A stretch of 64,000 bases of DNA. It comes from Ancylomarina sp. DW003 (lineage in GTDB: Bacteria > Bacteroidota > Bacteroidia > Bacteroidales > Marinifilaceae). The notes below the pieces were generated by a model. The model did not search any database. It saw only the letters and a list, made by a program, of their open reading frames with translations, and was not told the DNA's origin. The translations under genes were made by a program, and so were the position numbers. Positions 1 through 64,000 of this stretch are shown one piece after another. How positions within the stretch are numbered: the first letter of the stretch is position 1; every line of letters begins with the position of its first letter. The stretch is taken from contig NZ_JAKJSD010000002.1 in the NCBI RefSeq assembly GCF_029029505.1, positions 1-64,000 on the forward strand, given 5' to 3'.

Positions 1-924
1 CTTTTTTGATGCCGGGTGGTTATCACTGGGTGGAGGGCAAGTTTTGCTATGTTTCATTCTTCTATTTTAAATTATTATTCATGAAACATATTGGGTAGCC
101 ATTGCCCTTGGCCCAGATGTGTAGGTAAAGGGCTTGCGATGCAGTTAAAATATGCGGTGTATCTCCTTTTAGAAAATGGGAATCTATAAACTATTGTTTT
201 CAAAATAGATTCCTATTGGTGGAGATCGCATGATTTTACGAAGCGTAAGTTCTGTCCGTGGCCTCTCAAAAAAGATGACAAAAACCGATAGCGGCCGACC
301 TAGCAGGCGAGCCTAAAATGAGCAATGGAGGCACTTTTGTTCTGGTGAATCTTACAAGATTACAGTTAGGCAATAAACAGCTCTCCTCCCCTCATAAATA
401 TGAATAAATAATGTACAGACACGAGAAAAAAGGGCCGGGAATTGCTGTGAATGACGAAGGGCGAAGCGAAAAAAGTATGACAGGGTTGCGATAATAGAAA
501 CACCTACGATTAAACATTATTCGGAGCCTCAACAAAAAAGTGAGATCCCGAAATAAGATATCAAGCTAGTAAATTAGGTGACAAATACCTGTTGGCTGTG
601 GAACCTCTAATGATAAAAAGTAGAAAGGATGAGGTTTAAAAACAGTGGAGCAGCCACCAGGGTTTTGGAAACCCCTGGCGAACTTTTTGCAGCAGCCCAA
701 GGAGAGAACGCCATATTTCCATTTCCTGTTAATACCTGATCAACCTTTTAGTTTACTTTTTATTTTCCCTCCCCTCTGTAATGGAATGCTAAAGCACTCT
801 TTTATTTTAAGAATCTACAAAGAAAGATTACTTTTTTTGAAGAAATAAGAAAAAAGATAAAATAATTGTCTGTGTCAATATTTTTATAAAGCTTGCATTA
901 AAATTATAAAAAACTCATTACAGT
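1..924. other. Non-coding, structured region without a supported gene
   Basis: No reading frame here looks like a real protein; the longest (645-848) has no recognisable domain. The stretch is richer in G and C than the genes to its right and contains small inverted repeats, for example GGAATCTAT at 179-187 against ATAGATTCC at 205-213. The mix of short G-rich stems and A-rich joints between about 230 and 700 resembles the folded part of a group II intron or another structured RNA, but I cannot identify it. The last 80 bases are AT-rich and probably hold the promoter of the gene at 925. Confidence 0.3.
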
Positions 925-1770
925 ATGTCAAAATTATTTTTAGCAATACTATTTTGTATTATTCCAATCACTCTATTGTCGAAGGATACCATTAAAATAG
1001 ATACTATCGAACAGCCATTATACAAGCCATTTATTGAAAGATATATACTTGATGAAATAAAAAGCTTAAGACAGGAGAATCAAAGCTTAAAAGCACAGGT
1101 TACAAAACAAATTTCTGAAGCTAAATTAGAGTCATCAGATAGAGCAATTAATTATACTACAAGCACAATAAACAATATTTTCTATATAATAACTGCCGCA
1201 GCATCACTGTTGGTGCTGTTAGGTTGGCGTTCTTTAAATGATATAAAAAAGAGTTTAAAGATCGATATGGCAAAGAAAATACAAACTCTTACTGCGGACT
1301 ATGAAAATCGTTTACAGCAAATAGAGGTGAAAATGACGGAGCGTTCAAAAGTTATCATAGAAACTCAAAAAAATATAACAGATACAAATTCAATTCACTC
1401 ATTATGGATGCGCGTTGGACTAGAAAAAAGTGACGAGGATAAAATTTTGGTATATGATGAAATTTTAAACATAAAACCAGATGATATTGAAGCGATGACC
1501 TATAAGGCTGATGCATTATTAGAAATAGGAGAAGTACGCTGGGCTTTGAATCTTTCAAATAACGCTATTGATCTTGACAATGAGTACTCTCTAGCATATT
1601 GGCAGCGTGCTTGTGCTTATTCAAAACTAGATAAACAAACTGAAGCATTAAAAGATATTAAAAAGGCACTTGAATTATCAGAAACCCTACAAGAAGAGCT
1701 GCTAAATGAAAAACATTTTGAAAATTTACATGATAATAAATCGTTTAAATTATTAATTTCTCATTTATAA
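925..1770 (+). CDS. Membrane-anchored TPR protein
   Basis: This 281-residue protein has an N-terminal signal-like hydrophobic segment (residues 1-18), a heptad-rich coiled-coil stretch around 45-70 and a transmembrane helix around 85-102. A second charged helical stretch follows, then a C-terminal domain (about 155-280) with two to three tetratricopeptide repeats, recognisable by the spacing of Ala, Gly, Tyr and Pro in the paired helices. TPR units bind partner proteins, so it is probably a scaffold at the inner membrane; the partner is unknown. It stands alone, with an intrinsic terminator just downstream and the convergent corA beyond. The architecture is clear, the function is not. Confidence 0.75.
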   Translation: MSKLFLAILFCIIPITLLSKDTIKIDTIEQPLYKPFIERYILDEIKSLRQENQSLKAQVTKQISEAKLESSDRAINYTTSTINNIFYIITAAASLLVLLGWRSLNDIKKSLKIDMAKKIQTLTADYENRLQQIEVKMTERSKVIIETQKNITDTNSIHSLWMRVGLEKSDEDKILVYDEILNIKPDDIEAMTYKADALLEIGEVRWALNLSNNAIDLDNEYSLAYWQRACAYSKLDKQTEALKDIKKALELSETLQEELLNEKHFENLHDNKSFKLLISHL

Positions 1771-1827
1771 GTCAATTCGAGCAGTTATTATTAAAATCAA
1801 AAAATAGCCAACACACAATCTCATTGT

Positions 1828-1853
1828 GAGATTAACGTGCTTAATCTCTTTTT
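1828..1853 (+). terminator. Intrinsic terminator of the TPR gene
   Basis: An 8-bp perfect stem (GAGATTAA at 1828-1835, TTAATCTC at 1841-1848) with a 5-base loop is followed directly by five T. It sits 58 bases after the TPR stop and before the convergent corA stop. An overlapping hairpin (1817-1833, AATCTCA-TTG-TGAGATT) shares one arm and could form instead. Confidence 0.75.
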
Positions 1854-1870
1854 AAATCTTATACTTTCAA

Positions 1871-2941
1871 CTACAGCCACTTTTTCTTCTTAAACCAAAC
1901 AGTCATTCCTATAGCAAGGATCAACATCACAGTTAATAAATAGAAATATCCATATTGGTGATTCAATTCTGGCATATTAGAAAAATTCATCCCGTAAATG
2001 CCTGCCAAAAAGGTTAAAGGAATAAAAATTGTTGCCACTAAGGTAAGCAACTTCATTATTTTATTAAGTTGATTATCTTGTATTGATTGGTAAGAATCAT
2101 TTATTGCAGATAAATTGTCTCTTAAAAAATCTAACTGATCAATTACAAATAAAACATGATCTTCTGTATCTCTAAAATATTTAATATTCTCCTTATCAAT
2201 CAAATCCAGATCACCTGCAATAATCTCACCATATACTTCTTTAAGCGGGAGAATACTTCTACGTGCCCTAAGCAATACTCGCCTATAATCCCTAATACTA
2301 GCCGGGATATCAACACTTGCATTTTCTGCAACATACTCATCAAGAGATTCTAAAGTATCATTTCCTGTTTCTACTAATTCAAAATAGCAATCAACTACTA
2401 AATCTGTAAGAGCAAATAGCAAATAATCTGCACCTCTAGATCTTATTTTTCGAGTTTGATTCTTTAGACGAAAAATCGCAGAATCAAATATCGGTTCTTC
2501 GGAATCTATAAATGAAAGAATAAAGTTTTTTCCCAAAACAAAATGTACAGGAATAGAACCATAAGATAATATATCATTTTCGGTCAATGCCATTTTAAGT
2601 GATAGAAAACAATAGTCTTCGAACACTTCAAATTTTGGTCTTAAATAAGTATTTAAGATATCCTCCAGTACTAAGTTATGAACCTTAAACTGAGCACCGA
2701 TATTTTCTAAGGCTTTTACATCTATCCCCTTAAGATTAACCCACGTCACGCAATCTTCATTATCTGTCTCAAAGGCGAGCTCGTTTAGATTATTTTTATA
2801 TTCCTTGAAAGAGAAATCACTGGCATTATACTTTACTACCTGAACCGAAGCCCTATTAAGATACTGATGACCAATATGCACGAGTGCACCAGGATGCAAT
2901 CCTTTTTTTGCGGAATTTCTTTTTATTTTTTTATGTGCCAT
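1871..2941 (-). CDS. corA: CorA-family divalent cation transporter
   Basis: This is a magnesium/cobalt channel of the CorA family (356 residues, normal length). The large N-terminal cytoplasmic domain and long stalk helix lead to two C-terminal transmembrane helices (about 295-318 and 328-348). The signature YGMNF, whose GMN forms the pore entrance, lies in the loop between them and is followed by MPE, and the protein ends in the usual basic tail (KKKKWL). CorA works as an inner-membrane pentamer admitting Mg2+, Co2+ or Ni2+. The gene is monocistronic and divergent from the mscS-type gene, with a 77-bp shared promoter region. Confidence 0.95.
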   Translation of the reverse strand: MAHKKIKRNSAKKGLHPGALVHIGHQYLNRASVQVVKYNASDFSFKEYKNNLNELAFETDNEDCVTWVNLKGIDVKALENIGAQFKVHNLVLEDILNTYLRPKFEVFEDYCFLSLKMALTENDILSYGSIPVHFVLGKNFILSFIDSEEPIFDSAIFRLKNQTRKIRSRGADYLLFALTDLVVDCYFELVETGNDTLESLDEYVAENASVDIPASIRDYRRVLLRARRSILPLKEVYGEIIAGDLDLIDKENIKYFRDTEDHVLFVIDQLDFLRDNLSAINDSYQSIQDNQLNKIMKLLTLVATIFIPLTFLAGIYGMNFSNMPELNHQYGYFYLLTVMLILAIGMTVWFKKKKWL

Positions 2942-3018
2942 GATTTAAACAGTTACGAATAATTGTACCTTTAATTAAAATATCTTATTATAAAATTAAT
3001 CAATATTATTAAACGGAA

Positions 3019-3882
3019 ATGGGAGCAATTGAAAATATTCTTCAAGATCTTGGAGTAGGCTATAAAGTTCTATTTGTGATATTTGTAACAATAATTGGAT
3101 TCATTGTTTCAAAACTACTTCGCTTCTTTATGTCTCGCTTATTGAAGAGATCTGCTAAAAAGTTAAATGTCGATCCTACAAATTATAATTTCCTGAAAAA
3201 TGCTGTCAGTTTTTTAATCTTCATTATTGTCGTAATTATTAGTTTCTATTCAATTCCTGAATTAAAAAGCATTGGAGTTAGTTTACTTGCAAGTGCAGGA
3301 ATACTTGCTGCAATTATTGGTTTTGCTTCTCAACAAGCATTCTCAAATATAATAAGTGGTATTTTCATTGTCATATTTAAACCATTCAGAGTAGGTGATT
3401 ACATAAGAATCGGCGAACTAAATTTTGGAAGTGTCGAAGATATCACACTAAGGCATACGGTAATCAAGAATCCAGAAAATCGACGTGTCATAATTCCCAA
3501 CTCAGTTATTAGTTCAGAAACCATTTTAAATTCTACGATATCAGATCCTAGAATTTGTACTTTTCTTGAGGTCGGGATAAGTTATTTCTCATCAATAGAT
3601 TTAGCAACCCGTATCATGCAGGATGAAGCTATGTCACATCCGAATTTCATAGATAACAGAAGCGAAGATGAGAAAAAAGGTAATCAATCCCCTATAACAG
3701 TCCGTGTCATACAGCTGGGAGAATCAAGTGTTGTTCTAAGAGCGTATATCTGGGCAGAAAATTCAGGCAATGCTTTTACAATGAAATGCGATCTGTTTAA
3801 ATCAATCAAAGAACGTTTTGAAAGAGAAGGCATTGAGATACCATTTCCACACCACACGGTCTATCTTAGACAGAATAAATAA
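3019..3882 (+). CDS. Small-conductance mechanosensitive channel, MscS family
   Basis: The 287-residue protein has three hydrophobic N-terminal helices (about 15-37, 60-80, 85-125). The pore-lining helix is Ala/Gly-rich and runs into FASQQAFSNIISG, the typical TM3. The beta domain follows (KPFRVGDYIRIG... GSVEDITLRHT), then the alpha/beta C-terminal domain. MscS channels form inner-membrane heptamers that open under membrane tension to release solutes after osmotic downshock. The length matches the minimal E. coli-type MscS without extra helices. It is divergent from corA and followed by an unrelated gene 93 bases downstream. Confidence 0.93.
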   Translation: MGAIENILQDLGVGYKVLFVIFVTIIGFIVSKLLRFFMSRLLKRSAKKLNVDPTNYNFLKNAVSFLIFIIVVIISFYSIPELKSIGVSLLASAGILAAIIGFASQQAFSNIISGIFIVIFKPFRVGDYIRIGELNFGSVEDITLRHTVIKNPENRRVIIPNSVISSETILNSTISDPRICTFLEVGISYFSSIDLATRIMQDEAMSHPNFIDNRSEDEKKGNQSPITVRVIQLGESSVVLRAYIWAENSGNAFTMKCDLFKSIKERFEREGIEIPFPHHTVYLRQNK

Positions 3883-3975
3883 GTTTAAGTTAAGTCGGTT
3901 CAACTTATAATACAAAACGATTTTTCAATCTAATTATTTACTACATTGCGAGGTTCTATTTAATATATTATAAGG

Positions 3976-6141
3976 ATGAAAGTTGCGATAATTTACAACA
4001 AAGATTTTGAGGGAGTTATAAACATTTTTGGTATGCAAAACAAAGAAGTTTACTCCCCTGCCACTGTGCAAAAAGTTGTTGATGCCCTAGAGAAAGGAGG
4101 GCATAACGTTGCAGTTATAGATGGTAATATGCATGTGGTTGAAAGGCTTCAAAATTTTATGCCCAAAGTCGTTGATGGCGAACAGATGGGAATGGTTTTC
4201 AATATGGCTTATGGTATCCAAGGAGAAAGTCGTTACACTCATATTCCATCAATGCTTGAAATGCTGGGAATACCTTATGTAGGTTCTTCTCCATCAGGAC
4301 ATGCGCTTGCATTGGATAAAGTTATCACTAAGATCATGTGGCAAAAACATGGCATCTCGACTCCAGATTTCTGGGTATTCAACAGTGCCAATGATGACAT
4401 GAGCAATGTCAAATATCCAGTGATTGTGAAACCTAAAATGGAAAGTGTTTCATTTGGATTAAAGGTCGTTTATAATGAAGAGGATCTTAGAGAATCTGTA
4501 AACTTTATTGTAAAAGAATTTCAACAACAAGCGCTAGCAGAACAATTTATTAGAGGAAGAGAGTTTTGCGTTGGAATTCTAGGCAATGAGCCGGTTGAGA
4601 CTTTTCCTATTCTGGAAATTGATTTAAACAATGATCCAGATGCCATACAAACGGTAACTGATAAAAAAGAGGCTCCTAAAAGAAAAATTTGCCCTGCCGA
4701 TTTACCCAAAGAGGTGACAAACGAAATGGTGCGTCAAAGTATTGAAGCTTTTAAAGCTCTTCAATTAAGAGATTTTGCAAGAGTTGATATTAGAATGGAT
4801 GAAAATAACAATATCTACTTATTAGAAATCAATTCAATGGCAAGCTTAGGCTTCACAGGCTCTTATCCTGCAGCAGCAAAAGTTTCTGGTTATGACTACG
4901 ATGATTTAGTTAATAAGATGCTTGATGTTGCATCTGTAAGGTATTTTTCCGGTAGCATTTTGAATCAATCCAGTCAAAAACCTAAAAAACCACTACTTCA
5001 TACAAGAATTAGAGGTTTCCTAAGAGGTAGACAACCACAGCATTTAAAAATGCTTCAAAAAATTGTTAACATGAACTCTCATGTTAGGGACATCGATGGG
5101 GTAAATCAACTTGGCAATTATTTGAAAGGTCAGTTTGCCACGCTCGGTTTTGTGCAAGAAAACTACCCTCAAATTGAAGTTGGGAACCATTTGTTTTTCA
5201 CAAATTCCTATGACAATGAATATGATGTTCTTCTATTAGGTGTACTTGACAATTCCACTCCTTTATCAAAACATGAATCCTACAATGAACAGGATCAAAA
5301 AATTTATGGTACTGGTGTATGGGAACATAAAGGAGGTTTAATTGTAGCCATGGCTGCACTACAAGCTTTAAAATACTCAAGAAATTTAAAGAATTATAAA
5401 ATTGGAATTTTACTAACTACAGATAATTCTGTATTTGGGAAATTCTCACGAAGAGTGGTAAAAGAGAAGGCAGCCAAATCGAAAGTAGTGATTGGTTTAC
5501 ATGGTGCGAACTCGGAAGGCAGTTTAACTACATCAAGAAGTGGATCTGCTAAATATACCTGCCAAATGAATTTGTTACCTAGTGAGCGTTCGGAAAAAGT
5601 TGCTAATGCAGCAAGTGCTTTTAATAAGATGGTTCAAACCTGGTGTGATTTATCTGTTGATGATGACAGTTTGGTTATAGCTCCTCAGGAAATGCGATTA
5701 AATACCAACATTATGCAATCTTATTGCAATGGTTCTGTAAAATTAAACATCCGATTTAATCAAATTGATCAGTTTAAAACGTTAGATGAAAGTATTAAGA
5801 AAGCAGTTCCTTCACGAAAGCTTAATAAGATTGCTAAACTTCAAATGGAAGGTGGCATCATGAGACCCCCATTGGAAGAGAATAAAAAGACTGATCAATT
5901 CTTTCAATTTATTCAGCCTATTGCGAAAAAATTAGACATTCGAGTGGCAAAAGAACACCGATGGGATTCTTCAGATATTTGTTCTATTGACACAGGCATG
6001 TATTTGATAGATGGATTTGGTCCTAGTGGTCAGATTAACCCTAAACAATCAGAGTTTATATACACACATAGTATCTCGGAAAGATCTTTGCTTCTGGCAA
6101 TGACTATACACGAACTCTACAATAAAAACTTTGAAATATAA
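3976..6141 (+). CDS. ATP-grasp ligase (D-Ala-D-Ala ligase-like) fused to a degenerate M20 peptidase-like domain
   Basis: Residues 1-315 are an ATP-grasp ligase of the D-Ala-D-Ala ligase type. The ATP/Mg elements appear intact: VKPKMES near 152, RGREF at 193-197, ARVDIR around 271 and LEINSMASL at 283-291. After a basic linker (about 330-360), residues 360-721 follow the M20 metallopeptidase fold, including the lid domain and the closing DGFGPSG segment. The metal site is gone: the motif-1 His is Val423 (LGVLD), the bridging Asp is Glu450 (GTGVWEHKGG), the Glu-Glu pair is replaced by DNS (483-485), and the C-terminal His is missing. The ligase half probably joins a carboxylate to an amine; the second half is probably a binding or regulatory pseudo-enzyme (inference). 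The substrate is unknown. Confidence 0.85.
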   Translation: MKVAIIYNKDFEGVINIFGMQNKEVYSPATVQKVVDALEKGGHNVAVIDGNMHVVERLQNFMPKVVDGEQMGMVFNMAYGIQGESRYTHIPSMLEMLGIPYVGSSPSGHALALDKVITKIMWQKHGISTPDFWVFNSANDDMSNVKYPVIVKPKMESVSFGLKVVYNEEDLRESVNFIVKEFQQQALAEQFIRGREFCVGILGNEPVETFPILEIDLNNDPDAIQTVTDKKEAPKRKICPADLPKEVTNEMVRQSIEAFKALQLRDFARVDIRMDENNNIYLLEINSMASLGFTGSYPAAAKVSGYDYDDLVNKMLDVASVRYFSGSILNQSSQKPKKPLLHTRIRGFLRGRQPQHLKMLQKIVNMNSHVRDIDGVNQLGNYLKGQFATLGFVQENYPQIEVGNHLFFTNSYDNEYDVLLLGVLDNSTPLSKHESYNEQDQKIYGTGVWEHKGGLIVAMAALQALKYSRNLKNYKIGILLTTDNSVFGKFSRRVVKEKAAKSKVVIGLHGANSEGSLTTSRSGSAKYTCQMNLLPSERSEKVANAASAFNKMVQTWCDLSVDDDSLVIAPQEMRLNTNIMQSYCNGSVKLNIRFNQIDQFKTLDESIKKAVPSRKLNKIAKLQMEGGIMRPPLEENKKTDQFFQFIQPIAKKLDIRVAKEHRWDSSDICSIDTGMYLIDGFGPSGQINPKQSEFIYTHSISERSLLLAMTIHELYNKNFEI

Positions 6142-6146
6142 TATCT

Positions 6147-6185
6147 TGTGCGGTCTTTTATTCACAAGAAAGACCGCACATTTTT
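6147..6185. terminator. Bidirectional terminator between convergent genes
   Basis: A perfect 12-bp stem (TGTGCGGTCTTT at 6147-6158, AAAGACCGCACA at 6169-6180) is followed by TTTTT on the plus strand. On the minus strand the right arm lies within the last codons of the amidotransferase gene, so the same hairpin serves both convergent genes. Confidence 0.85.
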
Positions 6186-6739
6186 AGAAAATTAATCATG
6201 ATCTGAATTCCCGCCTCGCCAGAAACTTCCGGATGCGATTGAAAACCGTAAATTGGCTTAGATTTATGACGAATAATTTCATTGTAACAGGTATCACTTT
6301 CTCCTAATGAGACAAAATTAGGTGGTAAATGAGATACATGCCAACCATGTTTTTTGATAAGAGGAATAGCATCAACATCAATCGTCTCAAAAATTGGATC
6401 TTTCTTGTCAGTAATTCGAACAGATTCCTTTTTGTTGTTGTAAGATTTTAATTTCTTAATCCTTCCTCTATTTGCAATCGCTATTATTTCATGCCCCAAA
6501 CATAAACCCAATACAGGAACCTGAAAATTCAACATGGCTACAAAATTAGTTGTCAGATTTAGTGGTTCATAAGGATTTCCTCTTCCCCCTGATAGAATTA
6601 TCCCTTGTATGTTTGCCTTTTCAGGTAAAATCAAAGGTTGATTGTGATCAAAGAAAATAGTTTCGAAATCCATATCGGCCAAAAAGTTTCTCTTAAACTT
6701 TTTTATAAATGCACTCTGATTATCAATAACTAGTAGCAT
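6158..6739 (-). CDS. Class I glutamine amidotransferase-like protein
   Basis: At 193 residues this is a stand-alone class I (triad) glutamine amidotransferase domain. It has the nucleophile elbow GLCLGHE (Cys in the LCLGH context), the oxyanion-strand ILSGG near the start, and the His-Glu pair in FQSHPEVSG. Such domains split glutamine to ammonia for a partner synthase; relatives include the glutaminase part of GMP synthase and gamma-glutamyl hydrolases such as PuuD. No synthase lies directly beside it in the same direction, but the ATP-grasp protein converges on it and shares its terminator, so a functional link is possible, not shown. Catalytic residues are intact; the substrate is unassigned. 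Confidence 0.85.
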   Translation of the reverse strand: MLLVIDNQSAFIKKFKRNFLADMDFETIFFDHNQPLILPEKANIQGIILSGGRGNPYEPLNLTTNFVAMLNFQVPVLGLCLGHEIIAIANRGRIKKLKSYNNKKESVRITDKKDPIFETIDVDAIPLIKKHGWHVSHLPPNFVSLGESDTCYNEIIRHKSKPIYGFQSHPEVSGEAGIQIMINFLKMCGLSCE

Positions 6740-7434
6740 AATTTCCTATAATTGAGTTTTCACTGTAATGAAATTAGCTTTAAATAGTTCTTGTTACAAG
6801 TTTTTCTCACAATACTTAAATAAAAAGTGCATTTCTTTTTATGCAGACCAAACTTTTTTTTTGTAGGTTACAGAAAAGTTAATGTTATAATTCCCCCTGA
6901 GTAAAAACATCTGTATTTTAGGAACCGATCGCTTAACACAAAGGATTTAATAGAAAGAAGATTTTTATAGAAAGTAGGTAATGATTTGCTTATGCCCTAC
7001 ACGAATTCTAACTAATGATGACAAAATGCTTACAGTTCCTATCCCTATAATCGTTAATAAAGTTGTTGTTTCATATAGTAAATGCTCCAAATTTAATGAT
7101 ATGGAAAAAAATGAAGGAGATCATATGGAACTAAAAAAAATCTCAATGAAAAACTCTCGAATAAACCAACTAACATCATTTAACATATAGAAAATGTTTT
7201 TTTATTTCAACTCATTAAATTCAAACCCCTTTCAATTTCAATCTTCAATTTTTCATTATGACAAATAATTAACAATATCTAATCAAAAACATACAGTACT
7301 ATAAACCAGAAAGTAAGCTTAAGTCATGAAGCTTTTATTTTTTTCACAATTGGATAGTGAAATAATCAAATAAATGTTTTTATTTGCAAAAAAAACGCAG
7401 ATTAAAACAACATTTATCTTATATGGTTTTATAA
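6740..7434. other. Long AT-rich intergenic region before the polyamine operon
   Basis: This is about 700 bases without a supported gene. It must contain the promoters of the minus-strand amidotransferase gene and of the arginine decarboxylase operon. I see no riboswitch-like fold. A marginal small reading frame at 7125-7190 is listed separately. The final 170 bases are very AT-rich with no Shine-Dalgarno sequence before the start at 7435. Confidence 0.5.
7125..7190 (+). CDS. Candidate 21-residue peptide gene (marginal)
   Basis: An ATG at 7125 preceded by GAAGGAG at good spacing opens a 21-codon frame (MELKKISMKNSRINQLTSFNI). Strong Shine-Dalgarno sequences are rare in this window, which is the only reason to list it. 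The same frame continues upstream to 6981 with an implausible sequence. The peptide has a charged N-terminus like some ribosomal peptide leaders but no Gly-Gly, Cys or core signature. It may be chance. Confidence 0.2.
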   Translation: MELKKISMKNSRINQLTSFNI

Positions 7435-8844
7435 ATGAAAAATACTTATTTTGATTTGATCGAGCAAAGCTACTACTTCCCTCAGGAAGGCTTTGATTTA
7501 AGAGATGACTTTCTAACCTTTCAAGGTATCTCTTTAAAATATCTAATTGAAAAACACGGTACTCCTTTCCGTTTCTTCTACTTGCCTAAAATTGGAGATC
7601 AGATAAAAAAAGCTCGTAATCTTTTTAATCGAGCCATAAAGAAAAACAACTATAATGGTAAGTATCATTATTGTTATTGCACAAAATGTAATCATTTTGC
7701 ACATGTAATTGGAGAAGCATTAAAGCATAATGTCAATTTAGAAACCTCATCGTCGTTTGATATCGATTTAATATTAAACCTCTACCGCGAAGGAAAAATA
7801 GATTTGGATCGAGAGATTGTACACAATGGTTATAAGACCGATGAATATCTCAGGAAAATCCTTAAAATGCAAAAAATTGGGTTTACCAACTCAATTATCA
7901 TTTTTGATGGTATTAATGAGTTAGAAAGGCTTAATAGTATTGCCAAAGAAGGACCAATAAAAATCGGTATTCGAATGGCAATTAATGAAGAACCCCAATC
8001 GGCTTATTATACATCAAGATTAGGCATTAGTCATTCAGAAATAATTGAATTCTATAAAACAAAAATTAAAGACAATCCTAAATTTGAATTGAAAATGCTA
8101 CATTTTTTTGTGGATTCAGGAATTAAGGATAGCCTTTACTATTGGGGAGAATTTCAAAAGGCGTTAAAGGTATATACTGAATTGAAGAAAGAGAGTGATA
8201 CCCTGGATTCATTCAATTTAGGTGGTGGTTTTCCCATTAGAAACAACTTAGGCTTTGAATACAATTATGATTATATGATCAATGAAATTGTTTCAAACAT
8301 TAAAAATGCATGCGAAGCGGAAAATATTCCTGAACCCAATATTTATACCGAGTTTGGCAAATACACGGTTGGAGAAAGCGGAGCTATTATTTTTAAAGTT
8401 TTAGAACAAAAACAGCAAAACGATACGGAGTCGTGGTATATTATTGACAACAGTCTAATGAATACGATACCTGATGCCTGGTCTATTCATGAAAAATTTA
8501 TTTTACTACCAATTAATAAATGGAAAAATGAATATAAGCGTGTAAACATTGGTGGCATTAGTTGTGATCACTCCGACTATTATAACTCTGAAGACTTAAA
8601 TCAAGAAGTCTTACTACCTGATTATTCAAGAGAGGAAAAAGAACCTTTGTATGTTGGATTTTTTCATACGGGAGCCTATCAGGATTCCATTAGTGGATAT
8701 GGCGGGATCAAGCACTGCTTAATACCATCTCCAAAGCACGTTATAATTGATAGGGATGAAAAGGGTAATTTTTTCGACTACGTGTATAGAAATGAACAAT
8801 CAGCCGATGAAATGTTTAAACTGTTAGGATACAAGAAAAAATGA
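7435..8844 (+). CDS. speA: Arginine decarboxylase, fold-III PLP type (SpeA-like)
   Basis: This 469-residue PLP enzyme has the alanine racemase-type barrel plus beta domain. The PLP-binding lysine is Lys84 in YCYCTKCN; the phosphate-binding glycine loop is GGGFP; the C-terminal catalytic cysteine sits in GGISCDHSDYY. It is shorter than the roughly 650-residue E. coli SpeA and matches the short form common in Bacteroidota. It would convert arginine to agmatine in the cytoplasm. The assignment rests on context: the stop overlaps the agmatinase start by 4 bases (ATGA), and a deoxyhypusine synthase-type gene follows. A diaminopimelate- or carboxynorspermidine-decarboxylase role is possible but fits the operon less well. 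Confidence 0.85.
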   Translation: MKNTYFDLIEQSYYFPQEGFDLRDDFLTFQGISLKYLIEKHGTPFRFFYLPKIGDQIKKARNLFNRAIKKNNYNGKYHYCYCTKCNHFAHVIGEALKHNVNLETSSSFDIDLILNLYREGKIDLDREIVHNGYKTDEYLRKILKMQKIGFTNSIIIFDGINELERLNSIAKEGPIKIGIRMAINEEPQSAYYTSRLGISHSEIIEFYKTKIKDNPKFELKMLHFFVDSGIKDSLYYWGEFQKALKVYTELKKESDTLDSFNLGGGFPIRNNLGFEYNYDYMINEIVSNIKNACEAENIPEPNIYTEFGKYTVGESGAIIFKVLEQKQQNDTESWYIIDNSLMNTIPDAWSIHEKFILLPINKWKNEYKRVNIGGISCDHSDYYNSEDLNQEVLLPDYSREEKEPLYVGFFHTGAYQDSISGYGGIKHCLIPSPKHVIIDRDEKGNFFDYVYRNEQSADEMFKLLGYKKK

Positions 8845-9695
8845 GAAATTTTGCAGGAATAGAAGATGAGTATTGCTCGTTTGAAGATGCTGCCACTCTT
8901 TTGCAATCCATTCCTTATGATGGAACAAGCACTTGGGGTAAAGGAGCAGATAAAGCATTCCCTGCTTTTTTAAGAGCATTGGAAAACATGGAGTTGTACG
9001 ATATTGAGACTGATTCGGAGGTATACAAAACAGGGGTTCACATTTTACCTGATATTAAGGAATCGTCTTCACCAGAAGCCATGGTAAATTCTGTTTATGA
9101 AGCCGTAAAAGAAGTTATACCATCAAAAAAATTCTTAACTTTTTTTGGTGGAGAACATTCTGTAAGCATTGGGATAATTAGAGCACTAACAGAACGGTAT
9201 GAAAATCTGACTGTCCTTCAATTGGACGCACACTCGGATTTACGTGCCACTTATAATGGGACTCCTTACAATCATGCCTGCGCTGTTCATGAAGCAAGTA
9301 AAACGACTAATTTAATTCAAGTCGGTATACGAAGCATGGATAGTTGCGAACTACCGTTCTTAAATCACGAGAAATGTTTCTTTGCGCATGACATTCATAA
9401 CAAAACTGCTTGGATGACTAATTCGATTAGTCAAATGACCAATCATGTTTATGTCACTATTGATTTGGATGTTTTTGATCCATCGATTATGCCATCCACG
9501 GGAACTCCAGAACCCGGAGGGTTGGATTGGTATACCGTTATTGCGTATTTACGTCAAGTATTCCGCAACAAAAATGTTGTGGGTTTTGATATTGTGGAGT
9601 TGGCACCACAAGAAGGGCAAAAAGCCTCGGATTTTTTGACTGCCAAATTGTATTATAAGCTTTTAAGCTACAAATTCGAAAATCATGGAAAATAA
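8841..9695 (+). CDS. speB: Agmatinase (ureohydrolase family)
   Basis: At 284 residues this is a Mn-dependent ureohydrolase. The metal ligands are all visible: His in GGEHSVS, the Asp-His-Asp cluster in LDAHSDLR, the Asp pair in DLDVFDPS followed by the family signature SxGTPEPGG, and the Glu in DIVELAP. It would hydrolyse agmatine to putrescine and urea. Its start overlaps the decarboxylase stop by 4 bases and its end overlaps the next start by 11 bases, so the three genes are translationally coupled. Arginase is the main alternative; the upstream decarboxylase favours agmatinase. Confidence 0.9.
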   Translation: MRNFAGIEDEYCSFEDAATLLQSIPYDGTSTWGKGADKAFPAFLRALENMELYDIETDSEVYKTGVHILPDIKESSSPEAMVNSVYEAVKEVIPSKKFLTFFGGEHSVSIGIIRALTERYENLTVLQLDAHSDLRATYNGTPYNHACAVHEASKTTNLIQVGIRSMDSCELPFLNHEKCFFAHDIHNKTAWMTNSISQMTNHVYVTIDLDVFDPSIMPSTGTPEPGGLDWYTVIAYLRQVFRNKNVVGFDIVELAPQEGQKASDFLTAKLYYKLLSYKFENHGK

Positions 9696-10662
9696 AGGAT
9701 CTGTTTCAAAATTCATTTTAGAGCATTATCGTCATTTTAATTCGGCAACTCTTATAGATGCGGCTCAGGCTTACGAAAAACATCTTGCTGAAGGGAAGAA
9801 AATGATGATTACTCTTGCTGGTGCAATGAGTACAGCAGAAATAGGACGATCATTAGCAGAAATGATTCGTCAGGATAAGGTGCAAATCATCACCTGTACT
9901 GGCGCAAATCTGGAAGAAGACATTATGAATTTGGTTGCTCATTCGCATTACGAGAGAGTACCGCATTACAGAGATTTGACACCTCAGGATGAATGGAGGC
10001 TTTTAGAGCGTGGGTTGAACCGTGTTACCGACACTTGTATTCCAGAGGAAGAAGCATTCCGCCGCTTACAGAAGCATATTTTTGATATTTGGAAAAAAGC
10101 CGAAAAGAATGGAGAACGCTATTTTCCACACGAGTTTATGTACAAACTTCTCCTATCAGGTGTTTTGGAGCAATACTATGAAATAGATCCAAAAAATAGT
10201 TGGATGCTAGAAGCAGCAAAGAAAAACTTACCAATTGTAGTACCTGGTTGGGAAGATTCTACAATGGGTAATATATTCGCATCATATTGCATTAAAGGAG
10301 AACTTAAGGCATCAACTATGAAGTCAGGAATTGAATATATGACATGGTTGGCCGATTGGTATACTGAAAATGCCGAAGACAAAGGAATCGGATTCTTCCA
10401 GATTGGTGGTGGTATTGCAGGTGATTTCCCAATATGTGTTGTACCAATGCTTTATCAGGATATGGAAAGGAGCGATACGCCATTCTGGAGTTACTTCTGT
10501 CAAATTTCTGATTCAACAACCAGTTATGGATCGTATTCAGGTGCTGTACCTAATGAGAAAATCACTTGGGGTAAATTAGGAATTGATACGCCAAAATTTG
10601 TTATAGAATCTGATGCAACAATAGTCGTTCCTTTAATTTTTGCCTATTTATTAGGCTGGTAG
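9685..10662 (+). CDS. Deoxyhypusine synthase-family protein (probable homospermidine/spermidine-type synthase)
   Basis: At 325 residues this protein has the DHS Rossmann-like fold with NAD-binding elements (TCTGANLEEDIMN near 71-82). The active-site lysine is conserved in ITWGKLG (Lys297), equivalent to the lysine that carries the butylamine group in eukaryotic DHS. Bacteria have no eIF5A to modify, and bacterial members of this family make homospermidine or related polyamines by the same NAD-dependent aminobutyl transfer. Placement right after agmatinase, overlapping by 11 bases, agrees: putrescine would be its substrate. The exact product cannot be told from sequence. Confidence 0.85.
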   Translation: MENKGSVSKFILEHYRHFNSATLIDAAQAYEKHLAEGKKMMITLAGAMSTAEIGRSLAEMIRQDKVQIITCTGANLEEDIMNLVAHSHYERVPHYRDLTPQDEWRLLERGLNRVTDTCIPEEEAFRRLQKHIFDIWKKAEKNGERYFPHEFMYKLLLSGVLEQYYEIDPKNSWMLEAAKKNLPIVVPGWEDSTMGNIFASYCIKGELKASTMKSGIEYMTWLADWYTENAEDKGIGFFQIGGGIAGDFPICVVPMLYQDMERSDTPFWSYFCQISDSTTSYGSYSGAVPNEKITWGKLGIDTPKFVIESDATIVVPLIFAYLLGW

Positions 10663-10703
10663 TTTATTAAGATTTATGCCTTAATTTCTAATAATTAATA
10701 ATC

Positions 10704-11027
10704 ATGACTCAAATTTCAAAACCCAAAGTAATTCAGAATTACGAAAAGCTCACTCTAGAAATACAGGAGCAATTAAAATTATATTATCCTGATGGCTATA
10801 TTGATAATTTGATCGAATTTACAAATTCGAAAGGAGAACTGGTTAGTGCTCTTCCATTCGAAACTGATGAAAAAATTTACATGGTTAGAATGTCGGTTAG
10901 AAAAGCACAAGCATTAGTAGATGAGGATTCAGATTATGACCATGATGGCATGCTTCTAAAGAAAAGAAGAGAAGAGTATGAAGATAAGTATTCTGATCTT
11001 GACTATTTATTTTCTGACAATGACTAA
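10704..11027 (+). CDS. Conserved hypothetical small acidic protein
   Basis: This 107-residue soluble protein has no signal peptide or membrane segment. It is helix-rich with a very acidic C-terminus (DEDSDYDHDG ... YSDLDYLFSDND). It lies 41 bases after the deoxyhypusine synthase-type gene on the same strand and before a strong terminator, so it is probably the last gene of the polyamine transcript. I recognise no domain. The acidic tail suggests a protein-binding or cation-binding role, which is speculation. Confidence 0.6.
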   Translation: MTQISKPKVIQNYEKLTLEIQEQLKLYYPDGYIDNLIEFTNSKGELVSALPFETDEKIYMVRMSVRKAQALVDEDSDYDHDGMLLKKRREEYEDKYSDLDYLFSDND

Positions 11028-11056
11028 AGTTATAATAGGAAGGTTAATTTAAAAAT

Positions 11057-11097
11057 ATAGGCTTATTCATGGTTTGAATAAGCCTATTTAATTTTTT
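11057..11097 (+). terminator. Terminator of the polyamine operon
   Basis: An 11-bp stem (TAGGCTTATTC at 11058-11068, GAATAAGCCTA at 11076-11086) is followed by a T-rich tract ending ATTTTTT. It closes the transcript that begins at the arginine decarboxylase. Confidence 0.9.
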
Positions 11098-11100
11098 AAT

Positions 11101-11125
11101 GTGACAAACTAACATTGTTAGCGTC
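11101..11125 (+). promoter_or_regulatory. Candidate ECF sigma promoter (site 1)
   Basis: GTGAC at 11101-11105 and CGTC at 11122-11125 are separated by 16 bases, ending 26 bases before the ATG at 11152. The shape (an AC-ending -35 box and a CGTC -10 box) is typical of ECF sigma promoters. The same pair with spacing 15 recurs at three other places near the ECF gene at 13454. Confidence 0.5.
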
Positions 11126-11151
11126 TAATTTGAAATTAAAATTTGAATATA

Positions 11152-11391
11152 ATGAGCAAAGAGAAGTCACATGAGAAAGCATTGTCTGACTCATTCATTT
11201 ATTGGAAAACAAAACCTAGTAACAAAGTTAAAATCGCTTTTCAAGACATATTTCCAACTGCTTTAAATGTAAAATGGCGATTATTAGCTACAGGTTACTA
11301 TAAAGTTCTATTTTCATTAAATGATGAAAAGTTATTTGCAATCTTTACTTCTGAAGGAGAATTCGTAAGAATATATAAGAAGTCGATATAG
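11152..11391 (+). CDS. Small PepSY-like protein
   Basis: The frame also opens at a TTG (11143), but the ATG at 11152 is the likelier start and gives 79 residues. There is no signal peptide. The C-terminal 50 residues (AFQDIFPTALNVKWRLLATGYYKVLFSLNDE...) match the strand pattern of one PepSY-like repeat: a helix, then VxW, then strands with a YxVxFxLN pattern. The secreted 152-residue protein at 16997 has the same pattern. The two may be related members of one regulon because both follow a GTGAC/CGTC site. The gene ends 5 bases from the convergent response regulator. Function unknown. Confidence 0.6.
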   Translation: MSKEKSHEKALSDSFIYWKTKPSNKVKIAFQDIFPTALNVKWRLLATGYYKVLFSLNDEKLFAIFTSEGEFVRIYKKSI

Positions 11392-11396
11392 ACAGC

Positions 11397-12038
11397 TTAT
11401 TCTATCAATTTATTTCTAAAAGCATATTTAACTAATCCAGCAGTATTTTTAACTGCCAATTTCTCCATTAAATTCCTTCTATGTGTATCAATTGTTCTGG
11501 TACTCACAAACAATTTATTAGCTATTTCAGCATTAGAAAATTCTTGAGAAATCAACTGAAGTACTTCAACTTCTCTTTTGGTTAGTGGGATATCAGTACT
11601 TGGCTTAGATTTCTGAATGGCATTCAACATTAAACATTTAGAAACCTCTTGGCTCAAATATGTTTCTCCATTTGCTATAGATTTTATAGCTGTCAGCACT
11701 TCCTCTTTCCCTGAATTTTTTAAAATATACCCCATAGCTCCAGCTTCAAGCATCTTTATAACATATTCTTGATCACCATGCATCGAAATGGCTAAGACAT
11801 TAATGCCACTATAATGAGATTTAATTCTTCTGGTTAAATCTATACCATTAGTTTCTCCCATATCAATGTCCATAAGTACAACCTCCGGAGATTTTTCTTT
11901 AATGAGATTCATTATTTCAATTTCATTATCTGAATCTCCACAAACGTCTATTAACTTTTCTTTACTAAGCAATGCTTTAAGACCATCACGAAACATTTTG
12001 TGATCATCGGCAATAATAACTTTTATTTTTGTATTCAT
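11397..12038 (-). CDS. Two-component response regulator, NarL/LuxR type
   Basis: At 213 residues this protein has a receiver domain (1-120) with the acidic pair Asp11-Asp12, phosphoacceptor Asp57 (VVLMDID) and the conserved Lys in YILKNSG. A LuxR-type helix-turn-helix follows at about 148-210 (LTKREVEVLQLI ... NAEIANKLFVSTRTIDTHRRNLMEKL). It is a DNA-binding transcription regulator. Its start lies 6 bases after the stop of the sensor kinase gene, so the two form an operon transcribed kinase first. Confidence 0.95.
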   Translation of the reverse strand: MNTKIKVIIADDHKMFRDGLKALLSKEKLIDVCGDSDNEIEIMNLIKEKSPEVVLMDIDMGETNGIDLTRRIKSHYSGINVLAISMHGDQEYVIKMLEAGAMGYILKNSGKEEVLTAIKSIANGETYLSQEVSKCLMLNAIQKSKPSTDIPLTKREVEVLQLISQEFSNAEIANKLFVSTRTIDTHRRNLMEKLAVKNTAGLVKYAFRNKLIE

Positions 12039-12044
12039 AAATCA

Positions 12045-13037
12045 TTATTTTTCGAGAGGTATCTCAACAGTAACAGAAACTCCTTTCGTAGTCGAAGTAT
12101 CTAATATAAAATTCCCCCCGAGAGCGTTAGTTCTCGATTCAATATTAATTAAACCAACTCCTGGGTTCTCATTCATAATATCCTGTTTATTAAAACCTTT
12201 CCCATTATCTTCAACCATAAGTATTATACTACTAGAATGTTCGATTATTTGCACCTGCACCTCTTTAGCACCCGAATGCTTTACGGCATTATTAATCAAT
12301 TCTTGGCAAATTCTATAGATACCTAGTTCTATTAACTCAGCATACCTCCCACTAACAACAGAATGAAAGAAAATAATTTTAATTTTTTCCGTTCTATTGA
12401 TTTGATTAATCATGTTTTCAGTTGCAGGAATTATTCCAAAATCAAGAAGTACTTTAGGCATTAATTGATGTGATATACTTCTTATATCACTTGCTACTGA
12501 ATCTATAAGCTCAAAGACATCTTTCATCTTAGAATTAGCTTTAGGAGATAATTCCCATGATGTTTCTGTATTTATGGCCTCAAACATTAATTTAATAATA
12601 GAAAGATTAGGCCCAACTCCATCATGAATTTCTTTAGCAATTCGTCTTCTCTCCAATTCCTGAGCTTCGAGCATAGAATTTAAAGCCACCATCTCCATTT
12701 CTTTATCACGAGTTATGTCTTCAATCGTCACAATATAACCTTCATCAACCTGCCTTCCCCTTATGTTCAAAAATCTATCATCGAATAAAAAAGCATCCAA
12801 ATCAAAAGAGGAATTATTATGCTTTAAAGAATCTTTCAATTTTGCTTTTAAGGATTGTATATGATCAAAACATTCAAATACGGACTTCCCAATCAGCATC
12901 TGCTCTCGATTATCTAATTTTAATAATTGTGTAGCTTGTTCATTTGCAATTAAAATCTCATTAGCATTCTCAATTGCAAGAATACCATACGGGGCTTCTT
13001 GAACAAGAGATTCAAGCATTTTACAAATCTTATCCAC
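12045..13037 (-). CDS. PAS-domain sensor histidine kinase, HisKA_3 (NarX/DesK) type
   Basis: This is a 330-residue cytoplasmic kinase. The N-terminal PAS-like domain is at about 8-110. The HisKA_3 dimerisation helix has the phosphoacceptor His138 in RRIAKEIHDGVG. The C-terminal ATPase domain has the N box ELINNAVKHSGA, the G1 box VEDNGKGF and the G2 region GVGLINIESR. There are no transmembrane helices, so it senses an internal or membrane-diffusible cue. It is the partner of the adjacent NarL-type regulator. The divergent promoter region on its 5' side also holds a candidate ECF promoter directed to the right. Confidence 0.95.
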   Translation of the reverse strand: MDKICKMLESLVQEAPYGILAIENANEILIANEQATQLLKLDNREQMLIGKSVFECFDHIQSLKAKLKDSLKHNNSSFDLDAFLFDDRFLNIRGRQVDEGYIVTIEDITRDKEMEMVALNSMLEAQELERRRIAKEIHDGVGPNLSIIKLMFEAINTETSWELSPKANSKMKDVFELIDSVASDIRSISHQLMPKVLLDFGIIPATENMINQINRTEKIKIIFFHSVVSGRYAELIELGIYRICQELINNAVKHSGAKEVQVQIIEHSSSIILMVEDNGKGFNKQDIMNENPGVGLINIESRTNALGGNFILDTSTTKGVSVTVEIPLEK

Positions 13038-13118
13038 GCTCTATATATTAATATTAAAACATTTAATGTTAAAAAAACAATTCAATTATAGACAAAAATC
13101 TTAAATGATTATTCTGAT

Positions 13119-13142
13119 GTGACTTTTTTATTTTAATACGTC
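13119..13142 (+). promoter_or_regulatory. Candidate ECF sigma promoter (site 2)
   Basis: GTGAC at 13119-13123 is followed by 15 bases, mostly T and A, and CGTC at 13139-13142. The small basic gene begins 41 bases further on. A T-run follows GTGAC here and at site 3. Confidence 0.55.
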
Positions 13143-13182
13143 CAATAAGGTAAAACCACAGTCAAATCTAATAAATAAGAAC

Positions 13183-13308
13183 ATGTCAAAAACATTTAGA
13201 CACAATAACTCCGAAAGTCGATCTAAATTTTCTAAGACTAAAAGATCCACCAAACTTTCAAATAAAAAGAAATTGTTAAAGGATTACTATAAAGGCCTTA
13301 TAGAGTAA
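13183..13308 (+). CDS. Very basic 41-residue protein
   Basis: ATG at 13183 opens a 41-codon frame ending TAA at 13308. The product is rich in Lys, Arg and Ser (MSKTFRHNNS ... SKFSKTKRSTK ... LLKDYYKGLIE), with a disordered basic N-terminal two thirds and a short amphipathic C-terminus. It lies between a candidate ECF promoter (41 bases upstream) and a strong intrinsic terminator (22 bases downstream), so it looks like a complete single-gene transcript. It has no membrane segment, which argues against a membrane anti-sigma factor. A nucleic acid- or ribosome-binding stress peptide is possible but unproven. Confidence 0.6.
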   Translation: MSKTFRHNNSESRSKFSKTKRSTKLSNKKKLLKDYYKGLIE

Positions 13309-13329
13309 CTTCAGTTTATATTACGCATC

Positions 13330-13358
13330 AAAGTAGGTAAAATCACCTACTTTATTTT
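13330..13358 (+). terminator. Intrinsic terminator of the 41-residue gene
   Basis: A perfect 9-bp stem (AAAGTAGGT at 13330-13338, ACCTACTTT at 13345-13353) with a 6-base loop is followed by ATTTT. Confidence 0.85.
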
Positions 13359-13422
13359 AAGAAAACTTCGCAATTGAAAACCCGTATTTTACACTAAAAA
13401 TTACGATCTCAGATTATCTAGC

Positions 13423-13452
13423 TTTATCTGTATAAAACAAAAACCAGATAAA
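13423..13452 (+). promoter_or_regulatory. Hairpin directly before the ECF sigma start codon
   Basis: TTTATCTG (13423-13430) and CAGATAAA (13445-13452) can form an 8-bp stem that ends 1 base before the ATG at 13454. In the mRNA this would cover the ribosome-binding area and could limit sigma factor translation. There is no T tract, so it is not a terminator. Confidence 0.4.
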
Positions 13453-13453
13453 C

Positions 13454-14005
13454 ATGACAAGGTCATCATTAACATCAGAAACAAATAAAGAGCATGCTGC
13501 AAAATCCAAAAATTGTGATACAATAAGCTTTGGTGTTTTGTATGAAAGACACTTTGATAAAGTTTATTATCAGTGTCTTTCTTTTTCAAAAAACCATGAT
13601 GAAGCTTACGACCTGACGCAAGAAATATTTTTAAAAATATTTGACAAGCTTCACACATTTGAAGGACGTTCACATTTTACAACTTGGCTCTTCAAATTAA
13701 CCCAGAATCATTGTATCGAATATTACCGGAAAAACAAACGATTTACTTATGAAGACATCATGAATCATGAATATCATTTAATTGATGACAATGATGAAGC
13801 CATGCTTAATGATCAAATTAATATCAATAATATATTGGATAATCTCACAGAATCTGACAAGCTAATGCTTAGCATGAAATACTTAGAAGGGAATAGTATT
13901 AAAGAGATACAAGACAAATTTCAAATTGGTGCTAGTGCTGTAAAAATGCGTATACAAAGAGCCAAACGAAAAGTTGAGAAAAAATTCGATTTTTTAATGA
14001 ATTAA
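13454..14005 (+). CDS. ECF-type RNA polymerase sigma factor
   Basis: At 183 residues this protein has sigma region 2 (about 28-95: LYERHFDKVYYQCLSFSKNHDEAYDLTQEIFLKIF ... FTTWLFKLTQNHCIEYYRK) and region 4 (about 125-180: LTESDKLMLSMKYLEGNSIKEIQDKFQIGASAVKMRIQRAKRKV). It would direct RNA polymerase to a small set of promoters. No anti-sigma gene adjoins it, unlike the two FecI-type loci further right. Four GTGAC-N15/16-(C/A)GTC sites surround it (11101, 13119, 14007, 16943) and are its likely targets. One begins 2 bases after its stop codon. Its own start is covered by a hairpin. Confidence 0.93.
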   Translation: MTRSSLTSETNKEHAAKSKNCDTISFGVLYERHFDKVYYQCLSFSKNHDEAYDLTQEIFLKIFDKLHTFEGRSHFTTWLFKLTQNHCIEYYRKNKRFTYEDIMNHEYHLIDDNDEAMLNDQININNILDNLTESDKLMLSMKYLEGNSIKEIQDKFQIGASAVKMRIQRAKRKVEKKFDFLMN

Positions 14006-14006
14006 T

Positions 14007-14030
14007 GTGACTTTTTAAATTTTCTCAGTC
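14007..14030 (+). promoter_or_regulatory. Candidate ECF sigma promoter (site 3)
   Basis: GTGAC at 14007-14011, a 15-base spacer starting TTTTT, and AGTC at 14027-14030 lie immediately after the sigma gene. Transcription from here would start near 14037 and enter a long structured leader before the gene at 14270. Confidence 0.5.
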
Positions 14031-14036
14031 TAAACA

Positions 14037-14265
14037 GTAAAGTGTTTGTCGTAAAATTAGTTTTAAGATTAATTAGTATTTTATTGAGATGATATCGTTA
14101 TAAGCAGCTTGAAGATTGTTGTAGTCAATGGATTGTGGTGTGCAATCCTAACTAAAAAAACATTAGGCTTTCCAAACCTAAGACTTTCCTCTTGCTGACG
14201 AATATAACACAGGAAGAGCATTATACGGTTGAAATGCATCTTCCTGTTCATCTCTTATTTTTTTG
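14037..14265 (+). ncRNA. Candidate structured leader or small RNA ending in a terminator hairpin
   Basis: About 230 bases without a gene contain three successive hairpins: GGATTG/CAATCC (14130-14148), TTAGG/CCTAA (14163-14181) and a 14-bp stem with one bulged A (14209-14247). The last is followed by the T-rich run TCTCTTATTTTTTT up to 14264, the form of an intrinsic terminator, only 5 bases before the ATG at 14270. TTTCCT at 14185-14190 could pair with AGGAA in the 5' arm of the last stem and act as an anti-terminator. A 7-codon frame (14128-14151) overlaps the first hairpin. Either an attenuated leader or an ECF-driven small RNA is possible. Confidence 0.4.
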
Positions 14266-14269
14266 AAAA

Positions 14270-15280
14270 ATGAAAAAGAAAGAATTACTAAAAAACAAGG
14301 TTAAAACCATTGACATTACATCCTTTGATTCTTCCATATTTCTAGGAGAAACAAAAAATCAGATTGATGACTTTAAAGAAATATCTGAGGCTTCATTGAT
14401 GTATTCAAAAATGCTCAATGATAAATCTTGTAATATTATTTTATCAATTTCGGGAAATAATATTAGCCCTAGCTATCAGAAAATTTATTCTGATATGATA
14501 AAGTATAATTTAGTAGATGCAATAGTAGCAAGTGGAGAAACTATAATAGACGTAGATTTTTTTGAATCTTTAGGTTTTAATTATTATGAAAAGACAAATA
14601 ACATACCAACTAAAAAACTTAGAGAATTTTATATCAATCAGCGAAATAACTTATTCGTTGATGAGGATGATATGCATCTTCTTGACAATGCTATTAAGGA
14701 AATTGCAGATCAATTAGAACCTAAGTCATATTCATCAAGTGAGCTTATTTACTATCTAGGACAATATCTCGAAATTTATTCAACAGAAAAAGACTCAATA
14801 ATACAATTGGCATATCAACATGGCGTTCCTATTCTCTGCCCTGATTTGGCATACAGCAGATTTGGCATAGGGCTTCTTAAACATTTTGATGAAAACCCTA
14901 ATCGACATATTTCAATTGATCCTATAAAAGAACTAAAAGAATTTTCCAATTTAAAGGCGAAATCAAATGCATTAGGACTAATATCAATTGGTGATGATTA
15001 TATTTCACATATTACTTACAACATAGTTAAATATTCAGAACAAATCGGAGGACAATCCTTTATTTTTAAATATGCTATACATCTTAGCGACTCAAACATA
15101 GAAACCGGGGATTGTTCCTCCACAAAACTCGATGAGGCTATATCAAGAGGCTGCTTAATTGGTAATAACCATAAATTTGTAAACGTAAGTTTAGATTTAA
15201 GTTTACCACTCCTAATCAACTCTTTATATCAGTCGAACACATACATAACTCGGAATCGTAGAAATATTTACCCAAAATAA
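14270..15280 (+). CDS. Deoxyhypusine synthase paralogue lacking the catalytic lysine
   Basis: This 336-residue protein is a distant deoxyhypusine synthase relative. Visible family blocks include VDAIVASGETIIDVDFFESLG (a remnant of the NAD-binding VD..V...G..EED segment), KKLREFYINQRNNLFV, the GVPILCPDL segment and the C-terminal LDEAISRGCL. The equivalent in true enzymes is (P)DEAVSWGKI, and the lysine that forms the covalent imine is Cys295 here. The active DHS-type protein of this window (9685) keeps that lysine. It therefore cannot use the known mechanism and may be a pseudo-enzyme, a binding protein or an enzyme with new chemistry. It is preceded by a terminator-like leader and followed by a strong terminator. 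Confidence 0.75.
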   Translation: MKKKELLKNKVKTIDITSFDSSIFLGETKNQIDDFKEISEASLMYSKMLNDKSCNIILSISGNNISPSYQKIYSDMIKYNLVDAIVASGETIIDVDFFESLGFNYYEKTNNIPTKKLREFYINQRNNLFVDEDDMHLLDNAIKEIADQLEPKSYSSSELIYYLGQYLEIYSTEKDSIIQLAYQHGVPILCPDLAYSRFGIGLLKHFDENPNRHISIDPIKELKEFSNLKAKSNALGLISIGDDYISHITYNIVKYSEQIGGQSFIFKYAIHLSDSNIETGDCSSTKLDEAISRGCLIGNNHKFVNVSLDLSLPLLINSLYQSNTYITRNRRNIYPK

Positions 15281-15325
15281 AATAATACAGACCTGTTAAT
15301 AATTCGTGTTTAGATCGTACCCCAG

Positions 15326-15392
15326 AAGGAGCAGTAATAAAATCAATCTTTTTTAATACAAGATATTGATTATACTGCTCCTTATTTTTTTT
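15326..15392 (+). terminator. Long intrinsic terminator after the DHS paralogue
   Basis: AAGGAGCAGTA (15326-15336) pairs with TACTGCTCCTT (15373-15383), and the inner part continues as a mostly paired stem (15337-15350 with 15360-15372). It is followed by a nine-T run. The next start codon lies only 18 bases after the T run, so expression of the next gene needs read-through or an unseen promoter inside this stem region. Confidence 0.85.
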
Positions 15393-15410
15393 AGAAAAAG
15401 TCCTACTAAT

Positions 15411-16940
15411 ATGCGTAGTCCCAAAATAGAATTAAGACATCTAAAATCTGAAGATTACTATGCTCTTAAACAAGCCTCAACAGAAGCTTATGCAGGTATA
15501 GAAGGTCAGGTTTGGAATAAACCTGATCTCAATCGATTATTAAAAACATTCCCAGAAGGGCAAATTTGCATTTTAGTTAAAGGCAAAGTTGTAGCATGTG
15601 CTTTATCCATAATTGTCAAGTCAAGACTTGTGACTAAACAACACACATATAAAGAAATCACAGGGAATTTCACTTTTTCAACTCATACCGAAAATGGCGA
15701 TGTGCTATATGGTATCGAAATATTAGTTCATCCCAAACATAGGGATAAAAGATTAGGACGAAGATTGTATGATGCCCGTAAAGAACTATGCGAAAATCTA
15801 AATCTAAAATCAATCGTAGCCGGAGGAAGGATCCCAAATTACAAACGTTATTCAAAACAATTAAGTCCGCGAGAATATATAGAAAATGTTAAAAAACGAG
15901 AAATCAGTGACCCTGTATTAAGTTTTCAGCTTTCAAATGATTTTCACGTTAAAAAAATCCTAAAAGAATATCTCCCCGGCGATTCAGAATCAGAAGATTA
16001 TGCAACATTGCTTGAATGGAACAATATTTATTATCAAGAAGATCTCAAATTAATAAATACAGAAAAAAAAAGTGTTAGAATTGGGATTGTTCAATGGCAA
16101 ATGCGATCATTCCAAAATTTTGAAAATTTAATTGAACAAGTTGAATACTTTGTGGATTCATTGAGTCGGTACAAGGTTGATTTTATTCTGTTCCCAGAAT
16201 TATTCCATGCTCCCTTATTAGCCAATTTCAATGAAATGAATGAATCAAAGGCTATTAGAATGCTTGCCAAATTTACTGAATCTTTGAGAGAGGTTTTCAG
16301 CGATTATTCAATAAAATATAATACGAATATTATTGCTGGTTGTTTACCATGCTGGGAACACGAAAAACTCTATAGTATTTCATATTTGTGCAGAAGAGAT
16401 GGAACATTTGATTCTCAATATAAAATACACCCCACTCCTTCTGAAGTAAAATGTTGGGGTATGAATGGTGGATTAAACATAAATACTTTCGATACAGATT
16501 GTGGAAGAATAGGCATACTCTCAGGTTATGATATTGAATTTCCTGAGCTAGCAAGATTACAAGCTCAGGAAAATGTGCAGATATTATTTGTTCCTTTTGT
16601 TTCTGATAGTAAAAACAGCTACTATAGAATAAGACGATGTGCACAATCAAGGGCAATTGAAAATGAGTGCTATGTGGCTATATCTGGATGTGTTGGTAAT
16701 TTACCAAAAATTTCCAACATGGATATTCAATATGCACAATCGGCAATTTTCACCCCATCTGATTTTGCATTCCCTACTGATGCAATTTTGGCAGAAGCAA
16801 CACCAAACACAGAAATGACTCTAATAGCTGATCTTGACATGAGTTTATTAAAGCATGTTCACGAATTTGGCAATCACACGAATCTAAAAAACCGTAGAAC
16901 TGATTTATATCAAGTATTATTAAAAAATAAGACAGAATAA
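15411..16940 (+). CDS. GNAT acetyltransferase-nitrilase fusion with altered nitrilase nucleophile
   Basis: The frame opens earlier at a TTG, but the ATG at 15411 (MRSPKIELRHL) fits the family start and gives 509 residues. Residues 1-190 are a GNAT acetyltransferase domain (YGIEILVHPKHRDKRLGRRLYDARK is the acetyl-CoA loop). Residues 215-509 are a carbon-nitrogen hydrolase domain of the YhcX type. The nitrilase Glu (LFPELF) and Lys (QYKIHPTP) are present. The nucleophile position, normally GxxxCYD.EFPE, reads GILSGYDIEFPE, so the cysteine is Gly372. Members with Cys hydrolyse amides such as N-carbamoylputrescine; this one should not hydrolyse by that route. It probably uses the acetyltransferase half, with a binding role for the other half (inference). 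Confidence 0.85.
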   Translation: MRSPKIELRHLKSEDYYALKQASTEAYAGIEGQVWNKPDLNRLLKTFPEGQICILVKGKVVACALSIIVKSRLVTKQHTYKEITGNFTFSTHTENGDVLYGIEILVHPKHRDKRLGRRLYDARKELCENLNLKSIVAGGRIPNYKRYSKQLSPREYIENVKKREISDPVLSFQLSNDFHVKKILKEYLPGDSESEDYATLLEWNNIYYQEDLKLINTEKKSVRIGIVQWQMRSFQNFENLIEQVEYFVDSLSRYKVDFILFPELFHAPLLANFNEMNESKAIRMLAKFTESLREVFSDYSIKYNTNIIAGCLPCWEHEKLYSISYLCRRDGTFDSQYKIHPTPSEVKCWGMNGGLNINTFDTDCGRIGILSGYDIEFPELARLQAQENVQILFVPFVSDSKNSYYRIRRCAQSRAIENECYVAISGCVGNLPKISNMDIQYAQSAIFTPSDFAFPTDAILAEATPNTEMTLIADLDMSLLKHVHEFGNHTNLKNRRTDLYQVLLKNKTE

Positions 16941-16942
16941 AA

Positions 16943-16966
16943 GTGACTTATCTAGTTAATCTCGTC
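16943..16966 (+). promoter_or_regulatory. Candidate ECF sigma promoter (site 4)
   Basis: GTGAC at 16943-16947, a 15-base spacer and CGTC at 16963-16966 lie 31 bases before the start of the secreted PepSY-like gene. The geometry matches sites 2 and 3. Confidence 0.55.
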
Positions 16967-16996
16967 AAACTACTATAAACTTTAAAATTAAAAAAA

Positions 16997-17455
16997 ATGA
17001 AAACAATACTATTACTATTAATTGGATTTATACCAAGTTTGGTTTTTGGTCAACACATTGATGTTCCTAAAAAAGTCACTAAAACATTTGAAGAAAAATT
17101 CCAGGATGTTGAAGATTTATCATGGAACACTAAGAATGATAATTTTGAAGCGTCATTCTATTTAAATGATATTTACACATTAAGCCTGTATACTAAACAA
17201 GGTGTATGGCTCGAAACAGCATCAGCAACTAATCCTTATGAAATTCCTACGGGACTAGTTGACAAAATATATAACACCTATAGCGAATCTGAAATAGAGC
17301 GCATATTTGATGTAGAAACTTTTAAGAATACACATTTCTTTAGAATTGAATTAACCGATGAGAAAACTCATTATCTCATCACGGTGACTCACAAAGGCGT
17401 AATAACTGAAATTAGCAAAACTGCACTTAATAATTATGACGAAGAATTAGAATAG
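16997..17455 (+). CDS. Secreted PepSY-like protein
   Basis: At 152 residues the protein has a clear signal peptide (MKTILLLLIGFIPSLVFGQ, cut near residue 19). The mature part contains two PepSY-like units (about 22-80 and 85-145). Each has a helix followed by strands with the pattern VxxxxWxxxxxxxEAxFxLND or FFRIELTDEKTHYLITVTHKG. Such proteins are common periplasmic or surface proteins in Bacteroidota and resemble beta-lactamase-inhibitor folds, but their role is largely unknown. A candidate ECF promoter sits just upstream and a strong terminator follows. It shares its repeat pattern with the cytosolic gene at 11152. Confidence 0.75.
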   Translation: MKTILLLLIGFIPSLVFGQHIDVPKKVTKTFEEKFQDVEDLSWNTKNDNFEASFYLNDIYTLSLYTKQGVWLETASATNPYEIPTGLVDKIYNTYSESEIERIFDVETFKNTHFFRIELTDEKTHYLITVTHKGVITEISKTALNNYDEELE

Positions 17456-17480
17456 TATTCCTTGTTATATTCTAATTGTT

Positions 17481-17510
17481 GGCCGCCTATATGGGCGGCC
17501 TTTTATTTAT
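17481..17510 (+). terminator. Intrinsic terminator after the PepSY-like gene
   Basis: GGCCGCC (17481-17487) and GGCGGCC (17494-17500) form a 7-bp GC stem with a 6-base loop, followed by TTTTATTTAT. Confidence 0.9.
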
Positions 17511-17899
17511 TGATAAAACCAACACTCAAACAGTTGGTTAGACTTTTTTTTAGTATTATTCGAACAATTGCCCGATAAGCAGCAAAGGCCTAAAAAACAC
17601 CATTATATTGATGCCAAGCAAAAAATGTCATTTTTACTGTTAATCCACATCTCATCTGACATTTTGACTTTTAATACAGTTAAGGCTTAAGCATAAATGA
17701 CATTTTTTCACTCTTTAGTCTATCATACCAAAACCCACACAACTCCCTAATAAACAACACCAAACACTCAAAACCTCTCTTTAAACAAATCATTTTTGGC
17801 ATTCGATTTGATCAAAAATAAATGGATCGCGATTCCAATATTTTAATTTAAACTGTTAATTATTTAATAATAAAAAAAATTAATTAAGGAGGATTTATC
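17511..17899 (+). promoter_or_regulatory. Intergenic region upstream of hsp20 with repeated TGACATTTT
   Basis: There is no gene here. Three copies of one 9-mer occur in 85 bases: AAAATGTCA at 17622-17630 (inverted), TGACATTTT at 17657-17665 and TGACATTTT at 17698-17706. ACTGTTAA and ACAGTTAA also flank the middle copy. No CIRCE element (TTAGCACTC inverted repeat) was seen. A strong ribosome-binding site AAGGAGG (17886-17892) lies 7 bases before the ATG, one of very few in the window. Confidence 0.35.
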
Positions 17900-18343
17900 A
17901 TGACACTAGTAAAGAGAAATTCAGACAATTTATTTCCATCCTTATTTGACAATTTCTTCTCAAGAGATTGGATGGATTGGAACAATTCAAACTATTCTAA
18001 TACTAACACAACATTACCCGCAGTAAATGTTCGTGAAGACGATCATGAATTCACGATTGAAGTAGCAGCTCCAGGCATGAAAAAAGATGATTTCAACATC
18101 AATCTGGATAATAACCAATTAACTATCTCCTCTGAAATCAAGAGTGAAAGCGAAGGTAAAGAAGGGAATTATTCTCGCAAGGAGTTCTCATATCAATCGT
18201 TTAGCAGATCATTTAGGCTTCCTGTAAATTTAATTGATGGTGATAAAATTTCGGCCAAATACGATGAAGGTATCCTTTGTATTCGTTTACCTAAAAAAGA
18301 AGAAGCAAAACCTAAACCATCAAGAATCATTTCTATCAAATAA
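17900..18343 (+). CDS. Small heat-shock protein, Hsp20/alpha-crystallin family
   Basis: The 147-residue chaperone has an N-terminal arm (FPSLFDNFFSRDWMDW, typical of bacterial Hsp20), an alpha-crystallin domain at about 40-132 (PAVNVREDDHEFTIEVAAPGMKKDDF ... ISAKYDEGILCIRLPK) and a short tail with the oligomer-linking IxI-like ending (RIISIK). It holds unfolded proteins in a refoldable state without ATP. The strong Shine-Dalgarno sequence suggests high translation after induction. It is a single gene closed by a strong terminator. Confidence 0.96.
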   Translation: MTLVKRNSDNLFPSLFDNFFSRDWMDWNNSNYSNTNTTLPAVNVREDDHEFTIEVAAPGMKKDDFNINLDNNQLTISSEIKSESEGKEGNYSRKEFSYQSFSRSFRLPVNLIDGDKISAKYDEGILCIRLPKKEEAKPKPSRIISIK

Positions 18344-18348
18344 TCGAG

Positions 18349-18384
18349 TAGGAGGAAAATAAAATAGTTTTCCTCCTATTTTAC
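18349..18384 (+). terminator. Intrinsic terminator of hsp20
   Basis: TAGGAGGAAAA (18349-18359) and TTTTCCTCCTA (18368-18378) form a perfect 11-bp stem with an 8-base loop, followed by TTTTAC. Confidence 0.9.
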
Positions 18385-18385
18385 T

Positions 18386-18434
18386 TTCCGACCTCTCACA
18401 CCACCGTACGTACGGTTCTCGTATACGGCGGTTC
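18386..18434 (-). mobile_element. Group II intron domain V/VI relic
   Basis: Read on the minus strand, 18434 to 18386 has the form of group II intron domain V and the start of domain VI. A 9-bp lower stem is made by ACCGCCGTA (18432-18424) with TACGGTGGT (18408-18400); a two-base CG bulge, a short upper stem and a small loop follow; then GTGTGAGAGGTCGG. This GTACGTACGGTGGTGTGAGAGG-type core is characteristic of bacterial introns. No reverse transcriptase or other intron domain lies nearby, so it is a fragment. It sits exactly between the hsp20 terminator and the end of hsdR, at the left edge of the accessory island. Confidence 0.6.
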
Positions 18435-18503
18435 CTTAATATACAACCCTTACCTTCCGATAATAATCAGAAAAGAAAACATAGCCTGCTTTTTTAGGAC
18501 TAG

Positions 18504-21500
18504 TCATGACTCTGCTGCGAACTGGATTCGATCGTTTGTTGGGTAAATCTTGATGAGGGATCTTTCGAAATCGTCACAAAGCTGCTGTAAGCTTGATTTT
18601 GTTTCGCGAATAAAAAATGTACTTAGTGTTTTTTTATTTCGGCGAATGTATTTCTTATAAATAAGATTAAAATCAGAAAAAATTTCTTCTGTATCGAAAG
18701 CACAGCCTTCATCTGTCATTTTTGCCATTAGTCTTTTTCCATTGGTATCAAGTTTTATATACGCGAAAAACTTTTCGATCTGAGTTTCAAACTCTTCAAT
18801 TAATTGCTCGATTTCTTCTTCTTCCTGGTTTCTCTTTTCAATTACTCTTAAGATATCAAAGCGGTATTGTTTCCCATTTGAATCTCCTGAAACACCACCC
18901 TTAGTTGGCTTAGCTTTATCTCCTTCTTTGGGCTCGTTGGGAGCAATGATCCCAATTCTATTATCGAAAAATATGTCCACATCGTCGACAATATCTTCTG
19001 GTCTGTGAATATTATTATACTCATTGTTGAATTTCTTCCAAAATTGCAGGAAGTTTTCTTCATTATACTTCTTATCTAAATCAAGTACATAAACAATGAG
19101 ATTTAGGATTTTGAAGTAATCATTAACGAGTTTCTTAAGAGATTTTGCTGCTTGAGGTTTGGCATGTATAAAATCAGTAAAACTGTTTTGCAAATTAATT
19201 ATAATCTGAATTTCAGATTGATTTTCCTGATAATTCAAGAATGCATGATAACAGGTTTTAAATAAATCATGTTCTCTCAACTTCTGATATTTCTCAACTA
19301 ATTTTTCTTCATCCTTAAGTGGATCAAAATCTGAAACGACGACATTGCTAAAATGCTCAAAAGCCTTTTTAATATTATTTACATTCACATTTTTATATGA
19401 GAAATCAACGATCTTACAGTCGTGTTTTTTAAAGCTTGGTGGTAAAGTTCGATTTACTCTTGAAATGGTTTGAATCGCATTTATCCCTCTAATTTCCTTA
19501 TCCAAAAATAGAGTATGCAACTTGGGTTCGTCAAATCCTGTCTGTAATTTATCTACAACTATAATTAAACCATTTTTGCAAGTAGCGAAGTTTTGTAGCA
19601 CTTTCTCTTCTGACATCTTATTGATAGAAGATGCACTCATATGGTCTTGATTATCGCTGTAAACTATATATACAGGAGCCTTTTCAAATCGAGAGTACTT
19701 ACTTTCCTGAACTTTTCCAGCAAAAAATGTATCTATATACCCTTTGTATTTAACTGCAGCTTTTATTGATGAAACCGCCAGCATTGCTTTGGCTTTCTTA
19801 CTGACTTGATAATAGACCGATGAAACTAATCGGTCCACGATAAATTTGGATATCGCTTCAATCCGCTCATCATTTTCGTATATTTTCTTCTTTCGGATAG
19901 CATATTTATTGCCCTTCTTATCAATCCCAGTACTTGTATTATCCGGAATCTCATAGCCTGTATCTCCTTCAAATCCTTCAATATCACTACCAGGAATATC
20001 GAAATACATTTTAGCTGAAACTGGAACAACTCCCTTTATAGGATTTAAAATATACCCATCATCAATAGCTTCTTTCATTGTGTAACTATCGAAAGGCACC
20101 CATATTTTTTCAGCCTCAGCATATTTATTAAATTCACCAAAACGTGCTAGTGTATGATCACTTGGAGTAGCTGTAAAACCAATTATCAGATTTTTCTTTA
20201 CTTGCTGTTTCTTATACATCTCATTATTATCAAAACTGCTTTGTAGTTCATCAAATAGAGAAATCATTTCTTCGTTCTGTTTGCCATTTTGGCTACGATG
20301 AATTTCATCGATAATAAAAGCGATTCGTAACGAAGCTAATCTTTTAACTATTTCACTTGTAAGAACTCCACTAATTGTGTTAAACTTCTGAACGTTAACA
20401 ACAACAATTCTAGTATCACTTTCTAAGGCTTTAACAAATGATTTTTGATCGGAAGCCTCGATATACATTTTATTGCTAATGTTCATGTTGTACATTAACG
20501 AATCTAATTGATCGCGAAGTTGTACTCTATCAACCACCAACATGATTTTATCGTAAACGTATTCCTTTTCTTTTCGTAAATCTTTTAATTGAAGGGCTGT
20601 CCAGCCAATAATATTACTCTTTCCGAAACCTGCAGCGTATTGCAAGAGTAAAGAATAAACATTTTTATTGTTTTGATACTTTAGACGTTTGCTTATTAAT
20701 TCTTCAGCTTGCTGGTCACCAATACCTTTCCCTTTCAACTCCTCTCGAAGTTTATTAATGAAATAATCTGGTTCACTTTCATGCTCCAGAAATTCATTGA
20801 TTTTACTTAGAATCTTATCCGCACCAAACTTTTGTTTTGGGCGTGGTGCTATTAATCGACCATCGTTGTGTTTGTATTGTTTGTTTTTATTCCCTTCTTT
20901 CTTTACTAATTCTCGTTCGATAAAATTGTAATACAGTATTTCACGCTCTATCATTTTTTTATCATACAAGGCTTTAAAAGCTTCCTCGAAACGTTTGGTT
21001 TTAGAAGCTTTAGGATTTTTGAGAGGATAAATCTTAAAATCTTTTTCAAGACGTATATTATAATTCTCGAAATCGTAGCTTCCTTTAGCAGTAGTTTCTT
21101 CTATATTATCGAAAAGATTGCTGATGTTACGAATGACAAATGTTTCTTGAATATCAGTAGATGTAATGTGGATTGCTTTTTCAAATATTTTCAAAAAATC
21201 TTTACGAATTGTTCTCGACACATCATTTTTATTGGCAATTACCAGATATTCCTGAACAGCATTTAGATAATCCTTGGCAACTTTATTTCGTCCTCCTTTT
21301 CTTGCATTCTGATTGTTATAATTACTTTTCAGCTCAGTATAAGTAATAAAAATCCCATTTAAGAAAAAAGATAAATCCGGACGAAATGAAAAACGCTGTT
21401 TGTCTTCAAACTTAAATTTATATGGTAATTCTTGAACTACGGAATAGATGTTTTCATTGAACAGTTTATCCTCGTATGTTTCGCTCCCACTGGGATAAAA

Positions 21501-21818
21501 TAAATGCAGCTTAACCCCTTCAAAAGTAACTGACTTATTCTTATTAATAAAAATCGCCATGTTCATGGATTCCTTAATACGTAGGCTTAGAAAATCCATA
21601 AAGGCTCTCATCAATTCTTTCTCTGAATCAAATTTGCGAAGTAACTTCTTATAATTATCTCTATTTAAAGTTGTGTCACTTATGAAGTTTTTCAAATCTT
21701 CAACTACAAAGAATTGAGATGATACCGTATTTGCCTTTGCTTCGTTATATTGCAAACCATCTTTACGTTCGCAAAGAAAATTGATGAGGTATTTATCTTG
21801 TAAGTCTAATTCCTTCAT
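18504..21818 (-). CDS. hsdR: Type I restriction endonuclease, R subunit
   Basis: At 1104 residues this is the motor and nuclease subunit. The N-terminal PD-(D/E)XK-type nuclease has FRPDLSFFLNG ... YTELKS at about 147-167. The superfamily-2 helicase core follows with Walker A AAGFGKSN (about 398-405), DEIH box, motif III GFTATPSDHT, and later LIIVVDKLQTGFDEPKL and QTISRVNR. The C-terminal region binds the methylase core. With HsdM and HsdS it would translocate and cut unmodified DNA. It is the last gene of the operon, separated from hsdS by 242 bases that hold an Abi-type remnant. It appears full length and intact. Confidence 0.95.
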   Translation of the reverse strand: MKELDLQDKYLINFLCERKDGLQYNEAKANTVSSQFFVVEDLKNFISDTTLNRDNYKKLLRKFDSEKELMRAFMDFLSLRIKESMNMAIFINKNKSVTFEGVKLHLFYPSGSETYEDKLFNENIYSVVQELPYKFKFEDKQRFSFRPDLSFFLNGIFITYTELKSNYNNQNARKGGRNKVAKDYLNAVQEYLVIANKNDVSRTIRKDFLKIFEKAIHITSTDIQETFVIRNISNLFDNIEETTAKGSYDFENYNIRLEKDFKIYPLKNPKASKTKRFEEAFKALYDKKMIEREILYYNFIERELVKKEGNKNKQYKHNDGRLIAPRPKQKFGADKILSKINEFLEHESEPDYFINKLREELKGKGIGDQQAEELISKRLKYQNNKNVYSLLLQYAAGFGKSNIIGWTALQLKDLRKEKEYVYDKIMLVVDRVQLRDQLDSLMYNMNISNKMYIEASDQKSFVKALESDTRIVVVNVQKFNTISGVLTSEIVKRLASLRIAFIIDEIHRSQNGKQNEEMISLFDELQSSFDNNEMYKKQQVKKNLIIGFTATPSDHTLARFGEFNKYAEAEKIWVPFDSYTMKEAIDDGYILNPIKGVVPVSAKMYFDIPGSDIEGFEGDTGYEIPDNTSTGIDKKGNKYAIRKKKIYENDERIEAISKFIVDRLVSSVYYQVSKKAKAMLAVSSIKAAVKYKGYIDTFFAGKVQESKYSRFEKAPVYIVYSDNQDHMSASSINKMSEEKVLQNFATCKNGLIIVVDKLQTGFDEPKLHTLFLDKEIRGINAIQTISRVNRTLPPSFKKHDCKIVDFSYKNVNVNNIKKAFEHFSNVVVSDFDPLKDEEKLVEKYQKLREHDLFKTCYHAFLNYQENQSEIQIIINLQNSFTDFIHAKPQAAKSLKKLVNDYFKILNLIVYVLDLDKKYNEENFLQFWKKFNNEYNNIHRPEDIVDDVDIFFDNRIGIIAPNEPKEGDKAKPTKGGVSGDSNGKQYRFDILRVIEKRNQEEEEIEQLIEEFETQIEKFFAYIKLDTNGKRLMAKMTDEGCAFDTEEIFSDFNLIYKKYIRRNKKTLSTFFIRETKSSLQQLCDDFERSLIKIYPTNDRIQFAAES

Positions 21819-21861
21819 ATTTTAAGAGGGCGTCTAATTATTTCAAAATCTGTTCTTCTTC

Positions 21862-22035
21862 TCAATTGTAAGGGAGTCTCATTTCACGCGTATCAACTAA
21901 GTTGCAAGATGCAATTAGTTCTTTTAAATCAGTTTTAAAACTACTTTCAGGACTAATAATCGTAGAAATACGATTAATGTAGCACAATTGAGCGTAGAAT
22001 TTATTCTCTAACAAGTTTGTGTTTTTAAGAAACAT
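21862..22035 (-). pseudogene. C-terminal remnant of an Abi_2 (AbiD/AbiF-like) gene
   Basis: On the minus strand an ATG at 22035 opens 57 codons ending at 21862. The product (FYAQLCYINRIS, then PESSFKTDLKEL, then DTREMRLPYN) follows the C-terminal end of Abi_2-family abortive-infection proteins, where a cysteine/leucine-rich helix is followed by a SP.S.FK..L..L.. segment and a final MGFPENW-like motif. The full family is about 300 residues, so the N-terminal four fifths are missing. Intact genes of this family are often found between hsdS and hsdR, which fits a decayed accessory gene. Recognition is by pattern only. Confidence 0.5.
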
Positions 22036-22060
22036 AAAGATAAACTTTTCTTTTGTTAAT

Positions 22061-23362
22061 CTATTCTGATACTTTCAATTTACCCGTAACCACGTCGTTG
22101 ATTAGAGTTTTACGAAGCTCTTTAAGCATTCTGATTTGATCTTTGATGTTGATGGTAATTTGATCTATTTTTGATGTCTGAATACTTAGATATTTAGCAA
22201 TTAATTTTTGCTCATTAATTGGTGGGTATATTAGTTTAAATTTATTCAAATCCTCTAATCTAAGGGAAGGTTGCATTATTGATGGAATCTTTTTTCTCTC
22301 CTCTAAAAATGAAGTTGATAAAAAGTAATATTGATAATCTAAATCAATTTGAAAACTAGGCATCATAAGAGCGCAATTTTGTGATAATGAAAATCTACCT
22401 TTAATTATTTTTAAATGCATTGCGTTTGCTCCTACTGTTGTGACCAATAAAATACTTTTATCATATTCATATTCGAAAGTATTTATACTTGCCATAATTC
22501 CATTATTTGCAGTTTGACCACTGAAAACAGGAAAGCTACCTAGTTTATTCACATCTTTTACAAAATCATTATTGTATTTACTTGCATTTACTCCTTTTGA
22601 TAAATTAAAAAAATCCTTTAATCGCTTTATGCTCCAATGCTCAGGAATTTGCCCAATCCACTTTATGCCAGAATCAACTAATTTCACGTCTTTATTTAAA
22701 CCTCGACATACTGTTTCGTTTATTAAGCTTTTGCGTAACTCCTGATACTTGGTCATTTTTTGCTCGAGCAAACTTATTTTTTTATCAATTGCCGTTGTTT
22801 TTCTTTCGAGATAATTGGCGATAAGGGTTTGTTCAGAGATTGGAGGTATAAGAACAGGTAAATTACTAAGAAGACTTTGGCTAAGTGAAGCTCTTGTTAC
22901 TAAACTAATCTCTTTACTTAAAAATTGTCTATTTACTTGTGCTTTAAAAAAGAACTTAGAATATTCCTTCAACAAAGCATTTTTTTTAGGTCGAAGTCTA
23001 ATAACAAAACCAGAAAATGAAGCTTTAGGTATAGTTTTTAAACAGGTTCCCGCAATTCCAATTTCATCAATAGTTTCAGAAGTTCTTGTGAAAAACACAT
23101 CTCCTTCCAGCACCGAGTATAATTTTTGCTCTCCACTTGAAGAATTAGCTAGATTAGAAATTGATTCCAAATTAATATTGTCATTATAAACATTACCATA
23201 ACTTATAAATGGATGCCCATGACCAAAATAATCAGCACCTTTACTTACGCCATTCTGTAAATACCCTAAATTTTTAAGCCTATTAATCTTCCAATTAATA
23301 GGAATGCTAGGTATAAACTCAATATCTGAATCAATATAAGTACTATATTTAGTTAATCTCAT
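22061..23362 (-). CDS. hsdS: Type I restriction-modification specificity subunit
   Basis: At 433 residues the protein has the duplicated HsdS layout. Two variable target-recognition domains (about 1-150 and 215-370) each begin with a related segment (FIPSIPINWKINRLKN near 17-32, WIGQIPEHWSIKRLKD near 225-250). Each ends in a conserved helical spacer (ISEQTLIANYLERKTTAIDKKI; INEQKLIAKYLSIQTSKIDQI). The two domains read the two halves of a bipartite DNA site. The start overlaps the hsdM stop by 4 bases, so the subunits are made together. The target sequence cannot be predicted by reading. Confidence 0.95.
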   Translation of the reverse strand: MRLTKYSTYIDSDIEFIPSIPINWKINRLKNLGYLQNGVSKGADYFGHGHPFISYGNVYNDNINLESISNLANSSSGEQKLYSVLEGDVFFTRTSETIDEIGIAGTCLKTIPKASFSGFVIRLRPKKNALLKEYSKFFFKAQVNRQFLSKEISLVTRASLSQSLLSNLPVLIPPISEQTLIANYLERKTTAIDKKISLLEQKMTKYQELRKSLINETVCRGLNKDVKLVDSGIKWIGQIPEHWSIKRLKDFFNLSKGVNASKYNNDFVKDVNKLGSFPVFSGQTANNGIMASINTFEYEYDKSILLVTTVGANAMHLKIIKGRFSLSQNCALMMPSFQIDLDYQYYFLSTSFLEERKKIPSIMQPSLRLEDLNKFKLIYPPINEQKLIAKYLSIQTSKIDQITINIKDQIRMLKELRKTLINDVVTGKLKVSE

Positions 23363-25443
23363 AGAGCCAACTCCCCCTCTAATTCTTTTAATTCTCTCTC
23401 CAAATCATTTAGATTTGAAGAAATTTCACCAACTGAGCGAAGTTGCTCTGGTTTGTAGAACTCTTTATTGAAATTGATTTCTACACCTACAATACTTTCA
23501 ATATACTCGAATGGCTTGGTGATGTATTTTGCCATAAAGTCGGCAATTAAATCTTCGTTCTCTTCTAAAATAGGAGAGAATGGAATAATCTCGTAATCTT
23601 TCTGATAATCAGGCGTGAGCTCTACTGTGATTGCAATGTTTTCTTTTTTCGATTTAGTCGCTTTTTTATATACAGCTTTTACTACGATTTTACCACAGCC
23701 TAATTCTTCTTGTTTACCATTACTTTCCTTGATTAGGGTTTCTTTGTCCTGATCGAAAAAATAAAGGGCCTCTTCTGTATATACTTTAAGATTTCCCTCT
23801 TTGTAATCAAGCTCTGAAAGCATTGGTTTTATTTCCTTCTCAAAATACTGCTTAAGTATAGCAAATCTATCTTGATCAAAATCGAAGATTTCAAAATCAG
23901 TTATTTCTATTTCACTTTCATTATCAAGCTGCGTAATTTTAAGCGGGTTTAGCTTTACTGACTTATCTCTTTTTTCTTCACCCTCCTTGTTCTTCTTTAC
24001 AGGCAATTGAGTTTCAAATGTTTTTCCATTCTCATCAATATTAGTCAACGTGATTGACTGCTTATTGTAATAAAAATGCCACTTATCGTAAACGCGAGAG
24101 AAATCGTTGTCTTTAAAATCTGCTAGTGTTTTAACTATTTCCAAACGGTTTTCGTAAACCATTTCTTTACGCTTTTTACCTTTACTTTTCTTCAAGGGTT
24201 TGTAAAGTTGAGAAGCATTAATGAGAATTAGTTTATCTTTTCTTTCAACTGTCTTATTCTTATTGAAAATCCACAAATAGGTATAAATGCCTGTATTGAA
24301 GAATTCATCAGTAGGCATTTGAATAATTGCCTCTACGTAATCATTATCGAAAAAATGTTTACGGATGTTGCTTTCACCACTACCAGCATCGCCACTAAAA
24401 AGTGTAGAACCATTGTGAACGACTACAGATAAACCTTTGTCGTTTAGGTATGAAATAATGTGTTGAGTAAACAGGAATTGACCATCGGAAATGGATGGTA
24501 AATCGAAGAAACGTTCTGTCTGATCGTTCTTAATGTCTTTTTGATATCCTTTCCAGTCTACCCCATATGGTGGATTTGCAACAATAACATCAAAGCCTTT
24601 ATCATCGAATTTTCTTTCGGTTAAGGTGTTACCGTATTCAATGTGAGAATCGATTCGAAAACGACTTTCAATTTTGGCTAGTGCGTATAAACTATCACTC
24701 CATTCCTGACCATAGGAAGCCGTTAAACGATTTTTAAATTTCTCCTTGATTTTATCTTCAACACCAAATAACAAGTTACCCCCACCACATGTTGGGTCAT
24801 AAACAGTTAAAAATTTGTTTGAATCTTCAATCTTTGAAGTGATAATTTCAGATATCAAAGAGATAATATCATCAGGTGTATATTGTTCTCCAGCTGTTTC
24901 GGCAGAAATATCAGCCCACTTTCTCTTTATATGCTCTTCTAGAGTCGTGATTTCGGAGTTATCAAAAGGAACCAAATTCACTTCGCTCCATGCTTTAACA
25001 GTTCCAAAAAAGATATCTCTGCCTTTTTTCTTTAGTAAGCCACTAACTCCAGAAATATCCAAGAATTTTTCTTCTTCGGTGCCTTTCTCAACACCGAGTA
25101 ATGATTTTGTTTCTGGATCGAAGGCGCGTAAATATGCATCGAAATCAACATCGAAGGTTTTATCATTTTTACAAATGTCCTTTAGTGTTTTGTTTTCACG
25201 AATCACATAATCGTTATATCCTAAGCCAACTTCCTGAAATTCTTCAACAAAATCGTCTATATCATCTCTACTAATTTCTTCCTCTAACTCTTGAGCATGA
25301 CGAATCAATCTACTTTCCACCATGATTAAGGCAAAAAAAGGCATCATGAATTTAGGAAAATCACTCTGTTTTATTCCTGCACCTATAAGCAAATCGGCAG
25401 TACGCCAAACGTCTGATTCGTATTGTAATATATTGGTACTCAT
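23359..25443 (-). CDS. hsdM: Type I restriction-modification methylase subunit
   Basis: At 694 residues this is an N6-adenine methyltransferase. It has an N-terminal helical domain, the AdoMet-binding motif DPTCGGGNLLF (about 213-223) and the catalytic NPPYGVDW (about 288-295). QYTPDDIISLI, typical of HsdM just before the AdoMet site, is present. The C-terminal part is longer than in E. coli HsdM and has a charged segment (about 440-640) that probably contacts HsdS. It is the first gene of the operon hsdM-hsdS-(abi remnant)-hsdR. A 125-bp AT-rich gap upstream would hold the promoter. Confidence 0.95.
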   Translation of the reverse strand: MSTNILQYESDVWRTADLLIGAGIKQSDFPKFMMPFFALIMVESRLIRHAQELEEEISRDDIDDFVEEFQEVGLGYNDYVIRENKTLKDICKNDKTFDVDFDAYLRAFDPETKSLLGVEKGTEEEKFLDISGVSGLLKKKGRDIFFGTVKAWSEVNLVPFDNSEITTLEEHIKRKWADISAETAGEQYTPDDIISLISEIITSKIEDSNKFLTVYDPTCGGGNLLFGVEDKIKEKFKNRLTASYGQEWSDSLYALAKIESRFRIDSHIEYGNTLTERKFDDKGFDVIVANPPYGVDWKGYQKDIKNDQTERFFDLPSISDGQFLFTQHIISYLNDKGLSVVVHNGSTLFSGDAGSGESNIRKHFFDNDYVEAIIQMPTDEFFNTGIYTYLWIFNKNKTVERKDKLILINASQLYKPLKKSKGKKRKEMVYENRLEIVKTLADFKDNDFSRVYDKWHFYYNKQSITLTNIDENGKTFETQLPVKKNKEGEEKRDKSVKLNPLKITQLDNESEIEITDFEIFDFDQDRFAILKQYFEKEIKPMLSELDYKEGNLKVYTEEALYFFDQDKETLIKESNGKQEELGCGKIVVKAVYKKATKSKKENIAITVELTPDYQKDYEIIPFSPILEENEDLIADFMAKYITKPFEYIESIVGVEINFNKEFYKPEQLRSVGEISSNLNDLERELKELEGELAL

Positions 25444-25568
25444 ATGTTATTTTTCTGATTATTTGAAACGATATTTATCCAGATACTTTTAAATAACTGT
25501 AAAGATTCTGAACCTTCAAAAATAGAAAGAAATATCATAGCTATGCTTAGATATTTGTAATATTCAAA

Positions 25569-26147
25569 TTAAAATTCTTTGATTAAAACTAGCCCTATTT
25601 GTTCAAATGTATCCTTAAGATTACATTGCTCTGTGATCATGTTTGTTATACGATGGCATTCTTGGGTTAGGTTGACAGGATAAGCATGCTCATAAACAAT
25701 TTCATGAAGTATCTTACAAAAACCCTCTCTCCTATTCCTTCGGCTTTTAGTGAGGATATTTTGGTATAGTGGTGGTAAGGTGTCAACGAGCTGATGATTG
25801 GCTTTCAACATTTCTCTGGCGATGTCATTGGCGTAGACCATAAAGGTATTCAGAACTGGTGAGAAGTGTCGGAAGTGCTTTTCTTGTGAATAGGACTGAA
25901 CTAGCTTTTTAGGTGAATCGGACATGAAATATCGGGGATGCTTGATCACCGTTTCGATAGCTTCGAATAAGTTAATTTTTCTATCGAGTTCGAACTTGAG
26001 ATCTAAAAGATCTTTCAGTTCTAATTGGGATTGATCCAAGATTCGTATGAGGCCCGGAGATAAAAGAGCTTCATTTTCCAGAAAGAAGCTGATCAGGATG
26101 TTTATTTGTTGGGATAGGTTGATGAGATGAGTTTTCAATGTTTGCAT
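25569..26147 (-). CDS. Hypothetical helical protein of the accessory island
   Basis: This 192-residue protein is almost wholly alpha-helical, with leucine-rich heptads at 1-60, no signal peptide, no membrane segment and no cysteine cluster. I recognise no family. It lies in the island between the restriction operon and two helix-turn-helix genes on the same strand, separated by repeat-bearing spacers. A role with its mobile-element neighbours, for example in replication or transfer, is plausible but not supported by any motif. Confidence 0.5.
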   Translation of the reverse strand: MQTLKTHLINLSQQINILISFFLENEALLSPGLIRILDQSQLELKDLLDLKFELDRKINLFEAIETVIKHPRYFMSDSPKKLVQSYSQEKHFRHFSPVLNTFMVYANDIAREMLKANHQLVDTLPPLYQNILTKSRRNRREGFCKILHEIVYEHAYPVNLTQECHRITNMITEQCNLKDTFEQIGLVLIKEF

Positions 26148-26340
26148 GGCAAATGAATTACGAATTAATAATTACGAATGACGGCTAATAATTATGAGTT
26201 AGGAATGATTAATTATGGAGATGTCTGAAAGGTTAAAAGGTCCAAAAGTCGAAAGGTTGCACTTCAGCTCCGGACCAGTTATCGTCAAATCTATCGATTT
26301 GGGGTTTTAAAGGGAAAAGCTGCTGAGCGCAGCGTTCCCT
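26148..26340. repeat. Degenerate AATTACGAATTA-type and AAAAGTCgAAAGG-type intergenic repeat
   Basis: The spacer contains tandem, imperfect copies of TAATTACGAAT/TAATTATGAGT (about 26155-26215), then purine-rich GGTTAAAAGGTCCAAAAGTC-like units (about 26230-26260) and a CACTTCAGCTCCGGACCAG segment. The spacer at 27103-27330 repeats the same order, and part recurs at 27650-27680. No gene is present. Confidence 0.6.
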
Positions 26341-27102
26341 TTAAAACCCTTCTTTTATCGGGTCCACTTTTTTCCTTGCCTGAATATGCTTTTTCAAGCT
26401 GGGTTTTGTGCGCAAACTAATATATGAGCTGATGGCGTTTGAAAGTTGGATTTTGACCTGGTTGTTGTGAATCACCAATTGCCAGGCATCCTCATCGCCA
26501 TAAATACGACAAAACTCTAATTCTTCTATAGGCAAAAACAAGGGTTTGTATCGGTGTTTCATTTTTATAAAGCCTGCATCCCATGCTTTTTGTCGGTAAC
26601 GGACAATGGTGGATTTACCTAAATTCAGAACCTTAGCCAGATAATCTGCCGGAAGATCACGGTAGCGACAATTCGTAGTGGTACGCCCTTTTTTTCGTGC
26701 CGACTGCCTTGCTATCCTATCTTTGTAATGAAGGTAATAGGTTACCACCGCCGCATAGATGAATGGGCGGAAGTTATTGAAATTCTGCTGCTCGTATATG
26801 GCACCAGTAGCAGATTGAAAATTGAGTTTCTTTGCCAGCACTAAATAGCTCACTACTCTAAGGCATTCGCGTTTGGAATTCATCGTCACCCAGTCATTCT
26901 TCAACAACCAAGAGAGGTTCGCTTGAAGTGTTTTCGGTGATTTAATTTCGAGAGCCAAAAGTATCTTTTCTCTTTGTTCCTTATCCCAAGAGACATATCC
27001 CGATCCCTGGCTTTTCAAGTACAAGAAAAGTCGTAGTGGATTTACTTTCCTATTGGAAAGTGCATACACCAAGAGTTCTATGGGGATGTTCATGGGTTTC
27101 AC
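26341..27102 (-). CDS. Helix-turn-helix protein of a mobile element
   Basis: The frame gives 253 residues from a GTG at 27102; an ATG nine bases in (27093) is an alternative start. The middle has a clear helix-turn-helix (about 165-195: LPADYLAKVLNLGKSTIVRYRQKAWDAGFIKMK), preceded by a basic RQSARKKGRTTT segment. The N-terminal part has a second winged-helix-like pattern (SPKTLQANLSWLLKNDWVTM). Two DNA-binding modules in one protein suggest a replication initiator or transcription regulator of an integrative element. No catalytic motif is seen. It is flanked on both sides by the same intergenic repeat family. Confidence 0.55.
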   Translation of the reverse strand: MKPMNIPIELLVYALSNRKVNPLRLFLYLKSQGSGYVSWDKEQREKILLALEIKSPKTLQANLSWLLKNDWVTMNSKRECLRVVSYLVLAKKLNFQSATGAIYEQQNFNNFRPFIYAAVVTYYLHYKDRIARQSARKKGRTTTNCRYRDLPADYLAKVLNLGKSTIVRYRQKAWDAGFIKMKHRYKPLFLPIEELEFCRIYGDEDAWQLVIHNNQVKIQLSNAISSYISLRTKPSLKKHIQARKKVDPIKEGF

Positions 27103-27330
27103 TGAAACAATTATGAATTAGGAATTAATAATTACGAGTTAGAAATTACGAATTACGATGAGTTGTAAGGTTTAAAAGGACTAAAAGTCAAAAGGTCTGA
27201 AAAGTGAAAGTGTCTGTAGACACAATTATGAATCACACTTCGACTACGCTCAGTGACCGGTTGTTATAGTGAGAAATTATGAAGAGTTACACTTTGTCCT
27301 TCGGCTTCACTCAGGAACCAGACACAATGG
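27103..27330. repeat. Second copy of the composite intergenic repeat
   Basis: This has the same order as 26148-26340: AATTATGAATTAGGAATTA-like tandem units (27108-27160), AAAAGGACTAAAAGTCAAAAGG (27175-27200), then CACTTCGACTACGCTCAGTGACCGG at about 27235-27260 and a diverged second copy, CTTCGGCTTCACTCAGGAACC, at about 27300-27320. CTTCGNCT(N)CGCTCAG-type pieces recur as dispersed repeats in many Bacteroidota genomes. Confidence 0.6.
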
Positions 27331-27340
27331 CCAAGTTGAG

Positions 27341-27631
27341 CTAAGTGTGTAGTGCTGGCTGGTAGTTCTTTTCCAATGCTTTTTTGATGTCACTGGTTTT
27401 GTAGAGGGTTTTGCCTCCAAACTGGATAAAAGAGATTGTGGCTTCATCGCGGTACTTTTGAAGGGTGCGTTTGCAGATTTTAAGTAGGGTGCAAACCTCA
27501 TCGGTATCCAAATAAGTATCGCCTAAGGGGTTTCTTTCGTTTAGTGAAATTTGCTTAAGTTGGTTCTCAACGGATTTCACTTTGTCGGCAAGTCCTAAAA
27601 AGACTTTGATTAATTCTTTTTCTTGTTGCAT
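27341..27631 (-). CDS. Excisionase-type helix-turn-helix protein
   Basis: Starting at the ATG at 27631 (a TTG 9 bases upstream is possible), this is about 96 residues. An N-terminal coiled-coil (1-35) is followed by a MerR/excisionase-like helix-turn-helix at about 40-90 (DTDEVCTLLKICKRTLQKYRDEATISFIQFGGKTLYKTSDIKKAL). Such small proteins accompany conjugative or mobilisable transposons in Bacteroidota and control excision or element gene expression. The integrase of this island lies 3 kb to the right on the same strand. Confidence 0.7.
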   Translation of the reverse strand: MQQEKELIKVFLGLADKVKSVENQLKQISLNERNPLGDTYLDTDEVCTLLKICKRTLQKYRDEATISFIQFGGKTLYKTSDIKKALEKNYQPALHT

Positions 27632-27640
27632 AGCGATCAA

Positions 27641-27989
27641 AGATTAATTGTTAAAAAGTCGAAAAGTCCAATAGTCTAAAGAACTCATTCGTCTTTGCCA
27701 AAGCTTCGAATGGCTACAACAAGTTTAAAGAGGGAAAATGAAAAAATCATGCAAGTGTCATACAGAAAATTTCAACCTCTAATCAAAAAAAGATGCTTGA
27801 ATATTGTGATAATAAGGGTTTAATCGTTTTATTTTTTTTCGCACTATGTTAACTTTTCTTTCACATACTTTGATTTGCTTAGAGCAACACAAGGTCATTA
27901 TGCAAGTGTCACCTGATATTCAATCAATTACACGCGAAAATATAAATCATAACATAAAAATTTCGTAAAAAATACAAGCTGCATTAAGT
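27641..27989. other. Intergenic spacer with remnant repeat, no gene
   Basis: This spacer of about 350 bases begins with AAAAGTCGAAAAGTCC-like repeat units (27650-27680) related to the two repeats on the left. The rest is AT-rich. CAAGTGTCA occurs at about 27750 and GCAAGTGTCACC at about 27902 in the same orientation, about 150 bases apart. I see no coding frame. Confidence 0.4.
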
Positions 27990-29000
27990 TTATTTCATTT
28001 TCTCACCATTTGAGAAAAGTATAAATACTTTTTTTAAACGATCAATAAATGGTGTTCTATTAGCTCGTACTGTCAGTTTATGGATTCTACTTTCAGGATC
28101 TGAAACCCGATCAACATTTAAGAATTCTCCAAGTTGTTTAATCAGTTCTTTTCGGGACAGAACTGTTTCATCCAACATTCCTAAACTTTGGGATTGATCT
28201 AAAGACAATGTCAATTCTAAAAAATCAGAAGTCGTAGCCATCCACTTTAATGGATAAACTGGTTTATCAGAATGTAAATGACATGAATATGACAAACTTT
28301 TTAAACAATCAATGCAAGCTTCAAAATAAAGGTTTAAAGGTGAATTATAAAAATCAAGTCCTTTGTCCAGATATTCTGCAACCAATTGTTCTCGTGTCTT
28401 TTGAATATATTCCATTTTTTCATTTATAGATTTTATAGCGTATAATTCACTTTTAATTTTCATAAAAGCCGGATAAAATTCTTGTAAATTATCCTTCCAC
28501 GACTTCTCTGGGATATTTATTGATTTCGTATTCGATGTAAATTTGCTTTTGCAGCTCTTAATTTGTTTTATAGATTTCTTTATAATCCTTTTCTGATATT
28601 TAAAGAACTTCATTAGTTCTGCTAATTCACTTGGGCTATGCTTAATGTAAGGAATAGTTGTGTTTTTTTTAGAAACGATCTTTGGATTGTGATGAAAATT
28701 TTCCAAAGTAAATCCTTCGTCCACCTGATCTTTGAGTAATTCAAATAAGCGAATATGTATTTCCAGATAAATCTCAATTTCTTGCCTTGTTTTGAGTGTA
28801 GAAATATTATCTCTTAATTCTTTACTGTATTTATAATACAAATCTGTTAAGTGGGATCTAAAATTTTGATAACTATCATATCTATTAAAATAGAATTTGT
28901 ATGAATCATCTACTTTTTCAAATGCAATAGTAGCTTCTGATAATTCTTCCTTTAATGCGAGAAAATCAACTTCCTTAATCATACGCAAAGCTATTTTCAT
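27990..29000 (-). CDS. RteC-like accessory protein of an integrative element
   Basis: At 336 residues the protein is helical and basic with no signal peptide. The C-terminal 75 residues (DFLELTLSLDQSQSLGM ... SRKELIKQLGEFLNVDRV ... TPFIDRLKKVFILFSNGE) fit the closing part of RteC-type proteins, which control excision in Bacteroides conjugative transposons. There a LxELxxAL segment is followed by a small helix-turn-helix-like region and a FLDxLxxxL end. The N-terminal 250 residues are too divergent for me to match. Position between the excisionase-type gene and the AbiE pair in an integrase-bearing island agrees with this reading. The assignment is tentative. Confidence 0.4.
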   Translation of the reverse strand: MKIALRMIKEVDFLALKEELSEATIAFEKVDDSYKFYFNRYDSYQNFRSHLTDLYYKYSKELRDNISTLKTRQEIEIYLEIHIRLFELLKDQVDEGFTLENFHHNPKIVSKKNTTIPYIKHSPSELAELMKFFKYQKRIIKKSIKQIKSCKSKFTSNTKSINIPEKSWKDNLQEFYPAFMKIKSELYAIKSINEKMEYIQKTREQLVAEYLDKGLDFYNSPLNLYFEACIDCLKSLSYSCHLHSDKPVYPLKWMATTSDFLELTLSLDQSQSLGMLDETVLSRKELIKQLGEFLNVDRVSDPESRIHKLTVRANRTPFIDRLKKVFILFSNGEKMK

Positions 29001-29085
29001 CTAAAAATATACAAACTTCGTCATATAACAATACAATTATCACGCCAAGACACTATAAGTCTGGTAATTATAAATAGTCACAACA

Positions 29086-29116
29086 ACAAAAAAGACTAAT
29101 TAAATATTAATTAGCC
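29086..29116 (-). terminator. Terminator of the AbiE operon
   Basis: On the minus strand GGCTAATTA (29116-29108) pairs with TAATTAGTC (29102-29094, one end mismatch) and is followed by TTTTTTG. It lies 44 bases after the toxin stop codon. Confidence 0.75.
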
Positions 29117-29159
29117 TTATAATTCAAACAAACAGGTGTTCGACACCTTATTAAAGAAG

Positions 29160-30191
29160 TTATGTCAAACTTTTGAATTCACCTTTAATCTTCCAGTCTA
29201 TTTCATTTATTTTCCGGTTAAAATTCTTTAAATGTTTAATCAGCTCCTTAAATGATGGCGATGTCCCATGAATCATTTGTTCCTGCATAACTTTATAGTC
29301 TTTTTCCCATAAATCTATCACTTCAGGTATTGGTATAATATTTATGGTTTGAGCTTGATGAAGATTGTAGTCTACTCCTCCCAGTTTTGCAAATCGATAT
29401 CTATGATTCACGATAGTTTCGTAAAGATCTTTATCGCCAATTGCTTTCTCTGCAAATTCTGTTTGTGATAATTGATAGACATCATAAAGGTGTCGGCTCA
29501 AACGCTCCACTCTTATTTTTTCGAGTGGTCGCGAAAATTCTTCATGTAACAAGAATACTTTTTCAAGCAATGTCCGCTCCGGATTAACCGTTGGAATATT
29601 AATCGGTTTTTGAGCAAAATCTGCATTAGGATAAGCTTGATCTACTAGTGAGTTGAATACACATTTTGAAAATGGTTCCTTCAAAGAACGACATCCAATT
29701 TCAACTTGAACTCTGGGCTGAATATAGCCCGGAGATGAAATCACATTAGGATAATAAATCTCAATAATCCGAGGATCCTGGTCGGAGTCTTTAGCATCTA
29801 CTAATGCTAACTTGACATTAGTTAATCCTTTATCTACAAACCTAGCTGATAATTCAGGAAAGAACTCCTCAGTAATGTACCTGTTGGATTCTTTTCTGAG
29901 CTTGGTAATTTCTTTTTTTCTTGTCAACTCGCCATCAAAACCAAGAAAGCTACGATCAACAGCCAAATCAATGTCTTCAGAAAATCGTTCAATTAAATCC
30001 CAGGCTTTACTCAAAGAGGTTCCTCCTTTGAAAACCAAATGTTTCCCGATTTCCATTTCAAAAATAATGGCAAGTGTTTGTACTACCCACCAATCTTTTT
30101 CTACAGCGAATGGAGTTAGTTTTGCTTTATCTGCAACTTCTTTAAATATTGCAAGCTTATTTTTCTCAGGTATTTTATAAAATTGATTCAT
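29160..30191 (-). CDS. AbiEii-type nucleotidyltransferase toxin
   Basis: At 343 residues this is a minimal nucleotidyltransferase of the AbiEii/AbiGii family. The motif HLVFKGGTSLSKAWDLIERFSEDIDLAV (about 52-80) contains the GGTSLSK nucleotide-binding loop and the D-I-D metal pair. PERTLLEKVFLLHEE and the RLSRHLYDVYQL block are also typical. Such toxins block growth, in known cases by adding nucleotides to tRNA, until countered by the antitoxin. It follows the antitoxin gene by a single base. It gives phage defence or stabilises the island. Confidence 0.9.
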   Translation of the reverse strand: MNQFYKIPEKNKLAIFKEVADKAKLTPFAVEKDWWVVQTLAIIFEMEIGKHLVFKGGTSLSKAWDLIERFSEDIDLAVDRSFLGFDGELTRKKEITKLRKESNRYITEEFFPELSARFVDKGLTNVKLALVDAKDSDQDPRIIEIYYPNVISSPGYIQPRVQVEIGCRSLKEPFSKCVFNSLVDQAYPNADFAQKPINIPTVNPERTLLEKVFLLHEEFSRPLEKIRVERLSRHLYDVYQLSQTEFAEKAIGDKDLYETIVNHRYRFAKLGGVDYNLHQAQTINIIPIPEVIDLWEKDYKVMQEQMIHGTSPSFKELIKHLKNFNRKINEIDWKIKGEFKSLT

Positions 30192-30192
30192 C

Positions 30193-30789
30193 CTAACTAA
30201 GTGCTTTTTGCATTATTTTTCTTATCCATACTGGTGCCAATAGAATATCGTTTTTTAAAAACTTCTGATTTTCTTTTACCAACAAACTAATAATTTTTTC
30301 CTCCTCATCTGGTGTCACCTTATCCTTGCCAATTTCTTTCAAAGCTTGAATTATCAGGCCTGATATCTTTCCTTTAGCCAACAAATTCTTCGGAGTCGTC
30401 TTTTTGAATTTAATCGTACGGTTTCCAATTTTTATTTCACGAGGGGCACCATCAGTAAGAAAAACGACTTTCATCGGAATTTGAGTGCTTAATCCCAAGG
30501 CGTTGAGAGCATAGGCACCAGTAGGCACGATACGTATCTTATCGCGTTTTGAGATAGCTAAAGCAACTTCCTCAGCTGTAGGAGTCAATTCTCCTATGAA
30601 TTCGTCAATTTCAGGACGAACATAGATACCTTGTGCAACGGTTCTAATTACTCCTCTATCTTTTAGACGCTGCAAAGCCTTGCGCACAGCTTCCGAAGAT
30701 CCTATAGCACTAAAGTCCTCAGGAAAAAGTAAAACACCTTTCCTTCTAGACTTAATCGATTTTTCTATTTCTTTCTCTATGCTCAACAC
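30193..30789 (-). CDS. AbiEi-type antitoxin (DUF6088 family)
   Basis: At 198 residues, starting at a GTG (30789), this protein has an N-terminal winged helix (about 8-60: GVLLFPEDFSAIGSSEAVRKALQRLKDRGVIRTVAQGIYVRP) and a C-terminal domain about 75-190 typical of AbiEi/DUF6088 antitoxins (PTGAYALNALGLSTQIP). In type IV AbiE systems the antitoxin represses its own operon through paired inverted repeats and neutralises the toxin without stable binding. Two matching inverted repeats lie immediately upstream (30810-30840, 30868-30896). It is the first gene of a two-gene operon. Confidence 0.88.
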   Translation of the reverse strand: MLSIEKEIEKSIKSRRKGVLLFPEDFSAIGSSEAVRKALQRLKDRGVIRTVAQGIYVRPEIDEFIGELTPTAEEVALAISKRDKIRIVPTGAYALNALGLSTQIPMKVVFLTDGAPREIKIGNRTIKFKKTTPKNLLAKGKISGLIIQALKEIGKDKVTPDEEEKIISLLVKENQKFLKNDILLAPVWIRKIMQKALS

Positions 30790-30809
30790 TTTTACTTTCT
30801 GTTATTATC

Positions 30810-30840
30810 TTGTCACAAATTTAGTAAATATTTGTGACAA
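30810..30840. promoter_or_regulatory. AbiE operator 1 (inverted repeat over the promoter)
   Basis: TTGTCACAAAT (30810-30820) and ATTTGTGACAA (30830-30840) form a perfect 11-bp inverted repeat with a 9-base centre, 21 bases before the antitoxin GTG. On the minus strand the repeat includes TAAATTTG, which fits the Bacteroidota -7 promoter element TAnnTTTG, so a bound repressor would block transcription. Confidence 0.7.
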
Positions 30841-30867
30841 AAAATACAATAACAGACAATCACATCC

Positions 30868-30896
30868 TGTCGCAAAAAAAGTAAATATTTGCGACA
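30868..30896. promoter_or_regulatory. AbiE operator 2
   Basis: TGTCGCAAA (30868-30876) and TTTGCGACA (30888-30896) repeat the first operator with one symmetric base change (TGTCRCAAA-N11-TTTGYGACA). The spacing between arms is identical, and it sits 57 bases from the first. It abuts the integrase stop codon (30899). Confidence 0.7.
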
Positions 30897-30898
30897 AA

Positions 30899-32101
30899 TT
30901 AAAGTGTGATTAATCTATTGGCTGCATCCAAAACTTCGTTCTCAAAACTATCCAGGTAGATTTGAGTTGTTTTTTCGGTGGTATGCCCAAGACCTTCGGA
31001 TATTACCGCAGTTGGTACACCTGAACGCTTTGCAATGGTGGCCCATGAGTGACGAGCCACATAGGAAGTTAAAGGTAATGATAATTCGAGTTTATTTCCA
31101 ATCTCCTTTAATCTTCTATTCTGATTTCTCATACATGAACGGTAGAGCTCATGGATTTTTTCATGTTTGGGATCCAATAAAGGAAATAGAAAAGCATCAG
31201 GATTCTTTAAATCAGAATATCTATTAATGATTTCCATTGCTGGTTCCAACAAGGCCATACTATATTTTTGACTGGTTTTTTGTCTTGAGTAATTCAGTCT
31301 GCCTTTTCTAACATCCTTAACCCTCAAATAGGCAATGTCAACAAAAGACATTCCCATGGTGTAAAAGCTAAACATGAATAAATCTCTGGCTTTCTTTTGA
31401 CCAGGGAATTCGTCCAAATCAATATCACGTATTGAAATAATCTCATCCTTGGATAAGGCTCTTTTTTGAGTTTTTTCAGTTTTGATCTTAAACTTACCGA
31501 ATGGATACAGTTCCTTTTTGGCAAGCCCTTCTTTTATGGCTCTGTTATAAACTGCTCTTAGGGTCCTAAACTCAAAGGCCACACTATTGACCTTATTCCC
31601 TTTTTTGAGCATATACGTTTCAAACTTCTTCAGAATCGAATAATCAATTTGATCAAAACTGATATCCTTATCATTTCGAAATTTCAGAAAGACAGATTGG
31701 ACACGTTTATAACAAGTGGCATTTCCAAACTTTCCTTGCTCTTCCAATTCATCAATTATTTTTTGTGTGAAAACTTTGAAGGTTGAAGATTCTTTCCCTT
31801 TCAGCATTTGCAATACATCATCAGCAGTAAAAGTTTTTTCATCATTTTCAAGATCAAGTACAATTTCCTCAGCTCTAAAAAGAAGCTTCTTTAGAAAAAA
31901 GTTCTTTTTGGCAACAAGGAGTTTTTCTTCTTTGGGAAAATTCACAAGCTTTCTTTCATGTTCGTCCCAATTCTCACTCATCACAGAAATACCAGTTGAG
32001 TACCACCTTCGAACTCGCTTATGAAGAACCTGCAATAAAATAGGAGATGTCCCGTCTTTTAATACTTTATTCTTAAAATGGTAAAGTTTTACGGTAGCCA
32101 T
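30899..32101 (-). CDS. Tyrosine recombinase (integrase) of the island
   Basis: At 400 residues the protein has an N-terminal arm-binding domain (MATVKLYHFKNKVLKDGTSPILLQ, about 1-90), a SAM-like core-binding domain (about 105-200) and a catalytic domain (about 215-395). The C-terminal box ARHSWAT, GHTTEKTTQIYL with the nucleophile Tyr, and the Lys strand RQKTSQKYS are present. The position of the first catalytic arginine, often FYxRGMS in relatives, reads FYTMGMS; the Bacteroides CTnDOT integrase also lacks this arginine. It lies about 190 bases from the tRNA-Pro fragment that marks the island end, as expected for an integrase beside its attachment site. Confidence 0.93.
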   Translation of the reverse strand: MATVKLYHFKNKVLKDGTSPILLQVLHKRVRRWYSTGISVMSENWDEHERKLVNFPKEEKLLVAKKNFFLKKLLFRAEEIVLDLENDEKTFTADDVLQMLKGKESSTFKVFTQKIIDELEEQGKFGNATCYKRVQSVFLKFRNDKDISFDQIDYSILKKFETYMLKKGNKVNSVAFEFRTLRAVYNRAIKEGLAKKELYPFGKFKIKTEKTQKRALSKDEIISIRDIDLDEFPGQKKARDLFMFSFYTMGMSFVDIAYLRVKDVRKGRLNYSRQKTSQKYSMALLEPAMEIINRYSDLKNPDAFLFPLLDPKHEKIHELYRSCMRNQNRRLKEIGNKLELSLPLTSYVARHSWATIAKRSGVPTAVISEGLGHTTEKTTQIYLDSFENEVLDAANRLITL

Positions 32102-32294
32102 AATTTATTCAATTTTGATTCTGGTAGCAACATGGTAGCAACATGGTAGCAACAAATACTACTTAAAGTTACTTTTATATTTTTAAAAATCAAAAATAAC
32201 AACGCAAAACAAAGCATACATAAACCTAACAATCAACACATTACAAACACTCCTGCAATAATACTCAAAAACAGCAAAAGCTATTGTTTATAGT

Positions 32295-32336
32295 CTGGGG
32301 GACCAGGGGTCGCAAGTTCAAATCTTGTCATCCCGA
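32295..32336 (+). other. 3' half of a tRNA-Pro(GGG) gene, attachment-site remnant
   Basis: From the anticodon loop onward (CTGGGGG, anticodon GGG at 32297-32299) the sequence is a normal tRNA. The 3' anticodon strand is ACCAG, the T arm is GCAAG-TTCAAAT-CTTGT, the acceptor strand CATCCCG would pair with CGGGATG, and A is the discriminator. The 5' half is absent: the bases before it (ATAGT) pair poorly with ACCAG. A native-looking terminator follows. This is the form left when an element integrates into a tRNA gene and displaces its 3' end, so the element lies to the left. Confidence 0.75.
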
Positions 32337-32360
32337 CGAAATTTAAACCCCATAATAAAG

Positions 32361-32390
32361 CGATTAACTAATAATTAATCGTTTTATTTC
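32361..32390 (+). terminator. Terminator of the displaced tRNA-Pro
   Basis: CGATTAA (32361-32367) and TTAATCG (32375-32381) form a 7-bp stem followed by TTTTATTTC, 24 bases after the tRNA 3' end. It indicates that the right side of the fragment is the original chromosome. The rest of 32391-32534 is AT-rich with no gene. Confidence 0.75.
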
Positions 32391-32534
32391 TTTCATCTCA
32401 CCTATCACTATTTAAGCAGACTTTGTAGCTTCGAAAGTGCTAAAGGTATTTCAGGTATAAACAACACCTACTCACCTAGTAAATGATAGAAAACAAAAAC
32501 ACATAGCTTGTATCATGTTCATTCCTATTATTTA

Positions 32535-33542
32535 TCACCCACTTTTATGAACTATTTTTGAAGGATCAATTCCTTTTTTAGTATTTGTTTTATTTCTAGA
32601 GATAACAATTGCGTTATCCCACCAAATGTTAGTTGATATATCTAGATCTTCTGCTCTGTAGTACCTGTCAATTCCTTTATTTGATCCATCACTATATATC
32701 TTTCCATACCCATTGGGATCATAAATCTCATAAAAAACCTTACCATCAACCACCTTATATCCTTTTGCAATTATAAAATGTCCCCAGTCTTTTGTTTTTG
32801 TAGTATAAAATTTATCAACATGCCAGTTATTTTTCTTTTGTTCAGTGATGTAATACATGTCTAAGCAAATAATCACAATATTCCCTTCATCCAACTCCTC
32901 TTTTACCTTATTTATTGTAGGTAATTTTATGGTGTAATTTGAAACATTATTTTTATTTAAATAAGGAATAATGTCACTTGTATACCACCAACCACCTTCA
33001 GGTCTGAATGCACTTCTAGCATCTTCCGGGATACCAGAAAAACTTTCATTTGTCCATTTAATAGCCATTGTAGCTACAGTTGGTCCACAGTTTACATCTG
33101 CATATTTACCCGTATTAGCCTGATCAAAATACCATTCGTAGTCAACATTGTTACTTTTTTCTTCTGTAACTTCTGCACCAAGGCCTATTTTTCTGGCTTC
33201 TGTAAGTTCAGGAAGTGTTATCGTTTTAGTGATTGAATTCTCAGATTCGGTATCGCTAACGGTTAAGGTAACATCTAGCTTCTGTTTTTGGTTTAATTCT
33301 GATAATGTAAATAGACTTGAATGACCATTTATATTTGATAATCTAATCAATTTTGATTCTGTTGACCATGTGCACGTTAAAGGATCATCATCCAAATCAT
33401 TAGATTTATCGGTTAGTCTTATTTCATCGATTTCAATGCTATAATTAAAATCAACTTCTGGTATTGAATTTTCCTTTTCAATATCATCAGTACATGAGAA
33501 TACAATGCCCAGAATACCTAAGAATATAATTATTTTTCTCAT
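32535..33542 (-). CDS. Lipoprotein with C39-like cysteine peptidase domain
   Basis: This 335-residue secreted lipoprotein has a signal peptide with lipobox Cys17 (GIVFSC), a PKD/Ig-like module at about 28-110 and a papain-fold Peptidase_C39_2-type domain at about 135-325. The likely catalytic residues are Cys152 (DVNCGPT), His255 (WGHFIIAKGY) and Asp275 (IYDPNGYG), all in the right order. It probably sits on the cell surface and cleaves or binds peptides. It is the last gene of the first SusCD locus, separated from the gene before it by a 130-base gap with a 14-bp hairpin, so it is probably expressed at a lower level. The substrate is unknown. Confidence 0.8.
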   Translation of the reverse strand: MRKIIIFLGILGIVFSCTDDIEKENSIPEVDFNYSIEIDEIRLTDKSNDLDDDPLTCTWSTESKLIRLSNINGHSSLFTLSELNQKQKLDVTLTVSDTESENSITKTITLPELTEARKIGLGAEVTEEKSNNVDYEWYFDQANTGKYADVNCGPTVATMAIKWTNESFSGIPEDARSAFRPEGGWWYTSDIIPYLNKNNVSNYTIKLPTINKVKEELDEGNIVIICLDMYYITEQKKNNWHVDKFYTTKTKDWGHFIIAKGYKVVDGKVFYEIYDPNGYGKIYSDGSNKGIDRYYRAEDLDISTNIWWDNAIVISRNKTNTKKGIDPSKIVHKSG

Positions 33543-33613
33543 ATGTTTATGGTTTAATTTCTATTTGTCATATAGGATACACAAACTCGATTATTCCCTG
33601 TATGATAAGATCT

Positions 33614-33655
33614 AAGTCTTGCAGAAAACCGACAATATCTATTTCTGCAAGACTT
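33614..33655 (-). terminator. Perfect 14-bp hairpin between the two last genes of SusCD locus 1
   Basis: AAGTCTTGCAGAAA (33614-33627) and TTTCTGCAAGACTT (33642-33655) form a perfect inverted repeat with a 14-base loop. On the minus strand it lacks a clear T run, so it may be a leaky terminator or an RNA-stabilising hairpin that lowers expression of the peptidase gene relative to susCD. Confidence 0.55.
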
Positions 33656-33672
33656 ATTTATATGATAATAAT

Positions 33673-34584
33673 TTATGGCGTCTTTGTTAAGGTTGATGTT
33701 GTAAAATAATCATTCCACCATCTACCATCAAATGTGCCTGCTGGTTCCATCCATCGTGCTCCCCACTCGTTAAGTGTAATAACAATCTCCGACTTGTCTG
33801 CGTTTATTGTATATGTTCCCAAAATAGGATCTTCTGTCTGATCTCCTTCCCAGTTGTCATTAAAATTTTCACCCGAATAAAATCCAAAATAATAATACCC
33901 AGCACCTGTGTCTGTAAGTTTTTGAGATGAAGCGAGTTCTATCGTTTTTTCTGCTTCATTAACAACACCAACAACACCTACCTGAACATCTTGTTTCCAA
34001 GGGAATATATTCTTAAAAATAATCTGAGAATCATTATCAGGATCTACTTCAATTTGTGAAGTCCAATTCACAGTTCCACTCCACGTAGGATGTGATTCAC
34101 CCACATGCGTATAATTTCCATTAAAATATCTCAATGGATGTTCATCATCAATGATTGTTACCAATATCTTTTCTTTACCATCAATACCTATATCAATCCC
34201 ATTTGGTACTGATGTAATTTCAAGATAAAATTGTTTTTTGCCATCAATCATATCATTATCAATCAAGCTTAGAGAAGTTTTAGCATAACCAACACCTTTC
34301 TCAAAAATAACTGTATTACTTGCTAGGGTAACATCAGTATCCGTTGCTGGATTTTCCAAACCTTCAGTTGTTATATTTACGGTACATTCTGTACGTTGGG
34401 TAGAGAATGTTACCAATTGTAGTTCAAGTTCCAATGTGGTGTTACTTTCGTTATAGCTAGCATCTGATTTTGTAAATGAAACATATGCTATATCCTCAGG
34501 TACTAGTATAGAATCCTTTTCTTCACAAGAAAAAAAGAAACCAACTATTATTATAAGTCCTATTACTTTAAATAAATTCATCAT
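33673..34584 (-). CDS. Surface lipoprotein with Calx-beta-like domain
   Basis: The frame also opens at TTG 34605; the ATG at 34584 (MMNLFKVIGLIIIVGFFFSC) gives 303 residues and a lipobox cysteine at about residue 20. A Calx-beta-like domain follows (about 25-125: YVSFTKSDASYNESNTTLELELQL ... GVGYAKTSLSLIDNDMIDGKKQFYLEITS). The C-terminal 150 residues are strand-rich with many Trp/Gly and may bind ligand. Such lipoproteins, encoded right after SusD, usually form part of the outer-membrane uptake complex and capture the substrate. It starts 23 bases after the susD stop. No enzyme motif is present. Confidence 0.7.
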   Translation of the reverse strand: MMNLFKVIGLIIIVGFFFSCEEKDSILVPEDIAYVSFTKSDASYNESNTTLELELQLVTFSTQRTECTVNITTEGLENPATDTDVTLASNTVIFEKGVGYAKTSLSLIDNDMIDGKKQFYLEITSVPNGIDIGIDGKEKILVTIIDDEHPLRYFNGNYTHVGESHPTWSGTVNWTSQIEVDPDNDSQIIFKNIFPWKQDVQVGVVGVVNEAEKTIELASSQKLTDTGAGYYYFGFYSGENFNDNWEGDQTEDPILGTYTINADKSEIVITLNEWGARWMEPAGTFDGRWWNDYFTTSTLTKTP

Positions 34585-34606
34585 AAGTTTTTTTTCGTGT
34601 TGCAAA

Positions 34607-36007
34607 TTAATATTCAGGATTTTGTTTTAGGTTTTTATTTACCGTAACCTCGTTTAAAGGAAGTGGCATAGCCCAACGGTAATTTGGAAAATCAATATCA
34701 ATATTATCGGTTTCGGTAATTCTTATTTCATTTTCGTCTCTGTTTAAATTTCTACCTGTTCGAGACAAATCCCATACTTGATTTCCTTCAAAGCATAATT
34801 CACGTCGTCTCTCATTATAAATATCTTGAAGATTTACGCTACCAACAGCTGTTAAGCCGCGATTTGTTCTAATCATATTATAATCCGATAGTGCATTATA
34901 TCCTATCGCATTATTTAATGAAGCTTCGGCTCGTATCAAGTACATTTCAGAAAGTCTTAATACCGGGATATTATTTTCTCTAATATGTGATTTCCCTGGA
35001 TATTTAGCAGGCCAAGAATAGCTAGGGTATTTTGAATGATATTGAAACAATTGGCTTCTTATATCTCCAGATTCATATAAATTAAGTAAATCATCTGAGG
35101 CACAAACATCACCATAACCATTAGGGTAATAAATATTACCTATTTCATTAAACCCAGGGTAAAAAGCTTGACCATCTTTACCAAAAACCTCAAATATAAC
35201 TTCACTTTGGGCATCTTTTCCCCAAACATCTAGATAATTAGCTGCAGTATAAAGGGTATAATTACCACTCTCAATAACCATATCGGCTAAGTCAGCTGCA
35301 TTTTGCCACTCACCCATATAAAGAGCGACTTTAGCTTTTAGAGCATATGCAGTGTATTTATTTGCCAAGGCAGCTGCACTTCCAGTAGTTGTTCTTGACT
35401 GAACCCCTAACATAGAAATTGCTTTATCAAGATCTGTATTAATTTGTGTATATACTTCAAGGATTGTATTTCTCTCAGGATAGCTTATTTCTGATTTAGT
35501 AATTACAGGAACTCCTAATGATTCTGGTTGATAAGTATAAGCTTGTGCATACATTCTAACCAGGTCGAAATGAGCCAATGCTCTTAAAAAATAACTTTCT
35601 CCTTTTATGTGATTCAAACTAATTTCATCAACATTTGGTTCGTTTAATATCTCAGCATATTCCAAAATGCTGCTCGCTCTTACAATTGTTTGATAAGCAT
35701 TTGTAAATAACGATGAAGTATTTGATGGGTCATTAGTCCATGTATACTCTGTTCTAAAACGCCCTGTGTTATTGGGGCTTGCTTTAGCATTCCCTCCTTT
35801 TAAATCAGCTATAACAGGGAAATAGCGTCCGTACCAATTCGATGAATATAAGGGGGCGTAAGCTCCAAGTGTAGCTTCTTCTAATCCAGCGTATGTTGAA
35901 AGGCTGAGTATTTTTGTGTTTTCTAATTTGGGTTCCAATTCAAGGAAATTATCGCATGAAGCAAAAGATGCCAATAGAACCAACAACAAATATTTTATAG
36001 ATTTCAT
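34607..36007 (-). CDS. susD: SusD/RagB-family surface lipoprotein
   Basis: At 466 residues the protein has a lipoprotein signal (LLLVLLASFASC, Cys19) and the SusD fold. The N-terminal TPR-like helices include YFLRALAHFDLVRMYAQAYTY, diagnostic for the family; the end includes LRLSEMYLIRAEASL, YNERRRELCFEGNQVWDLSRTG and FPNYRWAMPLPLNEVTVNKNLKQNPEY. SusD proteins form the lid of the SusC transporter and hand over the substrate. It follows susC by 24 bases. The substrate cannot be told; the downstream cysteine peptidase suggests peptides or proteins rather than glycans (inference). Confidence 0.95.
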   Translation of the reverse strand: MKSIKYLLLVLLASFASCDNFLELEPKLENTKILSLSTYAGLEEATLGAYAPLYSSNWYGRYFPVIADLKGGNAKASPNNTGRFRTEYTWTNDPSNTSSLFTNAYQTIVRASSILEYAEILNEPNVDEISLNHIKGESYFLRALAHFDLVRMYAQAYTYQPESLGVPVITKSEISYPERNTILEVYTQINTDLDKAISMLGVQSRTTTGSAAALANKYTAYALKAKVALYMGEWQNAADLADMVIESGNYTLYTAANYLDVWGKDAQSEVIFEVFGKDGQAFYPGFNEIGNIYYPNGYGDVCASDDLLNLYESGDIRSQLFQYHSKYPSYSWPAKYPGKSHIRENNIPVLRLSEMYLIRAEASLNNAIGYNALSDYNMIRTNRGLTAVGSVNLQDIYNERRRELCFEGNQVWDLSRTGRNLNRDENEIRITETDNIDIDFPNYRWAMPLPLNEVTVNKNLKQNPEY

Positions 36008-36031
36008 ATCGTGTATTTTTTTTTATAATGA

Positions 36032-39000
36032 TTAAAAACCTAGTTTAACTCCAAAAATAAACTTCTTGGCCAATGGATACGTTCCGTATACATTTCCATT
36101 ATATGATCTTTCAGGATCCCAATAGCTTACGTTGTGCCATACATATAAGTTAGATGCTTCGCCATAAATATCTAATGAGTTTAACTTGACAGATTTTAAC
36201 CATTTTTTGGGTAGGCTATAATTTATGTTCAAACTCTTAAATCTTAGGTAATCACCTTTCTCAATCCACCTGCTTGATTTCCATGCTCTGGAGTTAGATG
36301 AATTACCTGCAATAGGTTTAGGTACGGCTGTTTTGTCTCCTGGCTTCTTCCAGTAATCAAGCTGTGAAGCAACCTGATTGTGACCGATATACCATCCATC
36401 TGATTTTGTATAGCTTGATTCCATTATATAAACAGAATGTCCTGTTTTAAATTCGAACATTGGGCTAATGGATAAGCCTTTCCATGAAAAAGTTAAATTA
36501 AAACCACCAACGAATTTTGGTTCTTTTTGACCTTTTGTTACTCTTCTGGCATTGGAGTAACTTTCGGTTAAATCACCATTTTTATCATACCACATCCCCA
36601 TACCATTTAGGGGATTTACACCAGCCCAATCCCACACATACCATTGAGAATAGTTCTCGCCTACTTTATGTATTGCATTCCATCCATCAAGAATTTCTTC
36701 ATCGCCGCCTAAGTCCAAAATCTTAGTTTTATTATAAGCCACATTAAATCCAAAATTTAAGTTCAGATCTTCGGATTTAATGATATCGGTATCAAAAGAA
36801 AACTCAATTCCCTTATTACTCATTTCACCAACATTTTGAGTTTGAGAACCAAAACCTGTTGTTCTGGGAATTGGTACATTCAGTAATATATCGGATGACT
36901 TACGGTTGTAATATTCCAATGTAAAATTCAATCTGTCAAATAAATTAGCGTCTAAACCAATATTAATTTCTGTACTTTTTTCCCAATGTAGATTAGGATT
37001 TGCCAACCTTACAGGATAACTTGAAACGCCATTATTATATTCGGTTGTACCATAGGTCTCATAATGTCCATAATTACCTATTCGGTCATTACCTTTTGTA
37101 CCATAACTCAATCGAAGCTTCAAATATTTCAGATAATTAATATTATCCACAAATTTTTCATTATGAATATTCCAGGATGCCCCTACGGAATAAAAGGTTC
37201 CCCATACAAAATTGTTCCCAAATTTTGAAGAACCATCACGACGTACACTGGCCGAAAGTAAATACTTATCATTTAAATTATAATCTAAAATACCAAAGAA
37301 AGAGGATAAAGCATATTCGCTCAAATTAAGATCAATAAATTGTTTTTCGCTTGTTGTATTATTGATGTATGGCATAGTTTCACCAATACCCTTTGCTTCC
37401 AAATCATAATTAGAATAATTTTCATATTGGAGTTCCTCTCCCAAAAGCACTCTTAACCTTCCGTACTCGTTAAGATCACGGGTGTAATTTAAGGTATTAG
37501 ATGTTTGTAGTACGTATTTTTTAGTTAATCCAGCCCAAACGTTTCCATTTACATCTGCTCCGTCAGGCATATCTGGACTATAATAATTTCTTCCTTCGCT
37601 GTCCAAATAATCGATAGAATTATTTGTTTTAAAGGTTAAGTCATTTATTGGTTCCCAATTTAAATAAACACTTGAGGTTAAGCGATAAAACTTATCCCAC
37701 TGATCATTCACAGCAGGAATGCCAACAGGATTGAACCCAAAATTAGAAGGTACATCCCAATTAGTGGTTCCATCAGTATTGTATGTATTTTCCCAAGGGA
37801 GCATATTCTGTGCGCCATAAATTGGACTTGAATATGCCAATTGCAAAGGTACATCGTTGTTCTTAGAATAGGATGTACGTATTTTTGTACCTATCTCTAA
37901 ACGCTCTGTTGCTTTATGCGCCAGATTTAAGGCTAAATTAAGCCTTTTGTAATCAGTTCCAACCAAAATTCCATCTTCACTATAGTATCCTCCAGAAATG
38001 TAAAATTTAGTTTTCTCATTTCCTCCTGATGCGCTTAGATCAACACTGGTTAATTTACCCGCTCTAAATACTTCATCAAACCAATTTGTTTGTGGTCCAT
38101 CTAATAAAGACTTTGGGTAGTAATGCTCTGCATCACTGGCATCGTCGGGATCGAAACCTGCGTTAACAACCGCATCTCTATGATATTGCAACAATTCATT
38201 GGAGTTCATAAATCGGTAATCGCCTGATTTTGCTAATTCTGAAATACCATACCTCGCATTAATAGAAAATTTGGTTTTCCCTTTTTTACCAGACCTTGTC
38301 GTAATTAATACAACACCATTTGCGGCTCTTGAACCATATACTGAGGTGGAGGCTGCATCTTTCAAAACACTTATAGATTCAATATCGGCCGGATTAATGG
38401 TTGACATGACATTACTATTGGTTGTTGAATAACCATAACTACCTGACATAACAGGCACTCCATCTACAATATAAAGAGGTGAAGTTCCGGAGCTAATTGT
38501 ACCGATACCACGGATTATCATGTCTGTACCACCGCCAGGTTGCCCTGAATAATTATTAATTTGAACTCCAGCAACTTTACCCTGAAGAGCTTTTTCGGGA
38601 CTTGAAACAATTGTTTTTTCAAGATCTTCAGATTTCATAACCGCAACCGATCCTGTTGCTGCTTCTTTCCGAGTTACACCATAGGCAACAACAATAACAT
38701 CATCTAATTTTGTTGTTGCTTCTTCTAAAGAAACATTTATTTCAGTTTGTTTTGCCACAAGGACTTCCTGTGTTGTATGTCCAATAAATGTAAATACTAA
38801 AATGGCATCAGAATTATCTACCTGAATGGAATATAAGCCATTCATATCAGTTGCTGTACCTGTAGTTGTTCCTTTAATCACAACAGACACTCCAGGTAAT
38901 GGTTGACCATTACTATCGGTTACTTTTCCTTTAAGTTTTATTTCTTTCTGCTCCTTTTTTATAGGTTTAGCAGGCTCTTCATATTCAACAGGGTGAATAA

Positions 39001-39346
39001 CGATTACCTTATCTTTAATTTCATATCCAAGCTCAGTACCTTTCAAACATACATCCAGTATCTCCATTACTGTTGCATCCTCAAAGTTTTTATTTAGCAC
39101 TGTCACTTCTTTAACATCCGAAGATCTATACAGAACTGTAAAGTCGGTTTGCTGGCGAATCTCTCTTAAGACATCCCTCAGTTCAGAACTCTCAAGCTCT
39201 AAAGAAAGTTTCGTTCGTTGAGCGTACGAAGTCGACGCATACATATTCAGGCTCGAGACCAGTAATATTAAAATCAAGTTTTTCATGAAAAACAGGGTTT
39301 TTCGATCGAACCAGCATATTGCTAGGTTCCTAGGTTTCATTTTCAT
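36032..39346 (-). CDS. susC: SusC/RagA-family TonB-dependent outer-membrane transporter with STN domain
   Basis: At 1104 residues the protein begins with a charged N-terminal extension before the signal peptide (MKNLILILLVSSLNMYASTSYAQ), as in many SusC proteins. It continues with an STN signalling domain (about 45-115), a CarboxypepD_reg-like domain (about 138-215: KGKVTDSNGQPLPGVSVVIKGTTTG), the plug (DVIVVAYG ... GVPVMSG ... DAASTSVYGSRAANGVVLITTRSGKKGK) and the beta barrel ending in an aromatic residue (GVKLGF). It imports large nutrients with energy from TonB. The STN domain contacts the FecR-type anti-sigma factor encoded upstream and so reports substrate arrival to the ECF sigma factor. 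Confidence 0.96.
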   Translation of the reverse strand: MKMKPRNLAICWFDRKTLFFMKNLILILLVSSLNMYASTSYAQRTKLSLELESSELRDVLREIRQQTDFTVLYRSSDVKEVTVLNKNFEDATVMEILDVCLKGTELGYEIKDKVIVIHPVEYEEPAKPIKKEQKEIKLKGKVTDSNGQPLPGVSVVIKGTTTGTATDMNGLYSIQVDNSDAILVFTFIGHTTQEVLVAKQTEINVSLEEATTKLDDVIVVAYGVTRKEAATGSVAVMKSEDLEKTIVSSPEKALQGKVAGVQINNYSGQPGGGTDMIIRGIGTISSGTSPLYIVDGVPVMSGSYGYSTTNSNVMSTINPADIESISVLKDAASTSVYGSRAANGVVLITTRSGKKGKTKFSINARYGISELAKSGDYRFMNSNELLQYHRDAVVNAGFDPDDASDAEHYYPKSLLDGPQTNWFDEVFRAGKLTSVDLSASGGNEKTKFYISGGYYSEDGILVGTDYKRLNLALNLAHKATERLEIGTKIRTSYSKNNDVPLQLAYSSPIYGAQNMLPWENTYNTDGTTNWDVPSNFGFNPVGIPAVNDQWDKFYRLTSSVYLNWEPINDLTFKTNNSIDYLDSEGRNYYSPDMPDGADVNGNVWAGLTKKYVLQTSNTLNYTRDLNEYGRLRVLLGEELQYENYSNYDLEAKGIGETMPYINNTTSEKQFIDLNLSEYALSSFFGILDYNLNDKYLLSASVRRDGSSKFGNNFVWGTFYSVGASWNIHNEKFVDNINYLKYLKLRLSYGTKGNDRIGNYGHYETYGTTEYNNGVSSYPVRLANPNLHWEKSTEINIGLDANLFDRLNFTLEYYNRKSSDILLNVPIPRTTGFGSQTQNVGEMSNKGIEFSFDTDIIKSEDLNLNFGFNVAYNKTKILDLGGDEEILDGWNAIHKVGENYSQWYVWDWAGVNPLNGMGMWYDKNGDLTESYSNARRVTKGQKEPKFVGGFNLTFSWKGLSISPMFEFKTGHSVYIMESSYTKSDGWYIGHNQVASQLDYWKKPGDKTAVPKPIAGNSSNSRAWKSSRWIEKGDYLRFKSLNINYSLPKKWLKSVKLNSLDIYGEASNLYVWHNVSYWDPERSYNGNVYGTYPLAKKFIFGVKLGF

Positions 39347-39402
39347 AAATTTGCATTTAGGTTATACATTATTTTAGCGAATAATAGAATGTGCCTTATC
39401 TC

Positions 39403-39428
39403 AGGGGAGATGTACCAGCATCTTCCCT
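39403..39428 (-). promoter_or_regulatory. Hairpin between fecR and susC (locus 1)
   Basis: AGGGGAGATG (39403-39412) and CATCTTCCCT (39419-39428) form a 10-bp stem with one imperfect pair. It lies in the 127-base gap between the anti-sigma gene and susC. A hairpin of the same size class occupies the same place in the second locus (50745-50772). It may separate the regulatory and structural transcripts. Confidence 0.4.
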
Positions 39429-39473
39429 ATTTTGTACTTACTTCTATATGTTTTTAATTATTATCCTACTCCA

Positions 39474-40637
39474 TTAGTTTGCTTTCTTTACCAAAAGCAC
39501 ATCCTCTTTGAGGTAGAAATTAACCGATTTAGTCATTTCAAATAGTTGTAACAACTGGTTCATATCCTTATACCGATCAATTCCTCCTGTAAATTCATAA
39601 GATTTAAGTTCTTCTGATTCGTAAAAGATCTTAAAATCATACCAGCGAGCTAACTCTTCCAAAATATCTTCCAGCGTTTCATCCTCGAAATCAAACATAC
39701 CATTCCGCCAATCCAACACACGATTCACATCTACCTTCCTTACTTCTAAATGTGCTGAACTATTGGTTATAGCTTGCTCGTTAGGCTTGATCACAGCTTG
39801 TTTTCCAAATCCATTATCAATTGCCACACTTCCTTCAATTAGAGTTGTAAAAATACCTGCATCACCCTTATAGGCATTGATATTGAATTCGGTTCCCAAA
39901 ACTTCAATTTGGGTGTTTCCACTTTCTACAACGAAAGGCGTGCTTTTATCAGGTGTTACATCAAAATAGGCCTCTCCGGTAATATTTACTTTCCTAATAT
40001 TCCCAGCAAATTGAATTGGGTAGGTAATGCTCGATTCAGCATTTAACCACACGACGGTACTGTCCGATAAAACCAACTTAAAGTCAGATCCTCTTGGAAC
40101 ATTTATGGTATTGTATTGGGTGTATTTTTGCTTTTTACCTTCGAAAGCAAGGTAGTTAACAAGGCCATCTTTCTTTTGAATTTCACCTTCTCGTTCCTTT
40201 ATATTGCTTTCTCCTTTTTTATCGAGCAAGACTCTTTTTCCTGTTGATAGCACTAGCTCAACCTGTCCTTCTTTAACATGAATAGGTTTGGCATCGCTTA
40301 ATCTCTGATAGTCTTCAGCTGTAATTACAACATAAGCTAACCAGCCTGATGCAAGTAAAAGGATAATGGATGCTGCAACTTGGAACATCCTTAAATAGCT
40401 CCTATCCTTTTTAGTTGTTTGTGCTATAAATTGATCAAAAGCTGGGCGGTAATCAATTTTGGAGAATTCATCCGATGTTTTAATTTGAAAATAGGCTTGA
40501 GCCTTTTGAAAGTATTTTTGATTCTTGGCATCAGCTTGTAGCCATGCATCTAGCTTGATCTTTTCTTCAGAGTGAAGTTGACCTGCAACAGCTTTTCTAA
40601 AAAGCTGCCAATCGATATGTATCTTCTTTTTGTCCAT
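39474..40637 (-). CDS. FecR-type anti-sigma factor
   Basis: This 387-residue inner-membrane regulator has a cytoplasmic N-terminal domain that binds the sigma factor (about 1-85), one transmembrane helix (about 86-108: VAASIILLLASGWLAYVV) and a periplasmic FecR domain (about 115-300). The latter contains VNVPRGSDFKLVLSDSTVVWLNAESSITYPIQF and AYFDVTPDKSTPFVVE, the family hallmark. A C-terminal DUF4974/STN-like domain (about 310-387) receives the signal from SusC. It starts 56 bases after the ECF gene and precedes susC, the standard trans-envelope signalling order. Confidence 0.95.
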   Translation of the reverse strand: MDKKKIHIDWQLFRKAVAGQLHSEEKIKLDAWLQADAKNQKYFQKAQAYFQIKTSDEFSKIDYRPAFDQFIAQTTKKDRSYLRMFQVAASIILLLASGWLAYVVITAEDYQRLSDAKPIHVKEGQVELVLSTGKRVLLDKKGESNIKEREGEIQKKDGLVNYLAFEGKKQKYTQYNTINVPRGSDFKLVLSDSTVVWLNAESSITYPIQFAGNIRKVNITGEAYFDVTPDKSTPFVVESGNTQIEVLGTEFNINAYKGDAGIFTTLIEGSVAIDNGFGKQAVIKPNEQAITNSSAHLEVRKVDVNRVLDWRNGMFDFEDETLEDILEELARWYDFKIFYESEELKSYEFTGGIDRYKDMNQLLQLFEMTKSVNFYLKEDVLLVKKAN

Positions 40638-40693
40638 ATATACCTCTTAGTCTATGGTCAAAAAAAAAAGGGTGACAAAAAAGATGAAAATTT

Positions 40694-41272
40694 TCAATAA
40701 AAAAACTGATCCATTAAATACCAAATCATTACAGCGGGTGAATAATATGTTTCAAATTCAGCACGAAATCGTTTATAAGCTCGTTGTATATGTGTTTTAA
40801 CAGAATTAACACTTATCCCTAACTCTTCTGCAATTTCTTTATATTTCCACCCATAAAAGCTGTGATACTCCAACACTTTTCTCATTTGTGGCGGGCAATC
40901 ATCAAGCACTTGTCGTATTCTATCTTTTATGGCTTCATCGGGCATAGCTTCAAAATCCATAGTATTTAAATAAGCTTCTTTAAGTTGGTCTTGATGCTTA
41001 TCAATAATATTGAGTTTTTTAATGCGATCGAAAGCTTTATATTTCACACAGGTATACAAGTAGGTTTTAATGGTGTTCTCAATTTCTACCTGATTATTTT
41101 TTTTCCATAAATCAAGAAAAACTTCCTGAACCACATCCATAGCCTCTTCTGAATCGAATAAAATGCCCTCACAAAATGTCACCAGCGACGAATAGTAATC
41201 ACAATACAGTTTCTCAAAGAATTCTCGATTCTTTGGAATAAGTACAGATTTAGCGTTTTCGTTTGGGTTCAT
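40694..41272 (-). CDS. FecI-type ECF sigma factor (locus 1)
   Basis: At 192 residues this ECF sigma factor has region 2 (EKLYCDYYSSLVTFCEGILFDSEEAMDVVQEVFLDLWKK, about 19-57; IKTYLYTCVKYKAFDRIKK) and region 4 (LDDCPPQMRKVLEYHSFYGWKYKEIAEELGISVNSVKTHIQRAYKRF, about 133-178). It drives its SusCD locus when FecR releases it. It is the first gene of the minus-strand set and is followed by its anti-sigma partner. Confidence 0.95.
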   Translation of the reverse strand: MNPNENAKSVLIPKNREFFEKLYCDYYSSLVTFCEGILFDSEEAMDVVQEVFLDLWKKNNQVEIENTIKTYLYTCVKYKAFDRIKKLNIIDKHQDQLKEAYLNTMDFEAMPDEAIKDRIRQVLDDCPPQMRKVLEYHSFYGWKYKEIAEELGISVNSVKTHIQRAYKRFRAEFETYYSPAVMIWYLMDQFFY

Positions 41273-41702
41273 GGATTTAGGTTTGATGGCTAAATTTAGG
41301 ACTTAATTTTTGCAAAACAAGCATCCAAAACTTTAGTTCTCGCTCTTATTAAACAAAACTATAAAAACCAGAAAAAAACACCCCGAAGGATGCTATATGT
41401 TTTAAAATCAAAAACTTTGTCTCGTTCTGAAATAGCCTTATACGAAAAGTATCATATTCTAATTTCTGGCTTGGCAAAAACTACGCTCTTTTGCGAATTT
41501 TGATTTGTGTATTGGAGCTTGTAAATGTGCGTTGACTTCTTGCTCTTTGCATAAAACCGAGTTAGTAGGTGCACTTTTTTATAGCAGTACTTGTTTCTGT
41601 TTTATAAGCATTTCGAATAACAGTATTCAGGCTTATGAAAACAATCAACAGACTAGAACTTACAACTCAGTATCATCTGCTAACAAAGCATTCTTAATTC
41701 CG

Positions 41703-41786
41703 ACTATAGTAGTCGTGGTACCACAACTACTATAGTTGTAGATTCACGACCATAACAGTCGTGGTACGACGACCGCGACCGTCGTA
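41703..41786. repeat. Cluster of three consecutive palindromes
   Basis: A 34-bp near-perfect palindrome centred on GGTACC (41703-41736; one mismatched pair) is followed by CACGAC-N7-GTCGTG (41745-41763) and TACGACG-N8-CGTCGTA (41765-41786). The 10-mer GTCGTGGTAC occurs twice (41712-41721, 41758-41767). The cluster is far richer in G and C than its flanks and lies in a 600-base gap (41273-41876) with no supported gene. It could be a cruciform, a protein-binding array or a small mobile palindrome. Confidence 0.7.
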
Positions 41787-41811
41787 GTAGCTAAGCAATA
41801 AAACATAGGGC

Positions 41812-41844
41812 GTAAAAAAAAAGCTGACCCGTAAAAGCCAGCTT
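41812..41844 (-). terminator. Terminator of the Bvu_2165-like gene
   Basis: On the minus strand AAGCTG (41844-41839) and CAGCTT (41826-41821) form a 6-bp stem with a 12-base loop, followed by a run of about nine T down to 41812. Confidence 0.8.
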
Positions 41845-41876
41845 ATAATTTATTCAGAATCTATCGTTTTTTGTAT

Positions 41877-42578
41877 TTAGCTTACTGGTGTCAAGTCGAT
41901 TAAGAAGCGACCAGTACGCATACTTTTGTAATTTTTAAATATCGTTCTGACTTCAATTTGAAAAGTTCCTTCAGTCAGACTTTCGGGCACGAAGAACAGA
42001 AGTTCCGATGGCTTGTTCTTTACCACATTGCTAACGCGTGTTTCACTGCTATCGGCTGCAATAAAGAAGATGCCTTGTTTGTCGTCTTCTTTATCGAACT
42101 TAAGTAAGGCGCCTTTTACCGAAGCAATTTGCCCCGGACTAAAACTTTCATTAATCGCTTTTGTTTTCAGATCGGTGAATCGCTGAATAACAGGCTGTGG
42201 TGCACTTATCTCAACTTTTCGCAACTCGATATTCGTGATGGCTTCTGCCAGACGCTTACCTGCGTTTAAATTCAGTCGGATTGAATGACGGTTCTTGTCG
42301 AAGCTATCCTGATCGTTGACAAAAACACCCGACAGACTAGGGTAAACTTTAAAGAGTTCGGTATTCACATTATTGCCATTGGCAACTGCGTCTACCACAG
42401 CATAGTTAAACTCTTCGATCACTGATAGGGCTTCTGCTTTGGTTACCGTAGAGCCTTTACCTATAATACGTTCTACAATTTGTTCTGTTGTTATGGTATC
42501 GCTATCTGTAACGAGTCCCATATAATCATCCGGATCATCGGTCAAATGATTCAAAATTAAACCATATCTTAGAGCCAT
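41877..42578 (-). CDS. Bvu_2165-like protein with N-terminal HU/IHF-like domain
   Basis: At 233 residues, residues 1-125 follow the HU/IHF-like fold seen in Bacteroidota Bvu_2165-type proteins (LNHLTDDPDDYMGLVTDSDTITTEQIVERIIGKGSTVTKAEALSVIEEFNYAVVDAVANGNNVNTELFKVYPSLSGVF). The C-terminal half is a DUF4469-like strand-rich domain (about 130-230). The HU-type DNA-intercalating arm is not evident, so DNA binding is uncertain. The gene stands alone, has a strong terminator, and its 5' leader contains a GC-rich hairpin. Base composition is higher in G and C than the neighbours. Confidence 0.75.
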   Translation of the reverse strand: MALRYGLILNHLTDDPDDYMGLVTDSDTITTEQIVERIIGKGSTVTKAEALSVIEEFNYAVVDAVANGNNVNTELFKVYPSLSGVFVNDQDSFDKNRHSIRLNLNAGKRLAEAITNIELRKVEISAPQPVIQRFTDLKTKAINESFSPGQIASVKGALLKFDKEDDKQGIFFIAADSSETRVSNVVKNKPSELLFFVPESLTEGTFQIEVRTIFKNYKSMRTGRFLIDLTPVS

Positions 42579-42604
42579 AATTTTAAGATTTTAAATGAAT
42601 ACTG

Positions 42605-42667
42605 CAGGTCCCGCCAGCTGCATCCTCCACCGTCCAAAGTTGATGATGTCCGGCTGATGGGAACCTG
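42605..42667 (-). promoter_or_regulatory. GC-rich hairpin in the leader of the Bvu_2165-like gene
   Basis: CAGGTCCCGCCAGC (42605-42618) and GCTGATGGGAACCTG (42653-42667) form an imperfect stem of about 13 pairs enclosing 34 bases, starting 27 bases before the gene. It is clearly GC-richer than the surroundings. It could be a folded 5' leader controlling translation or a small RNA. The rest of the gap (42668-42919) is AT-rich with nothing I can assign. Confidence 0.45.
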
Positions 42668-42919
42668 TTTTTATTTATATATAGATTCTGAATACATTCA
42701 ATTCATTTTATCTTGGCTCTCTTCACCCTTCATTATCTCATCCTAAGATAAGTTCACACTCTTATTGCTACAATCAATAATTGGCTAAAATATTCTTCGC
42801 TTTTATTTGGTTCGCTTAGCTTATTTTAAGCTTGTTTCATATTTATAAGAAACCATTAGAAACATAAAGGACTAATCCTGCTTATCTTTTTAACACTTAT
42901 TAAGCTTTGTGCCAAGCTT

Positions 42920-44254
42920 CTAATTTAAATTGCTCTCAATAATCTTCTCGAGCTTACCAGATGATGGTACTGGTGCAAATGCATCAATAATTTTTCCTTC
43001 TTTATCAATCACCATGAACCTTGGGACTCCCTGTAAAATGTATTTTTCAAATTCCGTTCTGTTACAAACCAATTGCTCCGAGATTTTTTCATGTTTTGCC
43101 AAGTACTTTTCCCACGCTTTTAAATTCGTATCAATACTAATTGAAATAAATTTCATCTTCTTGTTCCCTTTGTACTTTTCAGCTAATTTTTCAAAGTAAG
43201 GTGATTCTTTCTTACATGGGCCACACCAAGTCGCCCAAACATCAATTACAACAACTTTCCCCTTATAACCTGATAATTTTACCAACGATTGTTCTCTATT
43301 TTTCATATTAATTTCCGGAGCAGAATTTCCAGGCATAATCAAATTATATTTATCAAATGCCTCTGATATTGCATCTATGTATTTTTTTGTTTTAAGTTCT
43401 TTTTTCGTTTTGGCTTTTGCTGATAACACATCAGCAACGGGGCCTTTATAACCTAAAGTATAAACAAGTTCTAAAGCCTTTAAAAAATCAAAAATCTCCT
43501 GATCCATATTCTCTTCCCCAATTACACGAATGCATTCTTCACTCACATTCAAAAATACACCAATATTCAAGTAGTCCTTATCGGATCCAATCGTCACGTA
43601 TTCATCAATATCTTCTTGATAAAGCTTTCTTGAATCAGCAACGTATGCTTGCATCTCCTCCTTCGGTACTTTATTCTTATAGGCCTGATTTCTACAATAA
43701 GAGATCAAAGTATTTGCCGCATCGAATTGAATTCGACCATTTTCCATCTTTTTAAACTTCTCACTCACATTCTGTAATGCAGAAAGTTTTTTTTGCCTTG
43801 CAAGTACTTCCTGTTTAACTCGCTCACCCAATTCTTCCTTTGAAGGATTATCTTTCATGACACCCGTTCCATACAAATAAGAACCTGCCTTTGGAAATGG
43901 TCTCGCCTTTAAATAAGAACAAGCCTCTGAGCAAGTTCCTTTAAATTTAGCATTCATCGGATTATCCATATCTACAAATAATTCCAACCGGTCTTCAGGT
44001 GATAAATAAAGAGTATTTCTTCCTAATTGAAAATAAGCTGATTTTTCAAGTTCAAATGTTACTTCAAATCGATTTTTCTCATCTAAATTAATTTTAACAT
44101 ATTGCTTTAATAGTTTAGCTATAGGGGATTCTTTAAACATCATCACTTCAGAAGGAAAATTTTTCAATTCTCCTTGTAAGCGTACTGCTTTTGTTTGTGC
44201 TATGCATGATATTCCATGAACAAAGAACATCAACATTATTAGTAATTTTTTCAT
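42920..44254 (-). CDS. TlpA-family thiol-disulfide oxidoreductase with DUF4369-like N-terminal domain
   Basis: At 444 residues the protein has a signal peptide (LLIMLMFFVHGISCIAQ), a DUF4369-like strand-rich domain (about 22-110), a helical middle domain and a C-terminal thioredoxin fold (about 310-444). The redox motif WCGPC lies in VVVIDVWATWCGPCKKE, with the cis-proline loop GVPRFMV. It should reduce or rearrange disulfides in the periplasm or at the surface. It is the last gene of the second SusCD locus, 11 bases after a similar TlpA lipoprotein, so both probably act on what the transporter imports. Confidence 0.88.
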   Translation of the reverse strand: MKKLLIMLMFFVHGISCIAQTKAVRLQGELKNFPSEVMMFKESPIAKLLKQYVKINLDEKNRFEVTFELEKSAYFQLGRNTLYLSPEDRLELFVDMDNPMNAKFKGTCSEACSYLKARPFPKAGSYLYGTGVMKDNPSKEELGERVKQEVLARQKKLSALQNVSEKFKKMENGRIQFDAANTLISYCRNQAYKNKVPKEEMQAYVADSRKLYQEDIDEYVTIGSDKDYLNIGVFLNVSEECIRVIGEENMDQEIFDFLKALELVYTLGYKGPVADVLSAKAKTKKELKTKKYIDAISEAFDKYNLIMPGNSAPEINMKNREQSLVKLSGYKGKVVVIDVWATWCGPCKKESPYFEKLAEKYKGNKKMKFISISIDTNLKAWEKYLAKHEKISEQLVCNRTEFEKYILQGVPRFMVIDKEGKIIDAFAPVPSSGKLEKIIESNLN

Positions 44255-44265
44255 TTGTTATTGCA

Positions 44266-45417
44266 TTAATTTAAAAGTTCTTCAAGTTTGTCGTCCAATT
44301 GTTTACCACGAAGGTCAACAGCTATAATTTTCCCTTCGTTATCAACAAGAAAATTTGCAGGTACGCCATTCACACCATACATTTGTACAACATGGCTATT
44401 ATGAGCCTTAAGATCGCCTACATTGATCCAAGGAATTTGTTCTTTATCAGATGCTTTCTTCCACGATTTTTGTAAATGATCTAAGGTGAAAGATACAATT
44501 TCAAAATCCTTGTCTTTAAAATGAAAATAAGCTTCTTTCATGTGAGGTATTTCAGCACGACATGGTCCGCACCATGATGCCCAGAACTCCACTAGAACAT
44601 ATTTATTCGCTTTTAGTACGTCCGACAAATTGAATGATTCTCCTTCTAAGTTCGTAGCGGTAAAATCTTTCACAACATTGCCAACACCAACCGATTTACG
44701 ATTCTTAGCCATTTCCTTGGCCTTCCTAATCGAATGTCTCATCACCTCAATTTCAAGTACTGTTCCAAGTTCAGCTTCTAACTTGGTGAATTCCTCAAAT
44801 ATATTTTTCATCCCCCTAATATGTGACAGGCAAAGTAAGCGCACATATGGATCAGTGTGATTTGAATACACCTCACGATAAGCATCTTCCAATGTTTTAG
44901 AGTGACTGGCATATAAATTCATAAACTCTTTTTGAATCGCCTCAGTTTGCTCTTCTTTTTTCAAAGCATAAAACTTTTTTGAAAATGTGGCCAGCTTTTC
45001 AGCAGCAGATTTTACTTCAGTACGGTTAGGTACTTCTTCAAGGATAATACCGTAATACTTTCCTCCTGAAATTTGAGACTTTCTTTCTTCTGGCTTAAGT
45101 TCCAGGCTTATTGTGCCACTCTCAATAATAAAATCTTGTTTCCAACCAGCAAACTCACCATCAATTTTATAAATCCCCAGAAAAGCAGTTTGAGGATGCT
45201 CTATTTCTCCCTTCATTACGAACTTCCCATCTGCAATAGCTGTTTTACTTACAATCTTAAGTCCTGTTACGCTTGTATCCCTTACTAAGACTTGCAACTC
45301 ATTCCCATTGTATTTATCCCAACCGGTTCCGGTAATTTGATATGTATTGTCTTGTTGCATTGTGCAACTTGATAAAACGGCTGTTATAGCCATCAATATC
45401 AGATTCAATTTCCTCAT
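44266..45417 (-). CDS. TlpA-family lipoprotein with DUF4369-like domain
   Basis: At 383 residues the protein has a lipobox (ITAVLSSC, Cys18), a DUF4369-type N-terminal domain (about 24-115), a helical linker (about 130-230) and a thioredoxin domain (about 245-383). The latter contains WCGPC in YVLVEFWASWCGPCRAE and the cis-proline loop GVPANFLV. It is a membrane-anchored thiol-disulfide oxidoreductase, paralogous to the following gene. A 143-base gap with a hairpin (45494-45520) separates it from susD. The conserved CxxC indicates an active redox protein. Confidence 0.9.
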   Translation of the reverse strand: MRKLNLILMAITAVLSSCTMQQDNTYQITGTGWDKYNGNELQVLVRDTSVTGLKIVSKTAIADGKFVMKGEIEHPQTAFLGIYKIDGEFAGWKQDFIIESGTISLELKPEERKSQISGGKYYGIILEEVPNRTEVKSAAEKLATFSKKFYALKKEEQTEAIQKEFMNLYASHSKTLEDAYREVYSNHTDPYVRLLCLSHIRGMKNIFEEFTKLEAELGTVLEIEVMRHSIRKAKEMAKNRKSVGVGNVVKDFTATNLEGESFNLSDVLKANKYVLVEFWASWCGPCRAEIPHMKEAYFHFKDKDFEIVSFTLDHLQKSWKKASDKEQIPWINVGDLKAHNSHVVQMYGVNGVPANFLVDNEGKIIAVDLRGKQLDDKLEELLN

Positions 45418-45493
45418 ATTATCAATTATTAAAATTCGAATTATTTGTGTCTTTAGTTTCTCCTTAATTAGAGAAACAATATTCCTATAAAAT

Positions 45494-45520
45494 ACAAGCC
45501 AGGAAAATGTCCTAGCTTGT
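45494..45520 (-). terminator. Hairpin between susD and the TlpA genes (locus 2)
   Basis: ACAAGCCAGGA (45494-45504) and TCCTAGCTTGT (45510-45520) form an 11-bp stem with one imperfect pair. On the minus strand it is followed by ATTTTATAGG, a weak T tract. It probably acts as a partial terminator that lowers expression of the TlpA genes. Confidence 0.6.
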
Positions 45521-45560
45521 AATTAGTGAGTAACCTTCTAATAAAATTTAAAAATCCTAT

Positions 45561-47138
45561 TTAAGATGGATTATAACCTTCAGGTGCCAATGGAATTCCC
45601 CAGTCAGGATTTAACAACAAAACAGGGTTTGAAATAGGCAAAATAAAGAATTCTGAATTTATTGGAGCTGTATACTCTATTCCAGAAGGCACTGGCTCAA
45701 GCGGCGTATCACCAGCAGGTACCGCAGTATAGGTCATCAATCTATGCACCATTGTGGTTTTAGCCCAAGCTTTACCCTCATCATAAGCTGCATATCTTTT
45801 CAAGTCTAAGAAACGTTTATACGATGGTGTTGGCAATTCTCTTCTTCGCTCATTTATAATTTCATTCAATAAAATATCCCCTGACAAACCAATTAAGGCT
45901 GCTGTTCCTGTTTCATAGCGATATTCACGAAGCTTATTCAAATCAATCAAAGCATTTCCATCTTGTCCATTACGAGCATATGCTTCTGCACGCATTAGCA
46001 AAAGTTCAGGGTATGAGAATCCTGTAGTATTCCCTTTCCCCATCTTATCTGCTCTGTAGTATTTTTTTACTATACCATCATTTCCTCCAAATACATCAGC
46101 ATATCCAGTCGACCATAATAAGAATAATTGCTTTCTCAAATCATTATCAGAAAATAAGCTAACGAATTCTTGTGATACGTAGGCTCTAGGTATACTTGCA
46201 GATCTACGATACAACAAATTCTCAATATTACCCACTAACTTGAATGTACCATCAGGGCTTCCATCATATTGAAGGTTCCAAACAGTTTCCGGATCCTCAC
46301 CAGGAGCACCAACCGCCCCATTGTCGAAATAAGCAAACTTATTAAAGTCATAAATTATTCCTTCAATACCTCCTTTATCTGCCAAAGCATCATTCCAAGC
46401 TTCATCTGCATATGTTAACATTTTAGGGAAATCACCTTTTAGCATGTAGAAATAAGCCAAAGCCGCTTTAACCGTTATTTTATTATAACGAATATTCGTA
46501 CTAAAATCAGGAATATCAATTAATGATGCTAATAAATCTTCTTCAACTAAATCAAATACCTCTTGAGTCGTTGATAGATCAGGATTACCTTCTGTAGCAG
46601 CAGATACCGTTCTGAAAGGAATTGTTTTGGTATTATTTGCACCGCCTGGAATATATGCAGGTCCATAAACCATGCACGCATTCAAATAATTAACGGCACG
46701 CCCAGCCTTAGCTTGTGCTAAGATACTCTTACCAAGATTTTCATCTTGACTTAATAAATCCTCAACACCGTCAATGACATTATTGTAATAATAGGCAGCT
46801 CTATAAATACCCCAATCCCAAAAATAATCCGGGTTTTTAGGGTCATTATAAGGGCGATTAAACTTATAAGCCATTAAACGATCTACATTGGGGTTAGAGA
46901 TTTTTAATTCAGAAGCGAAAATATTTTCACTGTATTCATAATTATCACCTAGCATTGCTAAATTACAACCTGTATTATTGTCTAGGTAATCCCATTGATA
47001 CAAATTAGAATTATTTAAAAGCTTATCAAACTCCTGTATTTTTGAAGGGATTAACTTCCCAACAGGCTTCACATCAAGAAAATCATCGCATGATGTTAAC
47101 GCCACAGTTAGCAATAGTATATATATAATATTTTTCAT
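45561..47138 (-). CDS. susD: SusD/RagB-family lipoprotein (locus 2)
   Basis: The open frame starts at TTG 47156; the ATG at 47138 (MKNIIYILLLTVALTSC) is the probable start and gives 525 residues with lipobox Cys17. SusD hallmarks are GKSILAQAKAGRAVNYLNACMVYGPAYIPGG, the later FSYPELLLMRAEAYARNGQ, INERRRELPTPSYKRFLDLKRYA and the C-terminal FFILPISNPVLLLNPDW. It starts 18 bases after the susC stop. It is longer than the locus-1 SusD and clearly divergent from it, so the two loci handle different substrates. Confidence 0.95.
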   Translation of the reverse strand: MKNIIYILLLTVALTSCDDFLDVKPVGKLIPSKIQEFDKLLNNSNLYQWDYLDNNTGCNLAMLGDNYEYSENIFASELKISNPNVDRLMAYKFNRPYNDPKNPDYFWDWGIYRAAYYYNNVIDGVEDLLSQDENLGKSILAQAKAGRAVNYLNACMVYGPAYIPGGANNTKTIPFRTVSAATEGNPDLSTTQEVFDLVEEDLLASLIDIPDFSTNIRYNKITVKAALAYFYMLKGDFPKMLTYADEAWNDALADKGGIEGIIYDFNKFAYFDNGAVGAPGEDPETVWNLQYDGSPDGTFKLVGNIENLLYRRSASIPRAYVSQEFVSLFSDNDLRKQLFLLWSTGYADVFGGNDGIVKKYYRADKMGKGNTTGFSYPELLLMRAEAYARNGQDGNALIDLNKLREYRYETGTAALIGLSGDILLNEIINERRRELPTPSYKRFLDLKRYAAYDEGKAWAKTTMVHRLMTYTAVPAGDTPLEPVPSGIEYTAPINSEFFILPISNPVLLLNPDWGIPLAPEGYNPS

Positions 47139-47156
47139 ATCTATTTTAATTTTCAA

Positions 47157-50100
47157 TTAAAACTCAAACGAAACTCCTAAGTAAAATTCCGATTTCAATG
47201 GTAGTCTGGCAACCTCTGGAACAATCTCATAATACCCACCCCACAGCTTTGTAGGTGTGTGCGAAGCTTCAGGATCCATATCAAGACCTTTAGCTTGAAT
47301 AGTCCATAAATTACGTCCCTGTAAGAATAGTCTAGCTTTACTTAAGCCTACTTTATCCAATAGTTTTTTCGGAATATTATAAGCTATCGTCAACTCACGA
47401 AGCTTTACATAGTCAGCATCTTTAACAAAATAATCTGCCGTATTATACCACCATCCGGCACCCCATTTTGAAATTTTTGGGTAGATCGTATTAAGCTCAT
47501 CACCTGGCTTTTTCCATGCCTTAGCTATATGCTTATTCCCGATATTAGATCCGGTAAATGGGTTATTCCTCATTTTGGCACCAAAACTTCCCACAAACAT
47601 AAAAGATGCTTCAAAGTTCTTATAAGAAAAAGTGTTAGTCCAGGCCAGATTAACCTTTGGTATTTCAGATCCCAGATAAATCATATCATCTTTTGTAACA
47701 CTATTAGGGTGAATCAAATCACCACCTTTATTATATGCTTGTACATCACCTGCATCAGTTAATGGAGCTCCACGAAATCCCCATAAACTTTTTACAGGAT
47801 ATCCTTTTTCGTTTATTCCTGAATCCGTCAAATAATAAGAAGAATAGGCTCTGTTCACATTATACTCGTCTACATGACTCTTATTATAACTTGCATTAAG
47901 GATCGTGTTAAATCTAAAATTCTCGTTTCTAACAACATCAGCATTTAAAGAAATCTCAAGACCTTTATTGGTAATTTCTCCTGCATTTTTAGATAAACTT
48001 CTTATTCCTGTGGTAGCATCAACAGCATCTGGTGCTAATAAATCAGTACTATGCTTTTTGTAAGCATCAATCGATAAATTAACACGGTTATTAAACATAG
48101 CAAAGTCAACACCTATGTTGGTCGTTTCAGTTTTTTCCCAACGTAACTGATTATTAGCTGGTGATTGAATAGCATATGCCACTCCTTGTGCATCTTGACT
48201 GTATCCATTTGATCGAAGAATCATAAATGGACCTTCCGTCATAGAGATATTACCATTGATTCCATAAGATCCTCTTACATATAATCGGTCGATAAAATCT
48301 ATACTAAACCAATCCTCATTAGAAAGCTTATAGGTTGCTCCTGTTGACCATGTTGGCTTATATCTATATTTTGGATCTGTTCCAAAGAAATTGGTTAAAT
48401 CAAGACGAATTGATCCACTTACTAAAAAGCGATTATCAAATTCATAAGAACCATTTCCGTACCACGAAACAAAACGGTTATCTCGATAAGATAATTTACC
48501 TACAGTTGCTTCTGGAATTGAACTATATCTTCCCAATAAATAGTCAGCAGAATACTCACCAGACCATGAATCCAATTTAGGAATATCTATATACTCAAAG
48601 TCTCCGGAAACAGGGTTGTAACCAAATTTAGTTGGTAAGGTGGCATTATCAAACTGGTCTCTGCGCACCTCATGACCAGCAATTGCAGTCACCCGATGTT
48701 TCCCATCGTCAAATGAACGATCGAAATTTAATTGAGCACGGTAAGTATAACTTTCATTTATACTTCTGGTTTCATCCAATATTCCACCTTCAGGCACATA
48801 ATGTTTGGTTGGGTCTGTTAATGAAGAACCATCATTATACCCTTTTCTTGCAACGAATGATTCTGCAGAATAATGACCTTTTGTGTTAAGGTTACCTCGT
48901 GACCATGCTCCACCTAAATTTAAACTTAATCCTTTTATTAATTTTAGATTTAGCTGAGCTGATAATCTTGTCTGGATATCATTAGACTCATTCATCCCTT
49001 CTCGCATGTCGTCCAAAGCACTATATTTTACAGATTTCATTCCAGCTCGTCCATCATAAACATCTTTGCTTAAGGGACTAACAAAAAAACCTGTATCATC
49101 AACAGGATGACCATTTTCATCTACAATTCTATTATATGGCTGCAAATCACCAAAACCACTTGAGGTTAAATTAAACAAATCGGTTTTTGATCCTTTACTT
49201 TTGGTATAAACAATATTTGCAGAAGTTGAAAATGTAATATAATCCTTAGGCTTCCAAACATTTTTAACATCGAATACAAAACGTTTACTTTTAGATAAAA
49301 TTTGTTCACCTTTTTCATCTAAATAATTAACAGATGCATTAAATAGATTCTTTTCACCACCGCCTGAAATATTCAAATTATGTTGCTGAGTAAAGGCATT
49401 TCTCAAACCATGCTTTTCTACTTCTTTATAGATATTGTTACCTCTCAATTTATCAATCTGTAACATTGCCTCTTCTCGGGTAATTGTTCCATGAGAAGAT
49501 TGTAACAATAGATAATCAACTTCTGGTATTCTTCCGTAACCAAGACTATAGTAAAAAGGAGCACTATCATATTGAGCAATTTGCCCATCAATATAATCAG
49601 ATGTTGAACTTCTATTTAAGTCCCTCATATCTGTTTTCTGAGTCGTACTAAAAGTTCCCTTATAAGAAACTTTGAACTCACCTTTTTTGCCTTTTCTAGT
49701 CGTAATAACAATAACACCATTAGCAGATCTTGATCCATATATTGACGCAGCAACTCCATCCTTAAGGATGGTTATATTTTCAATATTATCGGCATTAATA
49801 CTATTTAAATCACCATCATAAGTAAATCCATCTACCACAATAAGTGGGCTAGCCTCTGCTTCAAAAGTAGATGCGCCACGAATGGTAATATTACCTTTAG
49901 AATCTTTAACCATTCCGGTCGTCATGCCTTCAATTACATTTATCAAACTAGAATTCAACTTAGTTTCTATAGCTTCTTGTTTGATTGACGTAAATGCACC
50001 AGTCGCTCTTTCCTTTGCAATAGTCTGGTATCCTGTCACAACAACTTCTGCCATTTGCTCTGCATCAGAAGATAGTACCACATTCTGAACAAGCTGTCCT

Positions 50101-50690
50101 GAATAAGCAATTTCCTGAGATTGCATTCCAATAAAAGAGAAAACTAAAATCTTAGCATCAGCTGGAATTTCCAATAAATAATTACCATCAATATCAGTTG
50201 CTGTTCCAATTGCAGTTCCTTTTACAAGGATAGAGACGCCAGGTAATGTGTTACCATCTTCATCTTTTACAGTACCTTGAACTTCTTTATTCTCCTGTTT
50301 TGTCTCATTTAAAGGCAATACCATTTCCTTTGCCTTATAAATCACAATCACATCATCCTGAATTCTATAGGTTAGCTTTGTTCCCTCAAGAACAAGATCA
50401 AGCACATCTTGTATAGTAGAATTTTCTTCTATCATACTAACGCGTAAATCAGGGTCAATTTCTGATTCCTTGTATAAAACACCAAAACCAGTCTGAACTT
50501 TTAAGTCTTCAAATACCTCTACCAGGCTAACATTTTCATAGTAAGCCATAGATATTTCCTGTGAAAGTCCATTTGCCATTACACTTAGGTTGAGTGCAAA
50601 AAACAAAATGATAAAATTCCTCATAAGCCAGTAGCTTTTCAGCCATTTCTCTTTTGATAAGAGAAAACGACCATTCAAGTTTTTTTTCAT
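47157..50690 (-). CDS. susC: SusC/RagA-family TonB-dependent transporter with STN domain (locus 2)
   Basis: At 1177 residues the layout is an N-terminal extension and signal (LMRNFIILFFALNLSVMANGLSQ), an STN domain (about 50-120), a CarboxypepD_reg-like domain (about 138-215: GTVKDEDGNTLPGVSILVKGTAIGTATDIDGNYLL), a plug domain (VVTGYQTIAKERATGAF ... DGVAASIYGSRSANGVIVITTRKGKKG) and a barrel ending LGVSFEF. It is about 70 residues longer than the locus-1 SusC because of larger extracellular loops. The STN domain links it to the FecR/ECF pair upstream. Linked TlpA proteins hint at a cysteine-containing or disulfide-bonded substrate (inference). Confidence 0.96.
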   Translation of the reverse strand: MKKNLNGRFLLSKEKWLKSYWLMRNFIILFFALNLSVMANGLSQEISMAYYENVSLVEVFEDLKVQTGFGVLYKESEIDPDLRVSMIEENSTIQDVLDLVLEGTKLTYRIQDDVIVIYKAKEMVLPLNETKQENKEVQGTVKDEDGNTLPGVSILVKGTAIGTATDIDGNYLLEIPADAKILVFSFIGMQSQEIAYSGQLVQNVVLSSDAEQMAEVVVTGYQTIAKERATGAFTSIKQEAIETKLNSSLINVIEGMTTGMVKDSKGNITIRGASTFEAEASPLIVVDGFTYDGDLNSINADNIENITILKDGVAASIYGSRSANGVIVITTRKGKKGEFKVSYKGTFSTTQKTDMRDLNRSSTSDYIDGQIAQYDSAPFYYSLGYGRIPEVDYLLLQSSHGTITREEAMLQIDKLRGNNIYKEVEKHGLRNAFTQQHNLNISGGGEKNLFNASVNYLDEKGEQILSKSKRFVFDVKNVWKPKDYITFSTSANIVYTKSKGSKTDLFNLTSSGFGDLQPYNRIVDENGHPVDDTGFFVSPLSKDVYDGRAGMKSVKYSALDDMREGMNESNDIQTRLSAQLNLKLIKGLSLNLGGAWSRGNLNTKGHYSAESFVARKGYNDGSSLTDPTKHYVPEGGILDETRSINESYTYRAQLNFDRSFDDGKHRVTAIAGHEVRRDQFDNATLPTKFGYNPVSGDFEYIDIPKLDSWSGEYSADYLLGRYSSIPEATVGKLSYRDNRFVSWYGNGSYEFDNRFLVSGSIRLDLTNFFGTDPKYRYKPTWSTGATYKLSNEDWFSIDFIDRLYVRGSYGINGNISMTEGPFMILRSNGYSQDAQGVAYAIQSPANNQLRWEKTETTNIGVDFAMFNNRVNLSIDAYKKHSTDLLAPDAVDATTGIRSLSKNAGEITNKGLEISLNADVVRNENFRFNTILNASYNKSHVDEYNVNRAYSSYYLTDSGINEKGYPVKSLWGFRGAPLTDAGDVQAYNKGGDLIHPNSVTKDDMIYLGSEIPKVNLAWTNTFSYKNFEASFMFVGSFGAKMRNNPFTGSNIGNKHIAKAWKKPGDELNTIYPKISKWGAGWWYNTADYFVKDADYVKLRELTIAYNIPKKLLDKVGLSKARLFLQGRNLWTIQAKGLDMDPEASHTPTKLWGGYYEIVPEVARLPLKSEFYLGVSFEF

Positions 50691-50744
50691 AAATTTGTAA
50701 TGATTAAGGTTAAAACTAGAATACCGTATGTATTCTTTTAACTG

Positions 50745-50772
50745 CCCGGAAAATGCGCCAACATTTTTCGGG
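50745..50772 (-). promoter_or_regulatory. Hairpin between fecR and susC (locus 2)
   Basis: CCCGGAAAATG (50745-50755) and CATTTTTCGGG (50762-50772) form an 11-bp stem with one imperfect pair and a 6-base loop, in the 98-base gap before susC. It mirrors the locus-1 hairpin at 39403-39428, including one imperfect pair that is G-U on the plus strand and A-C on the transcribed strand. Confidence 0.45.
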
Positions 50773-50788
50773 TTTCTTTTTATTTAGG

Positions 50789-51991
50789 TTACTCTATATG
50801 TTGATTTACAATTAATATTTTGCCTTTTACATCAAATTGAACTCCAGACCCCAATTCCAATAAATTCAAAATAGTCGAAAAATCTTCAAAACGTTTCATT
50901 TCTCCTGTGAAGTGGATATTTTGTATACTTGGGTTCTGAAAGAATACTTTTACATCATACCATCTTGAAAGTTTCTTAAGAATACTTCCCAAATCTTCAT
51001 CATTAAATTGAAATAAACCATCTTTCCATCCTGTATATAAACGAGTCTCTACTTCCCGAAGTTCACCTCTTGCATTTCCCTTTTTGTAATCAACTTGCAT
51101 ATCAGGCTTCAACATTAATTGATCAACAACACCTATTTCATTTTTCAAATTAACACCAACACTTCCCTCGACAAGGGTTGTTTGTGCCAAGTCTTCATCT
51201 TCGTAAGCCATCACATTAAACTCGGTCCCATAAACTTTTACATCCATGGTATTCGTTTTTACTATGAAAGCATGCTCCTTATCTTCAGCCACATCGAAAT
51301 AAGCCTCCCCTTTTAAATAGACGATTCTTTCTTTTCCAACAAACTTATCCGTGTATTTCAGTTCAGAATCAGAATTTAACCACACTTTTGTTCCATCGGA
51401 TAGCTCTAATTTATATTCACCTCCTCTAGGTACCACCAAACGGTGCCATCTTGTTTGCATGGCTGCCAACTGTTCTTTTGAATAGGATAACTTACTATTC
51501 TTATTAGCTACTAAAACTCCATCCTGTGTTTTTATAATAGCGTCACCTTTATCTTCCAAATCAATTACCTCTCCATTCCCTAGTATTAAGGATGCTTTTT
51601 GAGTTCCAGGCTCAATATTGTCTACCACAAACTCTTCGTAAGTTTCGGTCGAATCAACAGCATTGTAGATCAGGTAACTCCCAATTACTAATGGCAGAAT
51701 TAATACAGCAGCATAGCGGATAAATTCAATAAATAACTTATGTGTTTTCTTTTCTGTTTTTATTTGAGGTTCAATTTTATTCCAAGCTTGTGCTATATCA
51801 ATATCATCATACTCAGCTCTTTTTACATCAAGCTTAAACTCATCATGAATCCTTATATACAAATCCCTGTTTTCATCAGATTCTGTTTTCCATGCCAGTA
51901 AGGAATCAGCCTCTGAATCAGTCAATAAGTCAGCTTTCTCTTTGTAAATGAGATTGGAAATTTTAATATATTCTTTGGTGGTATTCATCAT
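50789..51991 (-). CDS. FecR-type anti-sigma factor (locus 2)
   Basis: At 400 residues the protein has a cytoplasmic sigma-binding domain (about 1-85), a transmembrane helix (about 88-110: FIRYAAVLILPLVIGSYLIYNAV), a periplasmic FecR domain (about 120-310: RLVVPRGGEYKLELSDGTKVWLNSDSELKYTDKF and EAYFDVAEDKEHAFIVKT) and a C-terminal SusC-contacting domain (about 325-400). It transmits substrate loading of the adjacent SusC to the ECF sigma factor. The 203-base gap from the sigma gene is longer than in locus 1. Confidence 0.95.
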   Translation of the reverse strand: MMNTTKEYIKISNLIYKEKADLLTDSEADSLLAWKTESDENRDLYIRIHDEFKLDVKRAEYDDIDIAQAWNKIEPQIKTEKKTHKLFIEFIRYAAVLILPLVIGSYLIYNAVDSTETYEEFVVDNIEPGTQKASLILGNGEVIDLEDKGDAIIKTQDGVLVANKNSKLSYSKEQLAAMQTRWHRLVVPRGGEYKLELSDGTKVWLNSDSELKYTDKFVGKERIVYLKGEAYFDVAEDKEHAFIVKTNTMDVKVYGTEFNVMAYEDEDLAQTTLVEGSVGVNLKNEIGVVDQLMLKPDMQVDYKKGNARGELREVETRLYTGWKDGLFQFNDEDLGSILKKLSRWYDVKVFFQNPSIQNIHFTGEMKRFEDFSTILNLLELGSGVQFDVKGKILIVNQHIE

Positions 51992-52194
51992 TTTAATTGG
52001 CTTTTGTATTTATAATACACCTGAACCAAATAAAAGGACAGTCAAAAAGTATTTTTTTTAATAATAACCTGAAGTTCCTAAAGGATTCAATGGTTTATTG
52101 GGATTTAATCTTCTCAGATATTTAAAACAAAGATCTATTAGATTTAGATACGATAATTAGAACTAACTTTCTAGAAACTAACCTTACCGCTAAC

Positions 52195-52761
52195 CTACAA
52201 TTCGATAAGCTGGACTAGCATAGGTAATAAGAAGAGTTGCTTCTCAAGGCGCTTTTTCAGAATATTTAAGGCTTGAGTTTTATGATACTTCACCGTACTT
52301 GTAGATAAGTTCAGTTCTTCAGCAATTTGAGCATTTTGCGCTCCATTAATACTTAACTTACAAACCTTACGGGTTTGTTCAGGTAATGATTCTACAGCTT
52401 GAAATAACAAGCGGTAAGTTTCTTCTTCAATCAAATGATTCTTAAAAAAGAATTCATTTGATTTATCATTTAGCATTTCTTTCCGGTGGGTATCAATTAC
52501 TTTTTGATGACGAAAAAAATTAAGTGCTTTATTTTTCACACTCATATATAAGAATGCCTTGATGGTTAGAACATCAACAATTGTTTTTCTCTTTTCCCAC
52601 AATTTCACAAATACTTCCTGAACCATATCCTCAGCCAAATCTCTATCATTCACATACTTTACAGCAAATATGTGTAGTGATTTATAGAAAGTTTCAAATA
52701 TAATTTTGAACGCTTTTCTATCGCCATTACGAAATAGGTCAAAATCTTCAGGGGTAATCAT
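52195..52761 (-). CDS. FecI-type ECF sigma factor (locus 2)
   Basis: At 188 residues region 2 spans about 18-80 (IFETFYKSLHIFAVKYVNDRDLAEDMVQEVFVKLWEKRKTI ... IKAFLYMSVKNKALNFFRHQ) and region 4 about 120-172 (VESLPEQTRKVCKLSINGAQNAQIAEELNLSTSTVKYHKTQALNILKK). It pairs with the FecR protein that follows and drives the second SusCD locus. Confidence 0.95.
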   Translation of the reverse strand: MITPEDFDLFRNGDRKAFKIIFETFYKSLHIFAVKYVNDRDLAEDMVQEVFVKLWEKRKTIVDVLTIKAFLYMSVKNKALNFFRHQKVIDTHRKEMLNDKSNEFFFKNHLIEEETYRLLFQAVESLPEQTRKVCKLSINGAQNAQIAEELNLSTSTVKYHKTQALNILKKRLEKQLFLLPMLVQLIEL

Positions 52762-52994
52762 ATATGGGGTTCAAGAGCTAGGTTTAGTGCTTCAAAGTTA
52801 TTTTTTTCAATTGAAATAACAAATTGGAACAGCGTAAGTAAAAAGAAGCAAGACAGCTCAATTTAGTCTAATTATGAGAACGAGATGATCTCAAATTATA
52901 TTTAATTAATCTAAATAACTTGGGAGTTATCCGTTTAAATTGTATTTTATGAGCAGGCGTAAAACGCTATCCAACAATTAAAACCAGAAGTAAG

Positions 52995-54260
52995 ATGAGA
53001 TTTATAACCTATAATGCCACCAATTTTAGAAAAATAGAATATCTCAGATATTTACCTGAATCGGTAAAAAAAGAAATAGAGATTGTCGCAAAAGTGATTC
53101 CATTCAAAACGAACAATTATGTCGTTGACTATTTAATCGATTGGGAAAATTACGAGACTGATCCTATTTATATTCTCAATTTCCCTAATCGTCATATGCT
53201 ATCTCCCATCCAATATGCACGCGTTGAAGAAGCGGTGAATAAAAAATGGTCAAAAGTTGAATTGTATAAAGTTATCAATGCAATCAGGATGGAATTAAAC
53301 CCCCACCCTGCTCAACAAATGACGAATGTGCCAAAACTAAATGGAGAGACACTTAATGGTGTTCAGCACAAGTATCGTGATATTGTTCTGTTCTTTCCTA
53401 CCCAAGGTCAGTCGTGTCATGCGCATTGTACTTTTTGCTTTCGGTGGCCACAATTTACAAAAGAACTGGATCTGCAATTTTCCATGAGAGAAATAGATAA
53501 GGTTATTGACTATATTGAAATAAATAAGGATGTAAATGAAATTCTATTCACGGGAGGCGATCCAATGATAATGAGCCCCGAAACATTAACAACTTACATT
53601 GATCGAATTATAGAGAGAAAACCTGCGCATTTGCAAACAATCCGATTTGGAACAAAATCGTTAAGCTATTGGCCATTTACATTTTTACCCGAATTTAGCA
53701 AGGAAGCTGAGGATATGCTCAGCCTCTTCAGAAAGATTACCTCAAATGGTTTACATCTTTCATTTATGGCTCATTTCAATCATCCCGTTGAACTTGACAA
53801 CCATGTTGTGCAGGAAGCCATTCTTAATATTCGCCATACAGGAGCTGAAATTCGCACACAAGCTCCGGTTCTGAATCACATCAATAACAGCAGCGAAATA
53901 TGGGCTGAAATGTGGAAAAAACAAGTCAACTTAGGACTAATTCCTTACTACATGTTTATTGAACGTGAAACAGGTCCGTTTGAATACTTCAAAGTGCCTT
54001 TGGCAGATATTTACAGAATGTATAATAAAGCTATAAAGTTGACAGGGAGTCTTGCCAAAACAGTAACCGCTCCGGTAATGTCTGCTTCAAAAGGCAAGGT
54101 TCAAATTATGGGAATAGTAGAGAATCCTCTGGATGGGAAAGATTATTTCATGCTACAATATATTCGACATCGAGATTTTAATCAAACTTATAAACCTTTT
54201 TTTATGAGTTTTAACCCAAGTGCAACTTGGGTTGATCAACTTGAAGAAGTTTCAATCTAG
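52995..54260 (+). CDS. KamA-family radical SAM enzyme (lysine 2,3-aminomutase-like)
   Basis: The 421-residue protein has the radical SAM cluster motif CHAHCTFCF (Cys141, Cys145, Cys148) followed by the GGDPM SAM-binding strand (FTGGDPMIMS). Overall length and order follow lysine 2,3-aminomutase, including PYYMFIERETGPFEYFKVP near the end. The PLP-lysine region, GGGGK in true aminomutases, reads SASKGKV: the Lys may be kept but the preceding substrate-binding Asp (VVDAP) is replaced (VMSAS). A substrate other than lysine is likely. Electron supply is suggested by the diflavin reductase gene 51 bases downstream on the same strand. Confidence 0.82.
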   Translation: MRFITYNATNFRKIEYLRYLPESVKKEIEIVAKVIPFKTNNYVVDYLIDWENYETDPIYILNFPNRHMLSPIQYARVEEAVNKKWSKVELYKVINAIRMELNPHPAQQMTNVPKLNGETLNGVQHKYRDIVLFFPTQGQSCHAHCTFCFRWPQFTKELDLQFSMREIDKVIDYIEINKDVNEILFTGGDPMIMSPETLTTYIDRIIERKPAHLQTIRFGTKSLSYWPFTFLPEFSKEAEDMLSLFRKITSNGLHLSFMAHFNHPVELDNHVVQEAILNIRHTGAEIRTQAPVLNHINNSSEIWAEMWKKQVNLGLIPYYMFIERETGPFEYFKVPLADIYRMYNKAIKLTGSLAKTVTAPVMSASKGKVQIMGIVENPLDGKDYFMLQYIRHRDFNQTYKPFFMSFNPSATWVDQLEEVSI

Positions 54261-54311
54261 ATCAAACCCATAAAATCTAATTTTTATACATCAACCAGAC
54301 TCCTGTTATCA

Positions 54312-55964
54312 ATGAAAAACCATACTGAACACAGTTCTAATTCTCAATTTGACAATTGCCTTTATATCCTATATGGCAGCCGTACAGGCAACTCTTTTTC
54401 TGCAGCACAAGTTGCCTCTAAATATGCCAATCATCTTGGTATCAAAATCCAATTGTTAGATATGAGAGCAATGGATTTAACTTTAACAGGCAAAATAAAG
54501 TATCTCCTGATCGCTGTTAGTACACATGGCGAAGGAGATCCGCCTGCAGTTGCTCAAAAATTTTACAACTACCTGCACCATACCTTTACCTCTTCCTTAA
54601 AAGAACTCAAATTTAGCGTATTAGCACTAGGTGATAGTAGTTATAAGGATTATTGCAAAACAGGAAAGGATTTTGACAAGAGGCTCAAAAAATTGGGTGC
54701 TCAATGCATTTCACCCCTAATGGAATGTGATGTCGATTTCGAAAATAATGCAAAACTATGGATTGAAACCTCCATAAATAAATTCGCCGACTTACTAAGT
54801 CCATCAAAAAAAGAACAAACAAAGCCATTCTCTTTCAATTTCCATTCTAACTCAACAGATGATAACAGTTTACAGGTTACCGTTAAGGAAAAACATCTGT
54901 TATCTCATGAAAATTCCCACGATCAGACCTATCATTTTTCACTTTCGCATGAAAATTCGCATCTAGAATACAAACCCGGAGATTCTATAGGAATTCCTTG
55001 CTACAATTCACGCCTATTTGTAGACCGGTTACTCAAGAAATTGGATTATGACGGTACCTATCCGATAAGAGAAAAAGAACAAATCAGGTTATTAAAGCAA
55101 GTACTAACAGAAGATTATGAATTAAGTCTGTTAACACCTGTAGTTGTAAATAAATATGCAGCACTTGTTCAGAATACCAAATTAAATCAAATCGTCCAAA
55201 ATCAAACAGAATTAAATTCTTATTGCCAAAATCATGATATCCTGGACTTGGTCACTGATTTTTCAGGTAAACTCTCAATAGAAGAATTTCTTTCTGTATT
55301 ACGAAAACTGAAACCAAGATTGTATTCTGTAGCTTCAAGTTCACTAAAATACCCCAATGAAGTCCATTTAACCATAAAGTCAATGAACTATTCTTTGAAT
55401 AACCGGGAACATATTGGTGTTACTTCTTCTTTTCTTTCACACCGTATTGAGAAAAATGAAAATCTGTCTATTTACATAGAAGATAATGAAAGTTTTCGTT
55501 TACCTGAAAATACAAATCAGCCAATTATAATGGTAGGCAACGGAACCGGCATTGCTTCTTTCAGGGCATTTTTACAAGAAAGAGAACAATTGGGTGCTAA
55601 AGGTGACAACTGGTTGCTCTTTGGAGAGAAAAATGCAAAATTCAATTTTCTTTACAAAGATGAAATTACGGAGTTCGTAAACAAAGGGGTTCTCACCCGA
55701 CTAGACACGGCATTCTCAAGGGATCAGAAAGAAAAAATATACGTACAAGACAAGATAAAAGAATACGGTAGTGATATTTATAAGTGGTTGATAGATAGAA
55801 ATGCTACAATTTACCTATGCGGAAGTAAACGTACAATGGCAAAGGGTGTAAGAAAAGCGATGCAAGACGTTTTTTGTTCTGAAGGAAACCTTTCTAAAAA
55901 AGAAGCTCTGGATCTTATTGCTCAGATGAAAGAACGTAAACAATGGCAAGAAGACGTTTATTAG
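54312..55964 (+). CDS. Diflavin reductase (CysJ-like flavodoxin/FAD/NADPH protein)
   Basis: At 550 residues, residues 10-155 are a flavodoxin-like FMN domain (ILYGSRTGNSFSAAQ phosphate loop; STHGEGDPP; LGDSSYKDYCKTGKDFD). After a linker, a ferredoxin-reductase type FAD domain follows (about 195-395, with the FAD motif RLYSVASS). The C-terminal NADPH domain has VGNGTGIASFRAFLQER and YLCGSKRTMAKGV. This is the sulfite reductase alpha / cytochrome P450 reductase architecture. No sulfite reductase hemoprotein gene is adjacent; the partner is probably the upstream radical SAM enzyme, which needs one-electron donors. The two look like one transcript. Confidence 0.88.
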   Translation: MKNHTEHSSNSQFDNCLYILYGSRTGNSFSAAQVASKYANHLGIKIQLLDMRAMDLTLTGKIKYLLIAVSTHGEGDPPAVAQKFYNYLHHTFTSSLKELKFSVLALGDSSYKDYCKTGKDFDKRLKKLGAQCISPLMECDVDFENNAKLWIETSINKFADLLSPSKKEQTKPFSFNFHSNSTDDNSLQVTVKEKHLLSHENSHDQTYHFSLSHENSHLEYKPGDSIGIPCYNSRLFVDRLLKKLDYDGTYPIREKEQIRLLKQVLTEDYELSLLTPVVVNKYAALVQNTKLNQIVQNQTELNSYCQNHDILDLVTDFSGKLSIEEFLSVLRKLKPRLYSVASSSLKYPNEVHLTIKSMNYSLNNREHIGVTSSFLSHRIEKNENLSIYIEDNESFRLPENTNQPIIMVGNGTGIASFRAFLQEREQLGAKGDNWLLFGEKNAKFNFLYKDEITEFVNKGVLTRLDTAFSRDQKEKIYVQDKIKEYGSDIYKWLIDRNATIYLCGSKRTMAKGVRKAMQDVFCSEGNLSKKEALDLIAQMKERKQWQEDVY

Positions 55965-55991
55965 CTAATAAAGTTCTCCATATGTGAAAAG

Positions 55992-56408
55992 TTATTTTTC
56001 GAAGATATTTTTCAATAACTGAGAAAATCCTTTTTTACCTGTATCTCGTTTTGACAGATAGTCTGTTTCACTCACACCTGTAATTTGCATATAAATATCA
56101 CCCCAATCTGGTAAACCTCCAATATTTCTATCATCTATAAAAATATCTGCATTAATCTTACGGCTAATATTACCACTCAAAACTTCTTCGGGATAACTTT
56201 TGTTTATAGCATAAAACTCAATTCCATTATTTTTACAATATTCAACGGCTTTATCTAATTCCTTACCTGAACGGTAGGTCCATAGAATGAGTTGATGTCC
56301 CTTTTGTTGGAGTAATTTCAAGGTATCAATGGCAAAAGGTATTTCATCTCCTATTTCAGGATATCTATGTCTCACTATAGTACCATCAAAGTCAACGGCA
56401 ATAATCAT
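55992..56408 (-). CDS. HAD-superfamily hydrolase, BT0820-like
   Basis: This 138-residue compact HAD domain has motif I DFDGTIV (Asp6 and Asp8), motif II LWTYRSG, a conserved lysine region (INKSYPEE) and motif III-type DADIFIDDRNIGG near 92-99. It lacks a large cap, like the structurally known Bacteroides BT0820 family. Phosphatase activity on a small substrate is likely. It is a single gene, convergent with the diflavin reductase gene with a 27-base gap. Confidence 0.85.
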   Translation of the reverse strand: MIIAVDFDGTIVRHRYPEIGDEIPFAIDTLKLLQQKGHQLILWTYRSGKELDKAVEYCKNNGIEFYAINKSYPEEVLSGNISRKINADIFIDDRNIGGLPDWGDIYMQITGVSETDYLSKRDTGKKGFSQLLKNIFEK

Positions 56409-56876
56409 GCTTATATATTTAATTCATAGAATAAGGAACTAAACTTAATTAGAATATTAAATTATTAAAAGTATGTGAAAAACAAACCATATATTCTCAT
56501 TTTTTATAAAAAAAACTCATTCCTCTCTCATTCATTAAATCTTTTTAACTAATTTCCATTACAGTCTTTAATTCTGATTCTAAAAAAAGCAATAATTCAA
56601 AAAATACTAAAATCATATTTATAACAAAAAAAGAATGTCTGACTATCAAAATAAGCTTAGGAACGTTCCCTACATGAGTAAATTAGCAGTAAGTAAAAAT
56701 CTTAGAAAATTCCGTTTCAAATTCACCTCTCATTCTAAATAAGCTGAAATTTGAATTCCCAATACACATTTTATTGATAAGTAGCGTTTTTTAAGAGCCT
56801 GAAAGTCTGAACTTAAATAGATATTTTATAGATTTGCTGACTCAAAACTATTTAGAATTAGAACAAAAAAACATAA
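56409..56876. other. AT-rich intergenic region upstream of trxB
   Basis: There are 468 bases without a supported gene. A 35-codon frame at 56635-56742 has a basic, featureless product and no ribosome-binding site, so I do not call it. No inverted repeat of note was seen. The region carries the divergent promoters of the HAD gene and trxB. Confidence 0.5.
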
Positions 56877-57872
56877 ATGGATCTTTTTAAGCCTATGAAC
56901 TTAGAGGAAAAAAAATCGACAACACCAGAAGGTGATATTGAAAAAGTAAAATGTTTAATCGTTGGATCAGGTCCTGCTGGATATACAGCAGCCATCTACG
57001 CTGCTCGTGCTAACCTTAGCCCGGTAGTTATTGAAGGTTTGCAACCTGGTGGACAGCTAACAACAACAACTGAAATTGATAACTTCCCAGGATACGCTGA
57101 AGGTATAACTGGAACTGAAATGATGGCTGATCTTAAGAAGCAAGCTGAGCGTTTTGGTACAGATTGCCGTTGGGGACTTGTAACTTCAGTTGACTTCTCA
57201 TCGTACCCACACAAAGTGGTTGTTGATGGTAACAAAACTATCGAAGCTGAATCTGTCATCTTAGGTACTGGTGCAACCGCAAAATATTTAGGTCTGGAAT
57301 CAGAATCAAAATATGCCGGATCAGGAGTTTCTGCATGTGCAACTTGTGACGGTTTCTTTTACCGTGGTAAAGATGTTGCTGTTGTAGGTGGTGGAGACAC
57401 TGCTGCTGAGGAAGCAACATACTTAGCTGGCCTTTGTAATAAAGTATACTTAATTGTTCGTAAGCCTTTCTTACGTGCTTCTAAAGCTATGCAAGATCGT
57501 GTTAATCGTACTGAGAATATTGAAGTTCTTTATGAACACAATACAAAAGAAATTACGGGTGATGGTGTTGTAGAAGGTGCTACTCTTATTAAGCGACTAG
57601 GTCATGAAGATGAGCAGGAAGTAAAAATCAATATAGATGGTTTCTTCTTAGCTATTGGGCATACGCCAAACTCACAATTCTTTAAGCAATTTATTACTAC
57701 AGATGAGTCTGGTTACGTTATTACAGAGCCAGATTCAACCCGAACTAATGTTCCTGGAGTATTTGCTTGTGGCGACCTTAAGGATTCAGTATATCGTCAG
57801 GCAGTTACATCTGCCGGATCAGGTTGTATGGCTGCAATGGATGCAGAGAAATTTCTTGCTGAACGCGAATAG
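56877..57872 (+). CDS. trxB: Thioredoxin reductase
   Basis: At 331 residues the protein has the FAD-binding motif VGSGPAGYTAAIYAAR (about 29-44), the redox-active CATC motif (Cys154 and Cys157 in SACATCDG), the NADPH motif VGGGDTAAEEA and the C-terminal FAD motif VFACGDLKD. It reduces thioredoxin with NADPH. A short N-terminal extension (about 23 residues) precedes the FAD domain. It is a single gene with a strong terminator. It could also supply reducing power to periplasmic TlpA-type proteins through membrane relays, but that is not visible here. Confidence 0.97.
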   Translation: MDLFKPMNLEEKKSTTPEGDIEKVKCLIVGSGPAGYTAAIYAARANLSPVVIEGLQPGGQLTTTTEIDNFPGYAEGITGTEMMADLKKQAERFGTDCRWGLVTSVDFSSYPHKVVVDGNKTIEAESVILGTGATAKYLGLESESKYAGSGVSACATCDGFFYRGKDVAVVGGGDTAAEEATYLAGLCNKVYLIVRKPFLRASKAMQDRVNRTENIEVLYEHNTKEITGDGVVEGATLIKRLGHEDEQEVKINIDGFFLAIGHTPNSQFFKQFITTDESGYVITEPDSTRTNVPGVFACGDLKDSVYRQAVTSAGSGCMAAMDAEKFLAERE

Positions 57873-57896
57873 TTCACATCAAATATAGATACTAAA

Positions 57897-57928
57897 AACG
57901 CTGGCTTACTGAAGCCGGCGTTTTTTTT
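57897..57928 (+). terminator. Terminator of trxB
   Basis: AACGCTGGCTT (57897-57907) and AAGCCGGCGTT (57912-57922) form an 11-bp stem with one G-T pair, followed by about seven T. Confidence 0.92.
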
Positions 57929-57951
57929 ATGCATATACCCAACTTAAGGGC

Positions 57952-57981
57952 ATAAAAAACGCCCTAAGATTAAGAGCGTTT
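57952..57981 (-). terminator. Terminator of the BFD-like gene
   Basis: On the minus strand AACGCTCTTA (57980-57971) and TTAGGGCGTT (57967-57958) form a mostly paired stem followed by a T run to 57953. It faces the trxB terminator across a short gap. Confidence 0.7.
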
Positions 57982-58005
57982 AAAATATTTTATTGAAAGA
58001 AGAGA

Positions 58006-58227
58006 TTACCACAGTTTAAATCGACTTGATGCTTCCGGCTTCTTTGCAGCAACCTTTGGCACCTCAGAATCTAAAATTGAATTGATATAACTCATACATT
58101 TACCACAGCCTGTATTGGCTCCCGTATACCTACGAATCTCTTCGATAGTAGTTGCATGTTTTTCATGAATCGCTTTATCTATAGTATCTCTGTCAACCAT
58201 CTGACAATTACAAACAATATCTCTCAT
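58006..58227 (-). CDS. BFD-like [2Fe-2S]-binding protein
   Basis: This 73-residue protein has the bacterioferritin-associated ferredoxin fold. Cys6 and Cys8 in VCNC, and Cys41 and Cys44 in GCGKC, are the four cluster ligands, separated by a helix (TIDKAIHEKHATTIEEIRRYTGANTG). The family passes electrons, for example to release iron from bacterioferritin or as part of nitrite and sulfite reductases. The C-terminal basic tail (KKPEASSRFKLW) is an extension. No bacterioferritin gene is near. It is convergent with trxB. Confidence 0.85.
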   Translation of the reverse strand: MRDIVCNCQMVDRDTIDKAIHEKHATTIEEIRRYTGANTGCGKCMSYINSILDSEVPKVAAKKPEASSRFKLW

Positions 58228-58379
58228 TATATCTTTTATTTCTGGAATTATACATATTAAAGGAAAGTCTTAAAATCAATTTCTTGAATTGATAGGCTCT
58301 CTACTAAAACAAAGATATAAAAAAAGACTCGCTATTTGTAACGAGTCTATATAAATATTATTGATCTATTGATTGAATC

Positions 58380-59159
58380 TTACAATTGATTCTCCATAAA
58401 TATTTTCATATTTCTATACATATCAATTACAACATCATTTTTGGGCAGTGTTTCAAAAATAGCTTTTATATAACCATTTTCGCTTATAATTTTAAAACTT
58501 CGCTTATTTTTCATGTCAAATACCCATGACATTTGCGACAATTTTAAATCGTTTACATTTTCAACGTCATCACGACCGGCAACATTCTCATTCATTACTG
58601 CCTTTGAAATCTTTTTAGAAACACCGGGAGTTTCCTTCAATTCCATATCCAGGTGGCGGTTAGGATAAATTTTCTTGTGTGTATAATACTCCGAAACAAT
58701 TCTCAAAACATCAATACGGTCGGCATCTCTTAACAATTGAATCAAGCCAAGAGCATGTTCATCCTCAATTTTTGGTAACACACTTATATCATGTAACTTT
58801 ACACAAGTTCCAATTAATATTTTCTCACTCTCTTCCAATTCAGCTAACACCTTCTGCTCATCTATCACATCCAAGCCAATCTGGATATGATTTGACCCTT
58901 CATTATCAGCATAGGAAGCATGTTTCATCAACTGATCAAAACGTCCTATATCATGCAATAAAGCAGCAGTCTGAAGGATCAATAAATCTGATTCTTCAAG
59001 ATTTATGCTAAACCCCAATTCCTTTATATTTTCTATCACTCTGGAATTGTGATCTTTAATCAGGTCGATATTAATCTGAATTTCATTGTTATCACTGGAA
59101 AACTCTGAAACGTAGGTATCATACCAAGTTTTAATCTTATTATAGGATTCTTCTATCAC
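58380..59159 (-). CDS. HD-domain phosphohydrolase
   Basis: The 259-residue protein, starting at GTG (59159), has a metal-binding HD domain: ENIKELGF, then LLHDIGRFDQ carrying the HD pair (about 68-69), further His residues in the HIQIGLDVI and VKLHDIS segments, and the closing Asp in LRDADRIDVLRI. Such enzymes remove phosphate from nucleotides or hydrolyse cyclic dinucleotides. The C-terminal 90 residues are specific to a subfamily that I cannot name. It stands alone, divergent from nadB with a 407-base gap. Confidence 0.8.
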   Translation of the reverse strand: MIEESYNKIKTWYDTYVSEFSSDNNEIQINIDLIKDHNSRVIENIKELGFSINLEESDLLILQTAALLHDIGRFDQLMKHASYADNEGSNHIQIGLDVIDEQKVLAELEESEKILIGTCVKLHDISVLPKIEDEHALGLIQLLRDADRIDVLRIVSEYYTHKKIYPNRHLDMELKETPGVSKKISKAVMNENVAGRDDVENVNDLKLSQMSWVFDMKNKRSFKIISENGYIKAIFETLPKNDVVIDMYRNMKIFMENQL

Positions 59160-59566
59160 TTTAAATCTAATTTGATAATTGTTGCAAATCTACATCTTTT
59201 CCTCAAAATGCAAAAAGATTTTTGGTCTGGAGAAACTGATTTCACAATCAATATGATAAACTCAAACTCATTCACCTCCTCTTCAGGCCCTTACAATATA
59301 TTCATTGCAATACTTGCAATCTGTTTCTTAACAATTCTCGTACCAAAACGATAAGAACGAGTCGCAATATTTTTCGATTTAAGCCGACCTGTTTTCACGA
59401 TCAGATTTTTCACAAAGCACAATGAGACAATCTTTTTATCGCTAAAGCAAGCTTCAATCTTAATTTTAGCTTATTTTTTTGTGAACTAAACCGTTAAAAA
59501 GTCCTATTTTCGCAGCAAGATTAAAAAGTCTTCATTCTAACGGAATAAAAAACGATTTCCAAAAAA
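59160..59566. other. Intergenic region upstream of nadB
   Basis: There are about 400 bases without a supported gene. A 60-codon frame at 59172-59354 has an unlikely composition and starts inside the promoter area of the HD gene, so I do not call it. No clear NrtR or NadR operator or riboswitch fold was recognised. Confidence 0.45.
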
Positions 59567-61144
59567 ATGTTTACAGAAAAAGAGTTTGATTTTTTGATTA
59601 TTGGTAGTGGCTTAGCCGGACTGTATGCAGCCAGTTGTGCTGCTGACTTAGGACGTGTGGTACTCGTAACCAAAACGGATCTTAATGTTAGTAATTCCTA
59701 CTATGCCCAGGGAGGCATAGCCGCTGTTACAAACTCTGACGATTCTCCTGACTTACATTTAAAAGATACTTTTGAGGCTGGTCGTGGTCTTTGCGATTTC
59801 TCTCCGGTAAATATTCTTGTAAACGAAGGACCTGACAGAATCAAGGATCTAATTGATATGGGAATGCAATTTGACACACTTGAGGGGGAATTATCAAGAG
59901 GACTTGAAGGGGGACATCTCCGAAGAAGAGTCTTGCATGCGGGAGGAGATTCTACAGGAAAAGAACTTATAAAATTCTTAACTGATAAAGTCTTAAGCAA
60001 TAAAAACATTGAAGTATTAGAAAATCAAATGGTTTATAAACTCTTGTGCCAAAACAAAAAATGTTACGGTGCACTAACCTATAAGCCAAGTGATAATACC
60101 AATCTCAAAATAATAGCAAAAAATACATTTCTGGCTATGGGCGGGGCATCTGCTATTTACCAGAGAACCACAAATCCCAATACAACAGTTGGCGATGGTA
60201 TTGCTTTGGCTTATGCCGAAGGTGCTGAAGTTTCAGATATGGAGTTTATTCAATTTCACCCAAGTGCTTTTTATTCTGAGGATGGCAACACTTTCCTTAT
60301 TAGTGAAGCTGTTCGGGGCGAAGGTGCTCAGTTGTATAACCAAAAAGGAGAACGTTTCATGCTTAACAAGCATGAACTAGCAGAATTGGCTCCTCGTGAT
60401 GTTGTAGCCCGTTCGATATTTGAGCAAATGCAGACCAATAAAGATGAGTTTGTTTATTTGAGACTTAGCCATCTCGATTCAGAAAAGATTAAAAAGCGCT
60501 TTCCTACTCTCTATAAAAAATGTGCTGATTTTGGGGTTGATATGTGCCACCAGGTGCCAATTGCTCCGGCAGCTCATTATATGGTTGGAGGAATTAAAAC
60601 GGGACTAAACGGAGAAACAAATATCGCCAATTTATATTGCTTTGGTGAGTTAGCATCATCAGGTGTTATGGGGGCTAACCGACTGGCATCAAACTCGCTT
60701 TTAGAATGTTTGGTTTTTGGTAAAAGAGCCATTATCCATGCTTCGAACCAAAATAAATTAAACGCTGCTCCAAAGTTTGAACAGGATGAATTATATTGCA
60801 ATAAAGCCCTTGAAGAAGATTTTCTAAATCAGGTTAATGCAATTGCCAATGCTATGAATACCAATTTGGGTATTGTTCGCGACGAAAAAAGCATGAAAGA
60901 GTTAACAGACTTTCTAAACAAGCTTAAAACAAATTTTCCGTTCGAGAACAACGAGTATTACAGTACCCGAATGCAAAACCTTATTCATGTGTGTCTGCTA
61001 ATGACAAAAGCCGCAATACAAAGAAAAGAAAGTCGTGGTGGCCATATCAGAAGCGATTTTGAACATGAAAACAAGGCTTATATAGCTCACTCAATACAAA
61101 CACAAAACAAGGATTTATTCTTTGTTCCAATCGAAAATAAATAA
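59567..61144 (+). CDS. nadB: L-aspartate oxidase
   Basis: At 525 residues the FAD-binding start is FLIIGSGLAGLYAA. The succinate dehydrogenase-like elements are the SYYAQGGIAAV segment, the HxxGGD block (VLHAGGDSTGKE), the catalytic EFIQFHPSA and RGEGAQLYN, and the C-terminal AAHYMVGGIKTGLNGETNIANLYCFGELA. It oxidises aspartate to iminoaspartate, the first step of de novo NAD synthesis. First gene of nadB-nadC-nadA. Confidence 0.97.
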   Translation: MFTEKEFDFLIIGSGLAGLYAASCAADLGRVVLVTKTDLNVSNSYYAQGGIAAVTNSDDSPDLHLKDTFEAGRGLCDFSPVNILVNEGPDRIKDLIDMGMQFDTLEGELSRGLEGGHLRRRVLHAGGDSTGKELIKFLTDKVLSNKNIEVLENQMVYKLLCQNKKCYGALTYKPSDNTNLKIIAKNTFLAMGGASAIYQRTTNPNTTVGDGIALAYAEGAEVSDMEFIQFHPSAFYSEDGNTFLISEAVRGEGAQLYNQKGERFMLNKHELAELAPRDVVARSIFEQMQTNKDEFVYLRLSHLDSEKIKKRFPTLYKKCADFGVDMCHQVPIAPAAHYMVGGIKTGLNGETNIANLYCFGELASSGVMGANRLASNSLLECLVFGKRAIIHASNQNKLNAAPKFEQDELYCNKALEEDFLNQVNAIANAMNTNLGIVRDEKSMKELTDFLNKLKTNFPFENNEYYSTRMQNLIHVCLLMTKAAIQRKESRGGHIRSDFEHENKAYIAHSIQTQNKDLFFVPIENK

Positions 61145-61157
61145 TAGAATAATAAAA

Positions 61158-62009
61158 ATGGAAGAAACCGGACTAAACATACAGGAAGTCGATTTCATTA
61201 TAGATCACGCCTTTCGCGAAGATATCGGAAGTGGCGACATTACAAGTAACAGCTTAATACCTGAGAGTACTACTGCTAAAGCCAGCATGACTGCTAAAGC
61301 CGATGGTGTAATTGCGGGCTTACCTATTGCTAAAAAAGTATTCGAAAAATTAGACTCAAAACTAATTTGGAAACCTGTCGTTAAAGATGGTGACAGAGTA
61401 AAAAAAGGAGATCTAATTGTAGAGATTGAAGCCAGTTTCAGAGCTCTTTTAACGGGCGAACGTTTAGCTCTGAACTTATTACAACGTTTATCAGGAATTG
61501 CTACCGAAACTTCGAAATACGTTAAAGAAGTTGAAGGAACTAAAGTGAAAATACTAGATACCCGAAAAACGGTTCCCGGACTTCGTACATTTGATAAGTA
61601 CGCTGTAAAAATGGGCGGTGGAACTAATCATAGAATCGGCTTATTCGATTTGGCTATGATTAAAGATAATCACATTAAAATTGCCGGTGGAATTGCAAAA
61701 GCAGTTGCTCAGGTGCGTGAGGCTATTCCTTCTGATATTAAAATTGAAGTTGAAACCACAACGCTCGATGAAGTGACACAGGCTGCTGACGCTGGTGCTG
61801 ACATTATCATGTTAGATAATATGAGTAATGAAACAATGACTAAAGCTGTAGAACTAATCAATGGCAGAAGTCTTGTTGAAGCTTCGGGAAACATGAATTT
61901 ACAGCGCCTAAAAGGCGTTGCTGCAACCGGAATTGATGTTATTTCAGTAGGTGCCTTAACACATTCAGTTATTGCTCTAGATATCAGTCAGAATATCTGC
62001 CAAATATAA
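61158..62009 (+). CDS. nadC: Nicotinate-nucleotide pyrophosphorylase (quinolinate phosphoribosyltransferase)
   Basis: The open frame begins inside nadB at 61122, but the ATG at 61158, 13 bases after the nadB stop, is the likely start and gives 283 residues. The family motifs are clear: DIGSGDITS near the N-terminus, LLTGERLALNLLQRLSGIAT, DTRKTVPGLR, YAVKMGGGTNHRIGLFDLAMIKDNHI and EVETTTLDEV ... ADIIMLDNMS. It converts quinolinate and PRPP to nicotinate mononucleotide, the third step of the pathway. Confidence 0.97.
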   Translation: MEETGLNIQEVDFIIDHAFREDIGSGDITSNSLIPESTTAKASMTAKADGVIAGLPIAKKVFEKLDSKLIWKPVVKDGDRVKKGDLIVEIEASFRALLTGERLALNLLQRLSGIATETSKYVKEVEGTKVKILDTRKTVPGLRTFDKYAVKMGGGTNHRIGLFDLAMIKDNHIKIAGGIAKAVAQVREAIPSDIKIEVETTTLDEVTQAADAGADIIMLDNMSNETMTKAVELINGRSLVEASGNMNLQRLKGVAATGIDVISVGALTHSVIALDISQNICQI

Positions 62010-62046
62010 ATTTCAATCGTAAATTGAAAATCACATCCTAAATAAG

Positions 62047-62973
62047 ATGGAAAAACAAGAAATAATCAAGCAAATAGAAGACTTGAAAGCGAAGAAGAAT
62101 GCTGTTATTCTTGCACATTATTATACCGATACAGAAATTCAGGATTTAGCTGATTACGTGGGTGATTCATTAGGTTTAGCAAGACAAGCTGCTGAAACAA
62201 CAGCCGATATCATTGTATTCTGTGGCGTTCATTTTATGGCTGAAACTGCTGCTATCACTTCTCCGGAGAAGAAAGTTTTAATTCCGGCTCAACGTTGTGG
62301 TTGTTCATTGGCCGAAAGTATAACAGGGGCTGATATAAGAAAATGGAAAGATGCTAATCCGGGAGGTCTGGTTGTTTCATACGTCAACACTACAGCCGAA
62401 GTTAAGGCTGAAACTGACTATTGCTGTACCTCATCTAATGCCATTCAAGTTGTAGAGCACTTAGGCAAAGAACAGAAGATCTTTTTCACTCCGGATAAAA
62501 ACCTTGGGGCTTTTTTGAATAAAAAGACCGGTTACAATATGGAATTATGGGATGGCGACTGCTGTGTTCACGAATTTATTTCTTCGAAAATGATTTTAGA
62601 TATGCATCAGCAATATCCTGAAGCCGATATCTTAATTCATCCTGAAAGCAGCTGTTCCGGTGATGACGAGATTTTAGCTCATCCTAAAACATTTTTCTAT
62701 TCAACAGCTGGTATTATTAAACATGCAAAACAATCGTATAAAAAACAGTTTATTATTGCTACTGAAAAAGGAACTTTGCATCAACTAAAAAAGGAGAATC
62801 CTGATAAAGAATTTATTCTGGTTCACCCTAAGGTTATCTGTGGTTCGATGAAAAAAGTGACTTTAAAGCGTCTATACGAAGCTTTACTTCACGAACAATA
62901 TAGAGTTGAAATTGATCCTGAGATTACGAAAAAAGCTCAACTCTCTATTAATCGAATGTTAGAGATTGGATAA
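62047..62973 (+). CDS. nadA: Quinolinate synthase A
   Basis: At 308 residues this iron-sulfur enzyme condenses iminoaspartate with dihydroxyacetone phosphate to quinolinate. The three cluster cysteines are recognisable by context: RCGCSLAES, WDGDCCVHEF and VICGSMKKV. VILAHYYTDTEIQDLADYVGDSLGLA is the family N-terminus. It lies 37 bases after nadC and is closed by a strong terminator, completing the nadBCA operon. Confidence 0.97.
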   Translation: MEKQEIIKQIEDLKAKKNAVILAHYYTDTEIQDLADYVGDSLGLARQAAETTADIIVFCGVHFMAETAAITSPEKKVLIPAQRCGCSLAESITGADIRKWKDANPGGLVVSYVNTTAEVKAETDYCCTSSNAIQVVEHLGKEQKIFFTPDKNLGAFLNKKTGYNMELWDGDCCVHEFISSKMILDMHQQYPEADILIHPESSCSGDDEILAHPKTFFYSTAGIIKHAKQSYKKQFIIATEKGTLHQLKKENPDKEFILVHPKVICGSMKKVTLKRLYEALLHEQYRVEIDPEITKKAQLSINRMLEIG

Positions 62974-62980
62974 ATATTAA

Positions 62981-63014
62981 AAGCCTTGTCAAAATATGAC
63001 AAGGCTTCTTTTTT
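62981..63014 (+). terminator. Terminator of the nadBCA operon
   Basis: AAGCCTTGTCA (62981-62991) and TGACAAGGCTT (62997-63007) form a perfect 11-bp stem with a 5-base loop, followed by CTTTTTT. Confidence 0.93.
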
Positions 63015-63233
63015 GACATAAAGAATCCGGTTCCAATTAAGCCAACTCTATATCATCATCATACCAAACACATCAAGGCTTTTAAAAACACATTATTTAG
63101 AACTAATCTTATCAATTTGAATTATCATTTCAGGCAGAAAATCATATCTTTATTCGACATTAAACAGTAGATACATTTACTCTTGTTAATGCGATCTGTA
63201 TAAGAATCTAAATTATACTTCCAAGCCTGATAT

Positions 63234-64000
63234 ATGCCCAAACCTTTATCCTCTATATTCCTTCTTTTATTGCTCTGCTATTCGAATTTTAGCTTCTCAA
63301 CAGACGATGAAGCAAAGGATACTCTGTCTTATCATCTGCAAAAACAGTTTAATACATACGAGAGCACGAATATCGATTCATGCTCATATTATGCACACCA
63401 GCTTATCAAGCATTTTGGCTCTATTGGTAATGATAGTTTATTAATCAGATCGCATCAAGATTTTGGAAGAGTTTTTGAGGCAAACAAACAGCTGGATTCT
63501 TCCTTATATCATTATAATACTGCACTTAAAATTGCAAAAACACAAAACATTCCTTTTTTAATTGTTAGATCTAAGATATTAATCGGAATTCATTACGATA
63601 AAGCATTTAAGCTTGAAAAAGCTATCAAGCATTATAATGATGCAATAGTTTTATCTCACCAGCACGAGTTTTCGAATTACGAAGCAATCACTTATAACCA
63701 ACTAGGGAATATATATTGGGAACAAGGGAATATTCATAAAGCACTTCAAGCATTTATAAATGCGAATACAATTATTGAAAAACACAATCTCTCCAGCCTT
63801 AAAATAAGCACATTGGCAAATATAGCCAATGTTTACTTGGCTGATAAGCAATGGTCAATCTCCCTCATTAAACTAAACGAAATTCTGAAATTGGCTAAAG
63901 AGACAAATAACATTTACTATCAGGCATGGGCTAATAACAATATCGGAACAGTCTATGAAACTCTTGATAACTACAATAAAGCATTGGTCCACTACCAAAG
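63234..64000 (+). CDS. Secreted TPR protein, cut by the window edge
   Basis: ATG at 63234 opens a frame that runs off the window after about 255 codons. A signal peptide (SSIFLLLLLCYSNFSFS) is followed by several tetratricopeptide repeats with the pattern LYHYNTALKIAK, AIKHYNDAIVLSHQ and YNQLGNIYWEQGNIHKALQAF, then a further repeat near the end. In Bacteroidota this layout usually continues into a transmembrane helix and a LuxR-type or histidine kinase output domain, but that part is not in the window. No such assignment can be made from what is visible. Confidence 0.8.
   Translation, partial: MPKPLSSIFLLLLLCYSNFSFSTDDEAKDTLSYHLQKQFNTYESTNIDSCSYYAHQLIKHFGSIGNDSLLIRSHQDFGRVFEANKQLDSSLYHYNTALKIAKTQNIPFLIVRSKILIGIHYDKAFKLEKAIKHYNDAIVLSHQHEFSNYEAITYNQLGNIYWEQGNIHKALQAFINANTIIEKHNLSSLKISTLANIANVYLADKQWSISLIKLNEILKLAKETNNIYYQAWANNNIGTVYETLDNYNKALVHYQ

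Follow-up and report, generated by a model that had tools for sequence, protein, structure and literature searches.

Gene organization of the sigma factor locus

The window analysed here, a 64 kb stretch of DNA from Ancylomarina sp. DW003, carries an ECF sigma factor gene that is flanked by short intergenic box pairs, a divergent kinase/regulator pair, two PepSY-like genes and a structured RNA. The features of the locus are as follows.

11101..11125, plus strand: ECF-type promoter boxes (predicted), GTGAC-N16-CGTC(TAAT), 5' of the first PepSY-like gene; orthologous site in 4/4 close relatives and in Ancylomarina L103
11152..11391, plus strand: 79-aa single-repeat PepSY_like protein (probable DUF2874/BLIP-like fold; fold model pLDDT 82.4)
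11397..12038, minus strand: NarL/LuxR-type response regulator; neighbour in 4/4 relatives, 71-72% identical
12045..13037, minus strand: PAS-HisKA_3 histidine kinase; matches of E 1e-40 or better in 5/56 family genomes, the sigma-positive ones
13082..13095, plus strand: block TCAATTATAGACAA, candidate activator site, 37 bases 5' of GTGAC; identical in L103
13119..13142, plus strand: ECF-type promoter boxes (predicted), 5' of the 41-residue gene
13183..13308, plus strand: 41-aa basic protein; matches of E <=0.01 only in 5 sigma-positive genomes of 194 searched
13331..13358, plus strand: terminator-like hairpin GTAGGT/ACCTAC with a T-rich stretch after it, 3' of the 41-aa gene and 5' of the sigma gene
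13454..14005, plus strand: ECF sigma factor, 183 aa, regions 2 and 4 only (Sigma70_r2 and Sigma70_r4_2 above cut-off)
14007..14030, plus strand: ECF-type promoter boxes (predicted), directly 3' of the sigma stop codon; missing in L103
14085..14255, plus strand: conserved, covarying three-helix structured RNA, 54 nt 3' of the -10 box
14270..15280, plus strand: deoxyhypusine-synthase (DHS)-like enzyme, second copy; matched in G010 and L103
15411..16940, plus strand: GNAT and carbon-nitrogen hydrolase fusion, not exclusive to the module
16943..16966, plus strand: ECF-type promoter boxes (predicted), 5' of the second PepSY-like gene
16997..17455, plus strand: two-repeat PepSY_like protein (DUF2874 fold, by structure search) with a signal-peptide-like start (by eye)

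The 13454 protein consists of regions sigma2 and sigma4 only, which is the present definition of ECF (group IV) factors in the available text of PMC8103513. The original description given there included AAC at -35, CGT at -10, a co-transcribed anti-sigma gene and positive autoregulation, and was later relaxed. The first-pass annotation had remarked that the sigma gene has no adjacent anti-sigma gene, and we came to the same view, as none of the 18 neighbouring proteins scanned has an anti-sigma domain above the curated cut-off.

The box pair in the window

When both strands of the window were rescanned, GTGAC-N15/16-(C/A)GTC gave exactly four matches, all on the plus strand, at 11101 (N16), 13119, 14007 and 16943 (N15). 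Each is intergenic with a gene downstream, just as the first-pass annotation had described. The expected count was 0.42, and four matches were reached in 0/100 shuffles. GTGAC occupies the predicted -35 position, and CGTC stands as the -10 element at 3/4 window sites and at 12/16 sites of the relatives. The likeness to known ECF promoters, proposed earlier, is seen with the enterobacterial sigma-E boxes, which in the available text of PMC1804206 are GGAACTTTT / GTCAAA and thus nearly alike.

A scoring matrix trained solely on the 16 sites from four relatives placed the four window sites at ranks 1, 2, 3 and 5 over both strands of the 64 kb. Rank 4 is a minus-strand position, 11170, antisense within the first PepSY-like gene. 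The two weaker sites, 16943 and 11101, score 16.3 and 15.2 bits, within the range of maxima from eight order-1 random sequences (12.4-19.0), and therefore rest on positional conservation. A sigma-70 promoter scan was uninformative (46 found, 40.4 expected).

Specificity across whole genomes

The bare pattern has 23 matches in the whole genome of the strain, compared with 36 for the reversed-pattern control, and is thus not enriched genome-wide; 18 of the 19 matches outside the window fall inside mechanical ORFs of >=90 aa on either strand. What is non-random about the sites is their clustering, intergenic position and conservation. The earlier statement that the box pair is specific consequently fails for the bare pair and holds for extended boxes, with the site at 11101 set apart by its two mismatches. 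We derived a refined consensus, TGTGACTT-N13/14-CGTCNAA, from the sites of the relatives and scanned five genomes with up to two mismatches. At 0-1 mismatch there are 20 matches, every one of them in the sigma locus and none elsewhere in ~24 Mb, a result that, given the origin of the consensus, is informative only for the absence elsewhere and for the window's own sites. Nineteen of them lie within ~3 kb of the sigma gene and one ~13 kb away. At <=2 mismatches, the total is 161 against 334 for the reversed control, and site 11101 belongs to this level, which is indistinguishable from background, so that confinement to the locus is demonstrated for strong sites only.

A related pattern, TGTGAC-N16/17-GTCNAA, has 21 of its 24 matches within ~13 kb of the sigma gene in the five sigma-positive family genomes, compared with 38 matches (84 for the control) in the 51 family genomes that have no close sigma orthologue. 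In G097, whose sigma factor is 43% identical, both matches (2/2) lie in the locus. A genome-wide strong regulon was considered and rejected, as the bare pattern in the strain's own genome and the refined patterns outside the locus all stay at or below their controls. Since no match with 0-1 mismatch occurs outside the sigma locus, the strong regulon looks local on these genome scans; weaker, distant targets of the sigma factor may exist beyond it.

Conservation and co-occurrence with the sigma factor

The first-pass annotation had proposed conservation of the sites upstream of orthologues as a check. Sites are present at all four orthologous positions in four of four relatives (16/16), whose sigma factors are 54-57% identical, and at three of the four positions in Ancylomarina L103, which keeps the sigma factor and lacks the post-sigma site. 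Given this conservation, independent origin of the sites is unlikely. Counted from the last base of GTCNAA, the distance to the start codon is held within narrow limits across six loci: 19-23 nt for the first PepSY-like gene, 37-39 for the 41-aa gene and 24-28 for the second PepSY-like gene.

Three proteins of the locus, namely sigma factor, PAS kinase and 41-residue protein, have close homologues in the same 5 of 56 family genomes, which are the window's own and four of other genera; the other four genomes of the window's genus among the 56 have no close homologue of these three proteins. The site cluster is likewise confined to genomes with a close orthologue of the 13454 sigma factor. Strong matches to the structured-RNA model occur in the same five genomes, from which the model was built.

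Around more distant sigma relatives, a permutation control was only moderately convincing as support. The real pair occurs in 8 of 39 loci, five of the eight being close orthologues. Among 360 letter arrangements, counting the real one, it takes first place, the runner-up reaching 6 loci and the mean being 0.45; L104-L107, copies of genomes already counted, were omitted. The flanks of 31 of the 39 have no match, 27 of these sigma relatives being 27-38% identical and four 39-43%. Target genes vary in more distant relatives of the locus.

Putative control of the sigma factor

Because no anti-sigma gene is in sight, we infer that control of the sigma factor lies with the divergently encoded PAS kinase and LuxR-type regulator, probably via transcription, a reading to which we give about even odds. 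Adjacency and co-occurrence point to it. L107 and L108, two more distant sigma relatives, likewise have a regulator homologue (54-55% identical) next to them. From its domain layout, the kinase is probably soluble. TCAAT is found 36-37 bases 5' of GTGAC in 6/6 loci, within AT-rich surroundings, and hints weakly at the TCAATTATAGACAA block being an activator site upstream of the 41-residue promoter.

The terminator-like hairpin at 13331..13358 is kept in the window and in four of five relatives, the exception being L103; a generic terminator scan of the window did not call it. Lying between the 41-residue and sigma genes, it speaks against simple positive autoregulation and makes autoregulation of the sigma factor uncertain; the predicted promoter 5' of the 41-residue gene may or may not feed the sigma gene.

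Structured RNA and target proteins

An Rfam search of 10600-18400 returned seven matches, none of which reached the gathering score, leaving the structured RNA without a known family. The RNA model has no match in L103 up to E 10. In other family genomes, it gave six weak matches (E 0.00998 to 0.827), excluded from the counts; the family-genome search used stricter filters, which lose weak matches. The feature had first been read as a structured leader before a DHS paralogue. A structured RNA is indeed there, while its tie to DHS did not survive: the RNA is kept in three Marinifilum genomes whose fetched stretches of 15-20 kb give no match to the DHS-like gene, and a DHS-specific leader was rejected for this reason.

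The second PepSY-like protein has eight PDB chains at E <=0.001, DUF2874 and BLIP-like proteins among them (best 3u1w, E 3.2e-8; DUF2874 protein 4k61, E 6.1e-8), which assigns its fold. Four of its six family members match the PepSY_like profile at E <=0.01 (best 5.1e-5), the window's member does not, and two members reach 20.7 and 20.1 bits, short of the 28.3-bit cut-off. For the first PepSY-like protein, 3u1w (E 2.5e-3) and DUF2874 proteins head the PDB matches, of which none attains E <=0.001, and the PepSY_like profile gives no match. No signal peptide is seen on reading its 79 residues by eye, and this half-repeat protein is probably cytoplasmic. Its strong sequence matches are limited to the five sigma-positive genomes of 56, with ten weak ones elsewhere. 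An RsgI_N match in the same protein is weak and falls below threshold (E 0.053; 13.8 bits, cut-off 25). An NCBIfam search returned no family for the PepSY-like or 41-aa proteins.

Proposed model and alternative explanations

We propose that the four GTGAC-N15/16-NGTC sites very probably serve the neighbouring ECF sigma factor as promoters, and estimate at roughly 0.8 the probability that the 13454 factor uses these boxes, the link being supported by conservation and co-occurrence. The sigma factor would direct RNA polymerase to TGTGACTT..CGTC(T/A)AA promoters in which GTGAC and the final four-base box stand 15 or 16 bases apart. Its targets would be the PepSY-like half-repeat protein, probably cytoplasmic; the 41-residue basic protein; the structured RNA, with the DHS-like and GNAT-nitrilase genes after it; and the exported PepSY-like protein. 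The local regulon put forward in the first-pass annotation is supported by orthologous sites, co-occurrence with the sigma factor, start-codon distances and likeness to ECF promoters.

The boxes might instead bind the neighbouring LuxR-type response regulator, which adjoins the kinase in all four close loci that carry the sites, as well as in L103, L107 and L108. We regard this as improbable, since the boxes are asymmetric, never leave the sense strand at the four orthologous positions, have two spacings and keep a near-constant short distance to the start codon; they look like those of a known ECF promoter. Moreover, sigma relatives in L030/L059 (G152) are accompanied by similar boxes, and those in L111 by boxes one base longer, although in these loci no relative of the window's regulator or kinase was found in the fetched 20 kb. 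Even less probable is service to another ECF sigma factor encoded by the strain. Its genome has no fewer than 17 ECF-like matches (17 scored), and overlapping ECF regulons exist, such as those of RpoE2 and RpoE6 of S. meliloti in the available text of PMC6180224; however, the site cluster occurs in the five family genomes with a close sigma orthologue, whereas the 51 without one stay at or below background although all have other ECF-like matches. That the boxes are chance matches picked by eye is barely credible: the lack of genome-wide enrichment and the random-range scores of two sites speak for it, but the 16/16 orthologous positions and the absence of 0-1-mismatch matches outside the locus in ~24 Mb speak against it.

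The RNA itself would be a 5' leader or a processed regulatory RNA. A free small RNA, independent of the downstream enzymes, is an option that we place a little under even: the RNA covaries, follows a predicted promoter by 54 nt and persists where the fetched DNA shows no DHS-like gene downstream, but helix P1 has no long U-run after it in the three Marinifilum sequences, and the DHS-like start codon lies within ~20 nt of the RNA in the window and G010.

The best explanation of the locus as a whole is an accessory stress-type module. A stress-response role of the regulon is plausible, and the signal reaching the sigma factor would be an internal stress, perhaps osmotic or general. More tentatively, and at somewhat less than even odds, it could represent a self-contained, transferable Bacteroidota module in which a kinase-controlled ECF factor lacking an anti-sigma has its regulon within ~15 kb, a new structured regulatory RNA family is expressed from an ECF promoter, and a half-repeat cytoplasmic PepSY-like protein and a 41-residue basic effector have strong matches only beside the module in the relatives searched.

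Comparison with known systems

In the parts of the literature that our searches covered, no description of the motif, locus or RNA was found, and few ECF promoter specificities in Bacteroidota. Through this locus, a LuxR-type two-component pair becomes associated with an ECF factor for which no anti-sigma gene is visible. The locus yields a refined promoter consensus and brings to light a putative RNA family as well as a small basic protein, both travelling with the sigma factor, and its near-complete set of strong targets can be read from sequence and is small enough for full testing.

The SM6 promoters of Flavobacterium psychrophilum differ from those described here in being tied to type IX secretion genes and to a sigma/anti-sigma pair. 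PorXY-SigP of Porphyromonas gingivalis is, in the available text of PMC4800418, likewise a Bacteroidota two-component system acting through an ECF factor; however, the motif suggested for SigP, C(T)AAA(G/C/T)A(T)A(C)T(A/G)A, differs from our boxes, its targets are secretion genes and PorX has been shown to bind SigP. CseBC-SigE and AfsQ1/Q2-SigQ of Streptomyces coelicolor, as far as PMC8999054 was available, combine an ECF factor lacking an anti-sigma with two-component control, which is only likely in our case. The present locus differs in its Bacteroidota host, a PAS kinase with no visible membrane part and local targets. Compared with enterobacterial sigma-E (RpoE), the -35 core reads GAC, where ECF promoters usually have AAC, no anti-sigma gene was found nearby and the strong sites are confined to one locus. 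The boxes themselves are nearly alike (GGAACTTTT / GTCAAA there, GTGACTTTT / GTC(T/A)AA here), and in sigma-E too, according to the available text of PMC1804206, promoters of small RNAs are included.

Specificity of the box pairs

The first-pass annotation had read four matched promoter-like box pairs as a local regulon of the ECF sigma factor at 13454, and both the observation and this main interpretation hold. Across the window there are exactly four matches to GTGAC-N15/16-(C/A)GTC (0.42 expected), always on the plus strand and precisely at the proposed positions, listed here with the sigma gene and the RNA element:

11101, plus strand: box pair ahead of the first (single-repeat) PepSY-like gene
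13119, plus strand: box pair ahead of the 41-aa gene
13454-14005, plus strand: ECF sigma factor gene
14007, plus strand: box pair after the sigma gene (post-sigma site)
14085-14255: three-helix RNA element common to five genomes, located after the post-sigma site and ahead of the gene that follows
16943, plus strand: box pair ahead of the second (two-repeat) PepSY-like gene

The claimed specificity failed for the bare pair, since the whole genome (4.84 Mb) holds 23 matches versus 36 for the same pattern read backwards and 18 of the 19 other matches lie within mechanically called ORFs (either strand, minimum 90 aa); no ORF of this kind is present within 600 bases downstream of the nineteenth. 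It stood, however, for the intergenic, gene-fronting cluster in the window, which is the sole such cluster in the genome.

Refined patterns were more discriminating. TGTGAC-N16/17-GTCNAA has 24 matches in the five family genomes that carry a close orthologue of the sigma factor (sigma-positive genomes); 21 are no more than ~13 kb from the sigma gene. In genome G097, both matches fall within its sigma locus. The 51 family genomes that lack a close orthologue (five have sigma relatives at 35–38%) gave 38 matches versus 84 for the control. With up to two mismatches, TGTGACTT-N13/14-CGTCNAA gave 161 matches versus 334 for the control in the five sigma-positive genomes. Every one of the 20 with 0–1 mismatch belongs to the sigma locus: 19 are no more than ~3 kb from the sigma gene, the other ~13 kb away. 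Because the relatives' sites were used to derive this consensus, matches at those sites follow by design; the informative part is that no such match falls outside the sigma locus in the ~24 Mb of the five genomes. Site 11101 itself carries two mismatches, so weak distant sites are indistinguishable from background. With a matrix trained on the relatives' sites only, the window sites ranked 1, 2, 3 and 5 over both strands, the last two scoring within random maxima.

A recurrent TGTGACATACATTATAA..GTCAAA match was also seen (G000:C23:279736, and in G001, G002, G004 and G024); it probably reflects coding conservation, because the G000 copy is inside a 589-aa ORF.

Conservation of the sites and spacing to genes

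A protein search of 194 relatives found sigma orthologues, 54–57% identical over the aligned part, in four same-family genomes (G010 and the three Marinifilum genomes G008, G022 and G038), and no clear one in the four other genomes searched from the genus of the window. Examination of orthologous positions, as the annotation had proposed, revealed a site at all four in each of these relatives, the boxes being kept while much flanking DNA has changed. At a further Ancylomarina locus (L103, sigma 61% identical), three of the four sites are present and the post-sigma site is absent. In two more distant genomes where kinase, regulator and sigma genes occur together (L107 and L108, sigma 40–41% identical), the 20 kb of each locus contains three sites, any base being permitted ahead of GTC, and their targets differ.

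The box pair is found near 8 of 39 loci of sigma relatives and is the top letter arrangement (next 6, mean 0.45), but five of these eight are close orthologues. It adjoins the sigma gene in L030 (38% identical) and L033 (33%); in the 20 kb around the former, neither the regulator nor the kinase of the window has a relative. A variant one base longer lies upstream of the sigma gene in L111 (Sinomicrobium). By eye, similar reading frames of ~60 residues (NPFKK..) are seen after the related sigma gene, at 10480-10700 of that locus and at 10500-10710 of L113 (Mesonia).

Across six loci, the end of GTCNAA precedes the start codon by 19–23 nt (first PepSY-like gene), 37–39 nt (41-aa gene) and 24–28 nt (second PepSY-like gene); in the window, GTC lies 26, 40 and 30 nt ahead, respectively.

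Module proteins and neighbouring genes

Among 56 family genomes, the five with strong matches to the kinase are the same five that carry a close sigma orthologue, and the regulator adjoins the kinase in 4/4 close loci. The 41-aa protein is confined to the same five genomes among the 194 searched. The single-repeat PepSY-like protein has strong matches in the same five of 56 and weak ones in ten more; in G010 its gene is interrupted by stops and spread over two frames (L056 12514-12695), the promoter site being intact. Fold models predict one repeat of a DUF2874/BLIP-like fold for this protein (weak match) and two for the second PepSY-like protein (strong match). The GNAT-nitrilase protein is not exclusive to the module, with relatives at 55–57% in 11 family genomes lacking a close sigma orthologue.

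A polyamine-type cluster (Orn/Arg decarboxylase family, arginase family, deoxyhypusine-synthase-like and 107-aa proteins) lies next to the module at 7435-11027; the same neighbourhood is seen in L056 and L103 and, in part, in L107. Just 3' of the module is an Hsp20-family gene without an exact box pair (17900-18343). Further downstream are Type I restriction-modification genes (18504-25443), for which Pfam identifies restriction, specificity and methylase components.

The structured RNA

In an alignment of the five sequences, from which the structure was itself derived, 94.1% of cells pair (36–50% in slid versions) and both-side changes occur in 6/27 pairs. On four of five measures, all 500 shuffles fell short of the observed value; on the fifth, five equalled or exceeded it. 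A covariance model built from these sequences recovers all five at E 1e-22 or better; under strict filters it gave only weak matches in the other 51 family genomes (best E 0.00998). L103, L107 and L108 gave no match up to E 10. Rfam has no family at or above the gathering score. Thus, of the proposed "structured leader before a DHS paralogue", the structured element stands but a leader specific to deoxyhypusine synthase (DHS) does not, as no DHS match was detected in the fetched 15–20 kb of the three RNA-bearing Marinifilum loci.

Proposed control and comparison with known systems

In the window and in 4/5 relatives, the 41-aa and sigma genes are separated by a hairpin (GTAGGT/ACCTAC) with T-rich DNA after it; in the window, a generic scan for terminators did not pick it up. 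TCAAT stands 36–37 bases ahead of GTGAC in 6/6 loci, a weak hint of a candidate activator site. The PAS kinase and LuxR-type regulator would raise sigma factor levels, and the sigma factor would then fire the local promoters.

The genes behind the relatives' sites tentatively point to general or osmotic stress as the signal. They include, in L055, a 965-aa protein (AAA-like, just below the Pfam cut-off) with an MscS-type channel after it; L107 contributes a universal stress protein along with a STAS-like one (below cut-off). Sites in L108 precede the kinase itself, a 185-aa protein assigned to no family and, after a small protein, a GNAT/RimK-like fusion. This small protein, basic, 44 aa long and 24% identical to the window's 41-aa protein, lies behind a GTGAC site, ahead of the fusion and distant from the sigma gene (L108, region 15512-16000).

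The locus is very probably an ECF regulon, a known kind, and two papers give precedents for two-component-controlled ECF factors without an anti-sigma (PMC8999054; PMC4800418). It is unusual in that its strong sites all lie within one locus and one fronts an RNA absent from Rfam. The boxes themselves are similar to the sigma-E promoter boxes GGAACTTTT and GTCAAA (PMC1804206).
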